A DNA stretch of 64,000 nt from Candidatus Saccharimonadota bacterium (GTDB lineage Bacteria; Patescibacteriota; Saccharimonadia; Saccharimonadales; Saccharimonadaceae): contig JAFWMY010000008.1 of NCBI GenBank assembly GCA_017545485.1, positions 1-64,000 on the forward strand. Reading direction: 5' to 3'. A program made the translations under genes and the position numbers. Of the stretch, positions 1 to 64,000 are shown one piece after another; the stretch's first letter is position 1, and every line of letters starts with the position of its first letter. The notes under the pieces are model-generated. The model ran no database searches. It was given only the letters and a program-made list of their open reading frames with translations, and was not told the DNA's origin.

Positions 1-3000
1 TTAAGTTCTGGTGCAACTACTGGCTCATCCTCTTCTGCTGTAACTACTTCATGGAATGGTAGTAGTGCTACTACTAACCAATACTTTAAGAACCTTAGAA
101 GTGATACCGGTACTGCTACGATGGTAGCTAACTGGACACCACAAGCTATTACACTTCCTACTATTTCTAAGACTGGTTATACTTGTACATGGACATATGG
201 TGGTAATTCATATGCTTCTGGTGCTTCATATACACCTACTGCTAACTCTGCAGATTCACTAGCATTTACTGCACAAGCTGCTATTAAGACTAACTTAAGT
301 CTTAAAGTTTCATTTGACTCTACATATGTATCTAGTATTAAAGTATGTAAGACTAGTGGCAATTGTTCTGGTTCTGATCTCATGGGTACTGTAACTACTT
401 CTGGCAACTCTGTATCTGGTCTTACTTATGGTGTAGCATACTACCTATATCCAACCTACACTACAGGCTCTGTCCTTAACTCATGGTCTAAAGATTCTGG
501 TGCTGTGGGTACACTTTCATCTACTTCTGCTGCTAATCCTACATATACGATTGGTGATGGGACTAATGCGGTAACGCATAGTGGCAAACGTGCTACGTAT
601 ACAGTAACATTAAGCCAATGTTCTGCTACAACCAATGGCTCTACTTCCGCTACTGCTACATATTATTCCACCACTCTTTCTGCTATCACTAATCCACAAA
701 GAGCATATACTATATCATTTGCTAACAATGTATCTGGTGCTATGGCTTCTTCTACTAGCACATTAACATCTACATATACATTTAATGGCTGGTATACTGG
801 TTCTTGTGCTAGTCCTAGTACATTAGTTGCAAGTAATGCTACTACACCTGCACTTCAAGCTAGTGTGTCTGGTTATACAGATTCTTCTAAACGTTGGACT
901 AGGACCAGTGCTGCTACATTATACGCCGGATGGACTGGACAAGCTAAGACATTACCTACAATTACTAAGACTGGTTATACTTGTGGCTGGACTACAAGCA
1001 GTACTGGTACTACTATTGAATATGCTTCTGGTGCGTCCATTACTCCTACCTCAGACCTTGCACTTAATAGTGTTTGTATTGCTAAGTCTTATACCATTAC
1101 ACTTAATAAGAATGGTGCTACTAATACTCCTACTGCATCTACTACAGTGACTTATAATAATACTACACTAGATAACATTGCTACATTACCTACTAAGGAT
1201 AATACTACTGCTACACGTACAGTTTCTGGCTTTACTAAGACTACATCTGCTAATAACTCTACAATATCATCTACTGATACACTGAATAGTACACAAACTA
1301 CTACATATACATTTAAAGGTTGGTATAAAGAGTCTGGTGCTACTAACAAGATTGCCGGTACTGGTAATACTCCTACGCTTGAAACTACTTCAAGCTATAC
1401 AACAGGTGGTAAATGGACTAATGATGGGGCTGTAACACTATATGCTGGATGGAACTCTAGCGCTGGCAACTACTCTGCCGTTACACTTCCAACCATCACT
1501 AGAACTGGTAGCACCTGTGGTTGGAGTACTAGTAGTGATGCCATTGCTATTACTTATGCTTCTGGTGCTAGTATTACACCTACTGGTAATCTTACTCTTT
1601 ATGGTGTTTGTGTAACGAATGTTGTATTAAATGGCAACGGCGCTACCACTGCGGGAACAACTTCTGTAAATGTAAAATATGGTGTTGGGGGCTTATCCAC
1701 TACAGGCGGTATAACTGCTCCTCAAAGATCTTACAGTGTTTCTGGTTGGACTTTACCTTCTTCTAATAATGCAAATGGTGCTACAGTAAACGGTGGTACT
1801 GCTCCTGGAACTCTTACTTCAACATATACATTTAATGGCTGGTACCAAGAAGCAGCAGCTACTCATAAAATTGCTGGCAGTGGTAGTACTGGTGATTTAC
1901 TTGCTAACACTGCATATACAGATTCTAATAATCAATGGAATTATACGGGGACTTCAGTTGTAACACTATATGCTGGTTGGACCGGTGGTAGTATTACTCT
2001 ACCTACTATTACTAAGACAGGTTATACTTGTGGCTGGACTACTACGGCTACTAATGCTACTACCATCACTTATGCTTCTGGCGCTAGTTTAACTCCTACC
2101 GCTAATACTACACTTTATGGTGTATGCAATATAAAGAACAACCTAAGTCTTAAAGTCTCCTTTAACTCTACCTATGTATCTAGTATTAAAGTATGTAAAA
2201 CTAGTGGCAATTGTTCTGGCTCTGATCTCATGGGTACTGTAACTACTTCTGGTAATTCTGTATCTGGTCTTACTTATGGTGTAGCATACTACCTATACCC
2301 AACCTACACTACCGGCTCTGTCCTTAACTCATGGGCTAAGGATTCTGGTGCTGTGGGTACATTATCATCTACTTCTGCTGCTAATCCTACATATACGATT
2401 GGTGATGGGACTAATGCGGTAACACATAATGGTAAATATGATACTTACACTATTACACTTAATAGAAACTGTTCTACTACTGCTACAGGTTCCACTTCTG
2501 CTACTGTAACTTATCTTGCTACTTCGCTATCTTCCATTACTGTTCCTACTTGTAGCAATGCTACTAGCACAAGAACAGTATCTGGCTTTACTAAGACTAC
2601 ATCTGCTACTAACTCTACAGTATCATCTACTACTACGCTGAATAGTACACAGACTACTACATATACATTTAATGGTTGGCATTTAACTTCTGGTACTGGT
2701 ACATTAATTGCATCTTCTGCCTCTACTCCTGCATTACAACAATCTGTGTCTGGATATACTAATGCAAGTAAACAATGGACTAAGACTAGCGGTGAGACAT
2801 TTTATGCTGGATGGAATGCTAGCACAGGGAATTATACCTCTGTGACACTTCCAACCATCACTAGAACTGGTAGCACCTGTGGTTGGAGTACTAGTAGTAC
2901 TGCTACTACCATTACTTATGCTTCTGGTAGCACACTAACACCTACTGCTAATACTACGCTTTATGGTGTATGTGTGACTAACATTACACTTAATGCTAAT

Positions 3001-6000
3001 GGCGGTACTGGTGGTACTACCAGTGCACAAGTAATATATAATGACACTAAGATTACTGCTAATAATGGTGGTACAAGTGAAGGTGGTAATATCACTAATC
3101 CAACTAGAAGTGATACTTATACAGTTTCTGGCTTTACCAAGACTACATCTGCTAATAATTCTACAGTATCATCTACTACTACCCTTAATTCTGTAAGACC
3201 ATATACATTTAATGGTTGGTATAAAGAAACTGGTGCTACTACCCAAATTGCATCTAATGCTACTAAACCTGCACTAACTGCTTCTAATGGTTATACTAAC
3301 AGCAGTAAACAATGGACCTATACTACGGCAGGGAATATTACACTTTATGCCGGTTGGACGGCTGGTAGCTTTGCTGCTGTGACACTGCCTACTATCACCA
3401 GAACTGGTAGCACCTGTGGTTGGAGCACTAGTAGTACTGCTACTACCATATCTTATGCTTCTGGTGCATCCTTTACACCTACTGGTAATACTACACTTTA
3501 TGGTGTATGTGTGAATAACATTACTATAAATAAGAGTAATTGTCCTACTACTGCAGGTGGCGCAAGTTCTGCTACAGTAAACTACAATGCTACTTCACTT
3601 AACTCATTTACTGCTCCTACATGTAGTAATGGTACTGCTTCACGTACAGTTTCTGGCTTTACTAAGACTACATCTGCTACTAACTCTACAGTTTCTGCTA
3701 CTACTACACTAACCAGCTCTGCTACTACTACTTATACATATGCTGGATTATACCAACAAAGTGGACTGACTACTTTAGTAGCAAATACTAGCCGTGCCTT
3801 ACAAGCTAGTACAACTTATACTGATGCTAACAGTAAATGGACTTATACTACAGCTTCTGCCGTGACACTTTATGCTAAGTTTAATAGTAGCACTGGCAAT
3901 TACTCTGCCGTTACACTTCCAACCATCACCAGAACTGGTAGCACCTGTGGTTGGAGTACTAGTAGTACTGCTACTACCATTACTTATGCTTCTGGTAGCA
4001 CACTAACACCTACTGCTAATACTACGCTTTATGGTGTATGTGTGACTAACATTACATTAAACAAAAATGGTGCTACTAACTCTCCTACTACATCTACAAC
4101 TGTAAATTACAATGCTACAACTTTTGGTGCCCTTGCTACACTTCCTACTAAATCTAATACTACTGCTACACGTACAGTTTCTGGTTGGACACTGCCGTCT
4201 TCTAATAATGCAGATGGTGCTACAGTAAATGGTGGTACTGCTCCTGGCACACTAAATAGTACTGCTACTGTGACACATACATTTAATGGTTGGCATGCAT
4301 CTTCTGGTACTGGCACACTAATTGCTAGTAAAGATTCTACTCCTGCTCTTCAGGCTAGTACAACATATACTAACAGTAGTAATCAATGGACTTATACCAC
4401 GGCAGGGAATATTACACTTTATGCTGGCTGGGATGATAGTACTGGTAGCTTTTCTGCAGTTACTTTACCTACCATTACTAAGACAGGCTATACTTGTGGC
4501 TGGACTACTACTGCTACTAATGCTACAACCATCACTTATGCTTCTGGTTCTAGTTTGACGCCTACTGCTAATATTACACTTTATGGTGTATGCAATATAA
4601 AGAATAACCTAAGTCTTAAAATCTCATTTGACTCTACCTATGTATCCAGCATTGCAGTTAAAACTGGTTCTGCTTCTGGCACTACAGTTGGCACAGTATC
4701 TACTAGCGGTAATAGTGTAACTGGCCTAACATATGATACTGCATATTATCTTGTACCAACCTACACTACCGGCTCTGTCCTTAACTCATGGGCTAAAGAT
4801 TCTGGTGCAGTTGGTACATTATCATCTACTTCTGCTGCTAATCCTACATATACGATTGGTGATGGGACAAATGCTGTAACTCATAGTGGTAAGAGAGCTA
4901 CATACACGGTAACACTTAAAAAATGTAGTGCTACTAATACTCCTACTAGTTCAACTACTGCTACATATTATTCTACGACTCTTGGTGCTCTTGCTACACT
5001 TCCTACTAAGTCTAGCTTTACAATTTCTGGATTCACTGCGCCGGCAGGGAATAATGCTTCTGGTGCTACCGTCTCATCTACTACATCGCTTACTGCTACT
5101 AATACCTTTAATGGTTGGCATATTGGTTCTTGTGCAAGTCCTGGTACACTGGTGGCTTCTTCTGCTTCTACACCTGCACTCCAAGCCAGTGTGTCTGGTT
5201 ATACAGATTCTTCTAAACACTGGACTAGAACTAGTGCGGCTACACTATATGCTGGCTTTACCACTCAAGCTAAAACATTACCTACTATTACTAAAACTGG
5301 TGGGTTTGCCTGTGGTTGGACAGCCACATCGTCTGGCGCTACTGACTTTACTTATGCTTCTGGTGCAAGTATTACCCCTACCGCCAATACTACACTTTAC
5401 GGTGTGTGTAAATGTCCCGCTAATACTATTTGTTATGATAAAAATGCTACCAGTGGTGTAGAAGGAACTATGGGTGGACTAACAATAACTTCAACTGCTA
5501 CTTCAGCTACCCTTCTAGCTTCTAACTATAGCAGATCTGGTTATGGCTATGCTGGTTGGAACACTAATGCTGCTGGGACTGGAACTAACTATGGGCCAAA
5601 CGAAGATATTGCCTTTACGGCTGGACAGTATTCTGCTACAGGTTTGACATTATACACTAAATGGGTTGCAAGTGCTGGAAATATTCAGAATTGGAATGGA
5701 TGTGATAGTTTAGCGTCTGGGGCAGTAACGGCTCTTACAGATCAACGAGATAACCAGGTTTATGCTATAGCTAAACTTGCTGATGGACAATGCTGGATGA
5801 TTGAGAACTTACGCTTAGAGAATAGCGGTACTGACAACTCTAACGGTTCTCTTGCTCAAGGTTATGGCGGTCAATTTGCTGGCCTAGCTGCTGCGGAAGC
5901 CGCTTGGAGAAAAGGTAACTCTGCTGCTAACAGTCTTTACTATAGTGATACTCAAAGTGGTACAGCAACTATAGATATTGGTACGTCCAACCCTGGCTTC

Positions 6001-9000
6001 CGTTTCCCACGTTATAACCATGATAACACTAACTCTAGAGCATCCAGCCCAACAGCTAACAGCACCGCTATGTACAATTATGGTAACTACTACACTTGGG
6101 CAGCCGCTATTGCAGATACTACTAACTATTCCAGCGGCGATCATGGTGCTACATCAATTTGCCCTACCGGCTGGAGAATACCTATAGGTGCTCAATCTAC
6201 AGTAGACAAAAGTTTCGGCGCTTTAAGCGTAGCTCTCGGTGGTCCAGCAGGTGGAGCAACGGCAAACTCTTCCTCAACTCCAACTGGGGCAGTGATGTCC
6301 GGTGTCTTTAGAAGCTATCCTAACAACTTCGTCTATTCTGGTCTTGTAGTTGATCAAGACTTGGTGGACTATCGTGGCTCTGGCGGCTATTATTGGTCGT
6401 CTACTACTGCCTCGGCTTACCCCGCCTATCGCTTGTCCGTGGTTTCATCTGGCGTCTATCCAGGGACGGACAACAACTTTAAGTATTATGGGGGGGCAGT
6501 GCGCTGCGTCAATAATAAAAAGTATATTCAGGATTTGACTGTTGATGAAGTTAATAATATGGCAGTAGGTGAAACGCTTGCACTATATGATAAAAGAGAT
6601 GAGGAGGTTTATAGGGTTGCAAAACTAGCAGATGGGAATGTTTGGATGCTTGATAATTTGAGATTGGGTGGTAGTTCCGCCAAAGTATTAACTCCGGATG
6701 ATACTAACATTACATTCAATTATACTTTACCTGCGAGTACGGCAAGTATTGGATCAAGCTATAATACAGCAAAAATTAATACGGATTATAAAGATACTAC
6801 GGCAACTGGTTATGGTGGCGGGAGTAAAAAAATAGGAACATTTTATAATTATTGTGCCGCAAGTGCTGGGACATATTGCCATAATGATGATGCTGGGGAT
6901 GGCTATGGCACCATAAATGTTGATATTTGCCCTGCTGGGTGGAGGTTGCCTTCTGGTGGTGGATATGGTGATTTTCAAACACTGCTGAATAATTATAGTA
7001 GTACACTTGAACCGACTAATTCGGCTAGTTTGCAATACAATCTTTCAACAGTACAAACTGGGTATTATAGTGGTTCGTCAAAAACTGGTAGTACAATAAA
7101 TTATTGGTCCTCAACTCCGACTAATGGAACTTCGGTACATAAGATGTATGTGGATGGGACAAGTGTTTCTAATACAACATCTAGTGCGCGTTATTATGGA
7201 TATTCTATCAGGTGTGTGTTTTCTCCAGAAAAAACTTTAAGCAATGTGACATATTTGCAAGATGTTACTCCTACTATTGCTAGTCTGATGACAACAAATA
7301 CAACGTATACTTTTAAAGATAAAAGAGACGAAGAATCTTATAAAGTTGCAAAACTGGCAGATGGGAATGTTTGGCTATTAGACAACTTGAGATTAGGAAG
7401 CACTTCTAGCAAGGTTTTGACGCCAGCAGACACAAATATCGTAGAGGACTTTACGTTACCGGCATCTAGTACGTCTGGGTTTACATCTGCGGCAACTAGT
7501 TATACAACTGCGGCGATTAATACTAGTTATAAGAATACTGTTCCAACGGTTACTTATGGAGCTGGCAGTGGTAAGATAGGCACTTATTATAATTATTGTG
7601 CCGCAAGTGCGGGAACATATTGTTTACCTTCTGATTTTGGAGACCATAGTAATTCAGATTATGACGTCTGCCCGGCTGGATGGAGAATGCCAACAGGAGG
7701 AGAAAGTGGGGAATATACAGCATTAAGGGGTAGTGCTGGCGGCGATATTAGAACGGTGCTATCTACGGCTAATACTGGTAATTTCTATGATGGTGCACGC
7801 GGAAATGTGAATACTGGGGGGTTATTCTGGTCGTCTTCATGGCAGGGAGATAATGCGTCTATGAGTTTCTTGTCCACTACTTCTTCAAATCTAGGGACTA
7901 TTACATATGGAGGACGCCGGTATGGCGCTTCGGTACGTTGTATTTTGAAAAATGGTAAGACTAATTCCAATAAAATATATATGCAAGATTACAATAAGTC
8001 TGATTGTGGCACACAGGCAAATAAAGGTCCAGTTGAGGTGATAGATAAGAGAGATGGATATAAATATAGCGTACGTTATATTAGTGATATGTGTTGGATG
8101 GTAAAGAATTTGCGTACTACTGGCACCATCAATGCAGAAGATTCTAATTTCTCAACAAATGCTAGCGTCAATGTTTCTCAATATGATTTGGCTGGTACTG
8201 GTTCAGGGATTCAGACTTATACTTTGCCTAGTTCACACTCTCCTTCTTATGTAACCGATAATACAAACTTCAGTTATTACCAGGCTGAAAAAATAGGTAA
8301 ATGGTATAATTTCTGTGCCGCTTCTGCTAATACAGCTTGTTCTTCATCTGCGAATGTTACTGCATCTGAGGATATTTGTCCTGCTGGTTGGCATTTAATA
8401 GACGCAAGTAATATACTCACATCTCAAATGGCTGCGGCTTACTTTACACCGGATTTTTCGCCAATGTTTGCTGGAAGTTACTATGGTTCAGGTTCTCCTC
8501 AATTTATAGGTGAGAGAGGCTATTGGTGGGCTAAGAATGGTTATAGTGGAACAAACCAACAGGGATTGTGGTATCAAAAATCATCTTCTGCCCAGTTATC
8601 AAACTGGTATAAGTATAGTGGCGTAAGTATTCGTTGTGTGAAGGATGTGGATACTGGAATGACTAAAACTATGCAAAACGTTGATTCTTGGAAGGAGCAA
8701 TTAAATATTGGTGATAAAACCACAGCTAAAGATACTAGAGATGATAATGAGTATACAGTAGCAAGATTAGCAGATGGAAGACTATGGATGCTTGATAATC
8801 TGAGACTTGGTTCTACTTCATCTATAGCACTTACATCTAGTAACACTAATATTGCAAATAACTATACTCTTCCAGCCGGTAATGTAACTAACTTTAATTC
8901 ATATACAAGTGCGCAAATTAATACCACAAATAAAGATGCGGCATCTAATGGATGGTATAATGGTGCTGGTGTAAATAAGAGAGGCGTATACTACAATTAT

Positions 9001-10116
9001 TGTGCAGCATCAGCTGGGACGTATTGTAGTTCTTCTGGAACACAGAATGCTGTCTATGATATTTGTCCGAAGGGGTGGAGATTGCCAACAAATAATGAGT
9101 TTAATAATCTTGTGAGCCAAATTGGTGCTTCGAATTTTGCCCAAGGGTTTTCTGTGAATTTAGCTGGAGTATACAGCGGTAGTAGTTTTTATTCAGGCGA
9201 AGTTGATTATTGGACTTCAACGCGATCCTCTAACACAGCTATGTATGATCTTGCTTTCGATATAGATGAGGGGATTATTCAGAATGATCCTAATAGTAGA
9301 CAGAGAGGGCAAACAATTAGATGTGTAGCTGACGAAGAAAAATATTTGCACGATGTAAACAAATGGGAGGGCGAATTATCCATAGGGGATACGACTACGG
9401 CTAAGGATTATAGAGATGGGAACGAATATACGGTTGCTAGACTTGCTGATGGAAAGGTATGGATGGTAGATAATTTGAAATTAGATCTCGTGTCGGTTCC
9501 TTATGAAAAATTGGTTGGTGCTACAAACGCTGAAAGCCAGACGTTGTATTATTTGAAGAATGGTACTGGGCCAAGTGGTGAAACAGGCCAATATGCTACC
9601 ATGGGGGTAAAGAATGGTGATTCTGGTAATTGGGTAAATTCATATGATACACCATATATATTTACACAAAACAAGGATGTTATTCCAGGCCCAATGGCTA
9701 ACGCTAATGGTTCATTGACATCCGGTATTATATACAATCATTGTGCGGCTTCAGCTGGGTCATATTGCTATCCGCTTGGTTATGGGTCTGTAGTTAATAC
9801 TACTGAGGATATTTGTCCGGCTGGGTGGAGAATGCCTACGGGTGGAGCAACGGGAGATTTTGGGGCTTTGTATACTGCTTACTCTTCTAACGTTGATAAT
9901 TTTCGTAATAACGCAGGGCTAGTTTTGTCTGGATATATGGGGAGTGGGACTGGGATAACTAATGTAAATACTGGAGGCTATTATTGGACATCTTCGCTCC
10001 TTTCCGATACTGCTAAGAGGAAAGCTATGTATGTTTATCAAGGATCGGTGAACTTTACTGATGGTTCTTCGGATAATCGTTATTGGGGTTATGCGGTTAG
10101 GTGTGTGAAAAAATGA
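1..10116 (+). CDS. Giant repetitive surface protein, InlB-like repeats plus six FISUMP-like modules (5' end missing)
   Basis: The reading frame is open from base 1, so the start lies left of the window; 3371 residues are visible. The first ~1890 residues are Thr/Ser/Gly/Ala-rich repeats of ~170 aa with the Listeria-Bacteroides (InlB B) pattern: YTFNGWY, TLYAGW, TLPTIT, TLYGVC recur about nine times. The last ~1480 residues hold six modules of ~230-270 aa with KLADGxxWMxDNLRL, YYNYCAASAGTYC, DICPAGWRxP, YYWSS and a final RCV, which match the Fibrobacter succinogenes major paralogous (FISUMP) domain. Each module has several cysteines, suggesting disulfides outside the cell. No LPXTG motif or C-terminal membrane segment is seen; the protein ends right after the sixth module. 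Likely a secreted or surface-anchored adhesin; the host-binding role is inference. The first ~5.6 kb has a narrow codon set (ACT, GCT, TCT, GGT), unlike the later modules. Confidence 0.88.
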   Translation, partial: LSSGATTGSSSSAVTTSWNGSSATTNQYFKNLRSDTGTATMVANWTPQAITLPTISKTGYTCTWTYGGNSYASGASYTPTANSADSLAFTAQAAIKTNLSLKVSFDSTYVSSIKVCKTSGNCSGSDLMGTVTTSGNSVSGLTYGVAYYLYPTYTTGSVLNSWSKDSGAVGTLSSTSAANPTYTIGDGTNAVTHSGKRATYTVTLSQCSATTNGSTSATATYYSTTLSAITNPQRAYTISFANNVSGAMASSTSTLTSTYTFNGWYTGSCASPSTLVASNATTPALQASVSGYTDSSKRWTRTSAATLYAGWTGQAKTLPTITKTGYTCGWTTSSTGTTIEYASGASITPTSDLALNSVCIAKSYTITLNKNGATNTPTASTTVTYNNTTLDNIATLPTKDNTTATRTVSGFTKTTSANNSTISSTDTLNSTQTTTYTFKGWYKESGATNKIAGTGNTPTLETTSSYTTGGKWTNDGAVTLYAGWNSSAGNYSAVTLPTITRTGSTCGWSTSSDAIAITYASGASITPTGNLTLYGVCVTNVVLNGNGATTAGTTSVNVKYGVGGLSTTGGITAPQRSYSVSGWTLPSSNNANGATVNGGTAPGTLTSTYTFNGWYQEAAATHKIAGSGSTGDLLANTAYTDSNNQWNYTGTSVVTLYAGWTGGSITLPTITKTGYTCGWTTTATNATTITYASGASLTPTANTTLYGVCNIKNNLSLKVSFNSTYVSSIKVCKTSGNCSGSDLMGTVTTSGNSVSGLTYGVAYYLYPTYTTGSVLNSWAKDSGAVGTLSSTSAANPTYTIGDGTNAVTHNGKYDTYTITLNRNCSTTATGSTSATVTYLATSLSSITVPTCSNATSTRTVSGFTKTTSATNSTVSSTTTLNSTQTTTYTFNGWHLTSGTGTLIASSASTPALQQSVSGYTNASKQWTKTSGETFYAGWNASTGNYTSVTLPTITRTGSTCGWSTSSTATTITYASGSTLTPTANTTLYGVCVTNITLNANGGTGGTTSAQVIYNDTKITANNGGTSEGGNITNPTRSDTYTVSGFTKTTSANNSTVSSTTTLNSVRPYTFNGWYKETGATTQIASNATKPALTASNGYTNSSKQWTYTTAGNITLYAGWTAGSFAAVTLPTITRTGSTCGWSTSSTATTISYASGASFTPTGNTTLYGVCVNNITINKSNCPTTAGGASSATVNYNATSLNSFTAPTCSNGTASRTVSGFTKTTSATNSTVSATTTLTSSATTTYTYAGLYQQSGLTTLVANTSRALQASTTYTDANSKWTYTTASAVTLYAKFNSSTGNYSAVTLPTITRTGSTCGWSTSSTATTITYASGSTLTPTANTTLYGVCVTNITLNKNGATNSPTTSTTVNYNATTFGALATLPTKSNTTATRTVSGWTLPSSNNADGATVNGGTAPGTLNSTATVTHTFNGWHASSGTGTLIASKDSTPALQASTTYTNSSNQWTYTTAGNITLYAGWDDSTGSFSAVTLPTITKTGYTCGWTTTATNATTITYASGSSLTPTANITLYGVCNIKNNLSLKISFDSTYVSSIAVKTGSASGTTVGTVSTSGNSVTGLTYDTAYYLVPTYTTGSVLNSWAKDSGAVGTLSSTSAANPTYTIGDGTNAVTHSGKRATYTVTLKKCSATNTPTSSTTATYYSTTLGALATLPTKSSFTISGFTAPAGNNASGATVSSTTSLTATNTFNGWHIGSCASPGTLVASSASTPALQASVSGYTDSSKHWTRTSAATLYAGFTTQAKTLPTITKTGGFACGWTATSSGATDFTYASGASITPTANTTLYGVCKCPANTICYDKNATSGVEGTMGGLTITSTATSATLLASNYSRSGYGYAGWNTNAAGTGTNYGPNEDIAFTAGQYSATGLTLYTKWVASAGNIQNWNGCDSLASGAVTALTDQRDNQVYAIAKLADGQCWMIENLRLENSGTDNSNGSLAQGYGGQFAGLAAAEAAWRKGNSAANSLYYSDTQSGTATIDIGTSNPGFRFPRYNHDNTNSRASSPTANSTAMYNYGNYYTWAAAIADTTNYSSGDHGATSICPTGWRIPIGAQSTVDKSFGALSVALGGPAGGATANSSSTPTGAVMSGVFRSYPNNFVYSGLVVDQDLVDYRGSGGYYWSSTTASAYPAYRLSVVSSGVYPGTDNNFKYYGGAVRCVNNKKYIQDLTVDEVNNMAVGETLALYDKRDEEVYRVAKLADGNVWMLDNLRLGGSSAKVLTPDDTNITFNYTLPASTASIGSSYNTAKINTDYKDTTATGYGGGSKKIGTFYNYCAASAGTYCHNDDAGDGYGTINVDICPAGWRLPSGGGYGDFQTLLNNYSSTLEPTNSASLQYNLSTVQTGYYSGSSKTGSTINYWSSTPTNGTSVHKMYVDGTSVSNTTSSARYYGYSIRCVFSPEKTLSNVTYLQDVTPTIASLMTTNTTYTFKDKRDEESYKVAKLADGNVWLLDNLRLGSTSSKVLTPADTNIVEDFTLPASSTSGFTSAATSYTTAAINTSYKNTVPTVTYGAGSGKIGTYYNYCAASAGTYCLPSDFGDHSNSDYDVCPAGWRMPTGGESGEYTALRGSAGGDIRTVLSTANTGNFYDGARGNVNTGGLFWSSSWQGDNASMSFLSTTSSNLGTITYGGRRYGASVRCILKNGKTNSNKIYMQDYNKSDCGTQANKGPVEVIDKRDGYKYSVRYISDMCWMVKNLRTTGTINAEDSNFSTNASVNVSQYDLAGTGSGIQTYTLPSSHSPSYVTDNTNFSYYQAEKIGKWYNFCAASANTACSSSANVTASEDICPAGWHLIDASNILTSQMAAAYFTPDFSPMFAGSYYGSGSPQFIGERGYWWAKNGYSGTNQQGLWYQKSSSAQLSNWYKYSGVSIRCVKDVDTGMTKTMQNVDSWKEQLNIGDKTTAKDTRDDNEYTVARLADGRLWMLDNLRLGSTSSIALTSSNTNIANNYTLPAGNVTNFNSYTSAQINTTNKDAASNGWYNGAGVNKRGVYYNYCAASAGTYCSSSGTQNAVYDICPKGWRLPTNNEFNNLVSQIGASNFAQGFSVNLAGVYSGSSFYSGEVDYWTSTRSSNTAMYDLAFDIDEGIIQNDPNSRQRGQTIRCVADEEKYLHDVNKWEGELSIGDTTTAKDYRDGNEYTVARLADGKVWMVDNLKLDLVSVPYEKLVGATNAESQTLYYLKNGTGPSGETGQYATMGVKNGDSGNWVNSYDTPYIFTQNKDVIPGPMANANGSLTSGIIYNHCAASAGSYCYPLGYGSVVNTTEDICPAGWRMPTGGATGDFGALYTAYSSNVDNFRNNAGLVLSGYMGSGTGITNVNTGGYYWTSSLLSDTAKRKAMYVYQGSVNFTDGSSDNRYWGYAVRCVKK
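290..592 (+). repeat. Long near-identical repeat, copy A
   Basis: About 300 bp coding from NLSLKVSF to NAVTH. It recurs almost unchanged at 2137-2438 and in a more diverged form at 4603-4892. The spacing shows that a higher-order block of several InlB-like units was duplicated. Confidence 0.85.
2137..2438 (+). repeat. Long near-identical repeat, copy B
   Basis: Nearly the same bases as copy A at 290-592, including the stretch coding for SGNCSGSDLMGTV and TYTTGSVLNSW; the differences are mostly silent. Confidence 0.85.
4603..4892 (+). repeat. Long repeat, copy C (partly diverged)
   Basis: Both ends match copies A and B, but the middle differs: AVKTGSASGTTVGTVST replaces the cysteine-bearing segment found in the other copies. 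Confidence 0.8.
5683..10113 (+). repeat. Six tandem FISUMP-like modules
   Basis: Modules begin near 5683, 6517, 7231, 7957, 8653 and 9337. Each has a DxRDxxxYxVAKLADGxxWM start, a CAAS(A)GTYC centre, an ICPAGWR motif and a YGxxVRCV end. The modules differ clearly in DNA sequence, so they are older duplications than the upstream repeats. Module 4 is the most diverged (RYISDMCWMVKNLR). Confidence 0.78.
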
Positions 10117-10347
10117 TAGGAATTTAGTGTAGCAGTAAAACTATATTATTTATATTATTTTTTCCATAAGCATTGTAATATAATATTTAGTGCGAAAGAT
10201 GTGTAATTAGTATGTTTTAAATAATATGGATTTGGTATAGCATTAGAGATTAATGTTTAGTGCCGGTTATTCTTATAGAAAGATATTCACGTTTTGAGAG
10301 ATAATAACATCTGTAGATATCTCAATCTTTATATTTATTAGAGCTAA
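10117..10347. other. Intergenic region between convergent genes
   Basis: An A+T-rich 231-bp gap with no convincing ORF. TTTAGTG occurs three times (10123, 10186, 10256). A weak imperfect hairpin around 10297-10333 (GAGATA/TATCTC) could help end transcription. No strong T-tract terminator is seen. Confidence 0.4.
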
Positions 10348-12108
10348 TTAATTATCTGATTCAGCAGAAGGGGAAGGGCCGAGGATGAGGACGAAGTTGT
10401 AGTTGTGGGAGATTTCTGGGGAGAGTTCGTCGTAGGATTTGGCGTGGGTGGAATATTTTTCTTCAAGCATTTTTTTGGTGCCTGGGGTGGAATCGTCTAA
10501 CACATATAATGTATAATCATCTGGGTATTCGCCAGTGGGGGCGTTGTCTGCTGTGATGTTGGAATAGCCTTCTTCTTCAAGAGTAGTTTGTTCGTTGGAA
10601 GCGAGATAAGGGGTTTCGGTGGCATTTAGGACTAGGATGGTAGCTTCTTCGTAAACACGGGGATCGTTGTTTGTCATTTTAGCAACGTAATCTTGAATAG
10701 ATGCGTAATTACCTGCGCCGCCACGAGGCAAGACATATGAAATGCCGTTAATAGAACCGGTAGTCATATAGTCTGGGTAAAGGGAAACATTACGCATACT
10801 GTTTAGGTCAAACTCAGAAGTGAGATGGGCAAGGGATTTAAGTTCTTCAAGACTGAAGTTGGTGCGTAGATTGTCGCCTAAGGCCGAAGCGAGACCGAGG
10901 ATATCGGTGAGGCTTAGGTCTTTTTCAAAGACTTTGTCTTTAATACCGATGAGGATTTTTTGCTGAGAAGCACCACGGCTGAAGTCACCACCGGTGGTGC
11001 CGTGACGAGCGCGGGCAAGGCCAAGGGCTTGTTCGCCGTTGATTGTATATTGGATGCCTGGCTCGTAAACAGCGCCAGTCCAGTTGTAATCGTAAATACC
11101 TTCGTCAAGAGTGACATTTATGCCGCCGAGCGTGTCAACTATTTGAATAAGTGAACCCCAGTTGAGGTGAGCGAAGTATTGAAAATCTATGTTTAGAATG
11201 GTGCCTACTTCATTCATGAGAGCTTGAGCTGCTTCGGCTTCTTCTTCGGTGTTGGCACCGCCTTTACCACCGTTGCACCAGTATATTTCATTGATTTTGC
11301 CGGTAGCGGTGCAGGTTGGGGAAGCTTTAAGGTCACGGGGAAGGGAAATCATAGCAATGTCGCCAGTGTCTTGGTTGAGACTGATGGCCATAATGGAATC
11401 GGTGAGTTGGGCGCCATCATGAGTACCATTTCCTTCGTCGCCATCCATGTTGTAGCCGCTAGTGCCGAAGGCCAAGATGTTGGTACGACCATTTTCGTCT
11501 GTTTTGAGGCGCTCGTAGGTTGGTTCAGTAAAGGTGAGTAAATCAAAGACGTTGCCTTGGCCACCGGTGATTTTGGCGATGATGTCATTGCCCCAAAGAA
11601 TAAAGCAAACGCCTGCACCGACTAGAAGTAGAACTAGAACGATAATAATGGTAGTGATGACTTTGCGTTTTTTGGACATGGGTTTTTTGGCTTTCTTTTC
11701 TTTTTTGGATGATTTGGTTTTTTTGAGTTTTTTGTTGCTCGGTTCTTCTGAAGCGGTAAGTTCGCCACTTTGTTCATCAAAATTAAACACTTGAGTGGGT
11801 TTTAGGAAGTTTTCTGTAATCTCAGTTTCTGAAAGTGGCTGAGGGGTTGGTTCGTGGATTTGGATGGATTTTGCTTTTGGTCTCGGGGAGGATGCTTTAA
11901 CGGGGGATTGTTTTACGGTGATTTTTTTAGCGGTTGATTTTGGGGATGCTGAGCGTTTGGGGGAAGATTGTTTTGAGGAAGATTGTTTTGGGGTTTTTGC
12001 CATAGAGGGTTTAACCGCTGCTTGGCGGGTAGTTTTAGTATTAAGATTTGTCGTGGCATTTTTAGAGCGACGTGGGGCTAGCCCATCAATTGATTTATTC
12101 TTTTCCAT
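10348..12108 (-). CDS. LytR-CpsA-Psr (LCP) family cell-wall polymer ligase
   Basis: A 586-aa membrane protein. Residues 1-149 are a cytoplasmic, low-complexity Lys/Ser/Pro-rich tail, unusually long for LCP proteins. One membrane segment spans ~150-172. The LCP domain (~205-410) has the expected TDSIM, SLPRD and ARARHGTTGGDFSR motifs, whose Arg and Asp residues bind the polyprenyl-pyrophosphate substrate in characterised members. A LytR_C domain follows (~480-575). LCP enzymes move teichoic acid or other glycopolymers from lipid carrier to cell wall, which fits the surface-polymer genes at 15-33 kb. The start is set by a TGTTATAAT promoter ending 8 nt before ATG; it shares a 16-bp divergent promoter with the LexA-like gene. 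Confidence 0.92.
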   Translation of the reverse strand: MEKNKSIDGLAPRRSKNATTNLNTKTTRQAAVKPSMAKTPKQSSSKQSSPKRSASPKSTAKKITVKQSPVKASSPRPKAKSIQIHEPTPQPLSETEITENFLKPTQVFNFDEQSGELTASEEPSNKKLKKTKSSKKEKKAKKPMSKKRKVITTIIIVLVLLLVGAGVCFILWGNDIIAKITGGQGNVFDLLTFTEPTYERLKTDENGRTNILAFGTSGYNMDGDEGNGTHDGAQLTDSIMAISLNQDTGDIAMISLPRDLKASPTCTATGKINEIYWCNGGKGGANTEEEAEAAQALMNEVGTILNIDFQYFAHLNWGSLIQIVDTLGGINVTLDEGIYDYNWTGAVYEPGIQYTINGEQALGLARARHGTTGGDFSRGASQQKILIGIKDKVFEKDLSLTDILGLASALGDNLRTNFSLEELKSLAHLTSEFDLNSMRNVSLYPDYMTTGSINGISYVLPRGGAGNYASIQDYVAKMTNNDPRVYEEATILVLNATETPYLASNEQTTLEEEGYSNITADNAPTGEYPDDYTLYVLDDSTPGTKKMLEEKYSTHAKSYDELSPEISHNYNFVLILGPSPSAESDN

Positions 12109-12124
12109 TGTTTATAATTATAAC
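12109..12124. promoter_or_regulatory. Palindromic bidirectional promoter, LCP gene / LexA-like gene
   Basis: The only DNA between two divergent start codons. It contains the perfect 12-bp palindrome TTATAATTATAA (12112-12123), giving a TATAAT -10 box on both strands: + strand 12113-12118, 6 nt before ATG; - strand 12122-12117, 8 nt before ATG. Both mRNAs should therefore be leaderless or nearly so, and the two promoters must compete for RNA polymerase. Confidence 0.8.
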
Positions 12125-12454
12125 ATGGCAAGTATAAAAATTACAAAAAAACAACAAGCGCTTTTGGATTTTTTGCAGGATTTTAATGAGGAAAATGGTT
12201 ATTCGCCTTCGTATCGGGAGATACAGGCGGGGTTGGGTTTGTCGTCTGTATCGGCGGTAGCGGAGCATATTGATAATTTAGTAGAGAAGGGGGTGTTAAA
12301 GAAGGTGCCTGGAGCGGCGAGATCTCTGGAGATTTTGGATTTTAGACATGAGGAGACGGTGGAGTTGTTTAAAGTGCGAATGGCGGAGGCGACGGAGGAA
12401 GAGAAGAAAGTTTTGATGGCAGCGGGGGAAATATTGGGGCTGGATTTGGATTAA
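12125..12454 (+). CDS. LexA-like winged-helix DNA-binding protein without protease domain
   Basis: A 109-aa protein. Residues 1-70 resemble the LexA N-terminal winged helix (KKQQALLDFL, ENGYSPSYREI, GLSSVSAVAEHIDNLVEKG). The C-terminal Ser-Lys autoprotease domain of LexA is absent; an acidic ~35-aa tail replaces it. It therefore cannot be switched off by RecA-stimulated self-cleavage. The start is the ATG just after TATAAT; the frame is open further upstream, but that part is antisense to the LCP gene. Target genes are unknown; regulating itself and the LCP gene is a natural guess. A RecA-independent repressor or a remnant LexA are both possible. Confidence 0.82.
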   Translation: MASIKITKKQQALLDFLQDFNEENGYSPSYREIQAGLGLSSVSAVAEHIDNLVEKGVLKKVPGAARSLEILDFRHEETVELFKVRMAEATEEEKKVLMAAGEILGLDLD

Positions 12455-12514
12455 TGTGGTTTAGAGTTTTAGTGGTGGGGTTTTTAAGCTTGGGCTTAGG
12501 ATGAGGTGTTTAGA

Positions 12515-12559
12515 GATTTAGGGGTTGATTATTTGCTTTCGGTGATTTAGGGGTTGATT
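12515..12559 (+). repeat. Short direct repeat, two 16-bp copies
   Basis: GATTTAGGGGTTGATT occurs at 12515-12530 and again at 12544-12559, a 29-bp period, upstream of the gene at 12605. The spacing is close to three helical turns, so a protein-binding site is possible but unproven. Confidence 0.5.
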
Positions 12560-12604
12560 TTTTTGGTGGAATCTGTTACGCTTAAATTAGGAGATTTCTG
12601 ATTT

Positions 12605-13138
12605 ATGGCAAAAAAACACAAGAAAAATAAAAAATGGATTGCAAGACTGGTATTTTTGTTATTATTTATTGCAGCGGCGGTAGTGGCATATTTAGTTTGG
12701 GACAATTATTTTAGAGATAAGAAAACGGAGCCGGTTAGTGAGCAGGGTGAAGAGCAGGTTGAACCTGAGAAAAAAGTTGATGTCGTGGATGAGACTGCTC
12801 CCGAAAAGCCGAAGGTAGTGCAGTATGATGGTGAAAACCCGAATGATGCGGCAGAATTGTCTGGAGCGGTGACTTATGCTGGTGTAGTGGGGGATAATTT
12901 GATGATTAGAGTAAATATAGACCAATACTTGGAAGATGGCGAATGTACTTTGGCATTACTTCGTGGTGGGAACACTATATATAATAGTGTTGTGCGAATT
13001 GTAGATAATGTGACTACGGCGACTTGTGGTGGGTTTGATATCCCGCTTGCTGGGTTAGGGAATGGTAAAACAGATATTGTGATAAATCTTAGTGCGGGCG
13101 GTAAAACTGGCGTGATTAGGGGGGAGGCTGAGATATGA
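12605..13138 (+). CDS. Small membrane-anchored extracytoplasmic protein, unknown function
   Basis: 177 aa. A Lys-rich start (KKHKKNKK) is followed by one membrane segment (~12-32), then an acidic Glu/Lys/Pro linker (~38-75) and a ~100-aa beta-rich domain with two cysteines. This layout fits a protein anchored in the membrane with its domain outside. AGGAG lies upstream of ATG. The stop overlaps the next gene's ATG by 4 bp (ATGA), so it is probably translationally coupled to, and works with, the lysozyme-like exoprotein. I do not recognise the family. Confidence 0.75.
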   Translation: MAKKHKKNKKWIARLVFLLLFIAAAVVAYLVWDNYFRDKKTEPVSEQGEEQVEPEKKVDVVDETAPEKPKVVQYDGENPNDAAELSGAVTYAGVVGDNLMIRVNIDQYLEDGECTLALLRGGNTIYNSVVRIVDNVTTATCGGFDIPLAGLGNGKTDIVINLSAGGKTGVIRGEAEI

Positions 13139-15123
13139 GCAGTGTAAGGAGGCGAGATAAAAGAGGATTGCTTCTGCTGTTTGGGATATTTATAATTGCA
13201 GCGATATTTAGTTTTGTGGCAAATGGCGTAAAAGAAAATGACGTAGAGGCAGCTTCTTTAGCAGGGTTTGATCCTGGGTATATTATTTCTGACTATCAGA
13301 TGGGGAATTATACTGCGATGAGCGAGGCGGATATTCAGAGGTTTTTGACCGCTAAAAATTCATGCGGAAATAGAGATTACAATTATTATTTACAATTGTC
13401 AGCAAATACGAATTATACTTGGCATTGGAAAGATGGGCATTTTGTGTGTCTTAGCGAAGAGCTGTTTGGCGATGGCGAGGTAATTGGTTCAGGGGAGACG
13501 GCGGCGCATATTATTTGGCAAACGGCGCAAGATTATCATATTAATCCGCAGGTTTTGTTGGTGTTGTTACAGAAAGAAACTTCATTAATCACGGATCCAA
13601 TTCCGAATAATGGTGATTATCGGAAAGCGACGGGGTATGGTTGTCCGGATACGGCGCCATGTTCGTCGCAATATTATGGATTTAAAAACCAGGTGCGAAA
13701 GGCGGCGGCGTTGTTTAGGACAGTGTTAGATGGCGGGTGGACAAATTATCCGTTAGGGAATAATTACGTGCAGTATAATCCAAATGCTGCTTGTGGCGGG
13801 TCGGTGGTAAATATTCGGTCTTTGGCTACTTCGGCTTTGTATCGCTATACACCATATCAACCGAATGCGGGGGCAATTGCGGCAGGATACGGAACGGCAT
13901 ATTGCGGGGCGTATGGGAATAGGAATTTTTATTTGTATTTTGAGGATTGGTTTGGGGGGATAACTGATGCGAGAGTTGAGTGGCAAAATATGCAGAATCC
14001 TCGCATTATGACCGTGAATAAATCGACATTAATGGTTGATGCTGATAGAGGCAGTTTGACTGGTAAGTGGTTGGAAGTGGATGAAAATTATTATTTTACC
14101 AAAAAACTTTCTATATTTGTGGGTGGCGAACAACAGGTTTGTTTACAGCGAAAAATTGATGAGGGAACGGATTATTGTGCTTTACTATCTAGATTATCCG
14201 ATTTTTCTCTTAATGAAAAGGTGATAGTTTTGCCGGTAGAGCGTCAATATGAAATTGAAAAATGGACTTGCGGCGTGAATATATTAAATCAGAAAGCTGA
14301 ATGTAATGAAAAAACTTATTCTATAGGTGACGTGATAAACGTAGAAAAGACAGTAAAAATAGATGGTGAAGAATTTTTGATAATAGATGATAACTATGCG
14401 GTTTTGAAAGCAAGAACTAGAATGAAGTTAAATTACGAGACAATTGGTCCAGTATTGATGAAATTAACGCGTGATTCATATAAATATATTGGCGGAGAGG
14501 ATAAAACAGTCCAAAAGTTAATTGCGAGTGACGGTTTGTTTATTAGCATTGCGGATAAAACCATTATTGATGGCGAAGTGTTTTATAGAACATCACATGA
14601 TTCTAATAAGAATTATAATTATGTAATATCGGGGTCTGCTTTATCTGACAGAATTTTTACAAAATTTATGTATCCAAGAAACTTGGAATTTATGAAAAAT
14701 GCCGATTCAATAAATCTAGATAATGGTAGAATTTGCAAGAGTTACAAAGACAAAACGATACGAAAATTTATAAATAAAATTAATTATAATGATAAGGTTT
14801 ATTTCCAAAGTGAAGATGAAGTTAATACTCATTGTGCAGTTAAGGCTTCTGAGCTTCGGGAGACAAAATATGATTTTAATAGCGAAAATGTAAGTGAGTT
14901 TGTGAAATTTGTTTTTCCTAGAGAATTGAGAACAAATGATTATCTCTACATGATTGATGTAAGGAATGGAAAAACTTGTGAGGATTATTTACCTAAAAAT
15001 AATATCCAGAAGTACACCACCAAAATAAATGTGGATGGGATAGTATTCTATAGAACCGAGAACAAGACTGGTGTTAATTCTTCATGTGCTGTTCCAGCCA
15101 GTAGTTTACAAGAAACTATTTAA
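13135..15123 (+). CDS. Secreted lysozyme/transglycosylase-like protein with C-terminal repeats
   Basis: 662 aa. A hydrophobic segment at ~12-32 acts as signal or anchor. Residues ~45-280 contain a lysozyme-like fold signature: INPQVLLVLLQKETSL, where the Glu is the likely catalytic acid, then a disulfide-rich part (CGNRDY, GYGCPDTAPC, NPNAACGG) and YLYFEDWFGG. From ~290 on come degenerate ~75-aa repeats with an F(V/M)(F/Y)PR...NGxxCxxY...(F/Y)YRTE...CAVxASxLxE pattern, probably binding modules. It may cut peptidoglycan, its own or a host's; this is inference. The last 8 bp overlap the convergent gene at 15116. Confidence 0.78.
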   Translation: MSSVRRRDKRGLLLLFGIFIIAAIFSFVANGVKENDVEAASLAGFDPGYIISDYQMGNYTAMSEADIQRFLTAKNSCGNRDYNYYLQLSANTNYTWHWKDGHFVCLSEELFGDGEVIGSGETAAHIIWQTAQDYHINPQVLLVLLQKETSLITDPIPNNGDYRKATGYGCPDTAPCSSQYYGFKNQVRKAAALFRTVLDGGWTNYPLGNNYVQYNPNAACGGSVVNIRSLATSALYRYTPYQPNAGAIAAGYGTAYCGAYGNRNFYLYFEDWFGGITDARVEWQNMQNPRIMTVNKSTLMVDADRGSLTGKWLEVDENYYFTKKLSIFVGGEQQVCLQRKIDEGTDYCALLSRLSDFSLNEKVIVLPVERQYEIEKWTCGVNILNQKAECNEKTYSIGDVINVEKTVKIDGEEFLIIDDNYAVLKARTRMKLNYETIGPVLMKLTRDSYKYIGGEDKTVQKLIASDGLFISIADKTIIDGEVFYRTSHDSNKNYNYVISGSALSDRIFTKFMYPRNLEFMKNADSINLDNGRICKSYKDKTIRKFINKINYNDKVYFQSEDEVNTHCAVKASELRETKYDFNSENVSEFVKFVFPRELRTNDYLYMIDVRNGKTCEDYLPKNNIQKYTTKINVDGIVFYRTENKTGVNSSCAVPASSLQETI

Positions 15124-16855
15124 AGGGAAATGCTTTTATAAGTGTTCTTTGTTTTTTGGTTAGATTTGGGATAGGTTGATAATGAGTTTTTAGTTGATTT
15201 AGATAATCGTCTGAAAAAATCTTTTTAATGTCGGCTGGTTGATATTGTTTATTGACACCAGAATAATAATCGTAAAACTTGTATACACCGCCAGTGAGAT
15301 TGTTAGATATTTTAATGTGGGCGTTTGGAATTGAGAGACTATCCGCAAATATTAAACCATGGAGCGATGACGAGAGAATTAAACCGCATTCTGCAATTTT
15401 TTTTGCTACATTTTGGGCTGAATCCAAGGGCGTAATAACGTCGAAGCGTGGGTCTTCGCAGAATTTTTTGGTGATAGGTAGCTTCATATCGGCATAGTGA
15501 ATAACAACACCAATTTTTTTGCTATGAAGCTTTCTCTTTAATAAGTAGGCTGAATTAATGAGGATGCCTGGATCACCCATTGGCACAGTGTGTCCAATCC
15601 TTGATAATGAATTTTTGCCACGAACAGCAGAAAAAATAATGTGGTCTAAGTTTTTATTGCCGCTATTAGAGCGGATGAAACCACTTCCCCAGGAATAGAA
15701 TGGTTTCTTACGTTTGGCTTGCTGAGCAACTTCTATAATTGAGCCGGTGGCAATTAGATCACAAGTTTCTATGGGTGACCAAGTGATATTAAATCCAAGA
15801 ATGTTAAAAATTAAGTCCGGTGATACGACATCACCAAAGTTTTTGATATGAGGAGGCTCCCACCAATATAAATTAATAACTTCTTTTTTGAGATTTTGGC
15901 GTTTTTTAATAATGGGATATCGAATGCCTTTTAAAACAAATTGGATTTGAGATAATCCTTTACGAACTTTTTGAATTAATCCATTAAACTTTATTGGCAA
16001 TGATAGTGTTTTAAACCATTTCCAAAAGCTATTTTTTCTACCGATTCTCCGCCACATTCTGAGATAATCATTGAAAATGTTTTGATTATGATCCTCGTGC
16101 TTATATGGATGATATTTCCATGGTTTATCAAAAATAAAATGAAAAAATATATTAGAGTGGTTAGTTGAAAAGCCTTTAAAATTGGGTAAATAATTATAAA
16201 TGTCTTCTAATATAGTCGGTGAAAGCTTAGCATGGTTTATCAATTGGAACAAGGCAAACAATGAATCATCTCCTTTGCGTGGCCGGCCTTTTTCCCAGGA
16301 TTCATAATATATTTTTCCACATTGTTCTAAAATATTAATTTTTGTCAACTTTAAATTATTCATGTATACTATACCGCTCTGAATGCGACGATTAGAAAAA
16401 AGTCGAGAAGAAAGATGAAACTCTTCAATAAGGGCATTTTTTTCAGGTCCGAATAATTCTTTGAAAGAGTTTGCTTCTACTCCACCAATGTCATGGATGG
16501 GAGGACAATTCTTAATAGGATTATTTAGACACAATATATCACCGTCTAGATATACGGAATATTGAAATCCACGTTCTTTGAATAGCTTTGGTCCAGCAAA
16601 CAAATAGTAGCATTCGATAGGATATTCCCAAGTTTGAAAAAATAAATAAGTTAGATCTAACTCAATATATTTAATATGACGTCTATCTAAGTATTTTTTA
16701 TTTTTATTAGATATATGACGACTAAGGATGTAAAGTTCAGCTTTTGGTAAGAATTGGCGAATTGATAATAATGATGTGGCGGCTTGGAAAATATATGAGT
16801 CGTTGGCTGTGGAAAAGAAAGCAGTGTTTTTTATGGAAAGCGGTTCATATGCCAT
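15116..16855 (-). CDS. GT8-like glycosyltransferase fused to polysaccharide pyruvyl transferase
   Basis: 579 aa with two recognisable parts. Residues 1-~260 look like a GT8-type glycosyltransferase: FFSTANDSY near the start and YLDGDIL with the DxD metal-binding motif at 104-106. Residues ~310-545 match the polysaccharide pyruvyl transferase family: NFGDVVSP, WGSGF, AVRGKNS, GDPG and SSSLHGLIFADS. Pyruvyl transferases put acidic ketal-pyruvate on surface glycans, so one polypeptide may add a sugar and pyruvylate it. TGATATAAT ends 9 nt before the ATG, supporting this start. Possible mis-fusion is unlikely because the frame is continuous and there is a linker of ~50 basic residues. Confidence 0.82.
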   Translation of the reverse strand: MAYEPLSIKNTAFFSTANDSYIFQAATSLLSIRQFLPKAELYILSRHISNKNKKYLDRRHIKYIELDLTYLFFQTWEYPIECYYLFAGPKLFKERGFQYSVYLDGDILCLNNPIKNCPPIHDIGGVEANSFKELFGPEKNALIEEFHLSSRLFSNRRIQSGIVYMNNLKLTKINILEQCGKIYYESWEKGRPRKGDDSLFALFQLINHAKLSPTILEDIYNYLPNFKGFSTNHSNIFFHFIFDKPWKYHPYKHEDHNQNIFNDYLRMWRRIGRKNSFWKWFKTLSLPIKFNGLIQKVRKGLSQIQFVLKGIRYPIIKKRQNLKKEVINLYWWEPPHIKNFGDVVSPDLIFNILGFNITWSPIETCDLIATGSIIEVAQQAKRKKPFYSWGSGFIRSNSGNKNLDHIIFSAVRGKNSLSRIGHTVPMGDPGILINSAYLLKRKLHSKKIGVVIHYADMKLPITKKFCEDPRFDVITPLDSAQNVAKKIAECGLILSSSLHGLIFADSLSIPNAHIKISNNLTGGVYKFYDYYSGVNKQYQPADIKKIFSDDYLNQLKTHYQPIPNLTKKQRTLIKAFPFK

Positions 16856-16877
16856 ATTAAGTATATTATATCATGGT

Positions 16878-17942
16878 TTAGATGAGCCATTTGCCGATGA
16901 AAGGTATTTTATATAAGATGATAGAGATAAAGTAGGATATGATAAGAATTAAAACCGATAATGCTGGTACGGAAATAAGGGGATTAAAAGATAATGAGTT
17001 AATCTCAAAGATTGAGTTAAGGGCATCGATGATAAAAACGTGTGTTAAATATACTCCTAGGGTGCATCTTGAAAACAATTGTAACCATTTGCTTTGTTTC
17101 ATGGTGAGGTGTTTTGGGTTAAAATGTTTTTTGAAAAAAACGAAGATAGCGATACTGGTTGCTGCTACATTAACTGTAAGATTATCATAAAAAAATGTAA
17201 CGAGTTCACCTTGATGGTTAGACGATAGTGCAGATACGATGATAGTAAAGATAATGCCGATTAAGCCTATTATATAAATAATAATTTCTGCTTTTTTTGT
17301 GATATTGTATTTATTTAAATAATATCCTAGGATAAAGTACCCAGTGAATCCCAATGTCATAAATAGTTGAATGCTATCTAATTTGTTATTTATTAAGTTA
17401 GCAACAAATTCAGATTTGAAGGCAATAACTGCAATTAATTCCGGAAGTAAAAAAGTAAATATGAATGCTAGTAAAAGAAAATATTCCATAGTCTTTTTCT
17501 TTTCAGTGATTCTTTTTAAGAATGGTATGACCATATATAGGCCAATTAGCATATATAAAAACCAGAGATAAAATGGCCCAGTTGTCAGATTGACGATGAA
17601 ATTTTTAAAAGTTATTGAATTATGGGAAATAAAAAGCTGCCATAGATTATAGAGTAAGGTCCAGAAGACTAAAAGAATTAGTATTTTTAAAATGTTTTTT
17701 TTGTATATTTTTTTGATAGGTTGTTCTTTACTTAAAAATAGCGCACCGCTAATCATAATGAATACTGGAACGCCCCATCGCACAAGACTGTCATAAATAT
17801 TAAAGATATGCCATGTAGGTGAGCCAATATCTACTGCACGAAGGTTCTGTGCGGCTAAATGTAACAAAACAACGGCACTAATGGCGGCTATTCTTAGATA
17901 GTCAAAATAAATTATGCGCTTTGATTGATTTTGATTGTTCAT
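16878..17942 (-). CDS. Acyltransferase-3 family membrane protein
   Basis: 354 aa with about ten membrane segments. The opening IIYFDYLRIAAISAVVLLHL, with its conserved His, and WGVPVFIMISGALFL are typical of the acyltransferase 3 family (OafA/WecH), which O-acetylates or otherwise acylates surface sugars. TGCTATAAT ends 8 nt before the ATG, giving a nearly leaderless mRNA. The 22-bp gap to the next gene on this strand contains that gene's own -10 box. The substrate cannot be told from sequence. Confidence 0.88.
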   Translation of the reverse strand: MNNQNQSKRIIYFDYLRIAAISAVVLLHLAAQNLRAVDIGSPTWHIFNIYDSLVRWGVPVFIMISGALFLSKEQPIKKIYKKNILKILILLVFWTLLYNLWQLFISHNSITFKNFIVNLTTGPFYLWFLYMLIGLYMVIPFLKRITEKKKTMEYFLLLAFIFTFLLPELIAVIAFKSEFVANLINNKLDSIQLFMTLGFTGYFILGYYLNKYNITKKAEIIIYIIGLIGIIFTIIVSALSSNHQGELVTFFYDNLTVNVAATSIAIFVFFKKHFNPKHLTMKQSKWLQLFSRCTLGVYLTHVFIIDALNSIFEINSLSFNPLISVPALSVLILIISYFISIILYKIPFIGKWLI

Positions 17943-18027
17943 ATAATGATATTATAGCATTATTAAATTGGTATAAAGATAGTGTCGTTTAGATTGAATG
18001 TGGAGTTATGATATAATAAAAATAATT

Positions 18028-20178
18028 ATGAAAAAAAATATTATACTTTCGGCTGTGATTACAGCTCATGATGAGGGGCTTTTAGCTCATAAAACAATGC
18101 AAAGTGTTTTTGCGGGTCTAATGAAAGTTGAAGAAGCTGGTTATAAATATGAAATAATTGTTCACATTGATAATGGCGATAAGGCTACGAGAGATTATTT
18201 CAGGCGTTATAAAAAAGATGAAAAGATAAAAGTATTCGAAAATAAATTTAGAGATCCTGGTTCATCGCGTAACTATGCAGCGGAAAAAGCGACAGGGAAG
18301 TATGTAGCGTTTTTAGATGCAGATGATTTAGTGTCAGATAATTGGTTTATCAACGCTATTTCTGAATTGGAAAATTCTAAAACAGAAACAATTGTTTATC
18401 CGGAAGCAATTTTGACCTTTGGATTGGATTTGAAAAATAATGTCTTGAGCATTCAGAAACCTTCTTATGAAAAAGGAAAAGATGTTGTGATTGCTTTAGG
18501 TGAGAATCGCTGGTGTTCGGTAGTAATGGCTAAGAAGGAGACTTTCATAAAAATACCATACGAGAAACTTGGATTAGGTTATAGCCATGAAGATTATGTT
18601 TTTAATATTAAAATGATTGAGGCAAATATTCATCAAGCGATAGCAAAAGAAACCGTGTTATTTTATAGGCGTTCAGAAAAATCTCGTTTATCTTCGAGTA
18701 ATCAGGGACATGCAACGATACCCTATATGAAACTGTTTGATTTCAATTCTGTGAGCGGATTGAAAGAAGTACTAATTGAAGATTTTGATGAAAGATTTAG
18801 GAATAGAGGATATAGAGCATATAAAAGAATTAGAAATAATAATTTTCTAAATTTCTTTATTACTCCTGTGGCAAAAACAACACTTAGAATTCTCAACAAT
18901 AGGTCAAATAGTACTCAAAAAATACCAAAATTCGTGTTAGAAGAATGGAAAAAAATGAATAAAATTGAGTTGCAATTATATCCGCATAAATGGTTGGTTA
19001 ATAAGGTTCTTTTATATGCAGCAGAAAACCAGATTGCAGTTGGCAATATGTATTTAAAGCTTGTGAAACAGATAAAGAATAAAAAATTTGATTATGTTTT
19101 CATAGTCCCCTGGGTAGTAAGGGGAGGAGCCGATAAGGTAATGTTTAATTATATTAAAGCGCTCCATGAATTATATGGATGGAATATTATGATAATAACG
19201 ACTTTACCGGCGGAAAACTGGTGGAATAAGAATTTGCCAGATTATGTTGACTTTGTTGATTTTGGTAATAAAACACAATTCTTATCTCTAGAACAACAAG
19301 AAACTCTATTTACAAGATTGATTGTGCAGTCACGATGTAAACGTCTGCATATTATAAACTCTGAATATGGATATGATTGGGCGAGGAAACATTTGGGATT
19401 GTTGGGAAATAATTATGAGATAAATACATCGTTGTTTTGTGGTGAATTTATCCCTGGGTCTGATCTGAAAGGGGTGTTTTCTTACGATGATCCATATTTA
19501 TTAAGTATTTATGATAAAGTAAAAAACGTTTTTACTGATAATGAGACTATTATTAAGAAAACGGTTGAGCACAATGGTTTTAGTGAGGAAAAATTTAAAG
19601 CGCATTATCAACCGGTTGGAGATATTAAGATAGTAAAACCAAAGAATGGGTTAATAAACAAGGATAAACTGCGAATTCTTTGGGCGAGTAGGGTTGTGCC
19701 GACTAAATTGCCTAATTTAGTAGCTGAGATTGGGAAAGGATTGGATCCAAAAAAGTTTCAGATTGATATTTATGGCGAAAGATCGGAGGAAATAAGTAAA
19801 GATATATTTAATGGTATTGCGTCAATAAACTACAAAGGTGTTTTTAATGGTTTTTCTTCAATTTCAACAGAAAAATATGATGTATTGCTATATACTGCAT
19901 TAGATGATGGAATACCAAATGTTATTTTAGAAGCGACTGCGGCGGGTTTACCTATTATTGCGAGCAATGATGGTGGCGTAGGAGAGTTTGTAAAGAATAA
20001 TAGGACCGGCTTATTAATTGAGGATTTTTTAAAACCTGAAGCATATGTGAAGGTATTAGAAGAAATTTTGAAGGATGCAAGTAGGCTGCCATTTTATGTA
20101 GAAAATGCACAAAGGATACTGTTAAGTAGACATAGTTGGAAAAATTTTGTTGAAATGGTAAAAAAAGATTTCTTTTAA
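18028..20178 (+). CDS. Two-domain glycosyltransferase (GT2 + GT4)
   Basis: 716 aa. The N-terminal ~250 residues are a GT2/GT-A domain (VITAHDEG, GSSRNYAAEKATGKYVAFLDADD). The C-terminal ~350 are a GT4/GT-B domain (WVVRGGADKVMFNY, ILWASRVVPTK, GIPNVILEATAAGLP with the Glu of the EX7E motif). The enzyme probably adds two sugars in succession to a cell-surface glycan. An ATG 30 bp upstream is in frame, but TGATATAAT sits between the two ATGs (18012-18017), so the chosen start is 10 nt after the -10 box. Transcribed away from the acyltransferase. Confidence 0.88.
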   Translation: MKKNIILSAVITAHDEGLLAHKTMQSVFAGLMKVEEAGYKYEIIVHIDNGDKATRDYFRRYKKDEKIKVFENKFRDPGSSRNYAAEKATGKYVAFLDADDLVSDNWFINAISELENSKTETIVYPEAILTFGLDLKNNVLSIQKPSYEKGKDVVIALGENRWCSVVMAKKETFIKIPYEKLGLGYSHEDYVFNIKMIEANIHQAIAKETVLFYRRSEKSRLSSSNQGHATIPYMKLFDFNSVSGLKEVLIEDFDERFRNRGYRAYKRIRNNNFLNFFITPVAKTTLRILNNRSNSTQKIPKFVLEEWKKMNKIELQLYPHKWLVNKVLLYAAENQIAVGNMYLKLVKQIKNKKFDYVFIVPWVVRGGADKVMFNYIKALHELYGWNIMIITTLPAENWWNKNLPDYVDFVDFGNKTQFLSLEQQETLFTRLIVQSRCKRLHIINSEYGYDWARKHLGLLGNNYEINTSLFCGEFIPGSDLKGVFSYDDPYLLSIYDKVKNVFTDNETIIKKTVEHNGFSEEKFKAHYQPVGDIKIVKPKNGLINKDKLRILWASRVVPTKLPNLVAEIGKGLDPKKFQIDIYGERSEEISKDIFNGIASINYKGVFNGFSSISTEKYDVLLYTALDDGIPNVILEATAAGLPIIASNDGGVGEFVKNNRTGLLIEDFLKPEAYVKVLEEILKDASRLPFYVENAQRILLSRHSWKNFVEMVKKDFF

Positions 20179-20216
20179 GCTTTTTGGTAATGGTTGTTTT
20201 TTAAAGGTATCTATAG

Positions 20217-20222
20217 TATAAT
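20217..20222 (+). promoter_or_regulatory. -10 box for the licC-like gene and permease
   Basis: TATAAT without the preceding TGn seen at most other promoters here. It predicts an unusually long leader of ~77 nt before the TTG start, in contrast to the near-leaderless genes around it. Confidence 0.5.
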
Positions 20223-20305
20223 GGTAGTCTACTGTTTTGGTGGGGTAGTGGTACGTTAACAGATGCTTTTTGAAGATTCATAAATCAAGATTGGAGGTGG
20301 TATAC

Positions 20306-21088
20306 TTGGATAGGGCAGAATTTGATAAACTAGTGGAGTTGGCTGAGACTGGTCTTGCGGACGAGAATGAATTAACAAGACTTGAACCTTATAGGGCGAA
20401 AAGAGCCATCTTCTTAGCTGCTGGAATGGGGACTAGATTAAGACCAATTACTGTAAACACGCCGAAGCCTTTAGTGAGGGTGAATGAAAAAAGAATTATC
20501 GAAACAATGATTGACGCATGTCTCGAGATTGGGATATCGGAAATATATATTGTCAGAGGATATTTGGCAGATGAATTTGATATACTGTTGAAAAAATACC
20601 CAATGATAAAGTTTATCGATAATTTGGAGTATGATGTTGCTAATAATATTTTATCTGCAGTAAAATCTTGCCATCTTTTTGAGAATGCGTATGTGTTGGA
20701 GGCGGATTTGTTAGTGACTAATCCTAAAATTTTGAAAAAATATCATTATGATTCGGAGGTATTAGGCATTTGGAAATCTTATAGTGATGACTGGTGCATG
20801 ACGTCGGATCATGAGGGATATGTGTTGAGTGAATTTGTTGGTGGTAAGAATTGTTATCAAATGGTAGGCATTTATTATTGGAATAAGCAAGATGCTAAGA
20901 TGTTGAAAATAGACCTAAATGAGGTTTATTACAGAATGCCTGGCGGGCATGATATGTATTGGGAAACAGTTCCGAATCAAATATATCAAGGAAAATACAA
21001 AATCAAGATAGTATCTTGTCAACAAGATGATGTCGTTGAAATTGATACTTTTGATGAATTGAGACAGATTGATAAATCATATCTTTAA
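20306..21088 (+). CDS. LicC-like nucleotidyltransferase (probable phosphocholine cytidylyltransferase)
   Basis: 260 aa. After a ~32-aa N-terminal helical stretch comes the sugar-phosphate nucleotidyltransferase signature AAGMGTRLRP (38-47) with TPKPLVRV; later EADLLV and the GHDMYWETV segment resemble LicC, which makes CDP-choline from phosphocholine and CTP for decoration of teichoic acid or LPS. Start chosen as TTG at 20306 because GGAGGTGG ends 6 nt before it; an upstream in-frame TTG at 20270 lacks this. An APC permease follows 15 bp later. No choline kinase or LicD transferase is in the window, so the exact substrate is an inference; related NTP transferases remain possible. Confidence 0.75.
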   Translation: MDRAEFDKLVELAETGLADENELTRLEPYRAKRAIFLAAGMGTRLRPITVNTPKPLVRVNEKRIIETMIDACLEIGISEIYIVRGYLADEFDILLKKYPMIKFIDNLEYDVANNILSAVKSCHLFENAYVLEADLLVTNPKILKKYHYDSEVLGIWKSYSDDWCMTSDHEGYVLSEFVGGKNCYQMVGIYYWNKQDAKMLKIDLNEVYYRMPGGHDMYWETVPNQIYQGKYKIKIVSCQQDDVVEIDTFDELRQIDKSYL

Positions 21089-21103
21089 GGGGGGTGAATA
21101 TGA

Positions 21104-22567
21104 ATGAATGGAGATATGATAAGGAGTGGTGTTGGCTTAAAAAAACAACTTAGTCCAACACATGTTTGGGCTATTGCGTTTGGTTGTATTATTGGTTGGG
21201 GTTCATTTATCAATCCTGGAAAAAAATTTTTGCCTAATTCTGGTGTGGCTGGAACGGCGGTTGCGATGATCCTGGGTGCTTTAGTAATGGTTATCATTGC
21301 TAGAAGCTATGCTTATATGGTGCCAAAGTATCCAAGAGCGGGAGGTGAATTTACTTTCACTAAAGCTTGTTTTGGCAAAACGATGGCTTATGTTTGCGGA
21401 TGGTTTTTAGTAGTAGCATATTTAACTAATGTGCCGATGAATTCTACAGCAATTGGTTTAATTGTGGATGGTTTAGATGGGGCAGTAGATATTTTGAAAT
21501 TCGGGTTCCATTATCAGATTGCTGGTTTTGAAGTCTGGTTAGGAGAAATACTATTAGCATCAGCAATTCTAATTTTATTTGGAGTACTGAATATTCTTGG
21601 TGTAAAGAAAGCCGGATTTGTGCAAACGATTTTGGCAATCTTGCTTGCTACTTGTGCAATTACGTTGTGTGTGGCAGGTTTGGTTTCAGCAAAAGCAAAC
21701 GGCGTAAATATGCAACCGATATGGGGTTTTGATAAATCTGCGGCAATGGCTGCAGGTGCCACAACAGACAATATTGGTGAGTTTGCTCATGTTGGAAGTC
21801 AAGGCATAATATCTGCAGTTTTGGCAACATTTGCAATCGCTCCTTGGGCTTTTGTAGGCTTCGATACGATACCTCAGGCAGCGGAAGAGTTTAAGTTTTC
21901 TTACAAGAAGGTAATGGTAATTTTAGCAATTGCGATTGCATTTGGTTGCTTTGTGTATGTATCTAATAATACAGTAGCTGCTGCGGCGCTTGAGAATTGG
22001 CCAACGCGTGTAATGGCTGGGGAATGGGTGCTTCTAATCGCGGCAACTGAATTATTGGGAGGTTTTGGTAAGATTTTGATTGGGGTCGGTGTATCTTCAG
22101 CGGTATTGTCTGGTATAATGGGGTTCTATCTTGCTTCATCGAGGTTGATGTATTCCATGAGCCAGGATGGCTTTTTACCAGAGTGGTTTGGTAGAGTTGA
22201 TAAACGTTTTGGGACGCCGCGGAATGCAATGATTTTCTGTATAATCGTGTCTTTATCTGGACCGATTTTAGGACGGGAAGCATTAGGTTGGTTTGTAGAT
22301 ATGTCGGCAATTGGTGCGTCAATCGGATATTTAGCAACAAGTGTTGCTACGCTTAAAACTATACATCGCGATAAAGATGGAACGCGTTTGCTTAAAACTT
22401 TTGCGATACTTGGTGCAATCTTTTCGTGCATATTTATTATTCTACAGTTAGTGCCAATACCAGGTCTTTCTGGTGTACATTTTGGTAGAGAGAGCTATAT
22501 TATGCTTGTTATATGGATTGCACTTGGAATTGTCTTTTACGTAAGACAGAGATCACATTTTAAATAA
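21104..22567 (+). CDS. APC-family amino acid/amine permease
   Basis: 487 aa with about 12 membrane segments. FGCIIGWGSFINPG near the start is the glycine-rich helix-1 motif of APC transporters, and PRAGGEFTF follows in helix 2. GGGGGGTG lies 8 nt before ATG. Its position right behind the licC-like gene, in one transcript ended by the hairpin at 22581, suggests that it imports the amine (choline, ethanolamine or similar) that LicC activates. This parallels licB-licC pairing in lic loci, although LicB is a different transporter family. An amino acid substrate is equally possible from the sequence alone. Confidence 0.85.
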   Translation: MNGDMIRSGVGLKKQLSPTHVWAIAFGCIIGWGSFINPGKKFLPNSGVAGTAVAMILGALVMVIIARSYAYMVPKYPRAGGEFTFTKACFGKTMAYVCGWFLVVAYLTNVPMNSTAIGLIVDGLDGAVDILKFGFHYQIAGFEVWLGEILLASAILILFGVLNILGVKKAGFVQTILAILLATCAITLCVAGLVSAKANGVNMQPIWGFDKSAAMAAGATTDNIGEFAHVGSQGIISAVLATFAIAPWAFVGFDTIPQAAEEFKFSYKKVMVILAIAIAFGCFVYVSNNTVAAAALENWPTRVMAGEWVLLIAATELLGGFGKILIGVGVSSAVLSGIMGFYLASSRLMYSMSQDGFLPEWFGRVDKRFGTPRNAMIFCIIVSLSGPILGREALGWFVDMSAIGASIGYLATSVATLKTIHRDKDGTRLLKTFAILGAIFSCIFIILQLVPIPGLSGVHFGRESYIMLVIWIALGIVFYVRQRSHFK

Positions 22568-22580
22568 AAGCATCTGAATA

Positions 22581-22612
22581 AATGAGCCCCCTTTTCGTAA
22601 GGGGGCTTATTA
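22581..22612. terminator. Bidirectional terminator
   Basis: AATGAGCCCCCTT and AAGGGGGCTTATT form a ~13-bp stem with a TTCG-type loop between the convergent permease gene and the small membrane-protein gene. It can end both transcripts. Confidence 0.85.
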
Positions 22613-22616
22613 ATTC

Positions 22617-22817
22617 TTATTTGATTTTAATGTTGTCTGATTCGACTTCTTTATGTTTATTTTCGTCTATACCGAGTTTTTTATTAACCTTTTTCTTGGC
22701 TCTTCTGATATAGAGACCGATGAAAGCTCCGATAGCGATGACGATTCCGGCTCCAGCTTGGATAGCATAGGTCATCACAGATGGGTCAATGTAGCCAAAG
22801 GTGTTCAGTAAATTCAT
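22617..22817 (-). CDS. Small single-span membrane protein in the glycerophosphotransferase operon
   Basis: 66 aa: one membrane helix (~15-38) followed by a basic RRAKKKVNKKLG stretch and a charged C-terminal tail, so the tail is probably cytoplasmic. Its ATG overlaps the stop of the YidC::glycerophosphotransferase fusion by 4 bp, making it the third member of that operon. I do not recognise a family. A role as small subunit or scaffold of the polymer-synthesis complex is inference from position only. Confidence 0.75.
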   Translation of the reverse strand: MNLLNTFGYIDPSVMTYAIQAGAGIVIAIGAFIGLYIRRAKKKVNKKLGIDENKHKEVESDNIKIK

Positions 22818-24724
22818 TTTTGCTTTCTCCTTTCTTTAATCTTTGATTGAACACATTTTATAATGTACTCGCCTCCAATTTTAGCGGATTTACCTATATT
22901 ATATACCGAATCTTTTTCAAGATCGGTGATTTGTTTCTTGTATTTGGTAGGGTTTTTGAGAAGCTTGGTGATTGTTTTGTCAATGTTCTGTATATCTTTA
23001 ACTTTGACAACTTCTCCGATTATCTCACGACACCAGATATTAATTGGTTCGATATCAATTTTTTTGTAATCTGGATTCATAATTTTCATAGGCGTATCAA
23101 TAGAAATAACTGGTTTTTTAGTAGTGAAGGCATAGTCAAAAGCAATACTGGACCAATCCGTAATAAGAAGATCGGCGTTAAAGACTGTATCGTTGGCAGA
23201 GAAATCAGTTTGAATAGTTATATTGGTACCGGTATATTTTTCTTTCATTTGTTCAAACATTTCTTTGGCATGACGGACGTGCTGAGGGTGTGGGCGTACA
23301 ACTACTTGATAGTTTTTACCTTTGAGAGTTTTTAAAACTTTGTCTAAACACAGATCAATAATGTTGTCTTTTTGCCAGCTAGGGGCAATCATGATAGTCT
23401 TAGTTTTTGTTTTTGTTTTATTGGTTTTTTGAGAAACTTTGTATTCTTTGGCCATATCGTCGAATAGAGTGTAGCCAAAGTCGATGAGTTTACGGTTAGG
23501 AAGATTGCGGAGTTTATTTTCGGCTTCGCATTCTAAACGTTGGTATTTACCGGTAAGTAGGATAGAGTCGTAATAATCAAGTGCTCCTTTGCGATAAGTT
23601 AAATTAGGGCTATCAGCTCCGTGTGGCACGAAAATATACTCAATGTCTTTTCGGACATAGCTTCGTTTAATATGATATTGATTGATATCTGGCATGGTCA
23701 TAACTACAACATCAGCATCCATTTTCATCATTAAAGTGATAAGTTTTTTCTCTTCAATGTAATATGGTTTAATATTTTTTTCTTTTTTAGCAAGCTCGAA
23801 GATCTGATCGTTATAGTCGCTAGTAATATAATGAATGGTGAGGTTGGTGTGACTTAGAATGTATTCGATGATACCTTTGTAGTATTTATAAAAACCATTA
23901 CTTTCAGAATAAAATACGAGTTTTTTGTTGGTAATAGAGAAAAACCTTTTGTAATCTTCTTTTTCTTTTTTAATTTGTTCTTTTGTGCGTTTTTGGTTCT
24001 TACTTAGGTTTTGTAATTCTTTTAATTCAATACGGGAGGCTTCTAGTGCTTTGTAGTCAACGTGTTTTTTAGGATTGATGCAAATATTAAGGATCCATTG
24101 TTGTAAAATAGCTAGAAGATTACTGGCGGTCCAGTAGAGTGCAACTGCAGCAGTTACGAAAGTTCCTAGATAAACGGATAGAGCAACGGAAAAGACAAGC
24201 ATCCCATATTTATTCCATTTAGATTGTTCGGCTTGGAGGACGTTCATAATGTTTTGCCCGATACATAATAATAGGGAAGAAAGGCCAGCAATAATAGGAA
24301 CTAGAATTGATAGGCCACCAGTTTCAGAAGTAACCCAGCGAAGATCAAAGCCGAGAAAATTATAGTCTAAGTTTTCGACGCCGATGTAGAGTGAGGGATT
24401 TTTGACAATTTCTACAACCCCTAGAAGTAGAACAATTTGAGCTATTAACGGGACAAGTGAGACGAGAGGATTATATCTGTATTTTTTATAAATCTTGGAT
24501 TCTTCTTCTGCAATGGCGTCTTTATCGCCAAAAAAATTGGTTTTTAGACGATTAATTTCTGGTTGCATTTTAACCATTTTGATGGAGTTTTTCTGGACCC
24601 AAATGGCAATTGGAAGGAGAATAATTTTACTAACTAAAGTAAATAAAATGATAGCAATGCCGTAGTTACCAACTATGCCATAGCATAGTTTCATAATCCA
24701 ACCAAGAATATCAATAAAAATCAT
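22814..24724 (-). CDS. YidC/Oxa1-like insertase fused to CDP-glycerol glycerophosphotransferase (TagB/TagF-like)
   Basis: 636 aa. Residues 1-~215 are a YidC/Oxa1 domain with about five membrane spans (NYGIAIILFTLVSKIILLP, MQPEINRLK, ALYWTASNLLAILQQWILN). The groove arginine usual in YidC is Lys33 here. A charged linker (~215-260) leads to a C-terminal glycerophosphotransferase domain with VPHG (~366), RPHPQH (~476) and TDWSSIAFDYAF (~521), the paired His and SS motifs of the TagB/TagF family that adds glycerol-phosphate to teichoic acids. The start is the ATG at 24724 in a 4-bp ATGA overlap with the LtaS-like gene upstream; a longer in-frame start at 24769 would overlap more and lacks support. 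The frame is uninterrupted across the junction. Confidence 0.86.
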   Translation of the reverse strand: MIFIDILGWIMKLCYGIVGNYGIAIILFTLVSKIILLPIAIWVQKNSIKMVKMQPEINRLKTNFFGDKDAIAEEESKIYKKYRYNPLVSLVPLIAQIVLLLGVVEIVKNPSLYIGVENLDYNFLGFDLRWVTSETGGLSILVPIIAGLSSLLLCIGQNIMNVLQAEQSKWNKYGMLVFSVALSVYLGTFVTAAVALYWTASNLLAILQQWILNICINPKKHVDYKALEASRIELKELQNLSKNQKRTKEQIKKEKEDYKRFFSITNKKLVFYSESNGFYKYYKGIIEYILSHTNLTIHYITSDYNDQIFELAKKEKNIKPYYIEEKKLITLMMKMDADVVVMTMPDINQYHIKRSYVRKDIEYIFVPHGADSPNLTYRKGALDYYDSILLTGKYQRLECEAENKLRNLPNRKLIDFGYTLFDDMAKEYKVSQKTNKTKTKTKTIMIAPSWQKDNIIDLCLDKVLKTLKGKNYQVVVRPHPQHVRHAKEMFEQMKEKYTGTNITIQTDFSANDTVFNADLLITDWSSIAFDYAFTTKKPVISIDTPMKIMNPDYKKIDIEPINIWCREIIGEVVKVKDIQNIDKTITKLLKNPTKYKKQITDLEKDSVYNIGKSAKIGGEYIIKCVQSKIKERRKQK

Positions 24725-26370
24725 AGGTCGTATTCCTTTCCAGTGGGTGTTAATGTTTTGGTGTTCCAAGCCTTATCGGTTTGTTCATACTCCTCCATAT
24801 GTTCTTCATGATTAAAGCTGTTATTGATGAACCGTCTGATGCGACCTTCAGTCGGGATATCTTTAAAGATTTCAGTACTAGATTTATTATCCAATAGCTC
24901 GGTGAAAGCTTCACACAAGTCAGCATATGAAATCTGTTTATTAGAAATAAACATTTGGTCATGAGTTTCATGTTTTCCTTTGATGTAGAGGATGGGATTG
25001 GCGCGATTGGTACCATTATGCCAGAAGCCGTGATCGGCTAGTAGAACTATAGTAGCGTTGTCGTAGGCGTTGTTTTCTTTGAGACGTGATAAATATGCTT
25101 CGATAATTTTCATAGTGGCTTCTAGTTTTTCTTCATAAGTGCCGTTTTCTTCTGGTAGAAGTGTAACGTCTTTACTGTTATTGAATGGGACGTGGCCACC
25201 TTCTATATGAATAAATTGGAAATAATTTTGATTAGTTTTAGAAATTGGTTGCTTGAGATAATTGTTATAAAAATTAATGTTGCTCCAATTAAAAGAATCA
25301 TAATCTTGAGTGGTTTGTGCAGCAGAAAAATTAAGGGTTTCAATACGGGAGAATTTTTTTAGTGGGAATGGGAGAGCTTTATATAAAAAGTATTTGGTTT
25401 CTTCTTTGAGAAGAACCAAGCGTTTGGGATTCTTTTCGGACGAAACTATATTGTCGAATTCTAGAGCTTTAGCGCTATTCCAGGTGAAGTCGTAACTATA
25501 GAAGTTTTTGTTATAGTTTTTTTCTGATAATCTGGCAAAAAACTTAGAATTGTCGTATGCTTTAGTTGAATATTCGGGAAACTGAACTTGATTTTCATTC
25601 CATTCGCCAGAGAAGATTGATGGAATAGCGTCACGGGTGAAAGAGTAACTAGAAAGTGTATCTGGAAAATATGAAAAATCCTTTAAATCTTTTTGGTATT
25701 TTTGATTGTTTTTTACGATGTTGTTAAAATGCGTAGAGTCAACTGCGTCGACAAGTAATATAAGAAAGTTTTCATTATTTGAAAGTAAGTTAAGATTCTT
25801 AATAGTGGAGTTAGTGATAATTTCTTTGGGCTCAAAAACGTCAGTAGTAAATAGAGTTGATGAAAACGATATAATTAGTATAGCGAAAATTGCTGAAACA
25901 AGATAAAAACAATACTTGGTGGTTTTTCGTGGTTTTGCCTTAATAAAACTGAAAATGAGAAGAGAAAATAAAACTAAGCAGATGACAATTGAAATTATAT
26001 TGGCAGTTGGGTTATTCCAGTTAAAAGTAGTGCCGTCAAGTGGTGGGAGGAAACTGGTGAGAAAATTGCTATGAATATAGGCGCAGAAGAAACAGGCGCT
26101 TGCGAAGGATAAAATGATGTAGTATAAGTTTGGATGGTTAATCCATTTTGCAATTAGTTTGATAATTAGGAAGAAAATAAACAATGCAAAGAATGTGGCA
26201 GTGAAAAATAAGAAAGATGGCCCAATAAGAGTGTAAAAATCGAACCAGAAGTCATCAAGATTATTGGCATACATTGTAACTGGTTCATAAATGAAAATCA
26301 TGAAACTGACAATAAGAGATAAAAAAGTGGCAGGTATAAGACTTTTGATTTTTTTAAACACTCTTTTCAT
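24721..26370 (-). CDS. LtaS-like / sulfatase-family membrane enzyme
   Basis: 549 aa. Five membrane spans fill residues 1-~180, followed by an extracytoplasmic alkaline-phosphatase-superfamily domain: LLVDAVDS (~205, metal-binding Asp), SFTRDAIPSIFSGE (~242, Thr as the likely nucleophile), IEGGHVPF and LADHGFWHNG (~446, metal-binding Asp-His). This is the layout of lipoteichoic acid synthase and phosphoethanolamine transferases. It heads an operon with the glycerophosphotransferase fusion, so transfer of glycerol-phosphate or a similar group outside the membrane is likely. TGATATAAT ends 11 nt before the ATG. Exact donor and acceptor are unknown. Confidence 0.85.
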   Translation of the reverse strand: MKRVFKKIKSLIPATFLSLIVSFMIFIYEPVTMYANNLDDFWFDFYTLIGPSFLFFTATFFALFIFFLIIKLIAKWINHPNLYYIILSFASACFFCAYIHSNFLTSFLPPLDGTTFNWNNPTANIISIVICLVLFSLLIFSFIKAKPRKTTKYCFYLVSAIFAILIISFSSTLFTTDVFEPKEIITNSTIKNLNLLSNNENFLILLVDAVDSTHFNNIVKNNQKYQKDLKDFSYFPDTLSSYSFTRDAIPSIFSGEWNENQVQFPEYSTKAYDNSKFFARLSEKNYNKNFYSYDFTWNSAKALEFDNIVSSEKNPKRLVLLKEETKYFLYKALPFPLKKFSRIETLNFSAAQTTQDYDSFNWSNINFYNNYLKQPISKTNQNYFQFIHIEGGHVPFNNSKDVTLLPEENGTYEEKLEATMKIIEAYLSRLKENNAYDNATIVLLADHGFWHNGTNRANPILYIKGKHETHDQMFISNKQISYADLCEAFTELLDNKSSTEIFKDIPTEGRIRRFINNSFNHEEHMEEYEQTDKAWNTKTLTPTGKEYDL

Positions 26371-26420
26371 TACTATCTGTAATTATATCATATTATTGGT
26401 AGTATGATAAAATAATAGAT

Positions 26421-27569
26421 ATGAAGGGAACAGTGTTTTTAGTTAGAAACATAGAACCAAGTATGTATGGTGGTGGTGAAACATACCAATTGAAATTAGC
26501 TCGGTTATTGAGTAAGAATGGTTTTGAACCTTTTATTGTGTCATCTTCTCATGAATTATTAAAGGAAGCAAAGAAAAATGGTTTCAAAGTAATAAAAGCG
26601 CCATATATCAATAGGCAAGTTTGGAGTGGGTGGAGGAATATTTTATTCCCGGTTTATTATATTAAAATTATGAGACTACGTGGGTGGTATAAAAAGGTTT
26701 TTACAAAGTATAAACCGAGTGTAGTGAATATTCAATCGCGGGACGATTGGATTGCGGCGACCGTTACAGCAAAAAAAATGAGGATGAAGGTCGTATGGAC
26801 TGACCATATGGACTTAAGAAGCTGGGTGCTTGAGAATGTGAATGTTTGGTATAAGAATTGGATTGGAAAATGGTTATTAAAAATTGCTAAAAAAACCGAC
26901 AGGATAATAATGATTAGCGATTTTGAGAAGAAATGTTTTGATAATTTGGTGGGACGTAGGACATTCAAAAATATTGTAGTAATAAAAAATGGCGTGGAAG
27001 ATGAATTAAAAAGTTATAAAAATACTAACATTAAGAATGATAGTTTTTGTTACGTAGGAAGAATAGTAGATTATAAGGGTATTAGTGAGTTGATAGCAGC
27101 ATTTATAAAAATAGTAGAAAAATATCCAAAGGCAAAACTAAATATATATGGGGGTGGAGATGTAAAAAAATACAAGAATATGTGTAAAGGATACTGTAAT
27201 ATCAAGTTCTATGGAAAAACTGAGACTCCTTTAAAAGTTCTTGCAGAGAATGAAATATTTGTGTTGCCAAGTTATCGAGAGGGATTATCTTTATCATTGC
27301 TTGATGCAGCAATGATGAAAAAGAAAATCATTGCATCTGATGTGGATGGGAATCCTGAGGTAGTAGTGAATGGTGAGACTGGTTTGTTGGTACCTGTAAA
27401 AAACATAGATAAATTGTCAGAAGCGATGGTTTGGATGTTAAATAATAAAAATAAAGCTGAGCGAATGGCTCAAAATGCGAGAGTAAGGTATGAAAATCAG
27501 TTTGATTTCAAAAAGATTTTTGAAGAAAAAATGTTACCATTATATAATAAGAAAGAGGAGGAGAAATGA
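26421..27569 (+). CDS. GT4-family glycosyltransferase
   Basis: 382 aa with a GT-B fold: GGGETYQLKLARLL near the N-terminus for acceptor binding, FCYVGRIVDYKGI at the second domain, and PSYREGLSLSLLDAAMMKK with the EX7E-type motif (Glu then Asp). It probably uses a nucleotide-sugar donor at the cytoplasmic membrane face. TGATAAAAT ends 7 nt before the ATG, so the mRNA is essentially leaderless. Overlaps galE by 4 bp, forming a three-gene operon. Confidence 0.88.
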   Translation: MKGTVFLVRNIEPSMYGGGETYQLKLARLLSKNGFEPFIVSSSHELLKEAKKNGFKVIKAPYINRQVWSGWRNILFPVYYIKIMRLRGWYKKVFTKYKPSVVNIQSRDDWIAATVTAKKMRMKVVWTDHMDLRSWVLENVNVWYKNWIGKWLLKIAKKTDRIIMISDFEKKCFDNLVGRRTFKNIVVIKNGVEDELKSYKNTNIKNDSFCYVGRIVDYKGISELIAAFIKIVEKYPKAKLNIYGGGDVKKYKNMCKGYCNIKFYGKTETPLKVLAENEIFVLPSYREGLSLSLLDAAMMKKKIIASDVDGNPEVVVNGETGLLVPVKNIDKLSEAMVWMLNNKNKAERMAQNARVRYENQFDFKKIFEEKMLPLYNKKEEEK

Positions 27570-28570
27570 AAGTATTGTTAACTGGTGGAACTGGGTACAT
27601 AGGTTCGCACACAGCGATTGAATTGATTAAGCTTGGTTACGATGTTGAGATAATGGATAATTTATATAACAGTAAGATTACGGTGCTTGATAGTATTAAA
27701 AAAATTACTGGAGTAAAACCAAAATTTTATCAAGTAGACCTTTTAGATAAAGAAGGAATGGATAAAATGTTTGCTGTAGGTAATTACGATTTAGTAATTC
27801 ATTTTGCAGGATTAAAAGCAGTAGGTGAATCGGTAAAAAAACCTCTTAAATATTATGAAAACAATGTAGGCGGTACGATTAATTTATTAGACTGTATGAA
27901 GAAATACAGTGTGAAAAAGATTATTTTTTCATCTTCTGCGACAGTTTATGGTGACCAGGGTGTAGCTGAGTTAACCGAAGAAATGCAAACCGGTGTGGGT
28001 ATTACGAATCCATATGGTGAGACAAAACATGTAATTGAGGAAATTTTGAAAGACGTGGCAGAAGCAGATGAGAAGTTTGAAGTAGCTATTTTAAGATACT
28101 TCAACCCGGTAGGATCACACCCGTCTGGTTTAATTGGTGAGGATCCAAATGATATTCCGAATAATCTGATGCCGATTATTATGAAGGTCTATACAGGTGA
28201 GATTGAAAAGCTAAAAGTTTATGGTAATGATTATAATACGATAGATGGAACTGGCGTAAGGGATTATATTCATGTAGTCGATTTAGCTAAAGGGCATGTT
28301 GCAGTGATACAAAAAATGAAACCTGGTGTATTGTTTTATAATCTTGGGACTGGAAAGGGTACATCGGTACTAGAAATGATATCGGCGTTTGAAAAAGCAA
28401 GTGGTAGAAAGTTACCTTATGAAATAGCGGGTAGAAGGGCTGGTGATTTGGCAGAAATGTACGCTAGCCCAAAAAAGGCCGAAAAAGAATTAGGCTGGAA
28501 AACGGAATTGACAGTTGAAGATGCAATGAACGATACAATAAACTATTTAAACTATTTGAAGGAAAAATGA
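27566..28570 (+). CDS. galE: UDP-glucose 4-epimerase
   Basis: 334 aa, normal length. GGTGYIGSHTAIEL is the Rossmann NAD-binding motif; SSSATVYGD holds the catalytic Ser/Thr region and NPYGETKHVIEE the YxxxK pair. It interconverts UDP-Glc and UDP-Gal (or the GlcNAc/GalNAc forms), feeding the neighbouring glycosyltransferases. GAGGAG lies before ATG inside the upstream gene, and 4-bp overlaps on both sides show tight coupling. Confidence 0.95.
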   Translation: MKVLLTGGTGYIGSHTAIELIKLGYDVEIMDNLYNSKITVLDSIKKITGVKPKFYQVDLLDKEGMDKMFAVGNYDLVIHFAGLKAVGESVKKPLKYYENNVGGTINLLDCMKKYSVKKIIFSSSATVYGDQGVAELTEEMQTGVGITNPYGETKHVIEEILKDVAEADEKFEVAILRYFNPVGSHPSGLIGEDPNDIPNNLMPIIMKVYTGEIEKLKVYGNDYNTIDGTGVRDYIHVVDLAKGHVAVIQKMKPGVLFYNLGTGKGTSVLEMISAFEKASGRKLPYEIAGRRAGDLAEMYASPKKAEKELGWKTELTVEDAMNDTINYLNYLKEK

Positions 28571-29502
28571 AGCCTCTAGTTTCAATAATTGTACCAGTGT
28601 ATAATGTACGTGACTATGTCGCTGAATGTTTAAAGTCATTAATAAAGCAGAGTTATCACGAAATTGAAATAATTATAGTGGATGATGGCGCTACAGATGG
28701 GTCTGAAAAAATTTGTGATGAATTTGCGAAAAAAGATAAACGGGTGAGAGTATTTCATAAGGAGAATGGGGGACTGTCTAGCGCAAGGAATTATGGAATA
28801 AAGAAGGCAAAGGGTGAGTATGTATGCTTGGTAGATAGCGATGATTATGTAAAAAGTGGTTTTGTAGCAAAAATGGTAGAAGCTATTTTTGACGGTGTTG
28901 ATGTGGTAGTTTGTGGCTATAATGAAGAAATACCTAAAGCGAGAGTCTTAACTGGTAAAGAGGCAACGGTAAAGCTATTGTTGGAGCAAGATAATATGGA
29001 AATAATAGCTTGGAATAAAATGTATAAGCGTGTTTTGTTTGATGGTGTTTTATATCCAGAGGGGAAAAATTATGAAGATAATTTGACAACGTATAAATTA
29101 TTAAATAAAGCTAATAAAGTAAGATATATTAAAGAAACTTTATATGTGTATAGAGAAAGAGCAGAAAGTATTACAAGAAACGACAACAAAGAGGAAAGGT
29201 TAAAGTATCGTGAAATGGCTGCAAAAGAAGCAGAAGAATACTTTGCTAATGACTACAGCTTAGGAGAAGTGACGAAGATAGCAGTACTTACTGCAAAACT
29301 AGCCTGGATAGATTTTGCAATAAGTGGCGAAGTGTCTAAAGAGTTTTTGAATGTGAATATAAAATGGGTTGCAAAGAATAAGAAAACATTATTAGAGAAT
29401 AAATATTTAAATCAAAAGTTGAGATTATATATACATATGATAACTATCTTGGGTGGAAAAATATATATAGTGTTTCGGAAAATTCGACACGAAAAGAAGT
29501 GA
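28567..29502 (+). CDS. GT2-family glycosyltransferase
   Basis: 311 aa. Opens with VSIIVPVYNVRDYVAECLKS; IIIVDDGATDGS and GGLSSARNYGIKKAKGEYVCLVDSDDYV show the GT-A nucleotide-binding fold and DxD metal site. Last gene of the GT4-galE-GT2 operon; it ends one base before the convergent ABC-transporter gene. Confidence 0.92.
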   Translation: MKPLVSIIVPVYNVRDYVAECLKSLIKQSYHEIEIIIVDDGATDGSEKICDEFAKKDKRVRVFHKENGGLSSARNYGIKKAKGEYVCLVDSDDYVKSGFVAKMVEAIFDGVDVVVCGYNEEIPKARVLTGKEATVKLLLEQDNMEIIAWNKMYKRVLFDGVLYPEGKNYEDNLTTYKLLNKANKVRYIKETLYVYRERAESITRNDNKEERLKYREMAAKEAEEYFANDYSLGEVTKIAVLTAKLAWIDFAISGEVSKEFLNVNIKWVAKNKKTLLENKYLNQKLRLYIHMITILGGKIYIVFRKIRHEKK

Positions 29503-30279
29503 TTAATCCCAAAGTTTAGTATAGGCATTTGCGACTTCGTTTGGGTCGCCGTCTTTAGTAATTTCTCCGTTTTCTATGAGAATAGCACGTGTGCAAAACT
29601 TACGAACATTTTCCATAGAGTGTGTAACAAGAATTACGGTTTGATTGTCATTTCTTAGTTTAGAGAAATAGTTGTTGCATTTTTGTTGGAATGCCGCATC
29701 GCCGACGGCTAATACTTCATCTAATAATAAAATATCACCTTGGGCACGAATGGCAATGGAAAAAGCGAGGCGGACTTGCATACCACTGGAGTAATTCTTG
29801 AGTTTTTGGTCTTGAAAATCTTTAAGTTCGGCAAATTCCCAAATGTCGTTGTACATGGCATCCATTTCTTCATTAGAGAAACCAAGTAGAGCGCCATTCA
29901 AGTAAACATTTTCACGACCAGTAAGCTCGGGATTGAAACCGACACCCAGTTCGATAAATGGAACTAGATTTCCATCGATGATAATTTCTCCTTTCTCTGG
30001 ATAGTAGATGCCGGCGAGGATTTTGAGAAGAGTAGATTTGCCAGAACCATTGCGACCGACAATTCCGATAAACTCGCCTTTTTTAATTTTAAAGTTTAGA
30101 CCTTTGAGAACTTTTTGTCTTCTGTATCCTTTTACGCCACGAAGACGATTAAAAATAACTTGCTTTAGACTGGAGGATTTTTCGGTAGGGAGGTTGAAAC
30201 TTTTGTGAAGGTCTTTAACAGAGATAGCAACATCTCCATCTGTGATAATTTCTGAGCGAGTACCGAGTTTGCGTTTCAT
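29503..30279 (-). CDS. Polysaccharide/teichoic acid ABC exporter, ATP-binding subunit (Wzt/TagH type)
   Basis: 258 aa. GRNGSGKST (Walker A), YSSGMQVRLAF (signature), LLLDEVLAVGD (Walker B) and the H-loop VTHSMEN are all present. It lacks the extra C-terminal carbohydrate-binding domain of long Wzt proteins, so it resembles TagH or short Wzt. The ATG shares one base with the stop of the permease gene (TAATG). It powers flipping of lipid-linked polymer across the membrane. Confidence 0.93.
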   Translation of the reverse strand: MKRKLGTRSEIITDGDVAISVKDLHKSFNLPTEKSSSLKQVIFNRLRGVKGYRRQKVLKGLNFKIKKGEFIGIVGRNGSGKSTLLKILAGIYYPEKGEIIIDGNLVPFIELGVGFNPELTGRENVYLNGALLGFSNEEMDAMYNDIWEFAELKDFQDQKLKNYSSGMQVRLAFSIAIRAQGDILLLDEVLAVGDAAFQQKCNNYFSKLRNDNQTVILVTHSMENVRKFCTRAILIENGEITKDGDPNEVANAYTKLWD

Positions 30280-31088
30280 TAGACTTCCTCCGCGAAGAAT
30301 TTTGATTTTTTACGAAAAACTAGAGCTCCGAAGACAAGTATGGTAATAGTAATAAGGATTGGGATTAGGGCTAGTGGTGAATTAAGAAAATTCCATGTGG
30401 TGATGGTTTCTTGTGTAATAAGACCATAACGGATGTCTTGAATAGTTTGGGAAATAGGATTTAAAAGGATGATTTTGGCGGCTAGTGGGCTGGTATTTGC
30501 TACCATAGTGATAGGATAGATAATGGGAACGGCATAAAAGAGCGCTTGGATGATAACATCCCAGATAGAGGTAATATCACGATATTTAACATTGATGGAA
30601 CCGAGCAAAAAAGCAATCCCGAGCGACAAAAGATAAAGTTCGATAATGGCTGGTATGATTAGAAGGCACATAGGACTGAATTCGACGTGGTTAATGAGTG
30701 CGAATATGATAATAACACCGACGTTTATTAGCATATTAATAACTGCAGTAAGAGTGGCAGAGACGACTACGATGTATTTAGGGAAACTGATTTTACGAAT
30801 GAGATCACCGCGAGATACAATAGCTTGAATGCCTTGGGAAGTACATTCGGTAAAGAAACTCCACATGGTAGTGCCACACAGAAGATAGACTGGGTAATGG
30901 GGGATATCGTTGCCGATACGGAGAAGTTTGGCAAAGACGATATAAAGGATTGCGAACATCATGAGAGGACGAAGCAAAGCCCATAGATAGCCGAGAACGG
31001 AGCCTTGATAACGGATTTTGAAGTCGGTTTTGGTGAGCTCACTTAAAAGGATGCGATTTTTCTTATTAAAAACACGAGGTATATTCAT
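30279..31088 (-). CDS. Polysaccharide/teichoic acid ABC exporter, membrane subunit (Wzm/TagG type)
   Basis: 269 aa with six membrane spans; TDFKIRYQGSVLGYLWALLRP and LRIGNDIPHYPVYLLCG are typical of the ABC-2 family Wzm/TagG. Partner of the ATPase that overlaps it. TGATAAAAT ends 9 nt before ATG. The pair would export a lipid-linked glycan or teichoic-acid-like chain, after which the LCP protein at 10348 could attach it to the wall (inference). Confidence 0.93.
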   Translation of the reverse strand: MNIPRVFNKKNRILLSELTKTDFKIRYQGSVLGYLWALLRPLMMFAILYIVFAKLLRIGNDIPHYPVYLLCGTTMWSFFTECTSQGIQAIVSRGDLIRKISFPKYIVVVSATLTAVINMLINVGVIIIFALINHVEFSPMCLLIIPAIIELYLLSLGIAFLLGSINVKYRDITSIWDVIIQALFYAVPIIYPITMVANTSPLAAKIILLNPISQTIQDIRYGLITQETITTWNFLNSPLALIPILITITILVFGALVFRKKSKFFAEEV

Positions 31089-31158
31089 ATATGGTATATT
31101 TTATCATATTTTACTGTTTGGTGCGATGCCCTGAATGAATATATGTTATAATTCTGGC

Positions 31159-32490
31159 ATGATAGGGAAGGGAAAAGAAAAGTTTCTGAGAGTATTATTA
31201 TTGGTTGTGATGTTTATTGTTTTGACGATGGTTATTATCACAGTTTTTACTGTCCAGAGATTATTTACTAAAAATATGGGCGAGAAGTTGCCCAAGGTTG
31301 AAATTGTCTTAGCTGACGGTACGACTCTAGAAGACATAAATAATAGTGAGAAAAAGATAAATTTTGAAAAAAATGAGTTAATCATAATGAGTGATGGTAC
31401 AGAAGTGGTTTTTGATGGAGTGGAAATAAAAGGGAGAGGAAATATTTCTTGGATGAGCGAGAAGAAACCTTATAGAATTAAGTTTGCTAATAGAGTAGAT
31501 TTTTTAGGGATGGGAAAACATAAAAAATGGGCATTTTTGACTTATGATCTTGATGATAGTTTATTAAGAGGTGATTTAGGATTTTATTTGGCAAAAGCAA
31601 TTGATGAAAACTATCCGTTAAGAGGTGAGTTTGTGAATTTTTATATGGATGGTCACGAATTGGGGTTGTATTTTGTTGCACCGACGATAAGCATTGATAA
31701 GCAAATTGTGGATTTGAAAGATGAAAAAGGGATATTAGTAGAGGCAGATGGGGCTTGGTATGGTGATGATTACTATGTGAGGACAAAATTAAACAATTAT
31801 TTGGTGGGGAAAGATGTAGTTGTGGAGGAAAATCTTGTTGAGAGTTTAGATGAGTTTAAAAATGCTTTTGAGTTGTTTGAAAAGGCGGTAATGGAAGGAA
31901 ATTATAATGGTATGGAAGAAGTGATCGACACGGAATCTTTAGTTAATTATTTTTTGTTTAGTGAGTTTGCGCAAAACTATGATGCATATTTTACAAGTAT
32001 TTATTTTTATAAAGATGGTCTTAATGATAAGATACATGTTGGACCAGCGTGGGATTTTGACGGGATAGCCGGAAATAGACGATGGCGTGAAGATAGAGAT
32101 GAAGAGACTTTTTTGCCGAAAGTTGTTTTTACGAATTGGCAGACCGATGGGAAGAGCTGTTTAAAGGAAGATGAAAATTCAGTAATGGCCTATGCTAATG
32201 CTGGGTTAAGGAAAATGGTATGTCATTTGGTATTAATGCCGGAATTTCGTGATGCGGTACAAAAAACATACCTAGAGAGATTAGCTGGGAAAAAAGAAGA
32301 GGTGGTTAACTATATAAAAAGAGAGGCTAATTATATTCGTGAAGCCGCTAATCGTAACAATGAAATCTGGAATCATGGAAGTTTTGAAGAGGAGTTGGAT
32401 TATTTGATTTGGTGGGTTGAGGGAAGGTTTGATTATTTTGATGAGAACTATGCGTTTAGACCATTTAAAGTGAAAACTAGAGGAATCTAG
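31159..32490 (+). CDS. CotH-like protein kinase-fold protein, membrane anchored
   Basis: 443 aa. One membrane span (~10-35) precedes a CotH domain: EIKGRGNISWMSEKKPYRIKF, FLGMGKHKKWAFL, LLRGDLGFYLA, NYFLFSEFAQNYDA and GPAWDFDG, the last two carrying Asp residues of the atypical kinase active site. CotH phosphorylates spore-coat proteins in Bacillus, but this organism has no sign of sporulation; a role in modifying surface proteins or glycans outside the cell is inference. ATG 31159 is chosen because TGTTATAAT ends 6 nt before it; the in-frame ATG at 31135 lies upstream of that promoter. Confidence 0.85.
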   Translation: MIGKGKEKFLRVLLLVVMFIVLTMVIITVFTVQRLFTKNMGEKLPKVEIVLADGTTLEDINNSEKKINFEKNELIIMSDGTEVVFDGVEIKGRGNISWMSEKKPYRIKFANRVDFLGMGKHKKWAFLTYDLDDSLLRGDLGFYLAKAIDENYPLRGEFVNFYMDGHELGLYFVAPTISIDKQIVDLKDEKGILVEADGAWYGDDYYVRTKLNNYLVGKDVVVEENLVESLDEFKNAFELFEKAVMEGNYNGMEEVIDTESLVNYFLFSEFAQNYDAYFTSIYFYKDGLNDKIHVGPAWDFDGIAGNRRWREDRDEETFLPKVVFTNWQTDGKSCLKEDENSVMAYANAGLRKMVCHLVLMPEFRDAVQKTYLERLAGKKEEVVNYIKREANYIREAANRNNEIWNHGSFEEELDYLIWWVEGRFDYFDENYAFRPFKVKTRGI

Positions 32491-32502
32491 CAAAGATTTA
32501 TG

Positions 32503-33333
32503 TTAATTCTTGGCGCGGCGGCGGGAGCGTAGATAAGAAATACGCCAACGCATATTGACGAGATGGAGCCAAAACTTTTCACTAGGGTTAGGATGAGAGC
32601 CGAGCCAAGATTTGAGGTTTCGGTATGAAGTTCGCCAGTTTTGCCAGCTAGTGGAGACGGTGCGCATGGTACTGCTTTCGGTGCCGAAATTGTAAACATA
32701 AAGAGGTTCTAAAACGAATTTTATTTCACCATGCGCCTTTTTGAGATAATCTAGAACGTATTTTGTGTCTTCGGCAAAATTAAGAGATTCGTCAAATTTA
32801 AGAGTTTTAGCAATGTCGGAGCGGTATAGTTTATTAACTGAAGAGTACATACGGCCGTCCTTGGCTAAAAGACTTAGTATATAAGCTTTGTGGGATTGAT
32901 TATGATGACGAGGAGAGACGGGGTTTATGTAGACATCTGACGCTGAGTTATTATTTAAGCGTTTGTAATGAATGCCACAGACAGAGAGCGAAGCGTTGGA
33001 CCCGTCGTAATGAGCCAAAAGGCTCGCAATAAACTCAGGTTTGATTTCGTCGTCACTATCGGTAAAACTGATATATTCGCCTGTAGAATGTTTAAGGCCG
33101 GTGTTACGAGCGGCTGATTGGCCTTGATTTGGCTGATGAATAACTTTAATACGAGAATCTTTTTTGGCGTATTTATCAGCAATTTTACCAGAATTGTCGG
33201 TGGAGCCGTCGTCTATTAGTAATACTTGAAGATTATGATGAGTTTGAGCTAGAACGGAGTCTAGACAAGAAGGAAGGTATTTTTCAGTATTATAAATGGG
33301 GATGATAATAGAAACTAAAGGATTGTTTTTCAT
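32503..33333 (-). CDS. GT2-family glycosyltransferase
   Basis: 276 aa. VSIIIPIYNTEKYLPSCLDS, VLLIDDGSTDNSG, GQSAARNTGLKHSTG and ISFTDSDDE define the GT-A fold with DxD. TGTTATAAT ends 7 nt before the ATG. Convergent with the CotH-like gene, 12 bp apart, with no obvious terminator between. Confidence 0.92.
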   Translation of the reverse strand: MKNNPLVSIIIPIYNTEKYLPSCLDSVLAQTHHNLQVLLIDDGSTDNSGKIADKYAKKDSRIKVIHQPNQGQSAARNTGLKHSTGEYISFTDSDDEIKPEFIASLLAHYDGSNASLSVCGIHYKRLNNNSASDVYINPVSPRHHNQSHKAYILSLLAKDGRMYSSVNKLYRSDIAKTLKFDESLNFAEDTKYVLDYLKKAHGEIKFVLEPLYVYNFGTESSTMRTVSTSWQNWRTSYRNLKSWLGSHPNPSEKFWLHLVNMRWRISYLRSRRRAKN

Positions 33334-33412
33334 ACTATATATTATAACATGGACAAATCTTGTTTTTATTGGTATAATATATGCGTTTAATTTGTAAGAG
33401 TTGAGATAATAA

Positions 33413-36343
33413 ATGGGTGAAAAAGAAGTAAAAAATGAAGAGCTAAAGGGGGAGATTTTTGGTAATGATAATGTGATACGGGTGCGGGGGGCAAGACAAA
33501 ATAATCTTCGTGATTTAGATGTGGATATTCCAAGGGATAAATTGGTAATTATTACAGGGCTATCGGGGTCGGGGAAGTCGTCTTTGGCGTTTGATACAGT
33601 GTACGCGGAGGGGCAGAGACGCTATGTGGAGTCTTTGTCGTCGTATGCGAGAATGTTTCTTGGGATTATGGACAAGCCGGATGTAGATTCTATTACTGGT
33701 TTGTCGCCGGCGATATCAATAGATCAGAAGTCTACTTCGCGGAATCCGCGTTCAACGGTGGCAACGGTGACGGAAGTGTATGATTATCTTCGTTTGCTTT
33801 TTGCAAGAGTAGGGGTGCCGCATTGTCCGATTTGTCATAAGGAAGTGTCGCGGAGGTCCGTGGAAGATATTGTGAACGAAGTAATGAAATTGCCTTTAGG
33901 CTCTAAATTGATGTTACTTGCTCCGATTGTAGCGGCAAAAAAAGGTGAATTTCAACATATCCCGGAACAATACTCGGCCAAAGGGTTTTCGCGGGTAAGA
34001 GTTGATGGGATTATTTATGCTTTGGATGAATTCCCAGAATTAAATAAAAATGAGAGACATGATATTGAAATAGTAGTGGATAGATTTGTTTTGTCGCCGG
34101 AATTAAGAACGCGCATTAGTGGATCGCTTGAACAAGCCTTAGAAATGGGACAGGGGGTAATCCAATTACTACGAGTAACAGATAATGCAACAGCAGTGGG
34201 AGAAAGCCGAATTACGGCTGAAAACACAGAGGTGCTAACTTATTCACAAAGATATGCCTGTCCGGATCATCCGGATGAACTAATCCCAGAGCTTACACCG
34301 AGGTTGTTTTCGTTTAATGCGCCTGAGGGGGCTTGTCCAGTTTGTACAGGTTTAGGAACACGGATGGAGATTGATCCTGAGTTAGTGTTTAATAAGAATC
34401 TAACAATTGCAGAAGGGGGAATTAGGCCATTTAATAGAGTGGGACAGGAATCATGGTGGCTAAAACGTTTAATGGCAGTAGGGCTTAAACATGGGTTTAA
34501 TGTACATACACCAATTGGTGAGCTCTCAGAAGAAATACGACATTTGATACTTTATGGGACTGGCGATGAAAAGTATGAAATGAAAATTTCTGGTTCAGGT
34601 AGATTTGCAGATGGCACGATTTATGAAACAGTTTATGAAGGTGTGATACCGATGTTAGAAAGACGGTATCATGATCCAAAAGTATCTGAGTTTACTAAAC
34701 ACGATATTGAAAGATTCATGAGAGTAAGACAATGCCAAGAATGTCATGGGGCAAGATTAAAACCTGCTGTGCTGGCTGTAACTGTGCATGATTTAAACAT
34801 AGTTGACATGTGCAATTTAGATGTGGATGCAACTTTGGAAGTTTTGTCGCAAGATTTAGGTTTTTCGGAATCTGAGGAAATGATTGCGGGACCAATCTTA
34901 AAGGAGATTAGGGAACGAGTGAAGTTTATGCAGGATGTCGGTTTGGGCTATTTGGAACTTGGTAGAGCGGCAAATACTTTAAGTGGTGGTGAAGCGCAAA
35001 GGATACGGCTTGCAACGCAGATTGGGTCTGGTTTGCAAGGTGTTTTGTATGTTTTAGACGAACCTTCTATCGGTTTACATCAGAGAGACAACGATAAATT
35101 AATTGCGACTCTAAAACATTTAAGGGATTTAAAAAATACTGTATTAGTAGTTGAACATGATGAAGATACGATGCTAATGTCTGATTATATTATTGATATC
35201 GGTCCTGGAGCTGGGCTGGCGGGTGGAAAGTTGGTGGCGTGTGGCACGCCGGAAGAAATAATGGCAAATAAAGACTCGGTTACAGGAAAGTATTTGTCAG
35301 GGGAAATGACGATTCCGGTGCCGAAAAAACGTCGCAAAGCTAAGCGTGGACAGGAATTAGTAGTTGTGGGTGCGAGAGAGAATAATTTAAAAAACATAGA
35401 TGTACATTTTCCTTTAGGAGTAATGAATGTGGTGTCTGGGGTTTCTGGATCAGGAAAATCTACTTTAGTTAACTCAGTATTGGCAAATGAATTATTAGCG
35501 AGATTACACCATGCGCAGACAGTGTCTGGTACACATGAGAGGATTGATGGAATTGAACATTTAAATAAGGTAATTGTGATAGACCAGTCGCCGATTGGAC
35601 GTACTCCAAGGAGCAATCCTGCAACTTACACAGGAGTATTTACTGCGATTAGGGAATTATTTGCTTCGCAGCCTGAAGCGGAAGTGCGTGGCTATAAAGC
35701 AGGTAGGTTTTCGTTTAATGTAAAGGGTGGACGATGTGAGCATTGCCAAGGTGATGGCGTAAATAAGATTGAAATGCACTTTTTACCGGATGTTTATGTA
35801 ACCTGTCCGAAGTGCCATGGTAAACGATATAATGCGGAAGCACTAGAAGTGAAATATAAGGGAAAAGATATTTCGCAAGTGCTAGATATGACGATTGACG
35901 AAGCAGTGGAATTCTTTAAAAATATTCCTTCTGTTGTAGGTAAACTAAGAACGATACAAGAGGTAGGTTTAGGGTATATTAAATTGGGCCAGCCAGCTAC
36001 GACTTTTTCGGGTGGTGAGGCGCAGAGGATAAAACTAGCAACGGAATTGTCACGTAGATCTACGGGCAAGACATTGTATATTTTAGACGAACCGACTACT
36101 GGGTTGCACACGGATGATGTGAAAAGATTACTTAGTATCCTGAATAAATTGGTTGATGGTGGCAATACAATGATTGTGATTGAACATAATTTACATGTAA
36201 TTAAATCGGCAGACTGGGTAATAGATATGGGGCCCGAAGGGGGACTAAAAGGTGGTCAAGTGGTAGCAGAAGGAACGCCGGAAGATTTAGCACGAAGCGC
36301 AAAGACACCAACAGGTGAGTATTTAAGAAAGTATTTAAAGTGA
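33413..36343 (+). CDS. uvrA: UvrABC excinuclease subunit A
   Basis: 976 aa, slightly longer than the usual ~940. Two ABC ATPase modules: GLSGSGKSSLAFDT with LSGGEAQRIRLAT and LDEPSIGLHQRD, then GVSGSGKSTLVN with FSGGEAQRIKLAT and LDEPTTGLHTDD. The C-terminal zinc module is intact (CEHC...CPKC). The first zinc module reads CPDH...CPVC, with His where Cys is usual. UvrA recognises damaged DNA in nucleotide excision repair. TGGTATAAT at 33370-33378 gives a ~27-nt leader. The stop overlaps the GTG of the next gene. Confidence 0.97.
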   Translation: MGEKEVKNEELKGEIFGNDNVIRVRGARQNNLRDLDVDIPRDKLVIITGLSGSGKSSLAFDTVYAEGQRRYVESLSSYARMFLGIMDKPDVDSITGLSPAISIDQKSTSRNPRSTVATVTEVYDYLRLLFARVGVPHCPICHKEVSRRSVEDIVNEVMKLPLGSKLMLLAPIVAAKKGEFQHIPEQYSAKGFSRVRVDGIIYALDEFPELNKNERHDIEIVVDRFVLSPELRTRISGSLEQALEMGQGVIQLLRVTDNATAVGESRITAENTEVLTYSQRYACPDHPDELIPELTPRLFSFNAPEGACPVCTGLGTRMEIDPELVFNKNLTIAEGGIRPFNRVGQESWWLKRLMAVGLKHGFNVHTPIGELSEEIRHLILYGTGDEKYEMKISGSGRFADGTIYETVYEGVIPMLERRYHDPKVSEFTKHDIERFMRVRQCQECHGARLKPAVLAVTVHDLNIVDMCNLDVDATLEVLSQDLGFSESEEMIAGPILKEIRERVKFMQDVGLGYLELGRAANTLSGGEAQRIRLATQIGSGLQGVLYVLDEPSIGLHQRDNDKLIATLKHLRDLKNTVLVVEHDEDTMLMSDYIIDIGPGAGLAGGKLVACGTPEEIMANKDSVTGKYLSGEMTIPVPKKRRKAKRGQELVVVGARENNLKNIDVHFPLGVMNVVSGVSGSGKSTLVNSVLANELLARLHHAQTVSGTHERIDGIEHLNKVIVIDQSPIGRTPRSNPATYTGVFTAIRELFASQPEAEVRGYKAGRFSFNVKGGRCEHCQGDGVNKIEMHFLPDVYVTCPKCHGKRYNAEALEVKYKGKDISQVLDMTIDEAVEFFKNIPSVVGKLRTIQEVGLGYIKLGQPATTFSGGEAQRIKLATELSRRSTGKTLYILDEPTTGLHTDDVKRLLSILNKLVDGGNTMIVIEHNLHVIKSADWVIDMGPEGGLKGGQVVAEGTPEDLARSAKTPTGEYLRKYLK

Positions 36344-36897
36344 GCTGGAAAAACGATCAAGTTTCATTAGCAGAGACGAATAAAATTTTATCTTTAGCAC
36401 AGGAATGTTTGGAGTGCGAGGGTGATTTCGTTGAAATGGGGTGTTATAAGGGAGATACGTCACTATTACTAGCAGAAATGCTTCGTAATAATGATAAGAA
36501 ATTATGGATTTATGACTCGTTTGAAGGTTTACCAGAAAAATCTGAAAAAGATAATTCGGTATTGGGGGAGAACTTTAAGAGAGGTGAATTATTTGCGACA
36601 AAAAGGGAAGTGAAAGAGAGGTTTTTAAGAGCAGGGCTGAAGGTTCCAATTATTAAAAAAGCATGGTTTGCTGATTTGACAAAAACAGATTTGCCAGAAA
36701 AGATTGCTTTTGCGTTTTTGGATGGAGATTTTTATGATTCGGTTAAAGATTCTTTAAAACTTATAATACCTAAGATGGTTTTGGGTGGAGTAATAATAGT
36801 ACATGATTATAATAACCCAGCTTTACCTGGCGTAAGAAAGGCTGTAGATGAATGGGGTGGCGCTAAAGATGGGAAATATAAGGTAGTATTGCTTTAA
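36340..36897 (+). CDS. TylF-like SAM-dependent methyltransferase
   Basis: 185 aa. GDFVEMGCYKGDTSLLLAEML is the SAM-binding motif; IYDSFEGLPEK, AFLDGDFYDSV and IIVHDYNNPALPGVRKAVDEW match the TylF/macrocin O-methyltransferase family, in which the Asp residues bind a metal. GTG start in a 4-bp overlap with uvrA, so it is coupled to uvrA although no functional link is known. It may methylate a sugar of the surface glycan. Shorter than typical TylF (~250 aa), lacking the N-terminal part. Confidence 0.82.
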   Translation: MSWKNDQVSLAETNKILSLAQECLECEGDFVEMGCYKGDTSLLLAEMLRNNDKKLWIYDSFEGLPEKSEKDNSVLGENFKRGELFATKREVKERFLRAGLKVPIIKKAWFADLTKTDLPEKIAFAFLDGDFYDSVKDSLKLIIPKMVLGGVIIVHDYNNPALPGVRKAVDEWGGAKDGKYKVVLL

Positions 36898-36917
36898 GAT
36901 AGGTTGGAACTACAAAA

Positions 36918-36944
36918 TTAGCACTCGTGTCTTTACAGTGCTAA
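36918..36944. promoter_or_regulatory. CIRCE operator of groES-groEL
   Basis: TTAGCACTC-N9-CAGTGCTAA, one base from the CIRCE consensus (the second arm normally starts with G). It lies just upstream of TGCTATAAT (36951-36959). HrcA binding is expected; hrcA is not in the window. Confidence 0.9.
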
Positions 36945-36986
36945 TTTTTGTGCTATAATAGGGGTAGAAAAGGAGTTAATAGTTTT

Positions 36987-37241
36987 ATGTCACTAAAACC
37001 ATTAAAAGATCGTGTGGTTGCGATAATAGAAAAACCATTAGAAAAGACGAAAGCGGGGATTTTGCTTGGAGAAGCAAAAGAAAAACCGGCCTATGCAGTT
37101 GTAGAGTCAGTGGGACCAGAAGTAAAAGGTGTAAAAAAAGGCGATAAAATTGTGTATAAAGAATACTCAACTACGGAGATAAAACACGATAATAAAGATT
37201 ATATTATTCTGAAAGAAGAAGATATTTTAGCTACTTTGTAA
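36987..37241 (+). CDS. groES: GroES co-chaperonin
   Basis: 84 aa, shorter than the usual 94-97. LKPLKDRVVAIIE, a mobile loop EKTKAGILLGEAKEKP, and GDKIVYKEYSTTEI show the family. Start set by AGGAG at 36971-36975 and by alignment; an upstream in-frame ATG at 36948 lies inside the promoter. It caps GroEL during protein folding. Expression is controlled by the CIRCE element upstream. Confidence 0.95.
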   Translation: MSLKPLKDRVVAIIEKPLEKTKAGILLGEAKEKPAYAVVESVGPEVKGVKKGDKIVYKEYSTTEIKHDNKDYIILKEEDILATL

Positions 37242-37308
37242 ACTGTGGAAAAGTTGTGGAAAACTTTTGTAGTGATAAGGGTAGATTTATAATAAATAAG
37301 GAGAAAAA

Positions 37309-38922
37309 ATGGCAAAGAAAATATATTATGAGGCAGAAGCACGAGAAAAGGTGCTTTCTGGTGCAAAACAGTTGTACGATGCGGTCAAAGTGACGTTTGG
37401 CCCAAAAGGTAAAAATGTAATTATTGAAAAGGAATATGGCGCTCCGGTGATTACGCACGATGGAGTAACGGTCGCAGAGGCAGTTGAGCTACCTGCAAAG
37501 GACGAGACGTTAGGTGAAGCAGTTGGAGCGAAGTTAATTAAAACTGCAGCTCAGAAGCTAAATAAAGTAGCCGGTGATGGTACCACTACAGTGACTGTAT
37601 TAACATACAATATTTTAAACGAAGCAAATAAGTTAATTGCGGCCGGAATGAATCCGATGGAGCTTCGTCGGGGGATTGAAAAAGCTGGAGCTGAAGTTGT
37701 AGCCGGGATTGATAAAGTTTCTGAAAAAATTGAAGGCGACTCCAATAAAGTAGCGGAAGTAGCAACGATTTCGGCAGGAGATGAAGAAATTGGTAAGTTA
37801 ATTGCGGAAGTAATTGCAAAAATTGGCAAGGACGGGGTAGTGACGGTTGAAGCTGGTCAAGGTTTGACTATGGAACAAGAGATTGTGGAAGGATTTTCAT
37901 ATGATAAAGGTTATTCTTCGCCATTCTTTGTTACTGACGTGAATAGGCAAGAAGCTGTGTTTGAAAAACCGTTGATTTTAGTGACAGATAAAAAGATTTC
38001 TGCCGCTTCGGATATTTTGCCTCTTTTAGAAAAGGTGGCACAAAGTGGCAAAAAAGATTTAGTAATTATTGCAGAAGAGGTGGAGGGTGAGGCTTTAAGT
38101 TTATTAGTACTTAATAAACTTAAAGGGGTATTTAATTCATTAGTGCTAAAAGCTCCTTCGTTTGGCGATAGGCGAAAAGAAATAATGGAAGATATTGCTA
38201 TTCTGACTGATGCAACAGTAGTGTCTGCAGATAAGGGATTGAAGTTGGAAGAAGTAGGAATGGAAGTGTTAGGTTCAGCGGCTAAGGTGATTGCGGAAAA
38301 AGATTCTACGACGATTATTAAGGGTGCAGGTGCTAAAAAGGCGATTGCTGATAGAATTTCTTTAATTCATACTTTTGCTGGTAATGCAAAATCCGATTAC
38401 GAACGAGAGGAATTTGAAAAAAGAGCGGCGGCTTTGTCTGGTAAAGTAGCCGTGATCAAGGTAGGAGGAGCTACTGAGACAGAAATTGATGAAAAAAAAT
38501 TTAGAGTGGACGATGCTGTAGCGGCAACTAAGGCAGCTTTGGCTGAAGGGATTGTAACTGGTGGAGGCGTAACTCTTGTGAATGCTGCTGCTAAGTTGGA
38601 CGAGAAAGACGCTGGAGCAAGGATTGTGAAGAACGCACTAAAAACTCCATTTATACATATTATGGAGAATGCAGGTCTTAATGCGCAGGCGCTTTTGGCT
38701 GAGGTTGAAAGTGCTAAATCGGGCTTAGGCGTGAATGTAATGACACCAGAGAAAGGTTTGGTAGATTTGAAGAAATCTGGTGTGATTGATCCTGCAAAGG
38801 TGACAAAGGAAGCTGTAAAGAATGCCACTTCTATCGCAGCGACGGCGATTACAATGGGAGCACTGATTTGTGAAATACCTGAAGAAAAGCCGGCAACGCC
38901 TGATATGGGAATGGGATATTAG
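37309..38922 (+). CDS. groEL: GroEL chaperonin
   Basis: 537 aa, normal length. VTFGPKGKNVIIEKEYGAP, VAGDGTTTVTVLTYNIL with the ATPase Asp, and ATSIAATAITMGALICEIPEE at the end are diagnostic. The C-terminal tail is DMGMGY instead of a long GGM repeat. AAGGAG lies 5 nt before ATG, and a second TATAAT (37288-37293) may give an extra transcript. A strong terminator follows. Confidence 0.98.
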   Translation: MAKKIYYEAEAREKVLSGAKQLYDAVKVTFGPKGKNVIIEKEYGAPVITHDGVTVAEAVELPAKDETLGEAVGAKLIKTAAQKLNKVAGDGTTTVTVLTYNILNEANKLIAAGMNPMELRRGIEKAGAEVVAGIDKVSEKIEGDSNKVAEVATISAGDEEIGKLIAEVIAKIGKDGVVTVEAGQGLTMEQEIVEGFSYDKGYSSPFFVTDVNRQEAVFEKPLILVTDKKISAASDILPLLEKVAQSGKKDLVIIAEEVEGEALSLLVLNKLKGVFNSLVLKAPSFGDRRKEIMEDIAILTDATVVSADKGLKLEEVGMEVLGSAAKVIAEKDSTTIIKGAGAKKAIADRISLIHTFAGNAKSDYEREEFEKRAAALSGKVAVIKVGGATETEIDEKKFRVDDAVAATKAALAEGIVTGGGVTLVNAAAKLDEKDAGARIVKNALKTPFIHIMENAGLNAQALLAEVESAKSGLGVNVMTPEKGLVDLKKSGVIDPAKVTKEAVKNATSIAATAITMGALICEIPEEKPATPDMGMGY

Positions 38923-38929
38923 AATATAA

Positions 38930-38960
38930 AATAAGCCCCGTAAAAGGGGCTTATTTTTTT
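38930..38960 (+). terminator. Terminator after groEL
   Basis: AATAAGCCCC / GGGGCTTATT stem with a GTAAAA loop and a T run to 38960. Confidence 0.92.
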
Positions 38961-38973
38961 GTGTGAGGTGGGT

Positions 38974-39552
38974 TTACATTTTATCAATAGACTCTACAAG
39001 GTAGAGAAGTGCTTCAGCACGTTCAGTTTCGTCAGGGATTTCTTTAGCTGTGCGATAAGCTGGTTCAAGAATTGTATAATCTCGTAAATCTTCAAACACG
39101 CTACGATAAATGTTGAATTTTTGAGAGGCTGTCATATTGAGCCTGTCTAGTAGTGGTAGCAAGTCACGAAGTGCAGCTTCCTTAATTTGGTGCATATTGA
39201 GGTTTTCGGCAGGCTGGCTGATTGGCTCTGGAGCAGGGGCAGGTGGTTCTGAAGCAGGGGCAGGTGGCACCGGAATGTCGGCTGGAGCAGGAATATTTAA
39301 CTCAGGAATATTAACTGCTTCTAACGGGGCGATGCCTTCTGGGGCTTGCTCAACGACGGCAAGTTTGGGTTCTGGAAATGGACCGACTGGTTCACCAAGT
39401 TCGCCGGTATCACCTTCTGGAACAGATGAAGGAGCGGCTACGGGATCGGAAAAAACCGGATCGATATTAGTTTTGTTTGTGATGTCGTCAATAGCTTTTT
39501 GTAGATCGTTGTCTACAGTCGGCTCATTAGTAGTTGCTTGATTTTGGTCCAT
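38974..39552 (-). CDS. Hypothetical Pro/Ala/Glu-rich cytoplasmic protein
   Basis: 192 aa. Residues 1-~120 are low-complexity and rich in Pro, Ala, Glu (PVPPAPASEPPAPAPEP); residues ~125-190 form a compact helical domain (ALRDLLPLLDRLNMTASQKF, YRTAKEIPDE). No membrane segment. ATG at 39552 is preferred because AAAGGTGGG precedes it; a GTG nine bases upstream is also in frame. TGCTATAAT at 39587-39595 is the likely promoter. I do not recognise the family. Confidence 0.75.
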   Translation of the reverse strand: MDQNQATTNEPTVDNDLQKAIDDITNKTNIDPVFSDPVAAPSSVPEGDTGELGEPVGPFPEPKLAVVEQAPEGIAPLEAVNIPELNIPAPADIPVPPAPASEPPAPAPEPISQPAENLNMHQIKEAALRDLLPLLDRLNMTASQKFNIYRSVFEDLRDYTILEPAYRTAKEIPDETERAEALLYLVESIDKM

Positions 39553-39602
39553 TTTGCCCACCTTTTAATATTAATACTTATGTTTAATTATAGCACAGAT
39601 TT

Positions 39603-40070
39603 TTATATACGCAAGAAGTTTACAATTTTATCCAGAAAATCTAACTTGACTTCTTCCATAGGTAAATGTGCTCCGAGAATATCTACAATTTGTTCGCCGT
39701 TACCTTCGGAAAAATAAACTTTAGTGCTGAGGCTGAAACGTTTTTTGGGAATAAGAACAGCGGAAAAATAACTACCTTCTTTAAGGATGCCAAAAGCTTT
39801 ATAATTTTCGTATTTATGAAGGATAGTTCCTTCGGTGAGCCCTTCGTTATTTAAAATATAATTGATTTTGCGGGGAGGGCGAAAAACGGAGATTAGGATA
39901 GCTACGACGCTAAGAATAATTAGAACTAGAAAAGTCCACCAACCTAGAAAAACAGATAGAACACATAGGCCGGCAGCTATTACAAAAAGGCCAACATACC
40001 ACCAAAAATTGCGATCGCGAACGATGTATTCTTCGGCTTGCCAAGAGATTTCGTTTGTGCTTTTTGCCAT
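39603..40070 (-). CDS. Two-span membrane protein, unknown function
   Basis: 155 aa. Two closely spaced membrane helices (~24-65: WWYVGLFVIAAGLCVLSVF, WTFLVLIILSVVAILISVF) are followed by a ~85-aa cytoplasmic domain with a beta-rich, PH-like pattern (INYILNNEGLTEGTILHKYENYKAFGI). TGATACAAT ends 6 nt before the ATG, so the mRNA should be leaderless. Family unknown to me. Confidence 0.75.
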   Translation of the reverse strand: MAKSTNEISWQAEEYIVRDRNFWWYVGLFVIAAGLCVLSVFLGWWTFLVLIILSVVAILISVFRPPRKINYILNNEGLTEGTILHKYENYKAFGILKEGSYFSAVLIPKKRFSLSTKVYFSEGNGEQIVDILGAHLPMEEVKLDFLDKIVNFLRI

Positions 40071-40118
40071 ACTTTAATTGTATCATAATTTCTGAAAATA
40101 TGATAAAATAATGTGAAT

Positions 40119-40211
40119 GGAGGGTTACCCAAGTGGTTGAAGGGGTCTCATTGCTAACGAGATAGTCTGGGGCAACCTGGAGCGAGGGTTCAAATCCCTC
40201 ACCCTCCGCCA
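40119..40211 (+). tRNA. tRNA-Ser (GCU)
   Basis: Acceptor GGAGGGT pairs with ACCCTCC; anticodon loop TTGCTAA gives anticodon GCT; a long variable arm as expected for Ser; T arm GAGGGTTCAAATCCCTC. CCA is encoded. TGATAAAAT at 40101-40109 is the promoter. Confidence 0.96.
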
Positions 40212-40274
40212 TAAATGAATGGCCATAAATGAATGGGGCTTTATTTTTTTTGAATAATGTGATATAATTGACTT

Positions 40275-40697
40275 ATGAAAAATGTTTTGAAATTATTATT
40301 ACCAGTGTTCATAATAGGGGGATTGTTATTGGTGGGAGCTACATCGGTTTCTGCCATGACTTTACAAGAGGGTGCAGAAATGGCAAGATGCGATGGATGC
40401 CCGAGAGATTTATTTGGAAATACTGGCGTATTTCGCCAGGTGACGAATACAATTTTGTATATTGTAGGTATTATTGCGGTGATAATGCTAATTATTGGTG
40501 GTATTAAATATGTGGTATCTGGTGGTGATTCCAAGAAAGTAACTGATGCAAAGAATACCGTACTTTATGCAATTATTGGTTTAGTGATTTCTGTGCTTGC
40601 GTTTGCGATTGTAAACTTCGTAATTAATGCATTGCCAAGTTCTGATGACGATAAAAAGGAAGAAACCTCTCTTTTAATTGAGACGACTGAGTGCTAA
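40275..40697 (+). CDS. T4SS pilin-like protein (VirB2/TrbC-like)
   Basis: 140 aa. A signal peptide (cleavage near VSA-M) and two membrane helices around a short positively charged loop: TILYIVGIIAVIMLIIGGIKYVVSGGDSKKVTDAKNTVLYAIIGLVISVLAFAIVNFV in outline. The GGIKYxxSGGDxxKVxxAKxT motif is shared with the three other pilin-like genes at 42-43.6 kb. Expected to form a pilus or channel with the VirB6/VirB4 proteins. Leaderless: TGATATAAT ends 6 nt before ATG. The 3' end overlaps the convergent ComF-like gene by 24 bp. Confidence 0.88.
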   Translation: MKNVLKLLLPVFIIGGLLLVGATSVSAMTLQEGAEMARCDGCPRDLFGNTGVFRQVTNTILYIVGIIAVIMLIIGGIKYVVSGGDSKKVTDAKNTVLYAIIGLVISVLAFAIVNFVINALPSSDDDKKEETSLLIETTEC

Positions 40698-41369
40698 GAT
40701 TGCAATTTGTAAATGATTTGCTCCAGCTTGCTGGAGCATTTTTGTGGCTGCCAAAAGGCTAGCACCAGTGGTCCAGACGTCGTCTAAAAGAATATAAGTG
40801 TTAGAGGGGTTGATGGTGTATTTTGGATTTAAAGCATAAGCAGAAGAGGCTTGGGATTGACGAGTTTTAAGGTCGGTGCCAACCTGGACGGTATTTTTAT
40901 TACGGAGGAGTAGTTTTGTAACATGATAATTTGAATTTAATTTTGCAAGATTTTTAGCAATAAGATAAGTGTGATCTAAGCCACGAGAACGGATATGTTT
41001 GCTAATAGTTGGAAGAGGAATGATTATGGTATTGGGATTTGGAGTCGGAAGGATGTGATAAAGTAGCTCTGCGAGTGGTTTTTTGAGGGCACGAATGGAA
41101 CGATATTTGTAATCGTGAATGAGAACGCCTAGAAGCTCCGTACGTTCGCCGATGATAAAAGTAGGAGGTAAATTATTCTGATGATTACGACAAATACCGT
41201 GTTTGTTTGGTTCTTTACAAATAGGGCATAAGTTTTGATGATTTTTTAAAATGTATTTTTTACAACGGTCGCATAGGATGCTTCCCGTGAGGCCACAACC
41301 CCTACAAGAGTGGGGAGCGATTAGGTCTAGAAGGCTTGGGAATGTTGTATTTTTTACATTTTTTGGCAT
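40674..41369 (-). CDS. ComF-like phosphoribosyltransferase-family protein
   Basis: 231 aa. An N-terminal zinc-binding part (CRGCG...CDRC...CPIC...C) and a C-terminal phosphoribosyltransferase fold with VWTTGASLLAA after an acidic ILLDD. This is the ComFC layout; ComFC acts in DNA uptake for natural transformation. Together with the nearby pilins it hints at DNA import, but no comEC or comEA is in the window. TAAAAT lies ~12 nt upstream of the ATG. Confidence 0.9.
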   Translation of the reverse strand: MPKNVKNTTFPSLLDLIAPHSCRGCGLTGSILCDRCKKYILKNHQNLCPICKEPNKHGICRNHQNNLPPTFIIGERTELLGVLIHDYKYRSIRALKKPLAELLYHILPTPNPNTIIIPLPTISKHIRSRGLDHTYLIAKNLAKLNSNYHVTKLLLRNKNTVQVGTDLKTRQSQASSAYALNPKYTINPSNTYILLDDVWTTGASLLAATKMLQQAGANHLQIAILALSRLN

Positions 41370-41432
41370 ATTTGCTTGATTTTACTATGAAACTAATATA
41401 TAATAAAGCATAACAATATAAGTGGAGGAAAT

Positions 41433-41945
41433 ATGGCTCGTACAAATAGTGACGATTTGCTGATGGAGGATGACCTCGCGGCTGCGTTCCTAGGGAATGA
41501 CGAAGAGCTTGCAGCTCCGGTTGAAACCGAGGAAACTGCCTTAATTGAGGATGATATTCCACAGGATGAAATCAGCGAACCAGTTGAAGATGAGTGGGAA
41601 AATACCGACGACTTTCCAGGACAACTTGCAGTAGATGTCTATGAAACCGCCGATAAATTAGTAGTTAAAGCTCGCACCGCTGGCATCTCAAAGTCTGATC
41701 TAGATGTCAGTATTTCCGACAATATTCTGACTATTTCTGGGGTTTTGTCGGGGGGTGAAGATGAGCAGACTACTAGATGGCATATTCAAGAATGTTATTG
41801 GGGCGAATTTTCACGAACGATTGCTCTTCCTGTACAGGTTCGTGAGGACGAAAATAGTGTAAAAGCGGAACTCAAAGATGGCGTGCTAACGATTACTTTT
41901 GAGAAAGAAAAGACTGAGCAGCCAAAGAAGATAGCGATTCAATAA
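41433..41945 (+). CDS. Hsp20/alpha-crystallin small heat-shock protein
   Basis: 170 aa. An acidic N-terminal region (~1-60) precedes an alpha-crystallin domain: LAVDVYETADKLVVKARTAG, LTISGVLSG, WGEFSRTIALP and AELKDGVLTITFEK. It holds unfolding proteins during stress. GGAGG precedes ATG by 5 nt; TATAAT lies near 41400. No CIRCE is seen here. Divergent from the ComF-like gene. Confidence 0.94.
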   Translation: MARTNSDDLLMEDDLAAAFLGNDEELAAPVETEETALIEDDIPQDEISEPVEDEWENTDDFPGQLAVDVYETADKLVVKARTAGISKSDLDVSISDNILTISGVLSGGEDEQTTRWHIQECYWGEFSRTIALPVQVREDENSVKAELKDGVLTITFEKEKTEQPKKIAIQ

Positions 41946-41967
41946 GGTGGTACTTGATGGTCAAAAC

Positions 41968-41991
41968 AATCCCTCTGATGAGGGATTTTTT
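41968..41991 (+). terminator. Terminator after hsp20
   Basis: AATCCCTC-TGAT-GAGGGATT stem-loop with a T run. Confidence 0.88.
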
Positions 41992-42036
41992 GATGTGTTT
42001 TTTTGTTTTTGTGTTCTGTGTTTTGTGATGGCAAAT

Positions 42037-42058
42037 AAAAAACGCCCCGAAGGGCGTT
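42037..42058 (-). terminator. Terminator after the pilin-like operon
   Basis: On the minus strand AACGCCC-TTCG-GGGCGTT is followed by a T run (A run at 42037-42042 on the plus strand). It closes the transcript ending at 42076. Confidence 0.88.
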
Positions 42059-42075
42059 GCTATGAATTGCTGTTT

Positions 42076-42399
42076 TTATGCCTGTGTGAGGATGTTTTTG
42101 ATAACAAAGTTAACGATTGCAAAGGCTAGAACACAAATGACTAAACCAATAACTCCATAAAGAATAGTATCTTTGGCTTTTTTAACTTTGGCTGCTTCGC
42201 CGGATGAAGTCATATAATTGATACCACCAATAATGATGACAACAACAGCAACGAGGCCAAGTACACCGAGAATGGCGTTGATGATGTTAATAATAATGGT
42301 AGTCAAATCGGTGTCAGCGTTATTGCCTGAAAACGGCCTAACTTCGCCGCCTCCTGTGTCAATAGGATCAGCAGCAAGCTTTGTAATAATGTCTTTCAT
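42076..42399 (-). CDS. T4SS pilin-like protein
   Basis: 107 aa with two membrane helices around INYMTSSGEAAKVKKAKDTILYGVIGL, the same pilin motif as its neighbours. Unlike the 137-aa and 251-aa pilins it has no clear signal peptide, only a ~30-aa polar N-terminus. CGATATAAT lies ~26 nt upstream, so it can be transcribed on its own. Confidence 0.85.
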   Translation of the reverse strand: MKDIITKLAADPIDTGGGEVRPFSGNNADTDLTTIIINIINAILGVLGLVAVVVIIIGGINYMTSSGEAAKVKKAKDTILYGVIGLVICVLAFAIVNFVIKNILTQA

Positions 42400-42462
42400 T
42401 TGGTTCCTTTATTTAATTTAATTATATTATATCGCTTTTTTAGATAAATGCAAGTATAAAAA

Positions 42463-42876
42463 CTATGTTGTTTCGTTGCCGCTATATATTATTCCAATTG
42501 CAAAGTTAACAATTACGAAGGCGAGTGCGCAAATTGCGAGGCCGATGGCTGCGTAAAGGATGGTTTTTCTGGCTTTTTCAAGTTTAGGGGCATCGCCAGC
42601 GGAGGTCATATAGCCAATGCCACCGATAATGATGAATACGACGGCTATCAGACCAGAAAGACCAATGATAACATTAAGAACAGATACAACAATTCCCGTA
42701 AGATTGTCACTATTGGAATTGCAACCAGCGGCGTCTTTGACGGATGGAGGAACATCTAGGTTACAAACGTCACTAGAAGGGTCGTCAGCAAAAACAGTAG
42801 CTGTTGGCATAATAGCAAGGCCGGTAAAAGATAGTAGGGTTAGGCCTAGGATTATTTTAGATAGTTTTGTTTTCAT
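42463..42876 (-). CDS. T4SS pilin-like protein
   Basis: 137 aa: signal peptide (to ~VFA-DD), a cysteine pair (CNLDVPPSVKDAAGC) and two membrane helices around IGYMTSAGDAPKLEKARKTILYAAIGLAIC. AGGAGG is 4 nt before ATG; the gene overlaps the end of the upstream pilin-like gene by 20 bp, so translation is coupled. Confidence 0.88.
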   Translation of the reverse strand: MKTKLSKIILGLTLLSFTGLAIMPTATVFADDPSSDVCNLDVPPSVKDAAGCNSNSDNLTGIVVSVLNVIIGLSGLIAVVFIIIGGIGYMTSAGDAPKLEKARKTILYAAIGLAICALAFVIVNFAIGIIYSGNETT

Positions 42877-43612
42877 GAACCTCCTTTGAAATAACGATTT
42901 GATTTGTTATATGATATGAGTTTTCTGCTTTGGCATCATTAATCATGTTGGTGACAAATGCGGTAATTATTTCGGCAAGTGCTACGATCGCGAGACCAAT
43001 TAATGCATAGAGGATTGTTTGGCGAGCTTTTTGAGCTTTTTGTGAATCGCCTGCAGAGGTCATATAAGATATGCCACCAATTATTATGAAAATTGCCGCT
43101 ATTAAGCCTGCGATGCCTACGACCCATTGGATGCTGCTAGTTACCATCAGATTGACATTAATGTTCTCTAGTGCAGCTCGGTCCGATAAATTACCATCAC
43201 TACCAATTAGCACAAAGCGGATGGTATTTAAGATGATATAGGCAGTTAAAACTATAGCTAATCCGATAAAGGCGTTTGCGAGGGTTTTTCTTCCAGTTGC
43301 AACTTTGTGGGGGTCGCCACCTGACAATGAATAGAGATAACCACCGTAAATAACAAAACCGAGTACTAAATAGGCAGCAATGACTGTGATATCAATCGCA
43401 ATGTTAGCGGCGATTTTCCAGATACCAGTTTTGAGCTCTTCTTCACCTTCAAAATTACCTATACCAAAGCACCATGAGGTGAGGCCTAGAAAAGGTTGAT
43501 TGCAATTGCTATCGTCAAAGTTTTCATCGGCAAAAACAGGGGTAGAAAAAACAGAGAAAGCACCTAAAACAGTTGCTAAGATGAGGATTATTTTAGTTAG
43601 TTTATGCTTCAT
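42857..43612 (-). CDS. Tandem (two-domain) T4SS pilin-like protein
   Basis: 251 aa: signal peptide (VFA-DE), cysteines CNQPFLGLTSWC, then two pilin-type units in series: GYLYSLSGGDPHKVATGRKTL (unit 1, ~80-155) and ISYMTSAGDSQKAQKARQTIL (unit 2, ~170-240). An internal duplication of the pilin unit with four membrane helices. First gene of the three-pilin operon; TGATAATAT lies upstream. Confidence 0.86.
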   Translation of the reverse strand: MKHKLTKIILILATVLGAFSVFSTPVFADENFDDSNCNQPFLGLTSWCFGIGNFEGEEELKTGIWKIAANIAIDITVIAAYLVLGFVIYGGYLYSLSGGDPHKVATGRKTLANAFIGLAIVLTAYIILNTIRFVLIGSDGNLSDRAALENINVNLMVTSSIQWVVGIAGLIAAIFIIIGGISYMTSAGDSQKAQKARQTILYALIGLAIVALAEIITAFVTNMINDAKAENSYHITNQIVISKEVHENKTI

Positions 43613-43697
43613 TTGATTAATAACTTATATCTATATATTATCATAAAATGACAAAAAGTCTAGCTTAAAAAATATGAGGAAAAACGGGGTTTATCTC

Positions 43698-43726
43698 TTG
43701 ACAAAAACGCTTATGTGTGCTATAAT
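43698..43726 (+). promoter_or_regulatory. Consensus sigma-70 promoter of the VirB6-like gene
   Basis: TTGACA (43698-43703), 17-bp spacer, TATAAT (43721-43726), with TGC before the -10. This is the only promoter in the chromosomal part where I see a full consensus -35. It is divergent from the pilin operon. Confidence 0.85.
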
Positions 43727-43757
43727 CGTAACATGCCTTGATTGGAGGCGTTTTTAT

Positions 43758-46700
43758 ATGAAAGAAAAGAAGTGTTTTAAAGAGAGAATAAAGCAATCCT
43801 TTTTAAGGTACTTTTTTGCTTTTCTTTTAATAATTAGTGGTGGTTTTGGTTTAATTAATAGCGTGGCAGTGCAAGATGTTTACGCCGATCCTGATACATC
43901 TGAGGAAATAGATACCAGTAATGAGACGAATAACGAAGAACCTACTGAAGAAACTTCATCTGATGATGGAGAAACGACTGCGCCACAAGAGGAAAAAGTT
44001 CCTAGTCCGATAAAAGATAACAAAAACTGTCAGAATGAGCTTGGTTCTATTGGTTGGCTTGTCTGTCCGACGACAGGTAAAATATCCGAGGCGATAGACT
44101 GGATTTACCATACCATAGAAGATTTATTGGTAGTAAATCCGGTAGAAGCTAAGGATGGAACGCCAATTTATGAGATTTGGAAGTATTGTAGAGGTGTAAC
44201 TAATGTTGTATTCATTATTTTCTTATTAGTAGTGATTTATTCGCAAATAACAGGGCTTGGGATATCAAATTACGGCTTGAAAAAGGCGTTACCTAAGCTA
44301 ATTATTGCGGCGGTTTTAGTAAATTTAAGTTTTTTGATCTGCCAATTAGGTATAGATGCATCTAATGTAATAGGTAATAGTCTTAGAGGAGTGTTTACTT
44401 CTGTAGAGGAAACGGTAGTAGCGAATATGCAAGTTTCCGCTGAAGCTGCAGAAAGTTTGAATTTAGCTTATTCTGAACTATATGGGGCGTTGGCTGGTGG
44501 GGCATCTCTATCATTAGCAGCAGGGGCAATTGCATTTGAAACTGGCACTATCTGGATGTTGATTCCGGTGGTGTTGGGGGCAATAGTGGCAGTAGCTTCT
44601 GGTTTAATTACGATTGCTTTGCGTCAGGCAGTAGTGGCACTCTTGGTCATGGTGGCGCCTTTAGCTATCGTGGCTAATATACTACCGAATACGGAAGGCC
44701 TATTTAAGAAGTGGAAAGATTTACTAATTAAGATGTTGGTATTTTATCCAATGTTTTCGTTGTTATTTGGCGCATCTAGCTTAGCAGGTTTTGCATTAAT
44801 TGCGAGTGCGAAGGATGCTTTCTGGGTAATTTTAGGTTTGGCTGTGCAAGTATTTCCATTGTTCTTCTCATGGTCTTTGATGAAGATGAGCGGAACTGTG
44901 CTTGGAACAATCAATGCAAAAATGCGTGGTTTTGCGGCAAGGCCACTTGCAAGCAACCGTGCTTGGGCAGAATCGCGTATGCTTAATAGGAGAGCCAATA
45001 CTCTAAATAATGGAAGAACTGCTTCGGCTAAATTAATGCAATATTTAGAGAAGAGAAAAGCTTTGAGAGAGGAAGACACTAAAAATGCGCTTGAGGCTTT
45101 TTCGGGAAAAAAATCAGAATATGTGCAGCGAAAAATTGCCGGTAGTGATATTGGGGAAATGCCAAGTAACTCTCGTCGTGCTTCTCGCTATACAAGGAAT
45201 GCAAAATCAGCGCGTAATTATTCGTTAATATCTAGTAACGCAGTTGCTAATACTGAACATGTAATGGGAAATTATAGTAGTTATTATGATAGAGACTTTC
45301 GTGACAAAGAGCTTAATGTACAATCTCAGCATGCATGGCTAGATTATGTTCGTGCGGCACATCTGAAAGATATTGATGAAGAAAATGATATTAATTTTGC
45401 AGTAGATAGATATCTTGCGGCGAATAAGAGAGATGCAAATAATAACCCAATTGATGCAGTAGCATTCAATCGTTATATTAAATCTGTGGCCGGTCCGGAT
45501 GGCGAGCAACGTTTGTCCGCTAAGATTATTTCTCAAGCTGCAAAAGTTGAATCAAAGCAGAGATCGGAATATGCTGTTTGGTTGGCTAAGTATGGGTTAA
45601 ATGGGTATAACAAACATGCCTTTCGTTGTTTTATGGCTGGATATTTGGTAGATGATGATGGTTGGGCTACCGATGCAAATGGCGAACGGTTAAGAAATGA
45701 AGATGGTAGCTATGTTGAAACAGTGCGTGGTGATGCTTTAACTAAAGCGCCTGAGAAGTTAGTGCTTTATGATAAAAGGGATGAAAAGGGTTTGTACTTT
45801 GATTTTAAGGATCAGGATGGCAACGTGATTGCTAGAATTCATCGTGGAAAAGGTGATGACGGTAATAATCATGATGATGCGGCATTTATAAAAGAGACTT
45901 TTTCAAATTACGATATCCCTATCGCTGATCCTATTAATGATGTATATAGTATATTGTCCGGTGTTAGCATTGGTGATATTATAACGCCACAAGGACAAAA
46001 TGAAATAGGCTTGTCACGTTATAGTACGACGGTGGGTCGAGCTATGAAGGATTATAAAGGTAATGCTACGTGGGCTGGTTCAATGTTCAATTCTGGAGTT
46101 GGAAACAGACAAATAAAGAATGCAGCACAATATGCAATTTGGGTACTTGATAGTATTAAAAAGACATCAAAGCCAGGTGGTTTAAATACCCAAAATCCGG
46201 CATCAGTTGAATATTTGACGGCACTTATGAACCCTGATAACTGGGAAAAGATTTTTACAGAAGAAGAAATTGCTAATGCAGTAAATATTAACAATGAATT
46301 GTTTGGCGGTGAGGATTGGGTATTAGATGAAAATGGTAATATTGTAGATCATATACCTGTGGAAAACCCTAATTATGAGCAGCGAATGAACACTATTAAA
46401 CGTAAATTAATTTTCCCAGCGATGAAGAAAATTTTGCCTGCATTTGACAGATTAAGAACGAGCAATACGATTGATAACCAAAAACCTGGTACGGCGGATG
46501 CTCAATATGAATTCTTAAAGATGGTTGAGGAAAAATGGGAGCACAATCCAGATATCAACTTTGATCCGTTACTTGTTGATCAGGACTTGCAATCTGAGGC
46601 TATTGCATTCCGCCAAAGAAAGCACGATAAAGACGGGAATTTAATATATGCAAGGCAGCCACAAGATAATAGAGATAATCATACTCCACGCTTAGAAAAT

Positions 46701-46904
46701 TTAGCGAATTTGTTAGGGGAAGCTTACTATAATAGTTTGACGGCGGAAGAATTAAAGGATAATGTATTTAGGATACTTGATAGTAGAGAAGAGTATAGTA
46801 GGGCATTAGAACGATTTGATGAGTTGTGTAATGAAAACCCTAATGCGACGATGGACGAGATAAGCGGTTGGTTTTCTGATTTAGATATTCTTGTACGATA
46901 TTAA
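43758..46904 (+). CDS. VirB6/TrbL-like T4SS membrane protein with long soluble tail
   Basis: 1048 aa. A signal-anchor at ~18-38, an acidic Glu/Thr-rich linker, then about six membrane helices (~140-380; VVFIIFLLVVIYSQITGLG, LITIALRQAVVALLVMVAPLAIVANILP), the region that resembles VirB6/TrbL channels. The last ~650 residues are soluble and of unknown fold, rich in Asn/Asp and helices. Start at 43758 because GGAGG lies 9 nt upstream and the consensus promoter gives a TSS near 43733; in-frame ATGs further upstream would lie in or before that promoter. Forms the inner-membrane channel together with PrgI and VirB4. Confidence 0.8.
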   Translation: MKEKKCFKERIKQSFLRYFFAFLLIISGGFGLINSVAVQDVYADPDTSEEIDTSNETNNEEPTEETSSDDGETTAPQEEKVPSPIKDNKNCQNELGSIGWLVCPTTGKISEAIDWIYHTIEDLLVVNPVEAKDGTPIYEIWKYCRGVTNVVFIIFLLVVIYSQITGLGISNYGLKKALPKLIIAAVLVNLSFLICQLGIDASNVIGNSLRGVFTSVEETVVANMQVSAEAAESLNLAYSELYGALAGGASLSLAAGAIAFETGTIWMLIPVVLGAIVAVASGLITIALRQAVVALLVMVAPLAIVANILPNTEGLFKKWKDLLIKMLVFYPMFSLLFGASSLAGFALIASAKDAFWVILGLAVQVFPLFFSWSLMKMSGTVLGTINAKMRGFAARPLASNRAWAESRMLNRRANTLNNGRTASAKLMQYLEKRKALREEDTKNALEAFSGKKSEYVQRKIAGSDIGEMPSNSRRASRYTRNAKSARNYSLISSNAVANTEHVMGNYSSYYDRDFRDKELNVQSQHAWLDYVRAAHLKDIDEENDINFAVDRYLAANKRDANNNPIDAVAFNRYIKSVAGPDGEQRLSAKIISQAAKVESKQRSEYAVWLAKYGLNGYNKHAFRCFMAGYLVDDDGWATDANGERLRNEDGSYVETVRGDALTKAPEKLVLYDKRDEKGLYFDFKDQDGNVIARIHRGKGDDGNNHDDAAFIKETFSNYDIPIADPINDVYSILSGVSIGDIITPQGQNEIGLSRYSTTVGRAMKDYKGNATWAGSMFNSGVGNRQIKNAAQYAIWVLDSIKKTSKPGGLNTQNPASVEYLTALMNPDNWEKIFTEEEIANAVNINNELFGGEDWVLDENGNIVDHIPVENPNYEQRMNTIKRKLIFPAMKKILPAFDRLRTSNTIDNQKPGTADAQYEFLKMVEEKWEHNPDINFDPLLVDQDLQSEAIAFRQRKHDKDGNLIYARQPQDNRDNHTPRLENLANLLGEAYYNSLTAEELKDNVFRILDSREEYSRALERFDELCNENPNATMDEISGWFSDLDILVRY

Positions 46905-46958
46905 TAATAGAGTTTGATTATTAAAAAGCATATACAATTATGCTATAATATATAGTAT

Positions 46959-47846
46959 ATGGCACAGTATAAGGTGCCTCAGGATGTTGAGGCGGATGAT
47001 AAACTATTAGGGCCGTTTAGTTTTCGGCAGTTTGTTTATCTTTTGGTGTGTGGTGGTTTGATTGCGCTTGCAGTGGGGTTATTCCAAATATTTCCTTTGC
47101 TCGCTATTTTGCCGGTGCCGCCGATTTTACTTTTTGCTGCTCTTGCCTTACCTTTAAAGAAAGATCAACCGATGGAAACTTATTTGGCTGCATTAGTTTC
47201 GTATTACATTAAACCACATAATAGACGTTGGGAAGCGGGGCAGGTTGATAATAATATTACAATTTTGGCACCAAAAATTGAAGAAGAGGATAAAGGGAGA
47301 AAGTTAACTGGCGAGGAAGCGACGCATAGGCTTTCGTTTTTGGCTGATATTGTTGATAGTGAGGGGCGCGCGATTAAAAACGTGGGTGACAATGTAATAA
47401 ATGAGGATATACAGGCAGAAGCAGAGACGGTAGAAGACATGTTTGAAACTAGCCATTTTGATAGCTTAGAAGATTCAATTATTAAAGATGAGAATAATCG
47501 GCACGCTGAAGTAATTAGGGAGATGAGAGAAGCGATAAAGCAGACAGAGCAGATTAATATGGATAATGCGAGAATTATAGCAAATAATGGAACTGAGCTA
47601 GATGAAGAGCTAGATAAACAAAAGGAAGCGGTTGATTTTAGTGGTTTATCGGAGACGGCAAATGCGGTGACTGTGCAACCAGAAAAACCTGTGGAAAAAG
47701 CAGAAGCGGAGATAGTGCAAAACCCGCCAAAATCTAGTATAATAGAATTATCAAATAATCCTGATTATTCCGTTGCAACAATTGCAAAAGAAGCTAACCG
47801 TATAAATGGAAAGGAAGAGGGCGAAGTTTTTATATCGCTACATTAG
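46959..47846 (+). CDS. PrgI/VirB3-like T4SS protein with long C-terminal extension
   Basis: 295 aa. Residues 1-~95 match the PrgI family (YKVPQDVEADDKLLGPFSFRQFVYLLV, two membrane helices, KKDQPMETYL), the Gram-positive VirB3 equivalent. The remaining ~200 residues are a charged, acidic, coiled-coil-prone tail not found in short PrgI proteins. TGCTATAAT ends 9 nt before ATG. Confidence 0.88.
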   Translation: MAQYKVPQDVEADDKLLGPFSFRQFVYLLVCGGLIALAVGLFQIFPLLAILPVPPILLFAALALPLKKDQPMETYLAALVSYYIKPHNRRWEAGQVDNNITILAPKIEEEDKGRKLTGEEATHRLSFLADIVDSEGRAIKNVGDNVINEDIQAEAETVEDMFETSHFDSLEDSIIKDENNRHAEVIREMREAIKQTEQINMDNARIIANNGTELDEELDKQKEAVDFSGLSETANAVTVQPEKPVEKAEAEIVQNPPKSSIIELSNNPDYSVATIAKEANRINGKEEGEVFISLH

Positions 47847-47855
47847 AAATAGAAA

Positions 47856-48773
47856 ATGAATCCACAACAAGTTAATCAGAATAATCAAAATATGCAAGGG
47901 CAGGCAGGGCCGCAGATGATTTTGCCGGGGCAAAATGCTGGGATGCCGAATATGCAGCCAGCATCTCAGATGATGACGCAGATGCCAAATAATATGCAAA
48001 ACCAAAATATGGCGAATTTAGGAGCTACTGCTGTGATGGCGACACAAAATGCGCCAGTTTCTCCACGTGCAGAATCGCCTACTTCTACGCAAGCGAGTTT
48101 GTTGATATCAGAATTACGTGACAATGTGGTAATTATGAAAGACGGCTCTTTTAGAGCGGTGGTAGCGTGTAAATCAATTAATTTTGATTTGATGTCCGAA
48201 ATGGAACGGGAAGGAGTGGAACAATCGTACCAGAGTTTTTTGAACTCTTTAACGTTTACTACACAAATATTGGTACGTTCGCAGAGAGTAGATATTGGAC
48301 CATATATTGGAAGATTAAGTGAAATTAGACGAAATAATGACAATATGTTGCTTGGAGTATTAATGGACGATTATATAGAATTCATTGATAGTTTGTCGCA
48401 AGAAGCAAACATTATGGACAAGTCCTTCTTTATAGTTATTCCATACTATACGTCTAATGATGCGGAGAAATTAGTCCAACAGACACGTAGTTTCTTTAAG
48501 GCTTTTTCTAAGACAAAATCAGCTGGGGCTATTAGAATTGATCGTGCCACTTATGACAAAGCTATGGATGAAATAAATAATAGAGTTGATACGGTGATGG
48601 CAGGTTTATATAATATGGGTATTTATTCTGCAAGGTTAAATACTAAGGAGCTAGCGGAACTATACTATAATTTTAATAATCCGGATACGGCGGTGAGAGA
48701 ACCACTTGTTGATTTTTCGCGAGTCGCAACGATGTATGTAAAAAAGGGAGAGAAAAATGGCGAAGAAAACTAG
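47856..48773 (+). CDS. TraC/VirB4 N-terminal-domain-like protein
   Basis: 305 aa. A Gln/Asn/Met-rich start (~1-75) and a domain equal to the N-terminal part of VirB4/TraC ATPases (VVIMKDGSFRAVVACKSINFDLMS, SYQSFLNSL, DKSFFIVIPYY). No Walker motifs. The ATPase part is encoded by the next gene, which starts 17 bp before this one stops; the two therefore look like a VirB4 split into two polypeptides, translated together. Confidence 0.85.
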   Translation: MNPQQVNQNNQNMQGQAGPQMILPGQNAGMPNMQPASQMMTQMPNNMQNQNMANLGATAVMATQNAPVSPRAESPTSTQASLLISELRDNVVIMKDGSFRAVVACKSINFDLMSEMEREGVEQSYQSFLNSLTFTTQILVRSQRVDIGPYIGRLSEIRRNNDNMLLGVLMDDYIEFIDSLSQEANIMDKSFFIVIPYYTSNDAEKLVQQTRSFFKAFSKTKSAGAIRIDRATYDKAMDEINNRVDTVMAGLYNMGIYSARLNTKELAELYYNFNNPDTAVREPLVDFSRVATMYVKKGEKNGEEN

Positions 48774-50574
48774 ACTAACTCCAGCTGAGATTGCGGCGCA
48801 ACAGGAGGCCATGGAAGCTGCTGAAATACAGCGAGCTTTTGAACAAGGAACTAATACTTTACGTGATTTGATATCCCCTTCTGCGATTGAAATTCATTCG
48901 GATTATTTTAGATTGGGGAATAAATATGGTAGAACGTTGTATGTTTATGGATATCCGCGATCTTTATTTACTGGTTGGCTATCGTCCATTATTAATATAG
49001 ATGAAGTGATTGATGTGTCGATGTATATTTATCCGGTTGAATCTGCAGTAGTGATGAAAAATTTACGTACGAAAGCGACACAGCTTGAAGCTTCAATGAA
49101 CCTTAATATTGAAAAAGGTAAGATACGTGATCCAGGGCTTGAAGCAGCGCTCGCTGATACTGAAGAATTACGTGATCAGTTGCAACTTGGGGAGGAACGA
49201 TTCTTTAGGTTTGGACTCTATGTGACTTTGTGGGCAGATTCTTTGGATGAGTTGAAATTTGTGCAACAAAAAATTGAAACAATTTTTGGACAGCAAATGG
49301 TATTTTCTAAGGTAGCAAATTCTCAGCAGGAGCAAGGGCTTAATTCTACAATGCCACAATGTTCAGACCAGTTGCAGATTCGCCGCAATATGAATACTGG
49401 TGCAATTTCTACATCATTCCCGTTTACTTCGGCTGATTTAACACAAGACAAAGGTATTTTATATGGCGTAAATATGCATAATAATGGCTTGGTTATATTT
49501 GATAGATTTTCGCTTGAAAATGCAAATATGGTGGTATTTGCAAAGTCTGGTGCTGGTAAGTCATTTACTGTAAAACTTGAAGCATTAAGATCAATGATGA
49601 TGGGGGCAGAGATAATAATTATTGATCCTGAAAATGAGTATCAGAAGCTATGTGATGCGGTGGGTGGTTCTTACGTCAGATTGTCACTAAACTCAGACGT
49701 GAGGATTAATCCTTTTGACTTGCCAAAGGTGGTAGGGACGGAGGACTCTAATGATGCTTTAAGAGCGAATTTAGTGACTTTGCATGGTTTGTTTAGATTA
49801 ATGCTAGGAGGAAATCAGGCAACTGCTTCTGGGCAAGTTGTGCCAGCGCTTACTGCGAATGAAGAGGCGGATCTAGATCAGGCACTAATTGATACATATG
49901 CTAGGGCGGGAATTACTTCTGACCCATTGACACATCAATCTACTCCACCAACTATTATGAATTTGTATGATACTTTGCTACATATGGAAGGTTCTGGGCC
50001 AACCCTAGCACAAAGGCTTCGTAAATATACGACTGGTACTTTTGCTGGTATTTTCTCTCAGCAGTCAAACATAGATATCAATAATCAAATGGTGGTGTTT
50101 AATATTCGGGATCTTGAGGATGAACTTCGGCCGGTGGCGATGTATATCGTGCTTTCGCATATTTGGAATATTGTAAGAGCAGAGCAGAAAAAGCGTTTAT
50201 TGATTGTGGATGAGGCATGGCAATTGATGCAATATGAGGATTCTGCGAATTTCTTATTCTCACTCGCGAAACGTGCTCGTAAATATTATCTTGGTCTAAC
50301 AACGGTCACGCAGGATGTAGAAGATTTCATGGGGACAAAAATGGGTCGTGCGATTGTTGCAAACTCTTCTATGCAATTGCTATTAAAACAATCTACTTCT
50401 GCGGTGGATGTGCTTTCAGATGTGTTTAAATTGACTGAAGAAGAAAAAAAGCTACTTTCAAATTTTCCGGTTGGACATGGGCTTTTCTTTGCTGGGCAGA
50501 ACCATGTGCATATTCAGGTGATTGCTTCAGAAACTGAGGAAGGGCTGATTACAACAAATCCAGGTAAAAGATAA
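48757..50574 (+). CDS. VirB4-like T4SS ATPase
   Basis: 605 aa. Walker A AKSGAGKSFTVK (~265), Walker B LLIVDEAWQLM (~481), and TTVTQDVEDFM plus VANSSMQLLLKQ typical of VirB4/TraU ATPases. It powers assembly of the pilus or export through the VirB6-like channel. GGGAGA before ATG lies within the preceding gene. A CIRCE-dnaJ unit follows 8 bp after the stop, with no terminator visible between. Confidence 0.94.
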   Translation: MAKKTRLTPAEIAAQQEAMEAAEIQRAFEQGTNTLRDLISPSAIEIHSDYFRLGNKYGRTLYVYGYPRSLFTGWLSSIINIDEVIDVSMYIYPVESAVVMKNLRTKATQLEASMNLNIEKGKIRDPGLEAALADTEELRDQLQLGEERFFRFGLYVTLWADSLDELKFVQQKIETIFGQQMVFSKVANSQQEQGLNSTMPQCSDQLQIRRNMNTGAISTSFPFTSADLTQDKGILYGVNMHNNGLVIFDRFSLENANMVVFAKSGAGKSFTVKLEALRSMMMGAEIIIIDPENEYQKLCDAVGGSYVRLSLNSDVRINPFDLPKVVGTEDSNDALRANLVTLHGLFRLMLGGNQATASGQVVPALTANEEADLDQALIDTYARAGITSDPLTHQSTPPTIMNLYDTLLHMEGSGPTLAQRLRKYTTGTFAGIFSQQSNIDINNQMVVFNIRDLEDELRPVAMYIVLSHIWNIVRAEQKKRLLIVDEAWQLMQYEDSANFLFSLAKRARKYYLGLTTVTQDVEDFMGTKMGRAIVANSSMQLLLKQSTSAVDVLSDVFKLTEEEKKLLSNFPVGHGLFFAGQNHVHIQVIASETEEGLITTNPGKR

Positions 50575-50581
50575 TTAAATA

Positions 50582-50610
50582 ACTAGCACTCTTGTATTTA
50601 GAGTGCTAGT
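50582..50610. promoter_or_regulatory. CIRCE operator of dnaJ
   Basis: ACTAGCACTC-N9-GAGTGCTAGT, a perfect inverted repeat matching the CIRCE core. It replaces the -35 region of the TATAAT at 50615-50620, so HrcA should block RNA polymerase directly. Confidence 0.93.
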
Positions 50611-50627
50611 GGTGTATAATTAATTAT

Positions 50628-51536
50628 ATGGCAAAACGTGATTATTATGAAATTTTGGGCGTGTCGCGAAACGCGTCGGATGATGAAATTAAAAAAGCTT
50701 ATCGTAAATTGGCAGTAAAGTATCATCCGGATAAAAATCCTGGTAATAAAGAAGCTGAAGAAAAATTTAAGGAAATTAATGAGGCACATGATGTGCTTTC
50801 TGATAAACAAAAACGTGCTAGATATGATCAATTTGGGCATGCTGGTGTAGGGGGCGCCAGCGGTAATCCATTTGCAGGTGGTGGCAATCCATTTGGCGGT
50901 GGGTTTAATTACAATGGCCAAACATTTAATTTTGATTTTGGTGGTGGCGGTTTAGACGATATTCTAGGAAATATATTTGGTTTTGGCGCAGGTGCAAGAA
51001 GAGCAAGAAGAGGAGCGGACTACCAAACTTCAGTGACTTTGACATTTGAAGAAGCGATTTTTGGAACTAATAAGAAGGTTTCTGATGATAAAGGTAAAGA
51101 AATAAATGTAAAAATTCCAGCTGGAATTGACGATGGAATGTCAATTAAGCTGCGAGGAAAAGGCGGACCAGCACCGGAAGGTGGTTCTGAGGCGGGAGAT
51201 TTGTATGTGAGAATACGAGTTAAACCGCACAAAACCTTGACTAGGGAAGGCGCAATTATTTTATCAGAAAAAACGATCAGTATGGTGGATGCGGCATTAG
51301 GATGTGAAGTAGAGGTTGAAACTGTGGATGGTCCGGTTACGATGAAAGTGCCGGCAGGAACGCAAAGCGGAACACCATTTAAACTATCTGGGCATGGTGT
51401 GCCGTTTAGAAGCGATGGTGATAGGGGCCCACATATTGTGACTATTGTTGTTGAAACACCAAAGAATCTAAATCGTAAACAAAAAGAACTACTAGAAGAA
51501 TTTAAAAACAGTAAGAAGCGTGGGTTTTGGGGTTAA
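50628..51536 (+). CDS. dnaJ: DnaJ-type co-chaperone without zinc finger
   Basis: 302 aa. J domain with YHPDKNP (HPD intact), a Gly/Phe-rich linker (~75-125) and a DnaJ C-terminal substrate-binding domain ([28 protein letters not shown]). The four CxxCxGxG zinc repeats of classical DnaJ are missing, so the layout is that of CbpA. It stimulates Hsp70. TATAAT ends 7 nt before ATG. Confidence 0.93.
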
Positions 51537-51609
51537 GAGTTTTTGATTTTTGTTATGCTTGCATTTTATGCAAATAGGGGGTAGACTTAGGGTGAGTTAA
51601 TGAGTTTTT

Positions 51610-51840
51610 ATGGGTCGTTTAGAAGAAATGTTAGTTAGAAATGGCTTGATTTATTGCGGGCCAAATGGTGAAAGATCCTATATTGAGGGGAGCTTGGTTT
51701 CTAATTCTCTCGTTGTGAGGAATTCTTCTGGTTGGGTGACGCATAGAGTAGAACGAGCAAGTAATGGTGTAGACTTAGTGGTAAGAAATACTTCAACCGG
51801 CATGGTAGAAATGAGAATTTCTGCGAGCGCGATTTTTTGA
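51610..51840 (+). CDS. Small hypothetical protein
   Basis: 76 aa, soluble, with alternating short hydrophobic strands (GSLVSNSLVVRNSSGWVTHRV). A GGGTGAG lies ~14 nt upstream, and a ten-codon ORF (51568-51600) ends just before it. Codon use fits a real gene, but no family is recognised. Confidence 0.5.
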   Translation: MGRLEEMLVRNGLIYCGPNGERSYIEGSLVSNSLVVRNSSGWVTHRVERASNGVDLVVRNTSTGMVEMRISASAIF

Positions 51841-51856
51841 GTTTTTGTTGATTTTG

Positions 51857-51865
51857 TGGTATAAT
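51857..51865 (+). promoter_or_regulatory. Extended -10 promoter of rny
   Basis: TGGTATAAT, no -35 seen. It leaves a leader of ~80 nt, long for this genome. Confidence 0.7.
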
Positions 51866-51951
51866 TGAGGTGGAATATTTAAATTTGATGTTATTTGTTA
51901 ACCCGTTGGTATAGAGAAAAATACTGACAAAAACAATTAGAAAGAGGTAAT

Positions 51952-53469
51952 ATGGAAATAATACTTCCAATCATTGCCGCCGTGGCAGGTCTTGCTGTTG
52001 GGGCTGGGGGAATTTTTGCCTACAACAAGCATAACGAAAACGGCGGAAAGGACAAGGCCGACGATTTAGTACGTAAGGCTAAGAGAGAGGCATCCGATAT
52101 TGTGTTGGCTGCAAAAAAAGAAGCTGCAAATGTCGCAGAAAAAAGTCAAAATGAAGAGAATGAAAGACGAAAGGAGTGGAAGCGGACTGAAAATCGTTTA
52201 GCAGAGCGAGAAAGTGCGTTAGACACAAAGTTAGATTTGCTTGAAAAAAAGACTGAAAAGCTAACTAGACAAGAAAAAGAATTAGACGAATTAAAAAATG
52301 AAGTGAAAGATATTCGTACTAAACAACATGAAAAATTGGAAAAGATTGCTCAACTTAGCAAGACAGATGCACGTGATAAATTAATGAAGATGACAGAGAA
52401 CGACATAAAGCAAGATTTAGTAGGTTTAATTGCGAAGGAACAAAAAGAAATTAAACATGATATAGACGAGACAGCGCAGGCAATGCTTCTTACTGCAATG
52501 GAACGAATGTCATCAGAAGTGACTGCGGATAGAACTGTGACTGCTTTGAAGTTGCCGGATGATGAGATGAAAGGTCGGATTATTGGTAAGGAAGGCCGTA
52601 ATATCCAAACTTTACAAAGAGCGACGGGCGTAGATGTTTTAGTAGATGATACTCCTGGTATGATTGTTTTGTCTTCTTTTGATCCGATTCGTAGACAAGT
52701 GGCAAGATATGCTTTGGAAAGATTAATGAAAGATGGGAGAATTAATCCTGCTTCAATTGAAGAATCAGTAGCAAAAGCGGAACGCGAGATTGAAAAAGAA
52801 GTAGTTAGAGCTGGTGAGGACGCGGCACGCGAAGTTGGTGTTGTAGGAATTCCGCGGGAGATTTTGCATTTATTGGGTGAATTAAAGTTTAGAACTTCTT
52901 ATGGACAAAATGTTTTATTGCATTCTATTGAAATGGCACATATGGCTGGAATGATTGCAGAAGAAATTGGCGCTGATAAACGTGTAACAAAAACTGCTAC
53001 TTTACTTCATGATATTGGTAAAGCAGTAACGCACAAAATTGAAGGAAAACATGCAGAAATTGGTGCGGAACTTGCAAAGAAGTATGGTATGCCTGAACCA
53101 ATTGTGCATGCAATGGCGGCACACCATGATGATATTGAGCCAACTACTCCAGAAGCGATTATTGTAAAAATTGTTGATGCGATTTCGGCAGCGAGACCTG
53201 GCGCACGTAATATTTCTGCAGAAAACTTTGCTGAGAGAATGAAGGATTTGGAAAATATTGCAACTTCGTTTTCTGGTATTGACAAGGCCTATGCGATTTC
53301 AGCAGGGCGTGAAATTCGGGTGATTGTAGAGCCAAAGCAAATTGACGATCTGTCTGCTTTGAAATTAGCACGTGATATTGCTAATAAAATTGAAGCAACA
53401 ATGTCGTATCCTGGTGTAATTAAAGTAAATGTGATTCGTGAGACGCGTGCAGTAGAATACGCAAAGTAG
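51952..53469 (+). CDS. rny: Ribonuclease Y
   Basis: 505 aa, normal length. N-terminal membrane anchor (1-23), long coiled coil (~30-190), KH RNA-binding domain (GRIIGKEGRNIQTLQRATG), and HD phosphohydrolase domain (ATLLHDIGKAV, AAHHDDIEP) with the metal-binding His-Asp. It starts mRNA decay at the membrane. GAGGT precedes ATG. tRNA-Lys follows 44 nt after the stop. Confidence 0.97.
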   Translation: MEIILPIIAAVAGLAVGAGGIFAYNKHNENGGKDKADDLVRKAKREASDIVLAAKKEAANVAEKSQNEENERRKEWKRTENRLAERESALDTKLDLLEKKTEKLTRQEKELDELKNEVKDIRTKQHEKLEKIAQLSKTDARDKLMKMTENDIKQDLVGLIAKEQKEIKHDIDETAQAMLLTAMERMSSEVTADRTVTALKLPDDEMKGRIIGKEGRNIQTLQRATGVDVLVDDTPGMIVLSSFDPIRRQVARYALERLMKDGRINPASIEESVAKAEREIEKEVVRAGEDAAREVGVVGIPREILHLLGELKFRTSYGQNVLLHSIEMAHMAGMIAEEIGADKRVTKTATLLHDIGKAVTHKIEGKHAEIGAELAKKYGMPEPIVHAMAAHHDDIEPTTPEAIIVKIVDAISAARPGARNISAENFAERMKDLENIATSFSGIDKAYAISAGREIRVIVEPKQIDDLSALKLARDIANKIEATMSYPGVIKVNVIRETRAVEYAK

Positions 53470-53513
53470 CATTGCTAAAATAAGAGGTTCGTGGTATAAT
53501 AGTCTGAGTGATT

Positions 53514-53590
53514 GGTCCGGTAGCTCAGTTGGTTAGAGCACGAGCCTCTTAAGCTTGGTGTCGTGGGTTCGAGCCCCACCCGGATCACCA
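53514..53590 (+). tRNA. tRNA-Lys (CUU), with recombinase gene running into it
   Basis: Acceptor GGTCCGG pairs with CCGGATC; D arm GCTCAGTTGGTTAGAGC; anticodon loop CTCTTAA gives CTT; T arm GTGGGTTCGAGCCCCAC; CCA encoded. TGGTATAAT at 53491-53499 is its promoter. The opposite strand codes for the C-terminus of the serine recombinase. Confidence 0.95.
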
Positions 53591-55191
53591 ACAGGGGAAC
53601 CTGTGGAAAACTCAGGTTCGAAGATGAAATTAAATGGTGATTTATATCTGTAAATCACCCTTTTTTGTGCATCAATTTCAAGGTTCGAAACCATATTTCT
53701 GACCAAAATGTCCTTTTCGACGAGATCTCCTTTTTCTAATCTGTTAATTAGCGAATTTAGCGAGTTCGAAAACTTTTCGATGGTCATGCGCAATTTTTCA
53801 GGATTCTTAATTTTGGCTTCAATTTGCTTGATTCTTTCGTCGATATTTACAACATCATTTTGCAAATCCGCCATGTCCTTTTTGAGCTTGTCTTTGACGG
53901 CTTTTGGCGACTCTTTGTCGAGCTCCGCGTACTTTTCCGCAAGGTCGTCGATCTTCCTTTGTTTCTGTGTTTTCTGGCCGAGTAGCTCGTGTTTCTCGAC
54001 AGTGAACTCCTGCATCTTTTTATTCGCGTATTCGCTCATATCGTCGACAAAGCTTGTAAAATCGTATTTCTGACTGATACGGCCGAATTCCTCGTAGAGT
54101 TGGTCCATGATGACATGCATGCGTATATTGTTCTTTAGGCGCGTACAGGCCTTGTTATGGCATCGATAATTGAGGTAATACGTGCCAGAGTGGCCGCGGT
54201 TTCTGGCCGGAATCATATAGTGGCCGCATACCGAGCATTTGATAAGATGGCGGAACGGCAAGAAGTATTTGCCATGCGTGGCTTTCTGATTTTCGTAGCA
54301 GGAAGATTGGATCGAGCCACGGTCTTTTCTAAACATTTTCTGGACTTGGTCGAATTCTTCTTCGGTTACCATTGGCTTGAAGTTTGGTGTTACTACTCGC
54401 AGATCTACATAGTTGCGGCCTTGTTCAAGAATTCCGTAGTAGAACGGATCGTGGAAGATGCGGTTCGCGGTGCTTTCACAGACGCCGTAGCTTCTGACGT
54501 GTTTGTTTCGGCGTGATAGTTTTGTAGAACGCTCCACGTTGTTCATTTTCCAGTAACGGTAGACTTCCATTTGTGACGCGCCGTTTAGGATCATTTGCCA
54601 GCCTTTCTGGATCATCTTGAAGTTCTTGTCTGGCTTGTAATAACCGGATACGTCGTCTCTAATATAGCCCCACTTTGGCATACCGCCTGATTTACCTTGT
54701 TCAAGGTTTGAATCGACGCCGCGTTGCACGCTTTCTGACAAATGCTCTGAGTATTGCTTTGAAAGCGCAAAGAGCATGTTTAGCGTCAGCTTGCCGCTCG
54801 AATCGTTATGAAATTCAAAAGTCGGGAAACGTAAGTCTTTAATGACGCCGTTATCGACCATATCAACCACCATTCCGGCTTCAAGCGAATTACGTGAAAG
54901 GCGGTCTGGGTGCCAGGCGAGAATGGCGTCGTATTTGCCTTTCTCGATATCCTTTAGCATCTGCGAGAAAAGCGGACGGTTGCCGGATTTCTTCGCGGAC
55001 TTAGATTCCTGAATCGGTTCGCCAACTAGAAGCAAACCATGATTATTCGCATATTCCTTACAATCTGCGATTTGATCTGGTAATGATTTGGCTTGAGCCT
55101 CGGCATCTTCGGAAGATTTACGCACGTAGAGTACGTAGCGTAATGGCTTCTGGACTATGCCGCTACTCGCATTGATTAGCGCTCTATTCAT
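53533..55191 (-). CDS. Large serine recombinase (site-specific integrase)
   Basis: 552 aa. Resolvase catalytic domain with YVRKSSEDAEAQ (catalytic Ser ~26) and HPDRLSRNSLEAG; a recombinase domain; a zinc ribbon (CSVCGHY...CHNKAC); and a coiled coil (~400-500), the layout of large serine integrases. The last ~18 residues (DPGGARTHDTKLKRLVL) are simply the antisense translation of tRNA-Lys, so the gene's end is host DNA at the junction. ATG 55191 is chosen: it lies 4 nt after the stop of a small ORF, and an in-frame TTG 18 bp upstream overlaps that ORF. DNA is visibly richer in G+C than the chromosomal genes, which suggests transfer. Confidence 0.9.
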   Translation of the reverse strand: MNRALINASSGIVQKPLRYVLYVRKSSEDAEAQAKSLPDQIADCKEYANNHGLLLVGEPIQESKSAKKSGNRPLFSQMLKDIEKGKYDAILAWHPDRLSRNSLEAGMVVDMVDNGVIKDLRFPTFEFHNDSSGKLTLNMLFALSKQYSEHLSESVQRGVDSNLEQGKSGGMPKWGYIRDDVSGYYKPDKNFKMIQKGWQMILNGASQMEVYRYWKMNNVERSTKLSRRNKHVRSYGVCESTANRIFHDPFYYGILEQGRNYVDLRVVTPNFKPMVTEEEFDQVQKMFRKDRGSIQSSCYENQKATHGKYFLPFRHLIKCSVCGHYMIPARNRGHSGTYYLNYRCHNKACTRLKNNIRMHVIMDQLYEEFGRISQKYDFTSFVDDMSEYANKKMQEFTVEKHELLGQKTQKQRKIDDLAEKYAELDKESPKAVKDKLKKDMADLQNDVVNIDERIKQIEAKIKNPEKLRMTIEKFSNSLNSLINRLEKGDLVEKDILVRNMVSNLEIDAQKRVIYRYKSPFNFIFEPEFSTGSPVGDPGGARTHDTKLKRLVL

Positions 55192-55195
55192 AGTT

Positions 55196-55351
55196 TTAGA
55201 ACACGACAACTACTCCGTCGTCGCACACTCCTTTCTCTTTGTTGGACTCGCGCTCTGGCGAATCGTCTATGTCGTCTAATGCGCAAAGTAATTGCACTAG
55301 GTTTTTGACGGCTTCTTTTCGGTCTTCTACGACCGGTTGTTCCTTTTGCAT
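55196..55351 (-). CDS. Small acidic protein upstream of the recombinase
   Basis: 51 aa, running from MQKEQPVVEDRKEAVKN to DDGVVVVF, rich in Asp/Glu. It stops 4 nt before the recombinase ATG, so translation of the two is probably coupled. An overlapping 73-aa frame (55188-55409) is Arg-rich and looks like the out-of-frame shadow. Function unknown; a recombination directionality factor or regulator is only a guess from position. Confidence 0.55.
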   Translation of the reverse strand: MQKEQPVVEDRKEAVKNLVQLLCALDDIDDSPERESNKEKGVCDDGVVVVF

Positions 55352-55415
55352 TTAAGGTACATACTTTCTCCACCCAAGGTGTTGCCGATTTTATGACGGC
55401 AAGTATCACTTGTAG

Positions 55416-55482
55416 TGCAGAATCTGCGCATAAAATATGAGGGGCTACCCCCTCTTACTCGAGAAAGGCGCAGAACTCTGCA
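55416..55482. other. Two-tier stem-loop upstream of the recombinase
   Basis: Outer arms TGCAGAATCTGCGC (55416-55429) and GCGCAGAACTCTGCA (55468-55482) pair as 7 + 6 bp with a small internal loop. They enclose an inner hairpin GAGGGG-CTAC-CCCCTC (55439-55454). It could be a structured mRNA leader, a recombination or replication site, or an attenuator; no T run follows on either strand. Confidence 0.6.
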
Positions 55483-55493
55483 CCGCAATTAAC

Positions 55494-55504
55494 ATAAGTA
55501 TATT
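55494..55504 (-). promoter_or_regulatory. Possible promoter of the recombinase operon
   Basis: AATATACTTAT on the minus strand, containing TATACT as a -10; the same 11-mer forms the -10 of the Avs-like gene (62794-62804). ACATAAGT is repeated on both sides. The -35 is weak. The rest of the gap 55352-55619 shows no gene. Confidence 0.4.
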
Positions 55505-55619
55505 ACATAAGTTCGAAAACACCAAGCATAAGCGTTTTGGAAGTGTGGGGAGATATGTATTCGGTGTTTCGTGTATCTGTTATTTGGCGAGTTCGAATTT
55601 GTGAATAATAAGTAAATGC

Positions 55620-56636
55620 CTAGTCAGTTATTAATATTTTTGACATATAATTATCAGTATTTAAGAAGTACTGCTCAAAATCAGCATATTCACGCAACGT
55701 TTTCCAATTACTGTTGGAATTGTCTGATTTGCTGATACAATACTGCTCAAATGTTTTACTTTGCCAAGTACAACCAATTTCTTGATTGTCTTTTTTCCAT
55801 ATTCCAGCATTCCACTCATCAAACTTTTTGTAAAACAACTGTACGATAATATCATTAGCATAATCTGTTAACTTGTCGTTTAGGGAATTAGCTGACTTTC
55901 TGATGCTAGAAATCATGCTACATTTATTATAAATATCTATTGTGGTTTTTCCCTCGTTGAGGATACTTTGCATGCCAGGTACTTGGTTCCATAAATCATT
56001 TATTTCTACTCGACGAATCCCACATTCGGTGTTGGATTCACCATATACTTCTAATTGCGGAACGTGTGCTAATTGACTTAGTGCTATCATTTTTTGTTCT
56101 GGAATTAAATTGTCGTTAATATTAGAATTAATTCCACTCAATGTTTCCGAACAACCATAATAAGGATATACATAATCATACATACGGACTGTTTTATTTT
56201 TATTGAATGCTTCACCTGGTATTATAGCTGCAAATACTTTTATACTTTCCCTTAATGAACTTAAGCCAACGGTTTCAAATGAATTTTTCCTAGCTACTCC
56301 ATATATAGGTACAGTTTTACCAATTTCTGGTATGTCGGTTACGGCTCTACAATATTGAAAATTCATATCGTATTGTTTTGCGAGGTTTTTGCATTGTTGG
56401 CTGTTCTCATTATAGCTACATGTGTCTATGACTTCCGATAGACGACTATCAATTTCTGATTGTGACGGCCATGGCCATAAATAACTATTTCGCCAAGCAA
56501 TAAAAATGGTAATACCGAGTATTGTGCAACATAAAATGGCTATGATGGCTTCTTTTTTGTTCTTAGGCGACCATATTTTAATCTTTGAAGTTCCTATTTT
56601 TAGATATTTAGCATTCTTTTTCGTTTTTTTGGCCAT
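55620..56636 (-). CDS. Single-span membrane protein with Cys-containing outer domain, unknown
   Basis: 338 aa. A Lys-rich N-terminus, one membrane span (~30-50), then ~285 residues outside with seven or more cysteines (CSYNENSQQC, YYGCSE, ECGIRR, GCTW, YCIS), suggesting disulfides. AAAGGA lies upstream of ATG, and the metallopeptidase-like gene ends 18 bp before, so both are in one operon. Family not recognised. Strongly A+T-rich. Confidence 0.72.
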   Translation of the reverse strand: MAKKTKKNAKYLKIGTSKIKIWSPKNKKEAIIAILCCTILGITIFIAWRNSYLWPWPSQSEIDSRLSEVIDTCSYNENSQQCKNLAKQYDMNFQYCRAVTDIPEIGKTVPIYGVARKNSFETVGLSSLRESIKVFAAIIPGEAFNKNKTVRMYDYVYPYYGCSETLSGINSNINDNLIPEQKMIALSQLAHVPQLEVYGESNTECGIRRVEINDLWNQVPGMQSILNEGKTTIDIYNKCSMISSIRKSANSLNDKLTDYANDIIVQLFYKKFDEWNAGIWKKDNQEIGCTWQSKTFEQYCISKSDNSNSNWKTLREYADFEQYFLNTDNYMSKILITD

Positions 56637-56654
56637 CTTTATAAATCCTTTATA

Positions 56655-57536
56655 TTATTTTTCACTATCTAATTTAGATTTTACTTCCCCATAAACTTCA
56701 ATCCGCGCATTATACAAATCTACGAGCCTATTATATTCATTTATCGCATCCCTCTGAACATAATAATCCGTAGCGTTTTTGTATATGCTTTTTTGAGCTT
56801 CCATTTTTTGTAAAATTATGTCTACTTCGGCAAACATATTTTTAATTTGTGTTTTATTATCATGATATAATTTTGCAATATAGCGACGATCTTTAAAATA
56901 TTCTCCATAGTGTTTTTCAAGAAAACTAGAAATACCGTATATTTCAGTAGCAACACGAACATATAGCTCATCCATTTGTTCATCTTCCGGATAAAGTGAT
57001 ATTTCAGAGCGTAGTTCCTCATTGCTCATATATATTTTATTTAATTCTTCCCATATTTTCTCTTTTTCTGACTGTGGAATTCTTGAATATACTGCATGCA
57101 TCATCTCGTGGGCTAAAGTAACTATTTTTGCATTTTCGTAGTTATAATATGATTTTTGCAGACTAGTAGCATCTTTTCCGGCATTATAAATATCGATAAA
57201 TTCATTGTCATCTATTTTATAGTGACAGCCGGCGATATAAACGTCTGGATCACCATCTTTACCGCAAGTTGCATTAAATGATGACTTGTCTTTTAGCTGT
57301 GGCGAACTAGCGTAGAGGATAGTTTTGCCTTTATCGGTCAGCTTAGCTTTTTGTACAAGAAACTCTATCTCTTGAGATGACTTGAAGTTATTGGCTTTTT
57401 GTTGATCGCTAATATATTGCCAATCGCAACTCAATAAGATAATGAGGACTATTAATGTAAGGAATACTAAGGCTAGGGGGATTAATCTATTTTTGGTCAT
57501 ATTCCTGGATTTTTTAGTCCGCGAAGGTTTTCTCAT
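56655..57536 (-). CDS. Membrane-anchored HExxH zinc metallopeptidase-like protein
   Basis: 293 aa. A basic N-terminus, one membrane span (~15-35), then an outer domain with LAHEMMHAVYSR (HEMMH at ~142), the zinc-binding/catalytic motif of gluzincin-type peptidases; Glu residues in DELYVRVATEIYG (~190) could be the third ligand. Cys pair CGKDGDPDVYIAGC may form a disulfide. TGCTATAAT ends 8 nt before ATG, as in chromosomal genes. Substrate unknown; the neighbouring Cys-rich membrane protein may be partner or target (inference). Confidence 0.75.
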   Translation of the reverse strand: MRKPSRTKKSRNMTKNRLIPLALVFLTLIVLIILLSCDWQYISDQQKANNFKSSQEIEFLVQKAKLTDKGKTILYASSPQLKDKSSFNATCGKDGDPDVYIAGCHYKIDDNEFIDIYNAGKDATSLQKSYYNYENAKIVTLAHEMMHAVYSRIPQSEKEKIWEELNKIYMSNEELRSEISLYPEDEQMDELYVRVATEIYGISSFLEKHYGEYFKDRRYIAKLYHDNKTQIKNMFAEVDIILQKMEAQKSIYKNATDYYVQRDAINEYNRLVDLYNARIEVYGEVKSKLDSEK

Positions 57537-57606
57537 ATATACTAATTATAGCATCTCCATATTGCGAATACCATTAACCGGCCGGCCATTTTTTAAGATG
57601 CCACAC

Positions 57607-58053
57607 TTAACTGTTGTTTGTTTTTACCTTTGCTCGTTTTTTGACTTCAGCTGGCGATATCCCACCGTTGCGGTATTCTTCATTGGTTATCTTTGTTCTG
57701 TATAATTTATGGTCGATTATGTTTTGTTGTATATAACCATAATCTCCATTGAGATTAACTAGTTCGCGTTGTATTGGTATTTCTGCATTTTCAATATCAT
57801 CCAAAAAATCCTCAACTCTTTGTTTTTCTGTCCAAAAGTTTTTTATTTCTGATTCTGTGAGATTATCAAGATATGCTAGACATTCTGTTCTGAATTTTTC
57901 GTATGTATTATAGCGTTTGCAACGATAACGCCGTTCCGTGATTATGAAACCTAAGAAACGTCTCCAATCAATTGGATGGCTCGATGTCGGAAAGCCATTA
58001 ATCCAATAATAGAATGCCAAATCGGTTATCTCTCTGTTAATTATTATTGTCAT
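57607..58053 (-). CDS. Hypothetical protein
   Basis: 148 aa, soluble and charged, with aromatic-rich N-terminal part (FYYWINGFP, WRRFLGFIITERRYRCKRYN) and a helical C-terminal half. ATG 58053 is preferred because AGGA lies ~9 nt upstream; a GTG two codons earlier is possible. TGATATACT at 58097-58105 is a probable extended -10. No family recognised. Confidence 0.6.
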   Translation of the reverse strand: MTIIINREITDLAFYYWINGFPTSSHPIDWRRFLGFIITERRYRCKRYNTYEKFRTECLAYLDNLTESEIKNFWTEKQRVEDFLDDIENAEIPIQRELVNLNGDYGYIQQNIIDHKLYRTKITNEEYRNGGISPAEVKKRAKVKTNNS

Positions 58054-58224
58054 ATACACTTTTCCTGCTAAAAATTACGCGACATTAATTAACCTGAGTA
58101 TATCATAAACAATGTTCAGAATAAAAATAAACCTTACAATATTACGCCGTCTCATGTCAAGAAAAAATCTCACCCCTATTTTCTGCACAATAACTTTCAA
58201 AACCCGATTGTGTTCAAGTGGATG

Positions 58225-58689
58225 CTATCTATTGACTAAATGATAGAATGTTTTGTTAGAATCGTTACCGTAGTGGTTAATATCTTCCGGCTCAGCCCAA
58301 AGCGAAAGCTTGTGGACGCGCCACTTGCCTATGAAAAACATCTGAACTATCGCGTCGTTCACGTCGCGGTTATTTAGCGCGCGTGGAATGTATGCGAGGG
58401 AAAAGTAGTACCATTTGTCGTCTTCGGCGTCTAACCTCGCAAAAACGCGCTTACCGCGCCCAAAAAGGCGCACATCGAAGCGCTGCGCCAGTGTTTCTAG
58501 GGAATAAGTCTTTAGTTCGTGAATCGCGTCGCGGACGGGCGATTCCATTAGTTCCATACGCTCAAACTTGTCGTAATCGCGCGAGTTGAATCTGCCGTTA
58601 TGTTCGAGCATAAAGCTTTCAAGTTGCCGAGCGGTGACCGGTATCGGTTCGCCGGGTTTTACTTTCTTAAATGTGTGGTGTTTTGCCAT
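58225..58689 (-). CDS. Hypothetical protein
   Basis: 154 aa, soluble, alpha/beta, with many Arg/Asp pairs (HNGRFNSRDYDKFERM, RFDVRLFGRGKRVFARLDAEDDKWYYFSLAY). GAGG lies 5 nt before ATG. It follows the Avs-like gene by 48 bp on the same strand, so they may share a transcript. Its DNA is richer in G+C than that gene and resembles the recombinase and the ASCH-GNAT gene, suggesting mosaic origin. Family unknown. Confidence 0.65.
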   Translation of the reverse strand: MAKHHTFKKVKPGEPIPVTARQLESFMLEHNGRFNSRDYDKFERMELMESPVRDAIHELKTYSLETLAQRFDVRLFGRGKRVFARLDAEDDKWYYFSLAYIPRALNNRDVNDAIVQMFFIGKWRVHKLSLWAEPEDINHYGNDSNKTFYHLVNR

Positions 58690-58737
58690 AGTGCCTCGTT
58701 TCTTTGAGGTTGCACCCGTAATGGCGATTTTGTATAT

Positions 58738-61700
58738 TTATAGCCCCCATTCCTCGTCCATTTTTTTGTCGTTAGCTATTTCTTGTTCCGCGTATTTCTT
58801 TACTCTTTCAAAAAGTTGTCTTAATATAGAATCATATGGCATTACTAATAATGCCTTCTCGGAAACGCCCATCAACTGCAAGTCATATTCAGATGGGTTA
58901 CCAGGGGTTCTGGATTTAGACGATGGGACATAGCTGACAACAAAAATATCTAATATTTCTTTCTTACTTATGTCGCCATCTGTCATTAATGAGTGCAAGA
59001 TGGGTTCAATGATATCATAATTGTTAGCTATATAGCGAATACTTAGCATGGAAAGAAAAATCTCTACTATGATTCGCGATGTGATGCTTTTGTCTTCAAC
59101 ATACCTATCTTTAGCTTTGGTTGCTTCTCTTAATAGTGTTCTTTCGTCTATGCAGATTGTTTTTAATAATTTCCTGGCATCATATTTCATCATGGGCTGA
59201 TTAATATTGTTGCAAATCCATGACGTTATCCCAGTAAGAAAAACATCTAAAGCGTTTTTTTCGAGCTTTATAGTCATTCCATAAGGGATATCCGTATAAC
59301 TAAAAATATCATATTCTAGTGAAATATGCTTTCTAGAGATTCTGTTAAGAAGGAATGAAATAGTGTCGTTTGGGAAAACATTGGCAACATTACATATAAA
59401 TGTTTGGGCTGAATAATCTAGCTCTGGGCTATTTTCGAGTGCAGAAAGTATGATCTCTACATCTTTTTGCTGGAGATTGTCTATACGTTTTTTCCCGTTA
59501 TGCCCAGAAAATAACTCTGTCACCTGTAATGCGACTCTTGGATCTTTTATTCCGCAGAAACAAAGTAACAGACTTTGGATAGCATTTTCGTCATGGTCTA
59601 ATATCAGATAAGAGTATTGCGTTAAGATTAGAATGGCGTCTGTATCATTTGTTTTTACTATTAAATTAATCATTTCTAGAGATGTTTTTGTGTCCATTAT
59701 GTCAAAACAATACGCAATGGTACTTGCAGCCGCAATAATCGATTTGCGGTTGCCGGGCTTTACAAAAGCTTTTATGATGTCTATACAATATTGTTTTTCT
59801 TTGCTAGAGGCTAGCAACGCTTTTACCGCATATTGGAGTTCTTCTCCAGGATCTTCCACCCTAATTGATTGTATCAGTTGCTTATTGAAGCTATTTGGCA
59901 TTTTTGGGCAAATAATTCCAAGTAAGTAAGATGCCTTAAACAAGATTTTACACTCATCAGCTTTTTCCCGAATCGACGCAAGAGTATCATACAATGCATC
60001 AGGATTGTTAGCATATTCTTTTGTTACGAGTGCTGCATTACGATCAATCCATTCTTTAAGTCGTGCTTGTCTCTTTTCATAGTCCGTTTCATATGAGAGT
60101 AGGTCATGATGATATGGGTCCAAAGCAAAGACAGCTATTATACTATTAGTATTCTTCAGCAATGAATCTAATTGATTTGTGTTTTTATAGCATCTTTGAA
60201 GTTCCAGATAGATTTTAGCTACGGTCAATGGATCAATTTCTTTTTCGCATAAGCAATATAGGTAGTTGATAATGCTCGTTTTATCTTGTGAATTATCACT
60301 TTCGTTGAGCTTATAATTGATAATATCTCCAAGCAATTCAATGGCGGCTATCTTTAAAGGAAGGTTGCCGTTGTTAATGGCTAATTCTGAATATTCTAGG
60401 ATTGTTTTGCATATTTTTTTTGACTCATCATCTGAGTTATTATGAGACGATTGCAATAATGTGATAGTTTTTTCGTCTGATAAATATGATGTGCTGCTTA
60501 TGTCAAGCGAACTGCTCAGCAGTTTAATAAATATTTTTTGGTCGGGGCGATTCTTTATACATAGCAATAGGCTGTCTAATATTTTTTTCCTGTACCCAAC
60601 TGGTTTTGATATGTTGGGCCGTAACAGGTTCTGAATGACATTTAGTGCTGGATTATTTTTTGGCTCTTCAGTCTCGAATTTGCTAGCTAATTCGACAAGA
60701 ATATGCATAGCCTCATCAATATAATCCGCTCTATGCGAAACATGCTCCAAGATAGAAGCTACCGTACGAAGAGGATTGTTAGGGCTTTCGATTGAATTGT
60801 TTTTTTCCGAATTGCCGTCTAAGGATAATATTATTTTCGCGAAATCGATTGCTTCACGTGGTTGATAAAAGGAGACATCCACTAGGCTATTTAGGATTTT
60901 TTGTCGTTCAAAAACACTACTACTTATGTAATTTTTTTCTACAGTTTTCCATGCCTCAGACATAATATTGTTAATAGTGGTTGGTTTATCCGAATCAAGA
61001 AGAGCTAGATTTAAAAGGGTATTAATCTGGTATTGGCTATTAAGTAATGACCTGAGAACGCCGTTTTTTGACTCGAAACCGCTTTTAAGGTATTCGTAGC
61101 AAACGTAGACTCCGAGAATATCTGGATATATATGTATCTTATTTCTTCGCTTGACCAATATACCGGCCGTAAGTAATTTTTCAATAATAGTGTTAATGGT
61201 AGAAGGCGAGAGGCCTGTCTGGTTTTTTATGACGTCTATTATGTTTTCGTCCACGTTAACTGGCTGTACTAACGCTATTATGTCTAGGATAGATCTCGCA
61301 TCATCTTCTCGGCGAGATAGCCCACATTTATATTTAGCCAGGTTATTTAGATACGCATGTAGAATGCTGCCTGGTGCACCAAGTTTTTCAATACTTAATT
61401 GTGACAGTTGTCCATCACGTACGCCAGTTGCTAAAGTTGTAGCAATAAGAGGGTTGTTGCTTGAAAAACTTGTTATCGTTTGAGCAATACCTCCATTATT
61501 GATGATCTCTTTGACTAGATTGTAGCACTCGCCGCACGTAGGTTTTTTTAATTCAATGATAGTATAGTTGTCTTCTCCTATTCTACTATCATAAAAGGTC
61601 CCTTTTATTTGATCGAGATATGCTGAGCGTACAGAGAGGATAAGTACTGGTTTTTTCTTTTGCAAGATCTCTTCTACGTAAGATGTGCTATATGTTGAAA

Positions 61701-62766
61701 GCAGACGTCGTATAGTATTAGTGTACTCGCGTCCGTTGTCAATGTATTCATACCCATTATCAATGATAATCGCATCACTCTCAAAAGCGCAAGCTATATC
61801 GTCTTTTGTTCCAATGTCCCCTTCGATTACAACAATATCTAGACCACGGTGTTCGTTACAGAATTCCTTAAGTAATCTTGTCTTTCCGACGCCACTGTCA
61901 CCCGCAATGATAATTATGGGAAGAAAAGGAGTTGTTTTGCTGTGGTATTTTTGAAAAGAATCGTTGAGCGTTTCAAGTTTTGAAAAACTAGAAATGTATT
62001 GATTTGATAGTGTGAAGCAAGCTTGCTTTTTATCGATATGGTTGAAATATTGTTCAGCAGGAGTTAATCCGAATGTGTAGTTGTCTATGCCGAGGCAGTA
62101 TTTAAGGATCGTAGGTTGATTATCTGAAAAAAACCTTTCAACTAATCTCACTTTTTGATTCTTTTGCAGATCTCTTGCGAGTCGACTGAGTTTTTCAATA
62201 TCATATACTTCCCAACCGTCACCTTCGAGTTTTTGAACTTTTGTATCTGTAACATTTGCAGAGACTGCTAAAATTTTTCTTTGCGGTGTGTACTTTAGTC
62301 TTTGTGTTAGCCCGTTTTCATCATATTCTTTGATAACGTCATCTGTTTTGCTGAATTTTGTTTCTTTGGTCTGTTTGCATTGTATGACAGTTTTTTTATT
62401 GTTTGAATATAAATCAATTCCATATTGTCTATCCCCCTTTTTCCCAAGTTTATCTATATCGTCAAATTCAATATACCTAAAAAGGTCTAAACAAAAATCT
62501 TCAAAAGCACTTGGTGTTAACTTTTCTACTGGTAAGGGGTTGAGCCTGGGGGACCCAAAAGAAATGTTCTGATCATGCATAGGATAGTCTAGCGAGATGG
62601 CATTGAAAATACGTTTATTATACTCTGGGGACGGCTCGTTTATTCCGTGCGCCCATCTGCTTACGGTTTGTTGTGAAACTCCAACTTTTCTGCCAAGTTC
62701 AGAATACGTGTTTAGCTTCGAACGGGAAACCCATTCGTTAATAAGTGCGCTGGTGTCTGTGTTCAT
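58738..62766 (-). CDS. HTH - restriction-endonuclease-like - STAND NTPase protein (Avs-like defence sensor)
   Basis: 1342 aa. (1) An XRE-type helix-turn-helix at ~17-45 (TYSELGRKVGVSQQTVSRW). (2) An Mrr-like nuclease domain at ~75-180: FEDFCLDLF, GKKGDRQYGIDLYS and IQCKQ supply the Asp and QxK of the PD-(D/E)xK site. (3) A STAND P-loop NTPase at ~265-480 with GDSGVGKT (~289) and AIIIDNG (~332), then a winged helix (~515-545). (4) About 780 residues of helical repeats, the likely sensor. This order matches Avs/AVAST proteins, in which recognition of phage proteins by the repeats activates the nuclease; the HTH at the front is unusual. ATG 62766 is chosen because AAAGGAGG lies just upstream; the frame runs 33 codons further. 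Confidence 0.82.
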   Translation of the reverse strand: MNTDTSALINEWVSRSKLNTYSELGRKVGVSQQTVSRWAHGINEPSPEYNKRIFNAISLDYPMHDQNISFGSPRLNPLPVEKLTPSAFEDFCLDLFRYIEFDDIDKLGKKGDRQYGIDLYSNNKKTVIQCKQTKETKFSKTDDVIKEYDENGLTQRLKYTPQRKILAVSANVTDTKVQKLEGDGWEVYDIEKLSRLARDLQKNQKVRLVERFFSDNQPTILKYCLGIDNYTFGLTPAEQYFNHIDKKQACFTLSNQYISSFSKLETLNDSFQKYHSKTTPFLPIIIIAGDSGVGKTRLLKEFCNEHRGLDIVVIEGDIGTKDDIACAFESDAIIIDNGYEYIDNGREYTNTIRRLLSTYSTSYVEEILQKKKPVLILSVRSAYLDQIKGTFYDSRIGEDNYTIIELKKPTCGECYNLVKEIINNGGIAQTITSFSSNNPLIATTLATGVRDGQLSQLSIEKLGAPGSILHAYLNNLAKYKCGLSRREDDARSILDIIALVQPVNVDENIIDVIKNQTGLSPSTINTIIEKLLTAGILVKRRNKIHIYPDILGVYVCYEYLKSGFESKNGVLRSLLNSQYQINTLLNLALLDSDKPTTINNIMSEAWKTVEKNYISSSVFERQKILNSLVDVSFYQPREAIDFAKIILSLDGNSEKNNSIESPNNPLRTVASILEHVSHRADYIDEAMHILVELASKFETEEPKNNPALNVIQNLLRPNISKPVGYRKKILDSLLLCIKNRPDQKIFIKLLSSSLDISSTSYLSDEKTITLLQSSHNNSDDESKKICKTILEYSELAINNGNLPLKIAAIELLGDIINYKLNESDNSQDKTSIINYLYCLCEKEIDPLTVAKIYLELQRCYKNTNQLDSLLKNTNSIIAVFALDPYHHDLLSYETDYEKRQARLKEWIDRNAALVTKEYANNPDALYDTLASIREKADECKILFKASYLLGIICPKMPNSFNKQLIQSIRVEDPGEELQYAVKALLASSKEKQYCIDIIKAFVKPGNRKSIIAAASTIAYCFDIMDTKTSLEMINLIVKTNDTDAILILTQYSYLILDHDENAIQSLLLCFCGIKDPRVALQVTELFSGHNGKKRIDNLQQKDVEIILSALENSPELDYSAQTFICNVANVFPNDTISFLLNRISRKHISLEYDIFSYTDIPYGMTIKLEKNALDVFLTGITSWICNNINQPMMKYDARKLLKTICIDERTLLREATKAKDRYVEDKSITSRIIVEIFLSMLSIRYIANNYDIIEPILHSLMTDGDISKKEILDIFVVSYVPSSKSRTPGNPSEYDLQLMGVSEKALLVMPYDSILRQLFERVKKYAEQEIANDKKMDEEWGL

Positions 62767-62796
62767 TTGGGACCTCCTTTGGTACATGTTTATATA

Positions 62797-62825
62797 AGTA
62801 TATTGTACAAAACTACACGTGTCAA
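62797..62825 (-). promoter_or_regulatory. Sigma-70 promoter with palindromes, Avs-like gene
   Basis: TTGACA (62825-62820), 17-bp spacer, TATACT (62802-62797) on the minus strand. Two palindromes overlap it: ACACGTGT (62815-62822) at the -35 and TTGTACAA (62803-62810) touching the -10. Either could be the operator for the protein's own HTH domain (inference). Predicted leader ~24 nt. Confidence 0.75.
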
Positions 62826-62887
62826 GTGTGATTACGTATAAATAAACGATCTTTTTCACTTCCAAAAGTTCGAATCCCAGTTCCTGT

Positions 62888-63064
62888 ATGTGTATTTTAG
62901 AATATACATGGCAACACTAATGGATAATCCTTTTTAGGTATCACACGTAGTTTCGCAGTGTATTCGGGGTGGTCAATACACCAGTCCACCACCATGCAAA
63001 GCCGAGCAACAACGTCTGGTCGCCCCTCACCACATGGATTAGAGTCAGAATTTGACTCTTTTTT
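62888..63064 (+). ncRNA. Possible structured RNA ending in a terminator
   Basis: The 414-bp gap 62767-63180 has no credible ORF. Its plus strand carries a 9-bp hairpin (62888-62909, ATGTGTATT/AATATACAT), a second hairpin GTGTATT/AATACAC (62958-62981) that competes with GGTGG/CCACC (62968-62990), and a terminator at 63041-63064, with no gene before it to terminate. This suggests a small RNA or an attenuated leader. It matches no RNA family I know; no clear promoter was found. Confidence 0.35.
63041..63064 (+). terminator. Intrinsic terminator
   Basis: AGAGTCA-GAATT-TGACTCT followed by a T run to 63064. It lies upstream of the promoter of the ASCH-GNAT gene. Confidence 0.85.
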
Positions 63065-63115
63065 GTCGTGATAACTACAAATTAATACGGTAATATTGAT
63101 TTTTAGGTAGTTTTG

Positions 63116-63124
63116 TGGTATAAT
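63116..63124 (+). promoter_or_regulatory. Extended -10 promoter of the ASCH-GNAT gene
   Basis: TGGTATAAT, the chromosomal promoter type; leader of ~50 nt with AAAGGAG before the start codon. Confidence 0.75.
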
Positions 63125-63180
63125 AATAGATGGAGCGGGTTTTATCGCTACTATTGATCTTTAAAAGGAGTTGATTAACG

Positions 63181-63996
63181 ATGACGAAAAAACACGTCTG
63201 GAGAGTCAAAAAAGAGTATTTCCGTCAGCTCAAAAGCGGAGAAAAGAGCCTTGAAATCCGCGTAGGTTATTCGCAGATTAAAAAGGTTCGTCAAGGCGAC
63301 ACTATAACCTTCGAGAATTACGGCCCAAATGAATTTGACGTAAAACGGGTTGCTGTTTACGACAGTTTCAAGAGGATGCTCGAGGTCGAAGGTGTCGATC
63401 ATGTACTTCCTGGTATGACTTTCAATGGAGCGCTTCGCACGCTTCAGAAAATCTATTCAAAAGATAAAGAGTCGCTTGGAGTATATGTGTTTGAATTAAA
63501 GTTCAAAACAGACGAAAAACCTTCTCGTGAGTTTTATAAAGTTTCGGATTTACTCAAAGCTGGCGAAAACAAGAAATTCGCTAAAATTATTGCGGAAGCT
63601 TATATGGTAACCGACTGGATTTGTAAAGATTATCCCGACCATTGCGACCACTTTTTTAGCAAGTATGTTCCTGGTATCTTTGATGGTGAACGTGAAATTA
63701 TTGCGTGCTATATCTATAATAAGATTGCGGCAGTCGCAATTCTAAAAAAGGATACTGAAGAGAGGAAAATTAGTACGCTTTTCGTAAAACCCGAGTATCA
63801 GAAACGCGGAATCGCTGCCGAACTACTTGAGAAATGTTTTGCGTGGCTTGGAACAACTCGCCCAGTCGTTACAATCGCTGACTACAAACTGGATCAGTTT
63901 GCTAAAATTATCGAAAAATATGGCTGGACTGAGACGGAAGTTCTTGCCGACGGTTATTATAATGACCACTCTCGCGAACATGTTTTTAACGGCTAA
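63181..63996 (+). CDS. ASCH domain - GNAT acetyltransferase fusion
   Basis: 271 aa. Residues 1-~115 resemble an ASCH/PUA-like domain (WRVKKEYFRQLKSGEKSLEIRVGY, VRQGDTITFENYG), a fold that binds RNA or modified nucleosides. Residues ~130-271 are a GNAT N-acetyltransferase: ISTLFVKPEYQKRGIAAELLEKCF carries the acetyl-CoA-binding Q/RxxGxG/A loop. It might acetylate an RNA-linked or small-molecule substrate; no substrate can be named. The stop is at the window's edge but the gene is complete. Composition resembles the recombinase gene, so it may belong to the accessory region. Confidence 0.8.
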   Translation: MTKKHVWRVKKEYFRQLKSGEKSLEIRVGYSQIKKVRQGDTITFENYGPNEFDVKRVAVYDSFKRMLEVEGVDHVLPGMTFNGALRTLQKIYSKDKESLGVYVFELKFKTDEKPSREFYKVSDLLKAGENKKFAKIIAEAYMVTDWICKDYPDHCDHFFSKYVPGIFDGEREIIACYIYNKIAAVAILKKDTEERKISTLFVKPEYQKRGIAAELLEKCFAWLGTTRPVVTIADYKLDQFAKIIEKYGWTETEVLADGYYNDHSREHVFNG

Positions 63997-64000
63997 TTTC

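Follow-up and report, generated by a model that had tools for sequence, protein, structure and literature searches.

A three-gene operon in the window (the whole stretch of 64,000 nucleotides of Saccharibacteria DNA analyzed here) encodes a YidC domain fused to a TagF-type phosphotransferase, accompanied by an outward-facing sulfatase-fold enzyme and a small membrane protein. The fusion is conserved with its partners in two phyla, and the data support that its YidC part is a specialised paralogue working in a cell-envelope pathway. The cassette probably decorates the cell surface with CMP-activated head groups by one route or another, and we see an even chance that the operon constitutes a full transmembrane head-group relay, comprising loading, a crossing through the YidC part and transfer on the outside.

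All three open reading frames are located on the minus strand between positions 22,617 and 26,370 and overlap by 4 bp (ATGA) at 24,721-24,724 (genes 1 and 2) and 22,814-22,817 (genes 2 and 3), as described in the earlier note. Gene 1 (24,721-26,370) encodes 549 amino acids, gene 2 (22,814-24,724, ATG at 24,724) encodes the 636 amino acid fusion, and gene 3 (22,617-22,817) encodes the small protein with a single membrane span. A promoter-like site (TTATCA-17-TATAAT, 26,382-26,410, minus strand) lies directly ahead of the gene 1 ATG; it has the joint top promoter-like score in the region, where the total number of such sites is not above that in shuffled sequences. Given its closeness to the ATG, the operon transcript may be leaderless. 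Downstream of gene 3, the last gene, a strong terminator-like hairpin (22,581-22,611) that could act in both directions separates the operon from a convergent permease gene. Flanked by promoter-like site and hairpin, the three genes thus look like one transcription unit.

Gene 2 was claimed to join a YidC/Oxa1 domain and a TagB/TagF-type domain in one unbroken frame, and this was confirmed, since both Pfam families match above their cut-offs. The YidC/Oxa1 domain covers residues 21-213 (24,086-24,664, minus strand; PF02096, 60KD_IMP, E 5.8e-30) and reaches 95 bits with TIGR03592 against a cut-off of 84.3. Its structure matches those of the E. coli and B. halodurans YidC proteins (6al2, 3wo7) with an rmsd of about 3.5 over 213 columns. 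In the homologue alignment the membrane residues N20, K33, Q54, Q96, Q157 and others of the YidC part are invariant or nearly so. The transferase domain covers residues 265-541 (23,102-23,932, minus strand; PF04464, Glyphos_transf, E 2.5e-15, 56.8 bits against a cut-off of 22.1). TagF (3l7l, GT-B fold) is the best structural match among the matches listed (Z 23.0, rmsd 5.1, 347 residues aligned). A PDB sequence search with the transferase domain alone returned chance matches only and did not align TagF, so that the relation to TagF rests on Pfam and structure. The VPHG, RPHP and TDWSS motifs reported previously are present, and the active site is intact rather than degenerate: His368, Arg477-Pro-His-Pro480 and Asp523-Trp-Ser525 are invariant in 65 homologues, the histidines being equated with the catalytic histidines of TagF by motif order. 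YidC proteins have an N-out, C-in topology, which places the transferase domain in the cytoplasm.

Protein insertion is the established function of YidC, and a housekeeping insertase that was fused by accident would explain the family membership of the YidC domain, but nothing more. Stand-alone yidC genes are present in all ten fusion-bearing congeners sampled, showing that the fusion is not the housekeeping insertase; for this genus the idea is refuted, and the conservation of the fusion across two phyla also leaves it practically no probability. The window genome contains two stand-alone copies with 81% identity, which may come from two strains, and the other nine fusion-bearing congeners have one each. 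The earlier note had asked for a check whether a second yidC with the usual groove arginine exists elsewhere in the genome: the stand-alone genes were found, but their groove residue is lysine. Lys33, the positively charged groove residue in TM1, is conserved in at least 90% of the fusion family, and lysine occurs at this site in both stand-alone YidCs of the genome and in those of other congeners, with arginine in many other relatives. Lys33 was thus rejected as a mark of specialisation, for which it had been taken. The broader proposal, that the YidC part is not a general insertase, stood, based on the stand-alone genes and on complete phyletic agreement between the fusion and the sulfatase-fold enzyme. 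None of the three refuting conditions named in the earlier note (no second yidC, split homologues, a degenerate active site) came true.

This enzyme, encoded by gene 1, consists of five membrane helices and an external domain with a sulfatase/alkaline-phosphatase fold, a layout like that of LtaS, EptA and GacH. It belongs to PF00884 (sulfatase, E 2.2e-6), and none of the NCBIfam models matches it. The predicted model (pLDDT 93.6) shows long N-terminal helices followed by an alpha/beta domain, and among the matches listed it resembles YejM, sulfatases, phosphonate monoester hydrolases and LtaP with Z about 19-21; MCR-1 is among the Foldseek matches, and LtaS and LtaP are among the relatives of gene 1. 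Six residues (T245, D208, H388, H393, D446 and H447) are invariant in 47 homologues. By motif, Thr245 is a putative nucleophile, and Asp208, Asp446 and His447 would be metal-type ligands. GacH-type transferases and LtaS/LtaP likewise combine membrane helices with an external sulfatase-fold domain, a threonine nucleophile and an Asp-His metal site, and GacH modifies a surface polysaccharide, as proposed here for gene 1. The similarity of gene 1 to these enzymes is only remote, however, and gene 1 is tied to a dedicated partner enzyme.

We fetched 80 fused relatives, which are full-length wherever the contig allows; they belong to gut and rumen Bacillota and to one Saccharibacteria genus, and the homologues are not split into two genes. 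The fusion is kept in all of them and the gene order in most, showing that it did not arise by chance. The cassette of the Saccharibacteria was apparently acquired from Bacillota neighbours. No record in the plasmid collection covers 80% of the fusion, ordinary YidC-like matches being the only ones obtained. Within the genus, the sulfatase-fold gene is present in 10/10 fusion-bearing genomes, two of which have it unlinked on another contig, and in 0/66 of the others. At three loci the sulfatase, YidC and glycerophosphotransferase (GPT) parts form one natural protein of about 1190 amino acids, in which the YidC topology puts the sulfatase domain outside. Co-occurrence and physical fusion together indicate one pathway. 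Four of the 37 fusion-bearing Bacillota genomes lack a recognisable partner, though most are drafts. The gene 3 protein, which carries the motif YIDPSV(M)TY and a conserved cytoplasmic tail (LGIDEN-K-KEVESD), adjoins the fusion in 79/81 loci and in all 48 loci with at least 5 kb of flanking sequence. In Erysipelotrichaceae, it is naturally fused to the sulfatase.

The genes around the cassette point to the chemistry involved. A cytidylyltransferase gene of the LicC/PntC type (20,270-21,088, plus strand) has S. pneumoniae LicC as its best PDB match (1jyk, E 3.7e-24, residues 4-227). The enzyme has glutamate at the positions equal to LicC 105 and 192 instead of LicC's aspartate, and the aminoethylphosphonate (AEP)-type PntC of T. 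denticola has glutamate at the two positions where LicC has aspartate (PMC6697681). It probably makes a CMP-activated head group, most likely 2-aminoethylphosphonate or phosphoethanolamine. Of the fusion-bearing congeners, 7/10 have a strong LicC-type gene, which none of the 66 other congeners has (Fisher p 5e-8); for the remaining three, a TagD-type gene, a PLP enzyme or both occur at their own loci or those of near-identical relatives. In Bacillota, 26 of 33 genomes carry a LicC-type gene at most 10 kb from the fusion, where 0.4 would be expected, a comparison made with a search profile that was built from cassette-near genes and favours near copies. A CMP-activating gene is absent nearby in 10 of 48 well-flanked loci.

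Cassette loci also carry genes for PEP mutase, phosphonopyruvate decarboxylase, AEP transaminase, an AEP importer and a BCCT transporter. PEP mutase was not found in the window genome; de novo phosphonate synthesis was rejected there, and AEP would have to be scavenged. A search for a choline kinase partner in the same genome yielded one unlinked APH-family protein, with a Choline_kinase score below the Pfam cut-off. The convergent APC-family permease gene (21,104-22,567, plus strand; PF13520, E 1e-43), which occurs with LicC at three further cassette loci, probably encodes an importer of an amine, amino-alcohol or phosphonate substrate. A Wzt/Wzm (TagH/TagG-like) ABC exporter pair (29,503-31,088, minus strand) was identified by profile matches, is present at most Saccharibacteria cassette loci and likely exports the glycan acceptor.

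In the proposed relay, the LicC/PntC-type enzyme encoded outside the operon would make a CMP-activated small head group, which the TagF-type domain would transfer on the cytoplasmic side from the CMP donor to a membrane lipid, possibly diacylglycerol. The fused YidC part would serve as a dedicated groove through which the loaded lipid crosses the bilayer or is handed over; of the roles suggested for it in the earlier note, the lipid conduit is the one we favour. The gene 1 enzyme would then take the head group off the lipid via Thr245 and pass it to a glycan exported by the nearby Wzm/Wzt pair, and the small YIDPS protein may be a fixed subunit tying both enzymes together. There are precedents: lipid scrambling by E. 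coli YidC has been shown in vitro (PMC10491306), GacH transfers glycerol phosphate from phosphatidylglycerol to a polysaccharide (PMC12282279), and three-component systems that load, flip and transfer exist for sugars (PMC7389260). For the TagF-type domain, a lipid as the direct acceptor in place of the glycan is what we infer.

The domain could instead place the CMP-activated head group onto a lipid-linked glycan at the inner face before export by Wzm/Wzt, with YidC as a mere anchor and the sulfatase-fold enzyme acting separately and later from ordinary phospholipids, as GacH does. TagF and TarL do use lipid-linked acceptors on the cytoplasmic side of the membrane, an exporter pair is nearby, and the four Bacillota genomes without a recognisable partner would be accounted for. 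A whole YidC fold with conserved membrane residues nevertheless exceeds the needs of an anchor, and the strict co-occurrence and triple fusion argue for one pathway, so that we consider this route rather unlikely. It is improbable that the YidC part is a dedicated insertase or chaperone that inserts or folds the proteins of genes 1 and 3 and is fused to the transferase for co-assembly. The domain is recognisable above the TIGR03592 cut-off and the co-encoded small membrane protein has the size of a typical YidC client, but every fusion-bearing congener has a stand-alone yidC, and insertion requires neither fusion to a CMP-donor transferase nor neighbours that activate head groups.

The earlier note had favoured a teichoic-acid-like polymer, which the TagF domain would make from CDP-glycerol, with an LtaS-like enzyme acting outside. 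PF04464, TagF as the best structural match, the LtaS/LtaP relatives of gene 1 and TagD-type cytidylyltransferases at 14/81 loci speak for it. At most loci, however, LicC/PntC-type or phosphonate genes take the place of TagD-type ones, and no TagD-type gene lies next to the operon within the window. Where present, the TagD-type domain often forms one protein with a GFO/IDH/MocA oxidoreductase and has a PLP enzyme as its neighbour, which hints at a substrate different from plain glycerol-3-phosphate. Activation or uptake of head groups of the aminoethylphosphonate, phosphoethanolamine or choline type is what the conserved neighbours provide, and decoration of a glycan fits this better than a poly-glycerol-phosphate chain; the polymer was not supported as formulated, and we regard it as improbable.

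Returning to the head-group relay, its logic is that of CsbB/GtlA - GtcA - YfhO/GtlB, with cytoplasmic lipid loading, a small membrane flippase and outer transfer to a wall polymer (PMC7389260). In contrast to that system, the group proposed here is a head group of the phospho or phosphono type that would come from a CMP donor, the loading enzyme is joined to YidC, the outer enzyme has a sulfatase fold and not GT-C, and the operon lacks a GtrA-family protein. Gene 2 has the GT-B fold and the HG, RPHP and DWSS motifs in common with the CDP-alcohol phosphotransferases TagF/TarL/TagB (PF04464), but is fused to YidC, and its neighbours at most loci supply donors of the CMP-AEP, phosphocholine or phosphoethanolamine type, not CDP-glycerol. 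Several cassette loci share PEP mutase, decarboxylase, transaminase and PntC-type genes with the Pnt pathway of phosphonyl tailoring, for which activation to CMP-AEP is described and the later steps are called enigmatic (PMC6697681). In the literature searched outside subscription journals, nothing relevant was found on a YidC-glycerophosphotransferase fusion, on AEP with CDP-glycerol or YidC, or on YidC with LtaS. Each part comes from a known family, and the combination with its tight conservation in two phyla matches no system in this literature.

It is a tentative possibility that the YidC fold was recruited as a dedicated lipid flippase or scramblase in a self-contained machine that, with the CMP-donor transferase inside and the sulfatase-fold transferase outside, installs aminoethylphosphonate or a similar group on surface glycans and provides the missing transfer steps of phosphonate tailoring. 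If so, the cassette would be a candidate for the steps after CMP-aminoethylphosphonate (PMC6697681) and would offer host-dependent Saccharibacteria a route to alter their own surface. It would also be a natural setting in which lipid scrambling by a YidC fold, an activity observed to date with reconstituted proteins (PMC10491306), is the purpose of the protein. With YidC/Oxa1 insertases gene 2 shares the fold, the five-helix core and the groove region; it differs in its C-terminal transferase domain and in coexisting with a separate housekeeping copy. The fusion protein may be labelled plain 'YidC' by automatic annotation.

Three minus-strand open reading frames overlap by ATGA at 24721-24724 and 22814-22817. 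The first gene (24721-26370) encodes a sulfatase-fold protein (PF00884, E 2.2e-6), the second (22814-24724) is one 636-aa frame joining a YidC/Oxa1 domain (PF02096, residues 21-213, E 5.8e-30) to a C-terminal domain of the CDP-glycerol glycerophosphotransferase family (PF04464, residues 265-541, E 2.5e-15), and the third (22617-22817) encodes a small membrane protein without any Pfam match. Pfam and the coordinates thereby confirmed the gene boundaries and the single YidC/TagF-type frame described in the earlier note. A promoter-like site immediately 5' of gene 1 and a two-way hairpin 3' of gene 3 suggest a single transcript; promoter-like matches were no more frequent in this region than in shuffled sequences.

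The active-site residues are not degenerate. His368, Arg477-Pro478-His479-Pro480 and Asp523-Trp524-Ser525 are invariant across 65 fusions, as are Asp208, Thr245, His388, His393, Asp446 and His447 across 47 gene 1 homologues (18-65% identity); the latter set is the signature of LtaS/EptA-like enzymes that use a Thr nucleophile. AlphaFold models were confident for both proteins (pLDDT 93.6 for gene 1 and 89.2 for gene 2). The transferase domain had TagF as its top structural match (Z 23.0), the YidC domain matched the E. coli and B. halodurans YidCs, and the gene 1 model matched YejM, sulfatases, phosphonate monoester hydrolases and Listeria LtaP (Z 19-21) as well as, in a Foldseek search, MCR-1.

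The genome to which the window belongs, as its contig 20, is 885 kb long and of Saccharibacteria type (estimated 99% complete, 4.1% contamination), and the nearest relatives with a name are Saccharibacteria. A search of this genome for a separate yidC yielded two, on contigs 14 and 26 (L002 and L001), encoding proteins of 379 aa each that are 81% identical to each other; one may stem from a second strain in the genome bin. Since a stand-alone YidC is also present in each of nine fusion-bearing congeners, the fusion represents a further YidC with a specialised role, and the proposal that its YidC part is something other than the general insertase is well supported. A second PF04464 or PF00884 gene was not found in this genome. 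Lys33 is nearly invariant in the fusion family; the stand-alone YidCs of the genus carry Lys there too, so that this residue, previously read as a hint of specialisation, is uninformative here and was discarded as its mark.

Within the class (295 genomes) the fusion is confined to the genus of the window, where 10 of 76 sampled congeners have it. One genome per GTDB species was scanned, and among the best 80 of the 208 relatives the Saccharibacteria show about 69-80% identity and the gut and rumen Bacillota (Lachnospiraceae, Oscillospiraceae, Clostridia, Bacilli, Erysipelotrichaceae) about 49-63%. The domain pair is not split into two genes in these 80 relatives, which are full-length fusions except on truncated contigs. 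Fusions of 690 aa in some Bacillota (e.g. L049-L051) have an insertion of about 55 aa near residue 115, which falls into the YidC part's external loop region. A tree of 65 sequences places the Saccharibacteria in a single clade (support 100) nested within a supported Bacillota set (97), which suggests a single transfer from Bacillota into Saccharibacteria, the direction being only inferred because the tree was rooted at its midpoint.

A gene 1 homologue is present in 10/10 fusion-bearing congeners (E <1e-150) and at that level in 0/66 others, among which one fragmentary match (3e-6) was detected; it co-occurs with the fusion even when located on another contig (e.g. in genomes G127 and G240), and 33 of 37 fusion-bearing Bacillota genomes have it. 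Gene 3 homologues lie near the fusion in 79/81 loci and in 48/48 loci with at least 5 kb of flank on each side; at the two loci without one (L092, L113) the contig stops directly past the fusion. They share a strikingly conserved core (YIDPSVMTYAIQA...G), single span and tail (LGIDEN-K-KEVESDD), and most of those from Bacillota have a signal-peptide-like start. An S26 signal peptidase gene, perhaps for processing this signal peptide, lies near the cassette in 24/81 loci (e.g. L050:4203-4652). Natural fusions also join the parts: sulfatase::YidC::GPT proteins of 1180-1200 aa (L062, L086, L095; all three domains Pfam-confirmed in L086) and, in Erysipelotrichaceae, small protein::sulfatase proteins (L082, L088, L090, L102, L110, L112). 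These gene patterns argue that the sulfatase-fold protein, the fusion and the small protein are one functional unit.

The operon had been read as a teichoic-acid-like glycerol-phosphate pathway, a reading weakened by its neighbours, candidate suppliers of CMP-activated head groups. Past a convergent permease, the window encodes a LicC/PntC-type cytidylyltransferase (20270-21088); among solved structures, S. pneumoniae LicC matches it best (E 3.7e-24). Two positions discriminate between phosphocholine-specific LicC, with Asp (D105, D192), and the T. denticola PntC preferring aminoethylphosphonate (AEP), with Glu (Rice et al., PMC6697681); in the window enzyme both are Glu, the D192 site being counted on the alignment with LicC. 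Some other LicC-type enzymes (L080:7064-7975, L082:12157-13095) have an N-terminal winged-helix-like region, of which the window copy keeps a short remnant only (20270-20392). Strong LicC-type genes are present in 7/10 fusion-bearing versus 0/66 other congeners (Fisher p 5e-8). In Bacillota, 26 of 33 LicC-containing genomes have such a gene no more than 10 kb from the fusion, where 0.4 would be expected; the figure is indicative, since cassette neighbours went into the LicC profile and the genomes are related to one another. At 38/48 well-flanked loci there is a gene of the LicC, TagD or PEP mutase type. Some loci contain the full AEP pathway (PEP mutase, phosphonopyruvate decarboxylase, AEP transaminase and PntC-type enzyme; L060, L091, L093, L100), others an AEP-type ABC importer ahead of LicC (L054, L080), a BCCT transporter (L102, L112) or a fusion of LicC with a CobD-like PLP domain (L036, L072 and further loci). 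Thus a single transfer cassette is paired with several different sources of small head groups activated by CMP. Two loci with LicC and an APC permease also encode an octopine-dehydrogenase-like enzyme (L094:4698-5777, L110:10046-11149), which could modify the head-group amine.

The analysis established the unit, the coupling of its parts, conserved residues of catalytic type and the association with head-group activation. In the relay we propose, the cytoplasmic TagF-type domain would shift the head group from CMP-X onto a putative lipid, the loaded lipid would pass the membrane via the YidC fold, and the external sulfatase-fold enzyme would put the presumed head group on a glycan, the likely acceptor, that the Wzm/Wzt pair encoded close by (29503-31088) would export. 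YidC has its N-terminus outside and its C-terminus inside, so that each catalytic domain would lie on the side required, also in the triple fusion. Lipid scrambling by purified E. coli YidC (PMC10491306) is a precedent for the crossing step, and GacH cleaves phosphatidylglycerol and transfers glycerol phosphate to the group A carbohydrate (PMC12282279). Load-flip-transfer systems exist for sugars (PMC7389260), and the cassette would follow the same logic; we rate it as a variant of multi-component transmembrane decoration systems, and there is a fair chance that the transfer steps still missing for the surface phosphonates of gut bacteria are among those it carries out. Two phyla have this arrangement in common as a conserved machine, and for this reason the observation carries more weight than could be known at first reading.

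Elsewhere, the window encodes a 3331-aa repeat-rich presumed surface protein (121-10116, +). A 1375-aa protein (58738-62865, -) that combines HTH_3, Mrr-type nuclease and STAND-NTPase-like parts resembles a defence protein and had no convincing match in PADLOC. Near it, a large serine recombinase (53533-55209, -; Resolvase, Recombinase and zinc ribbon) marks a possible mobile element.
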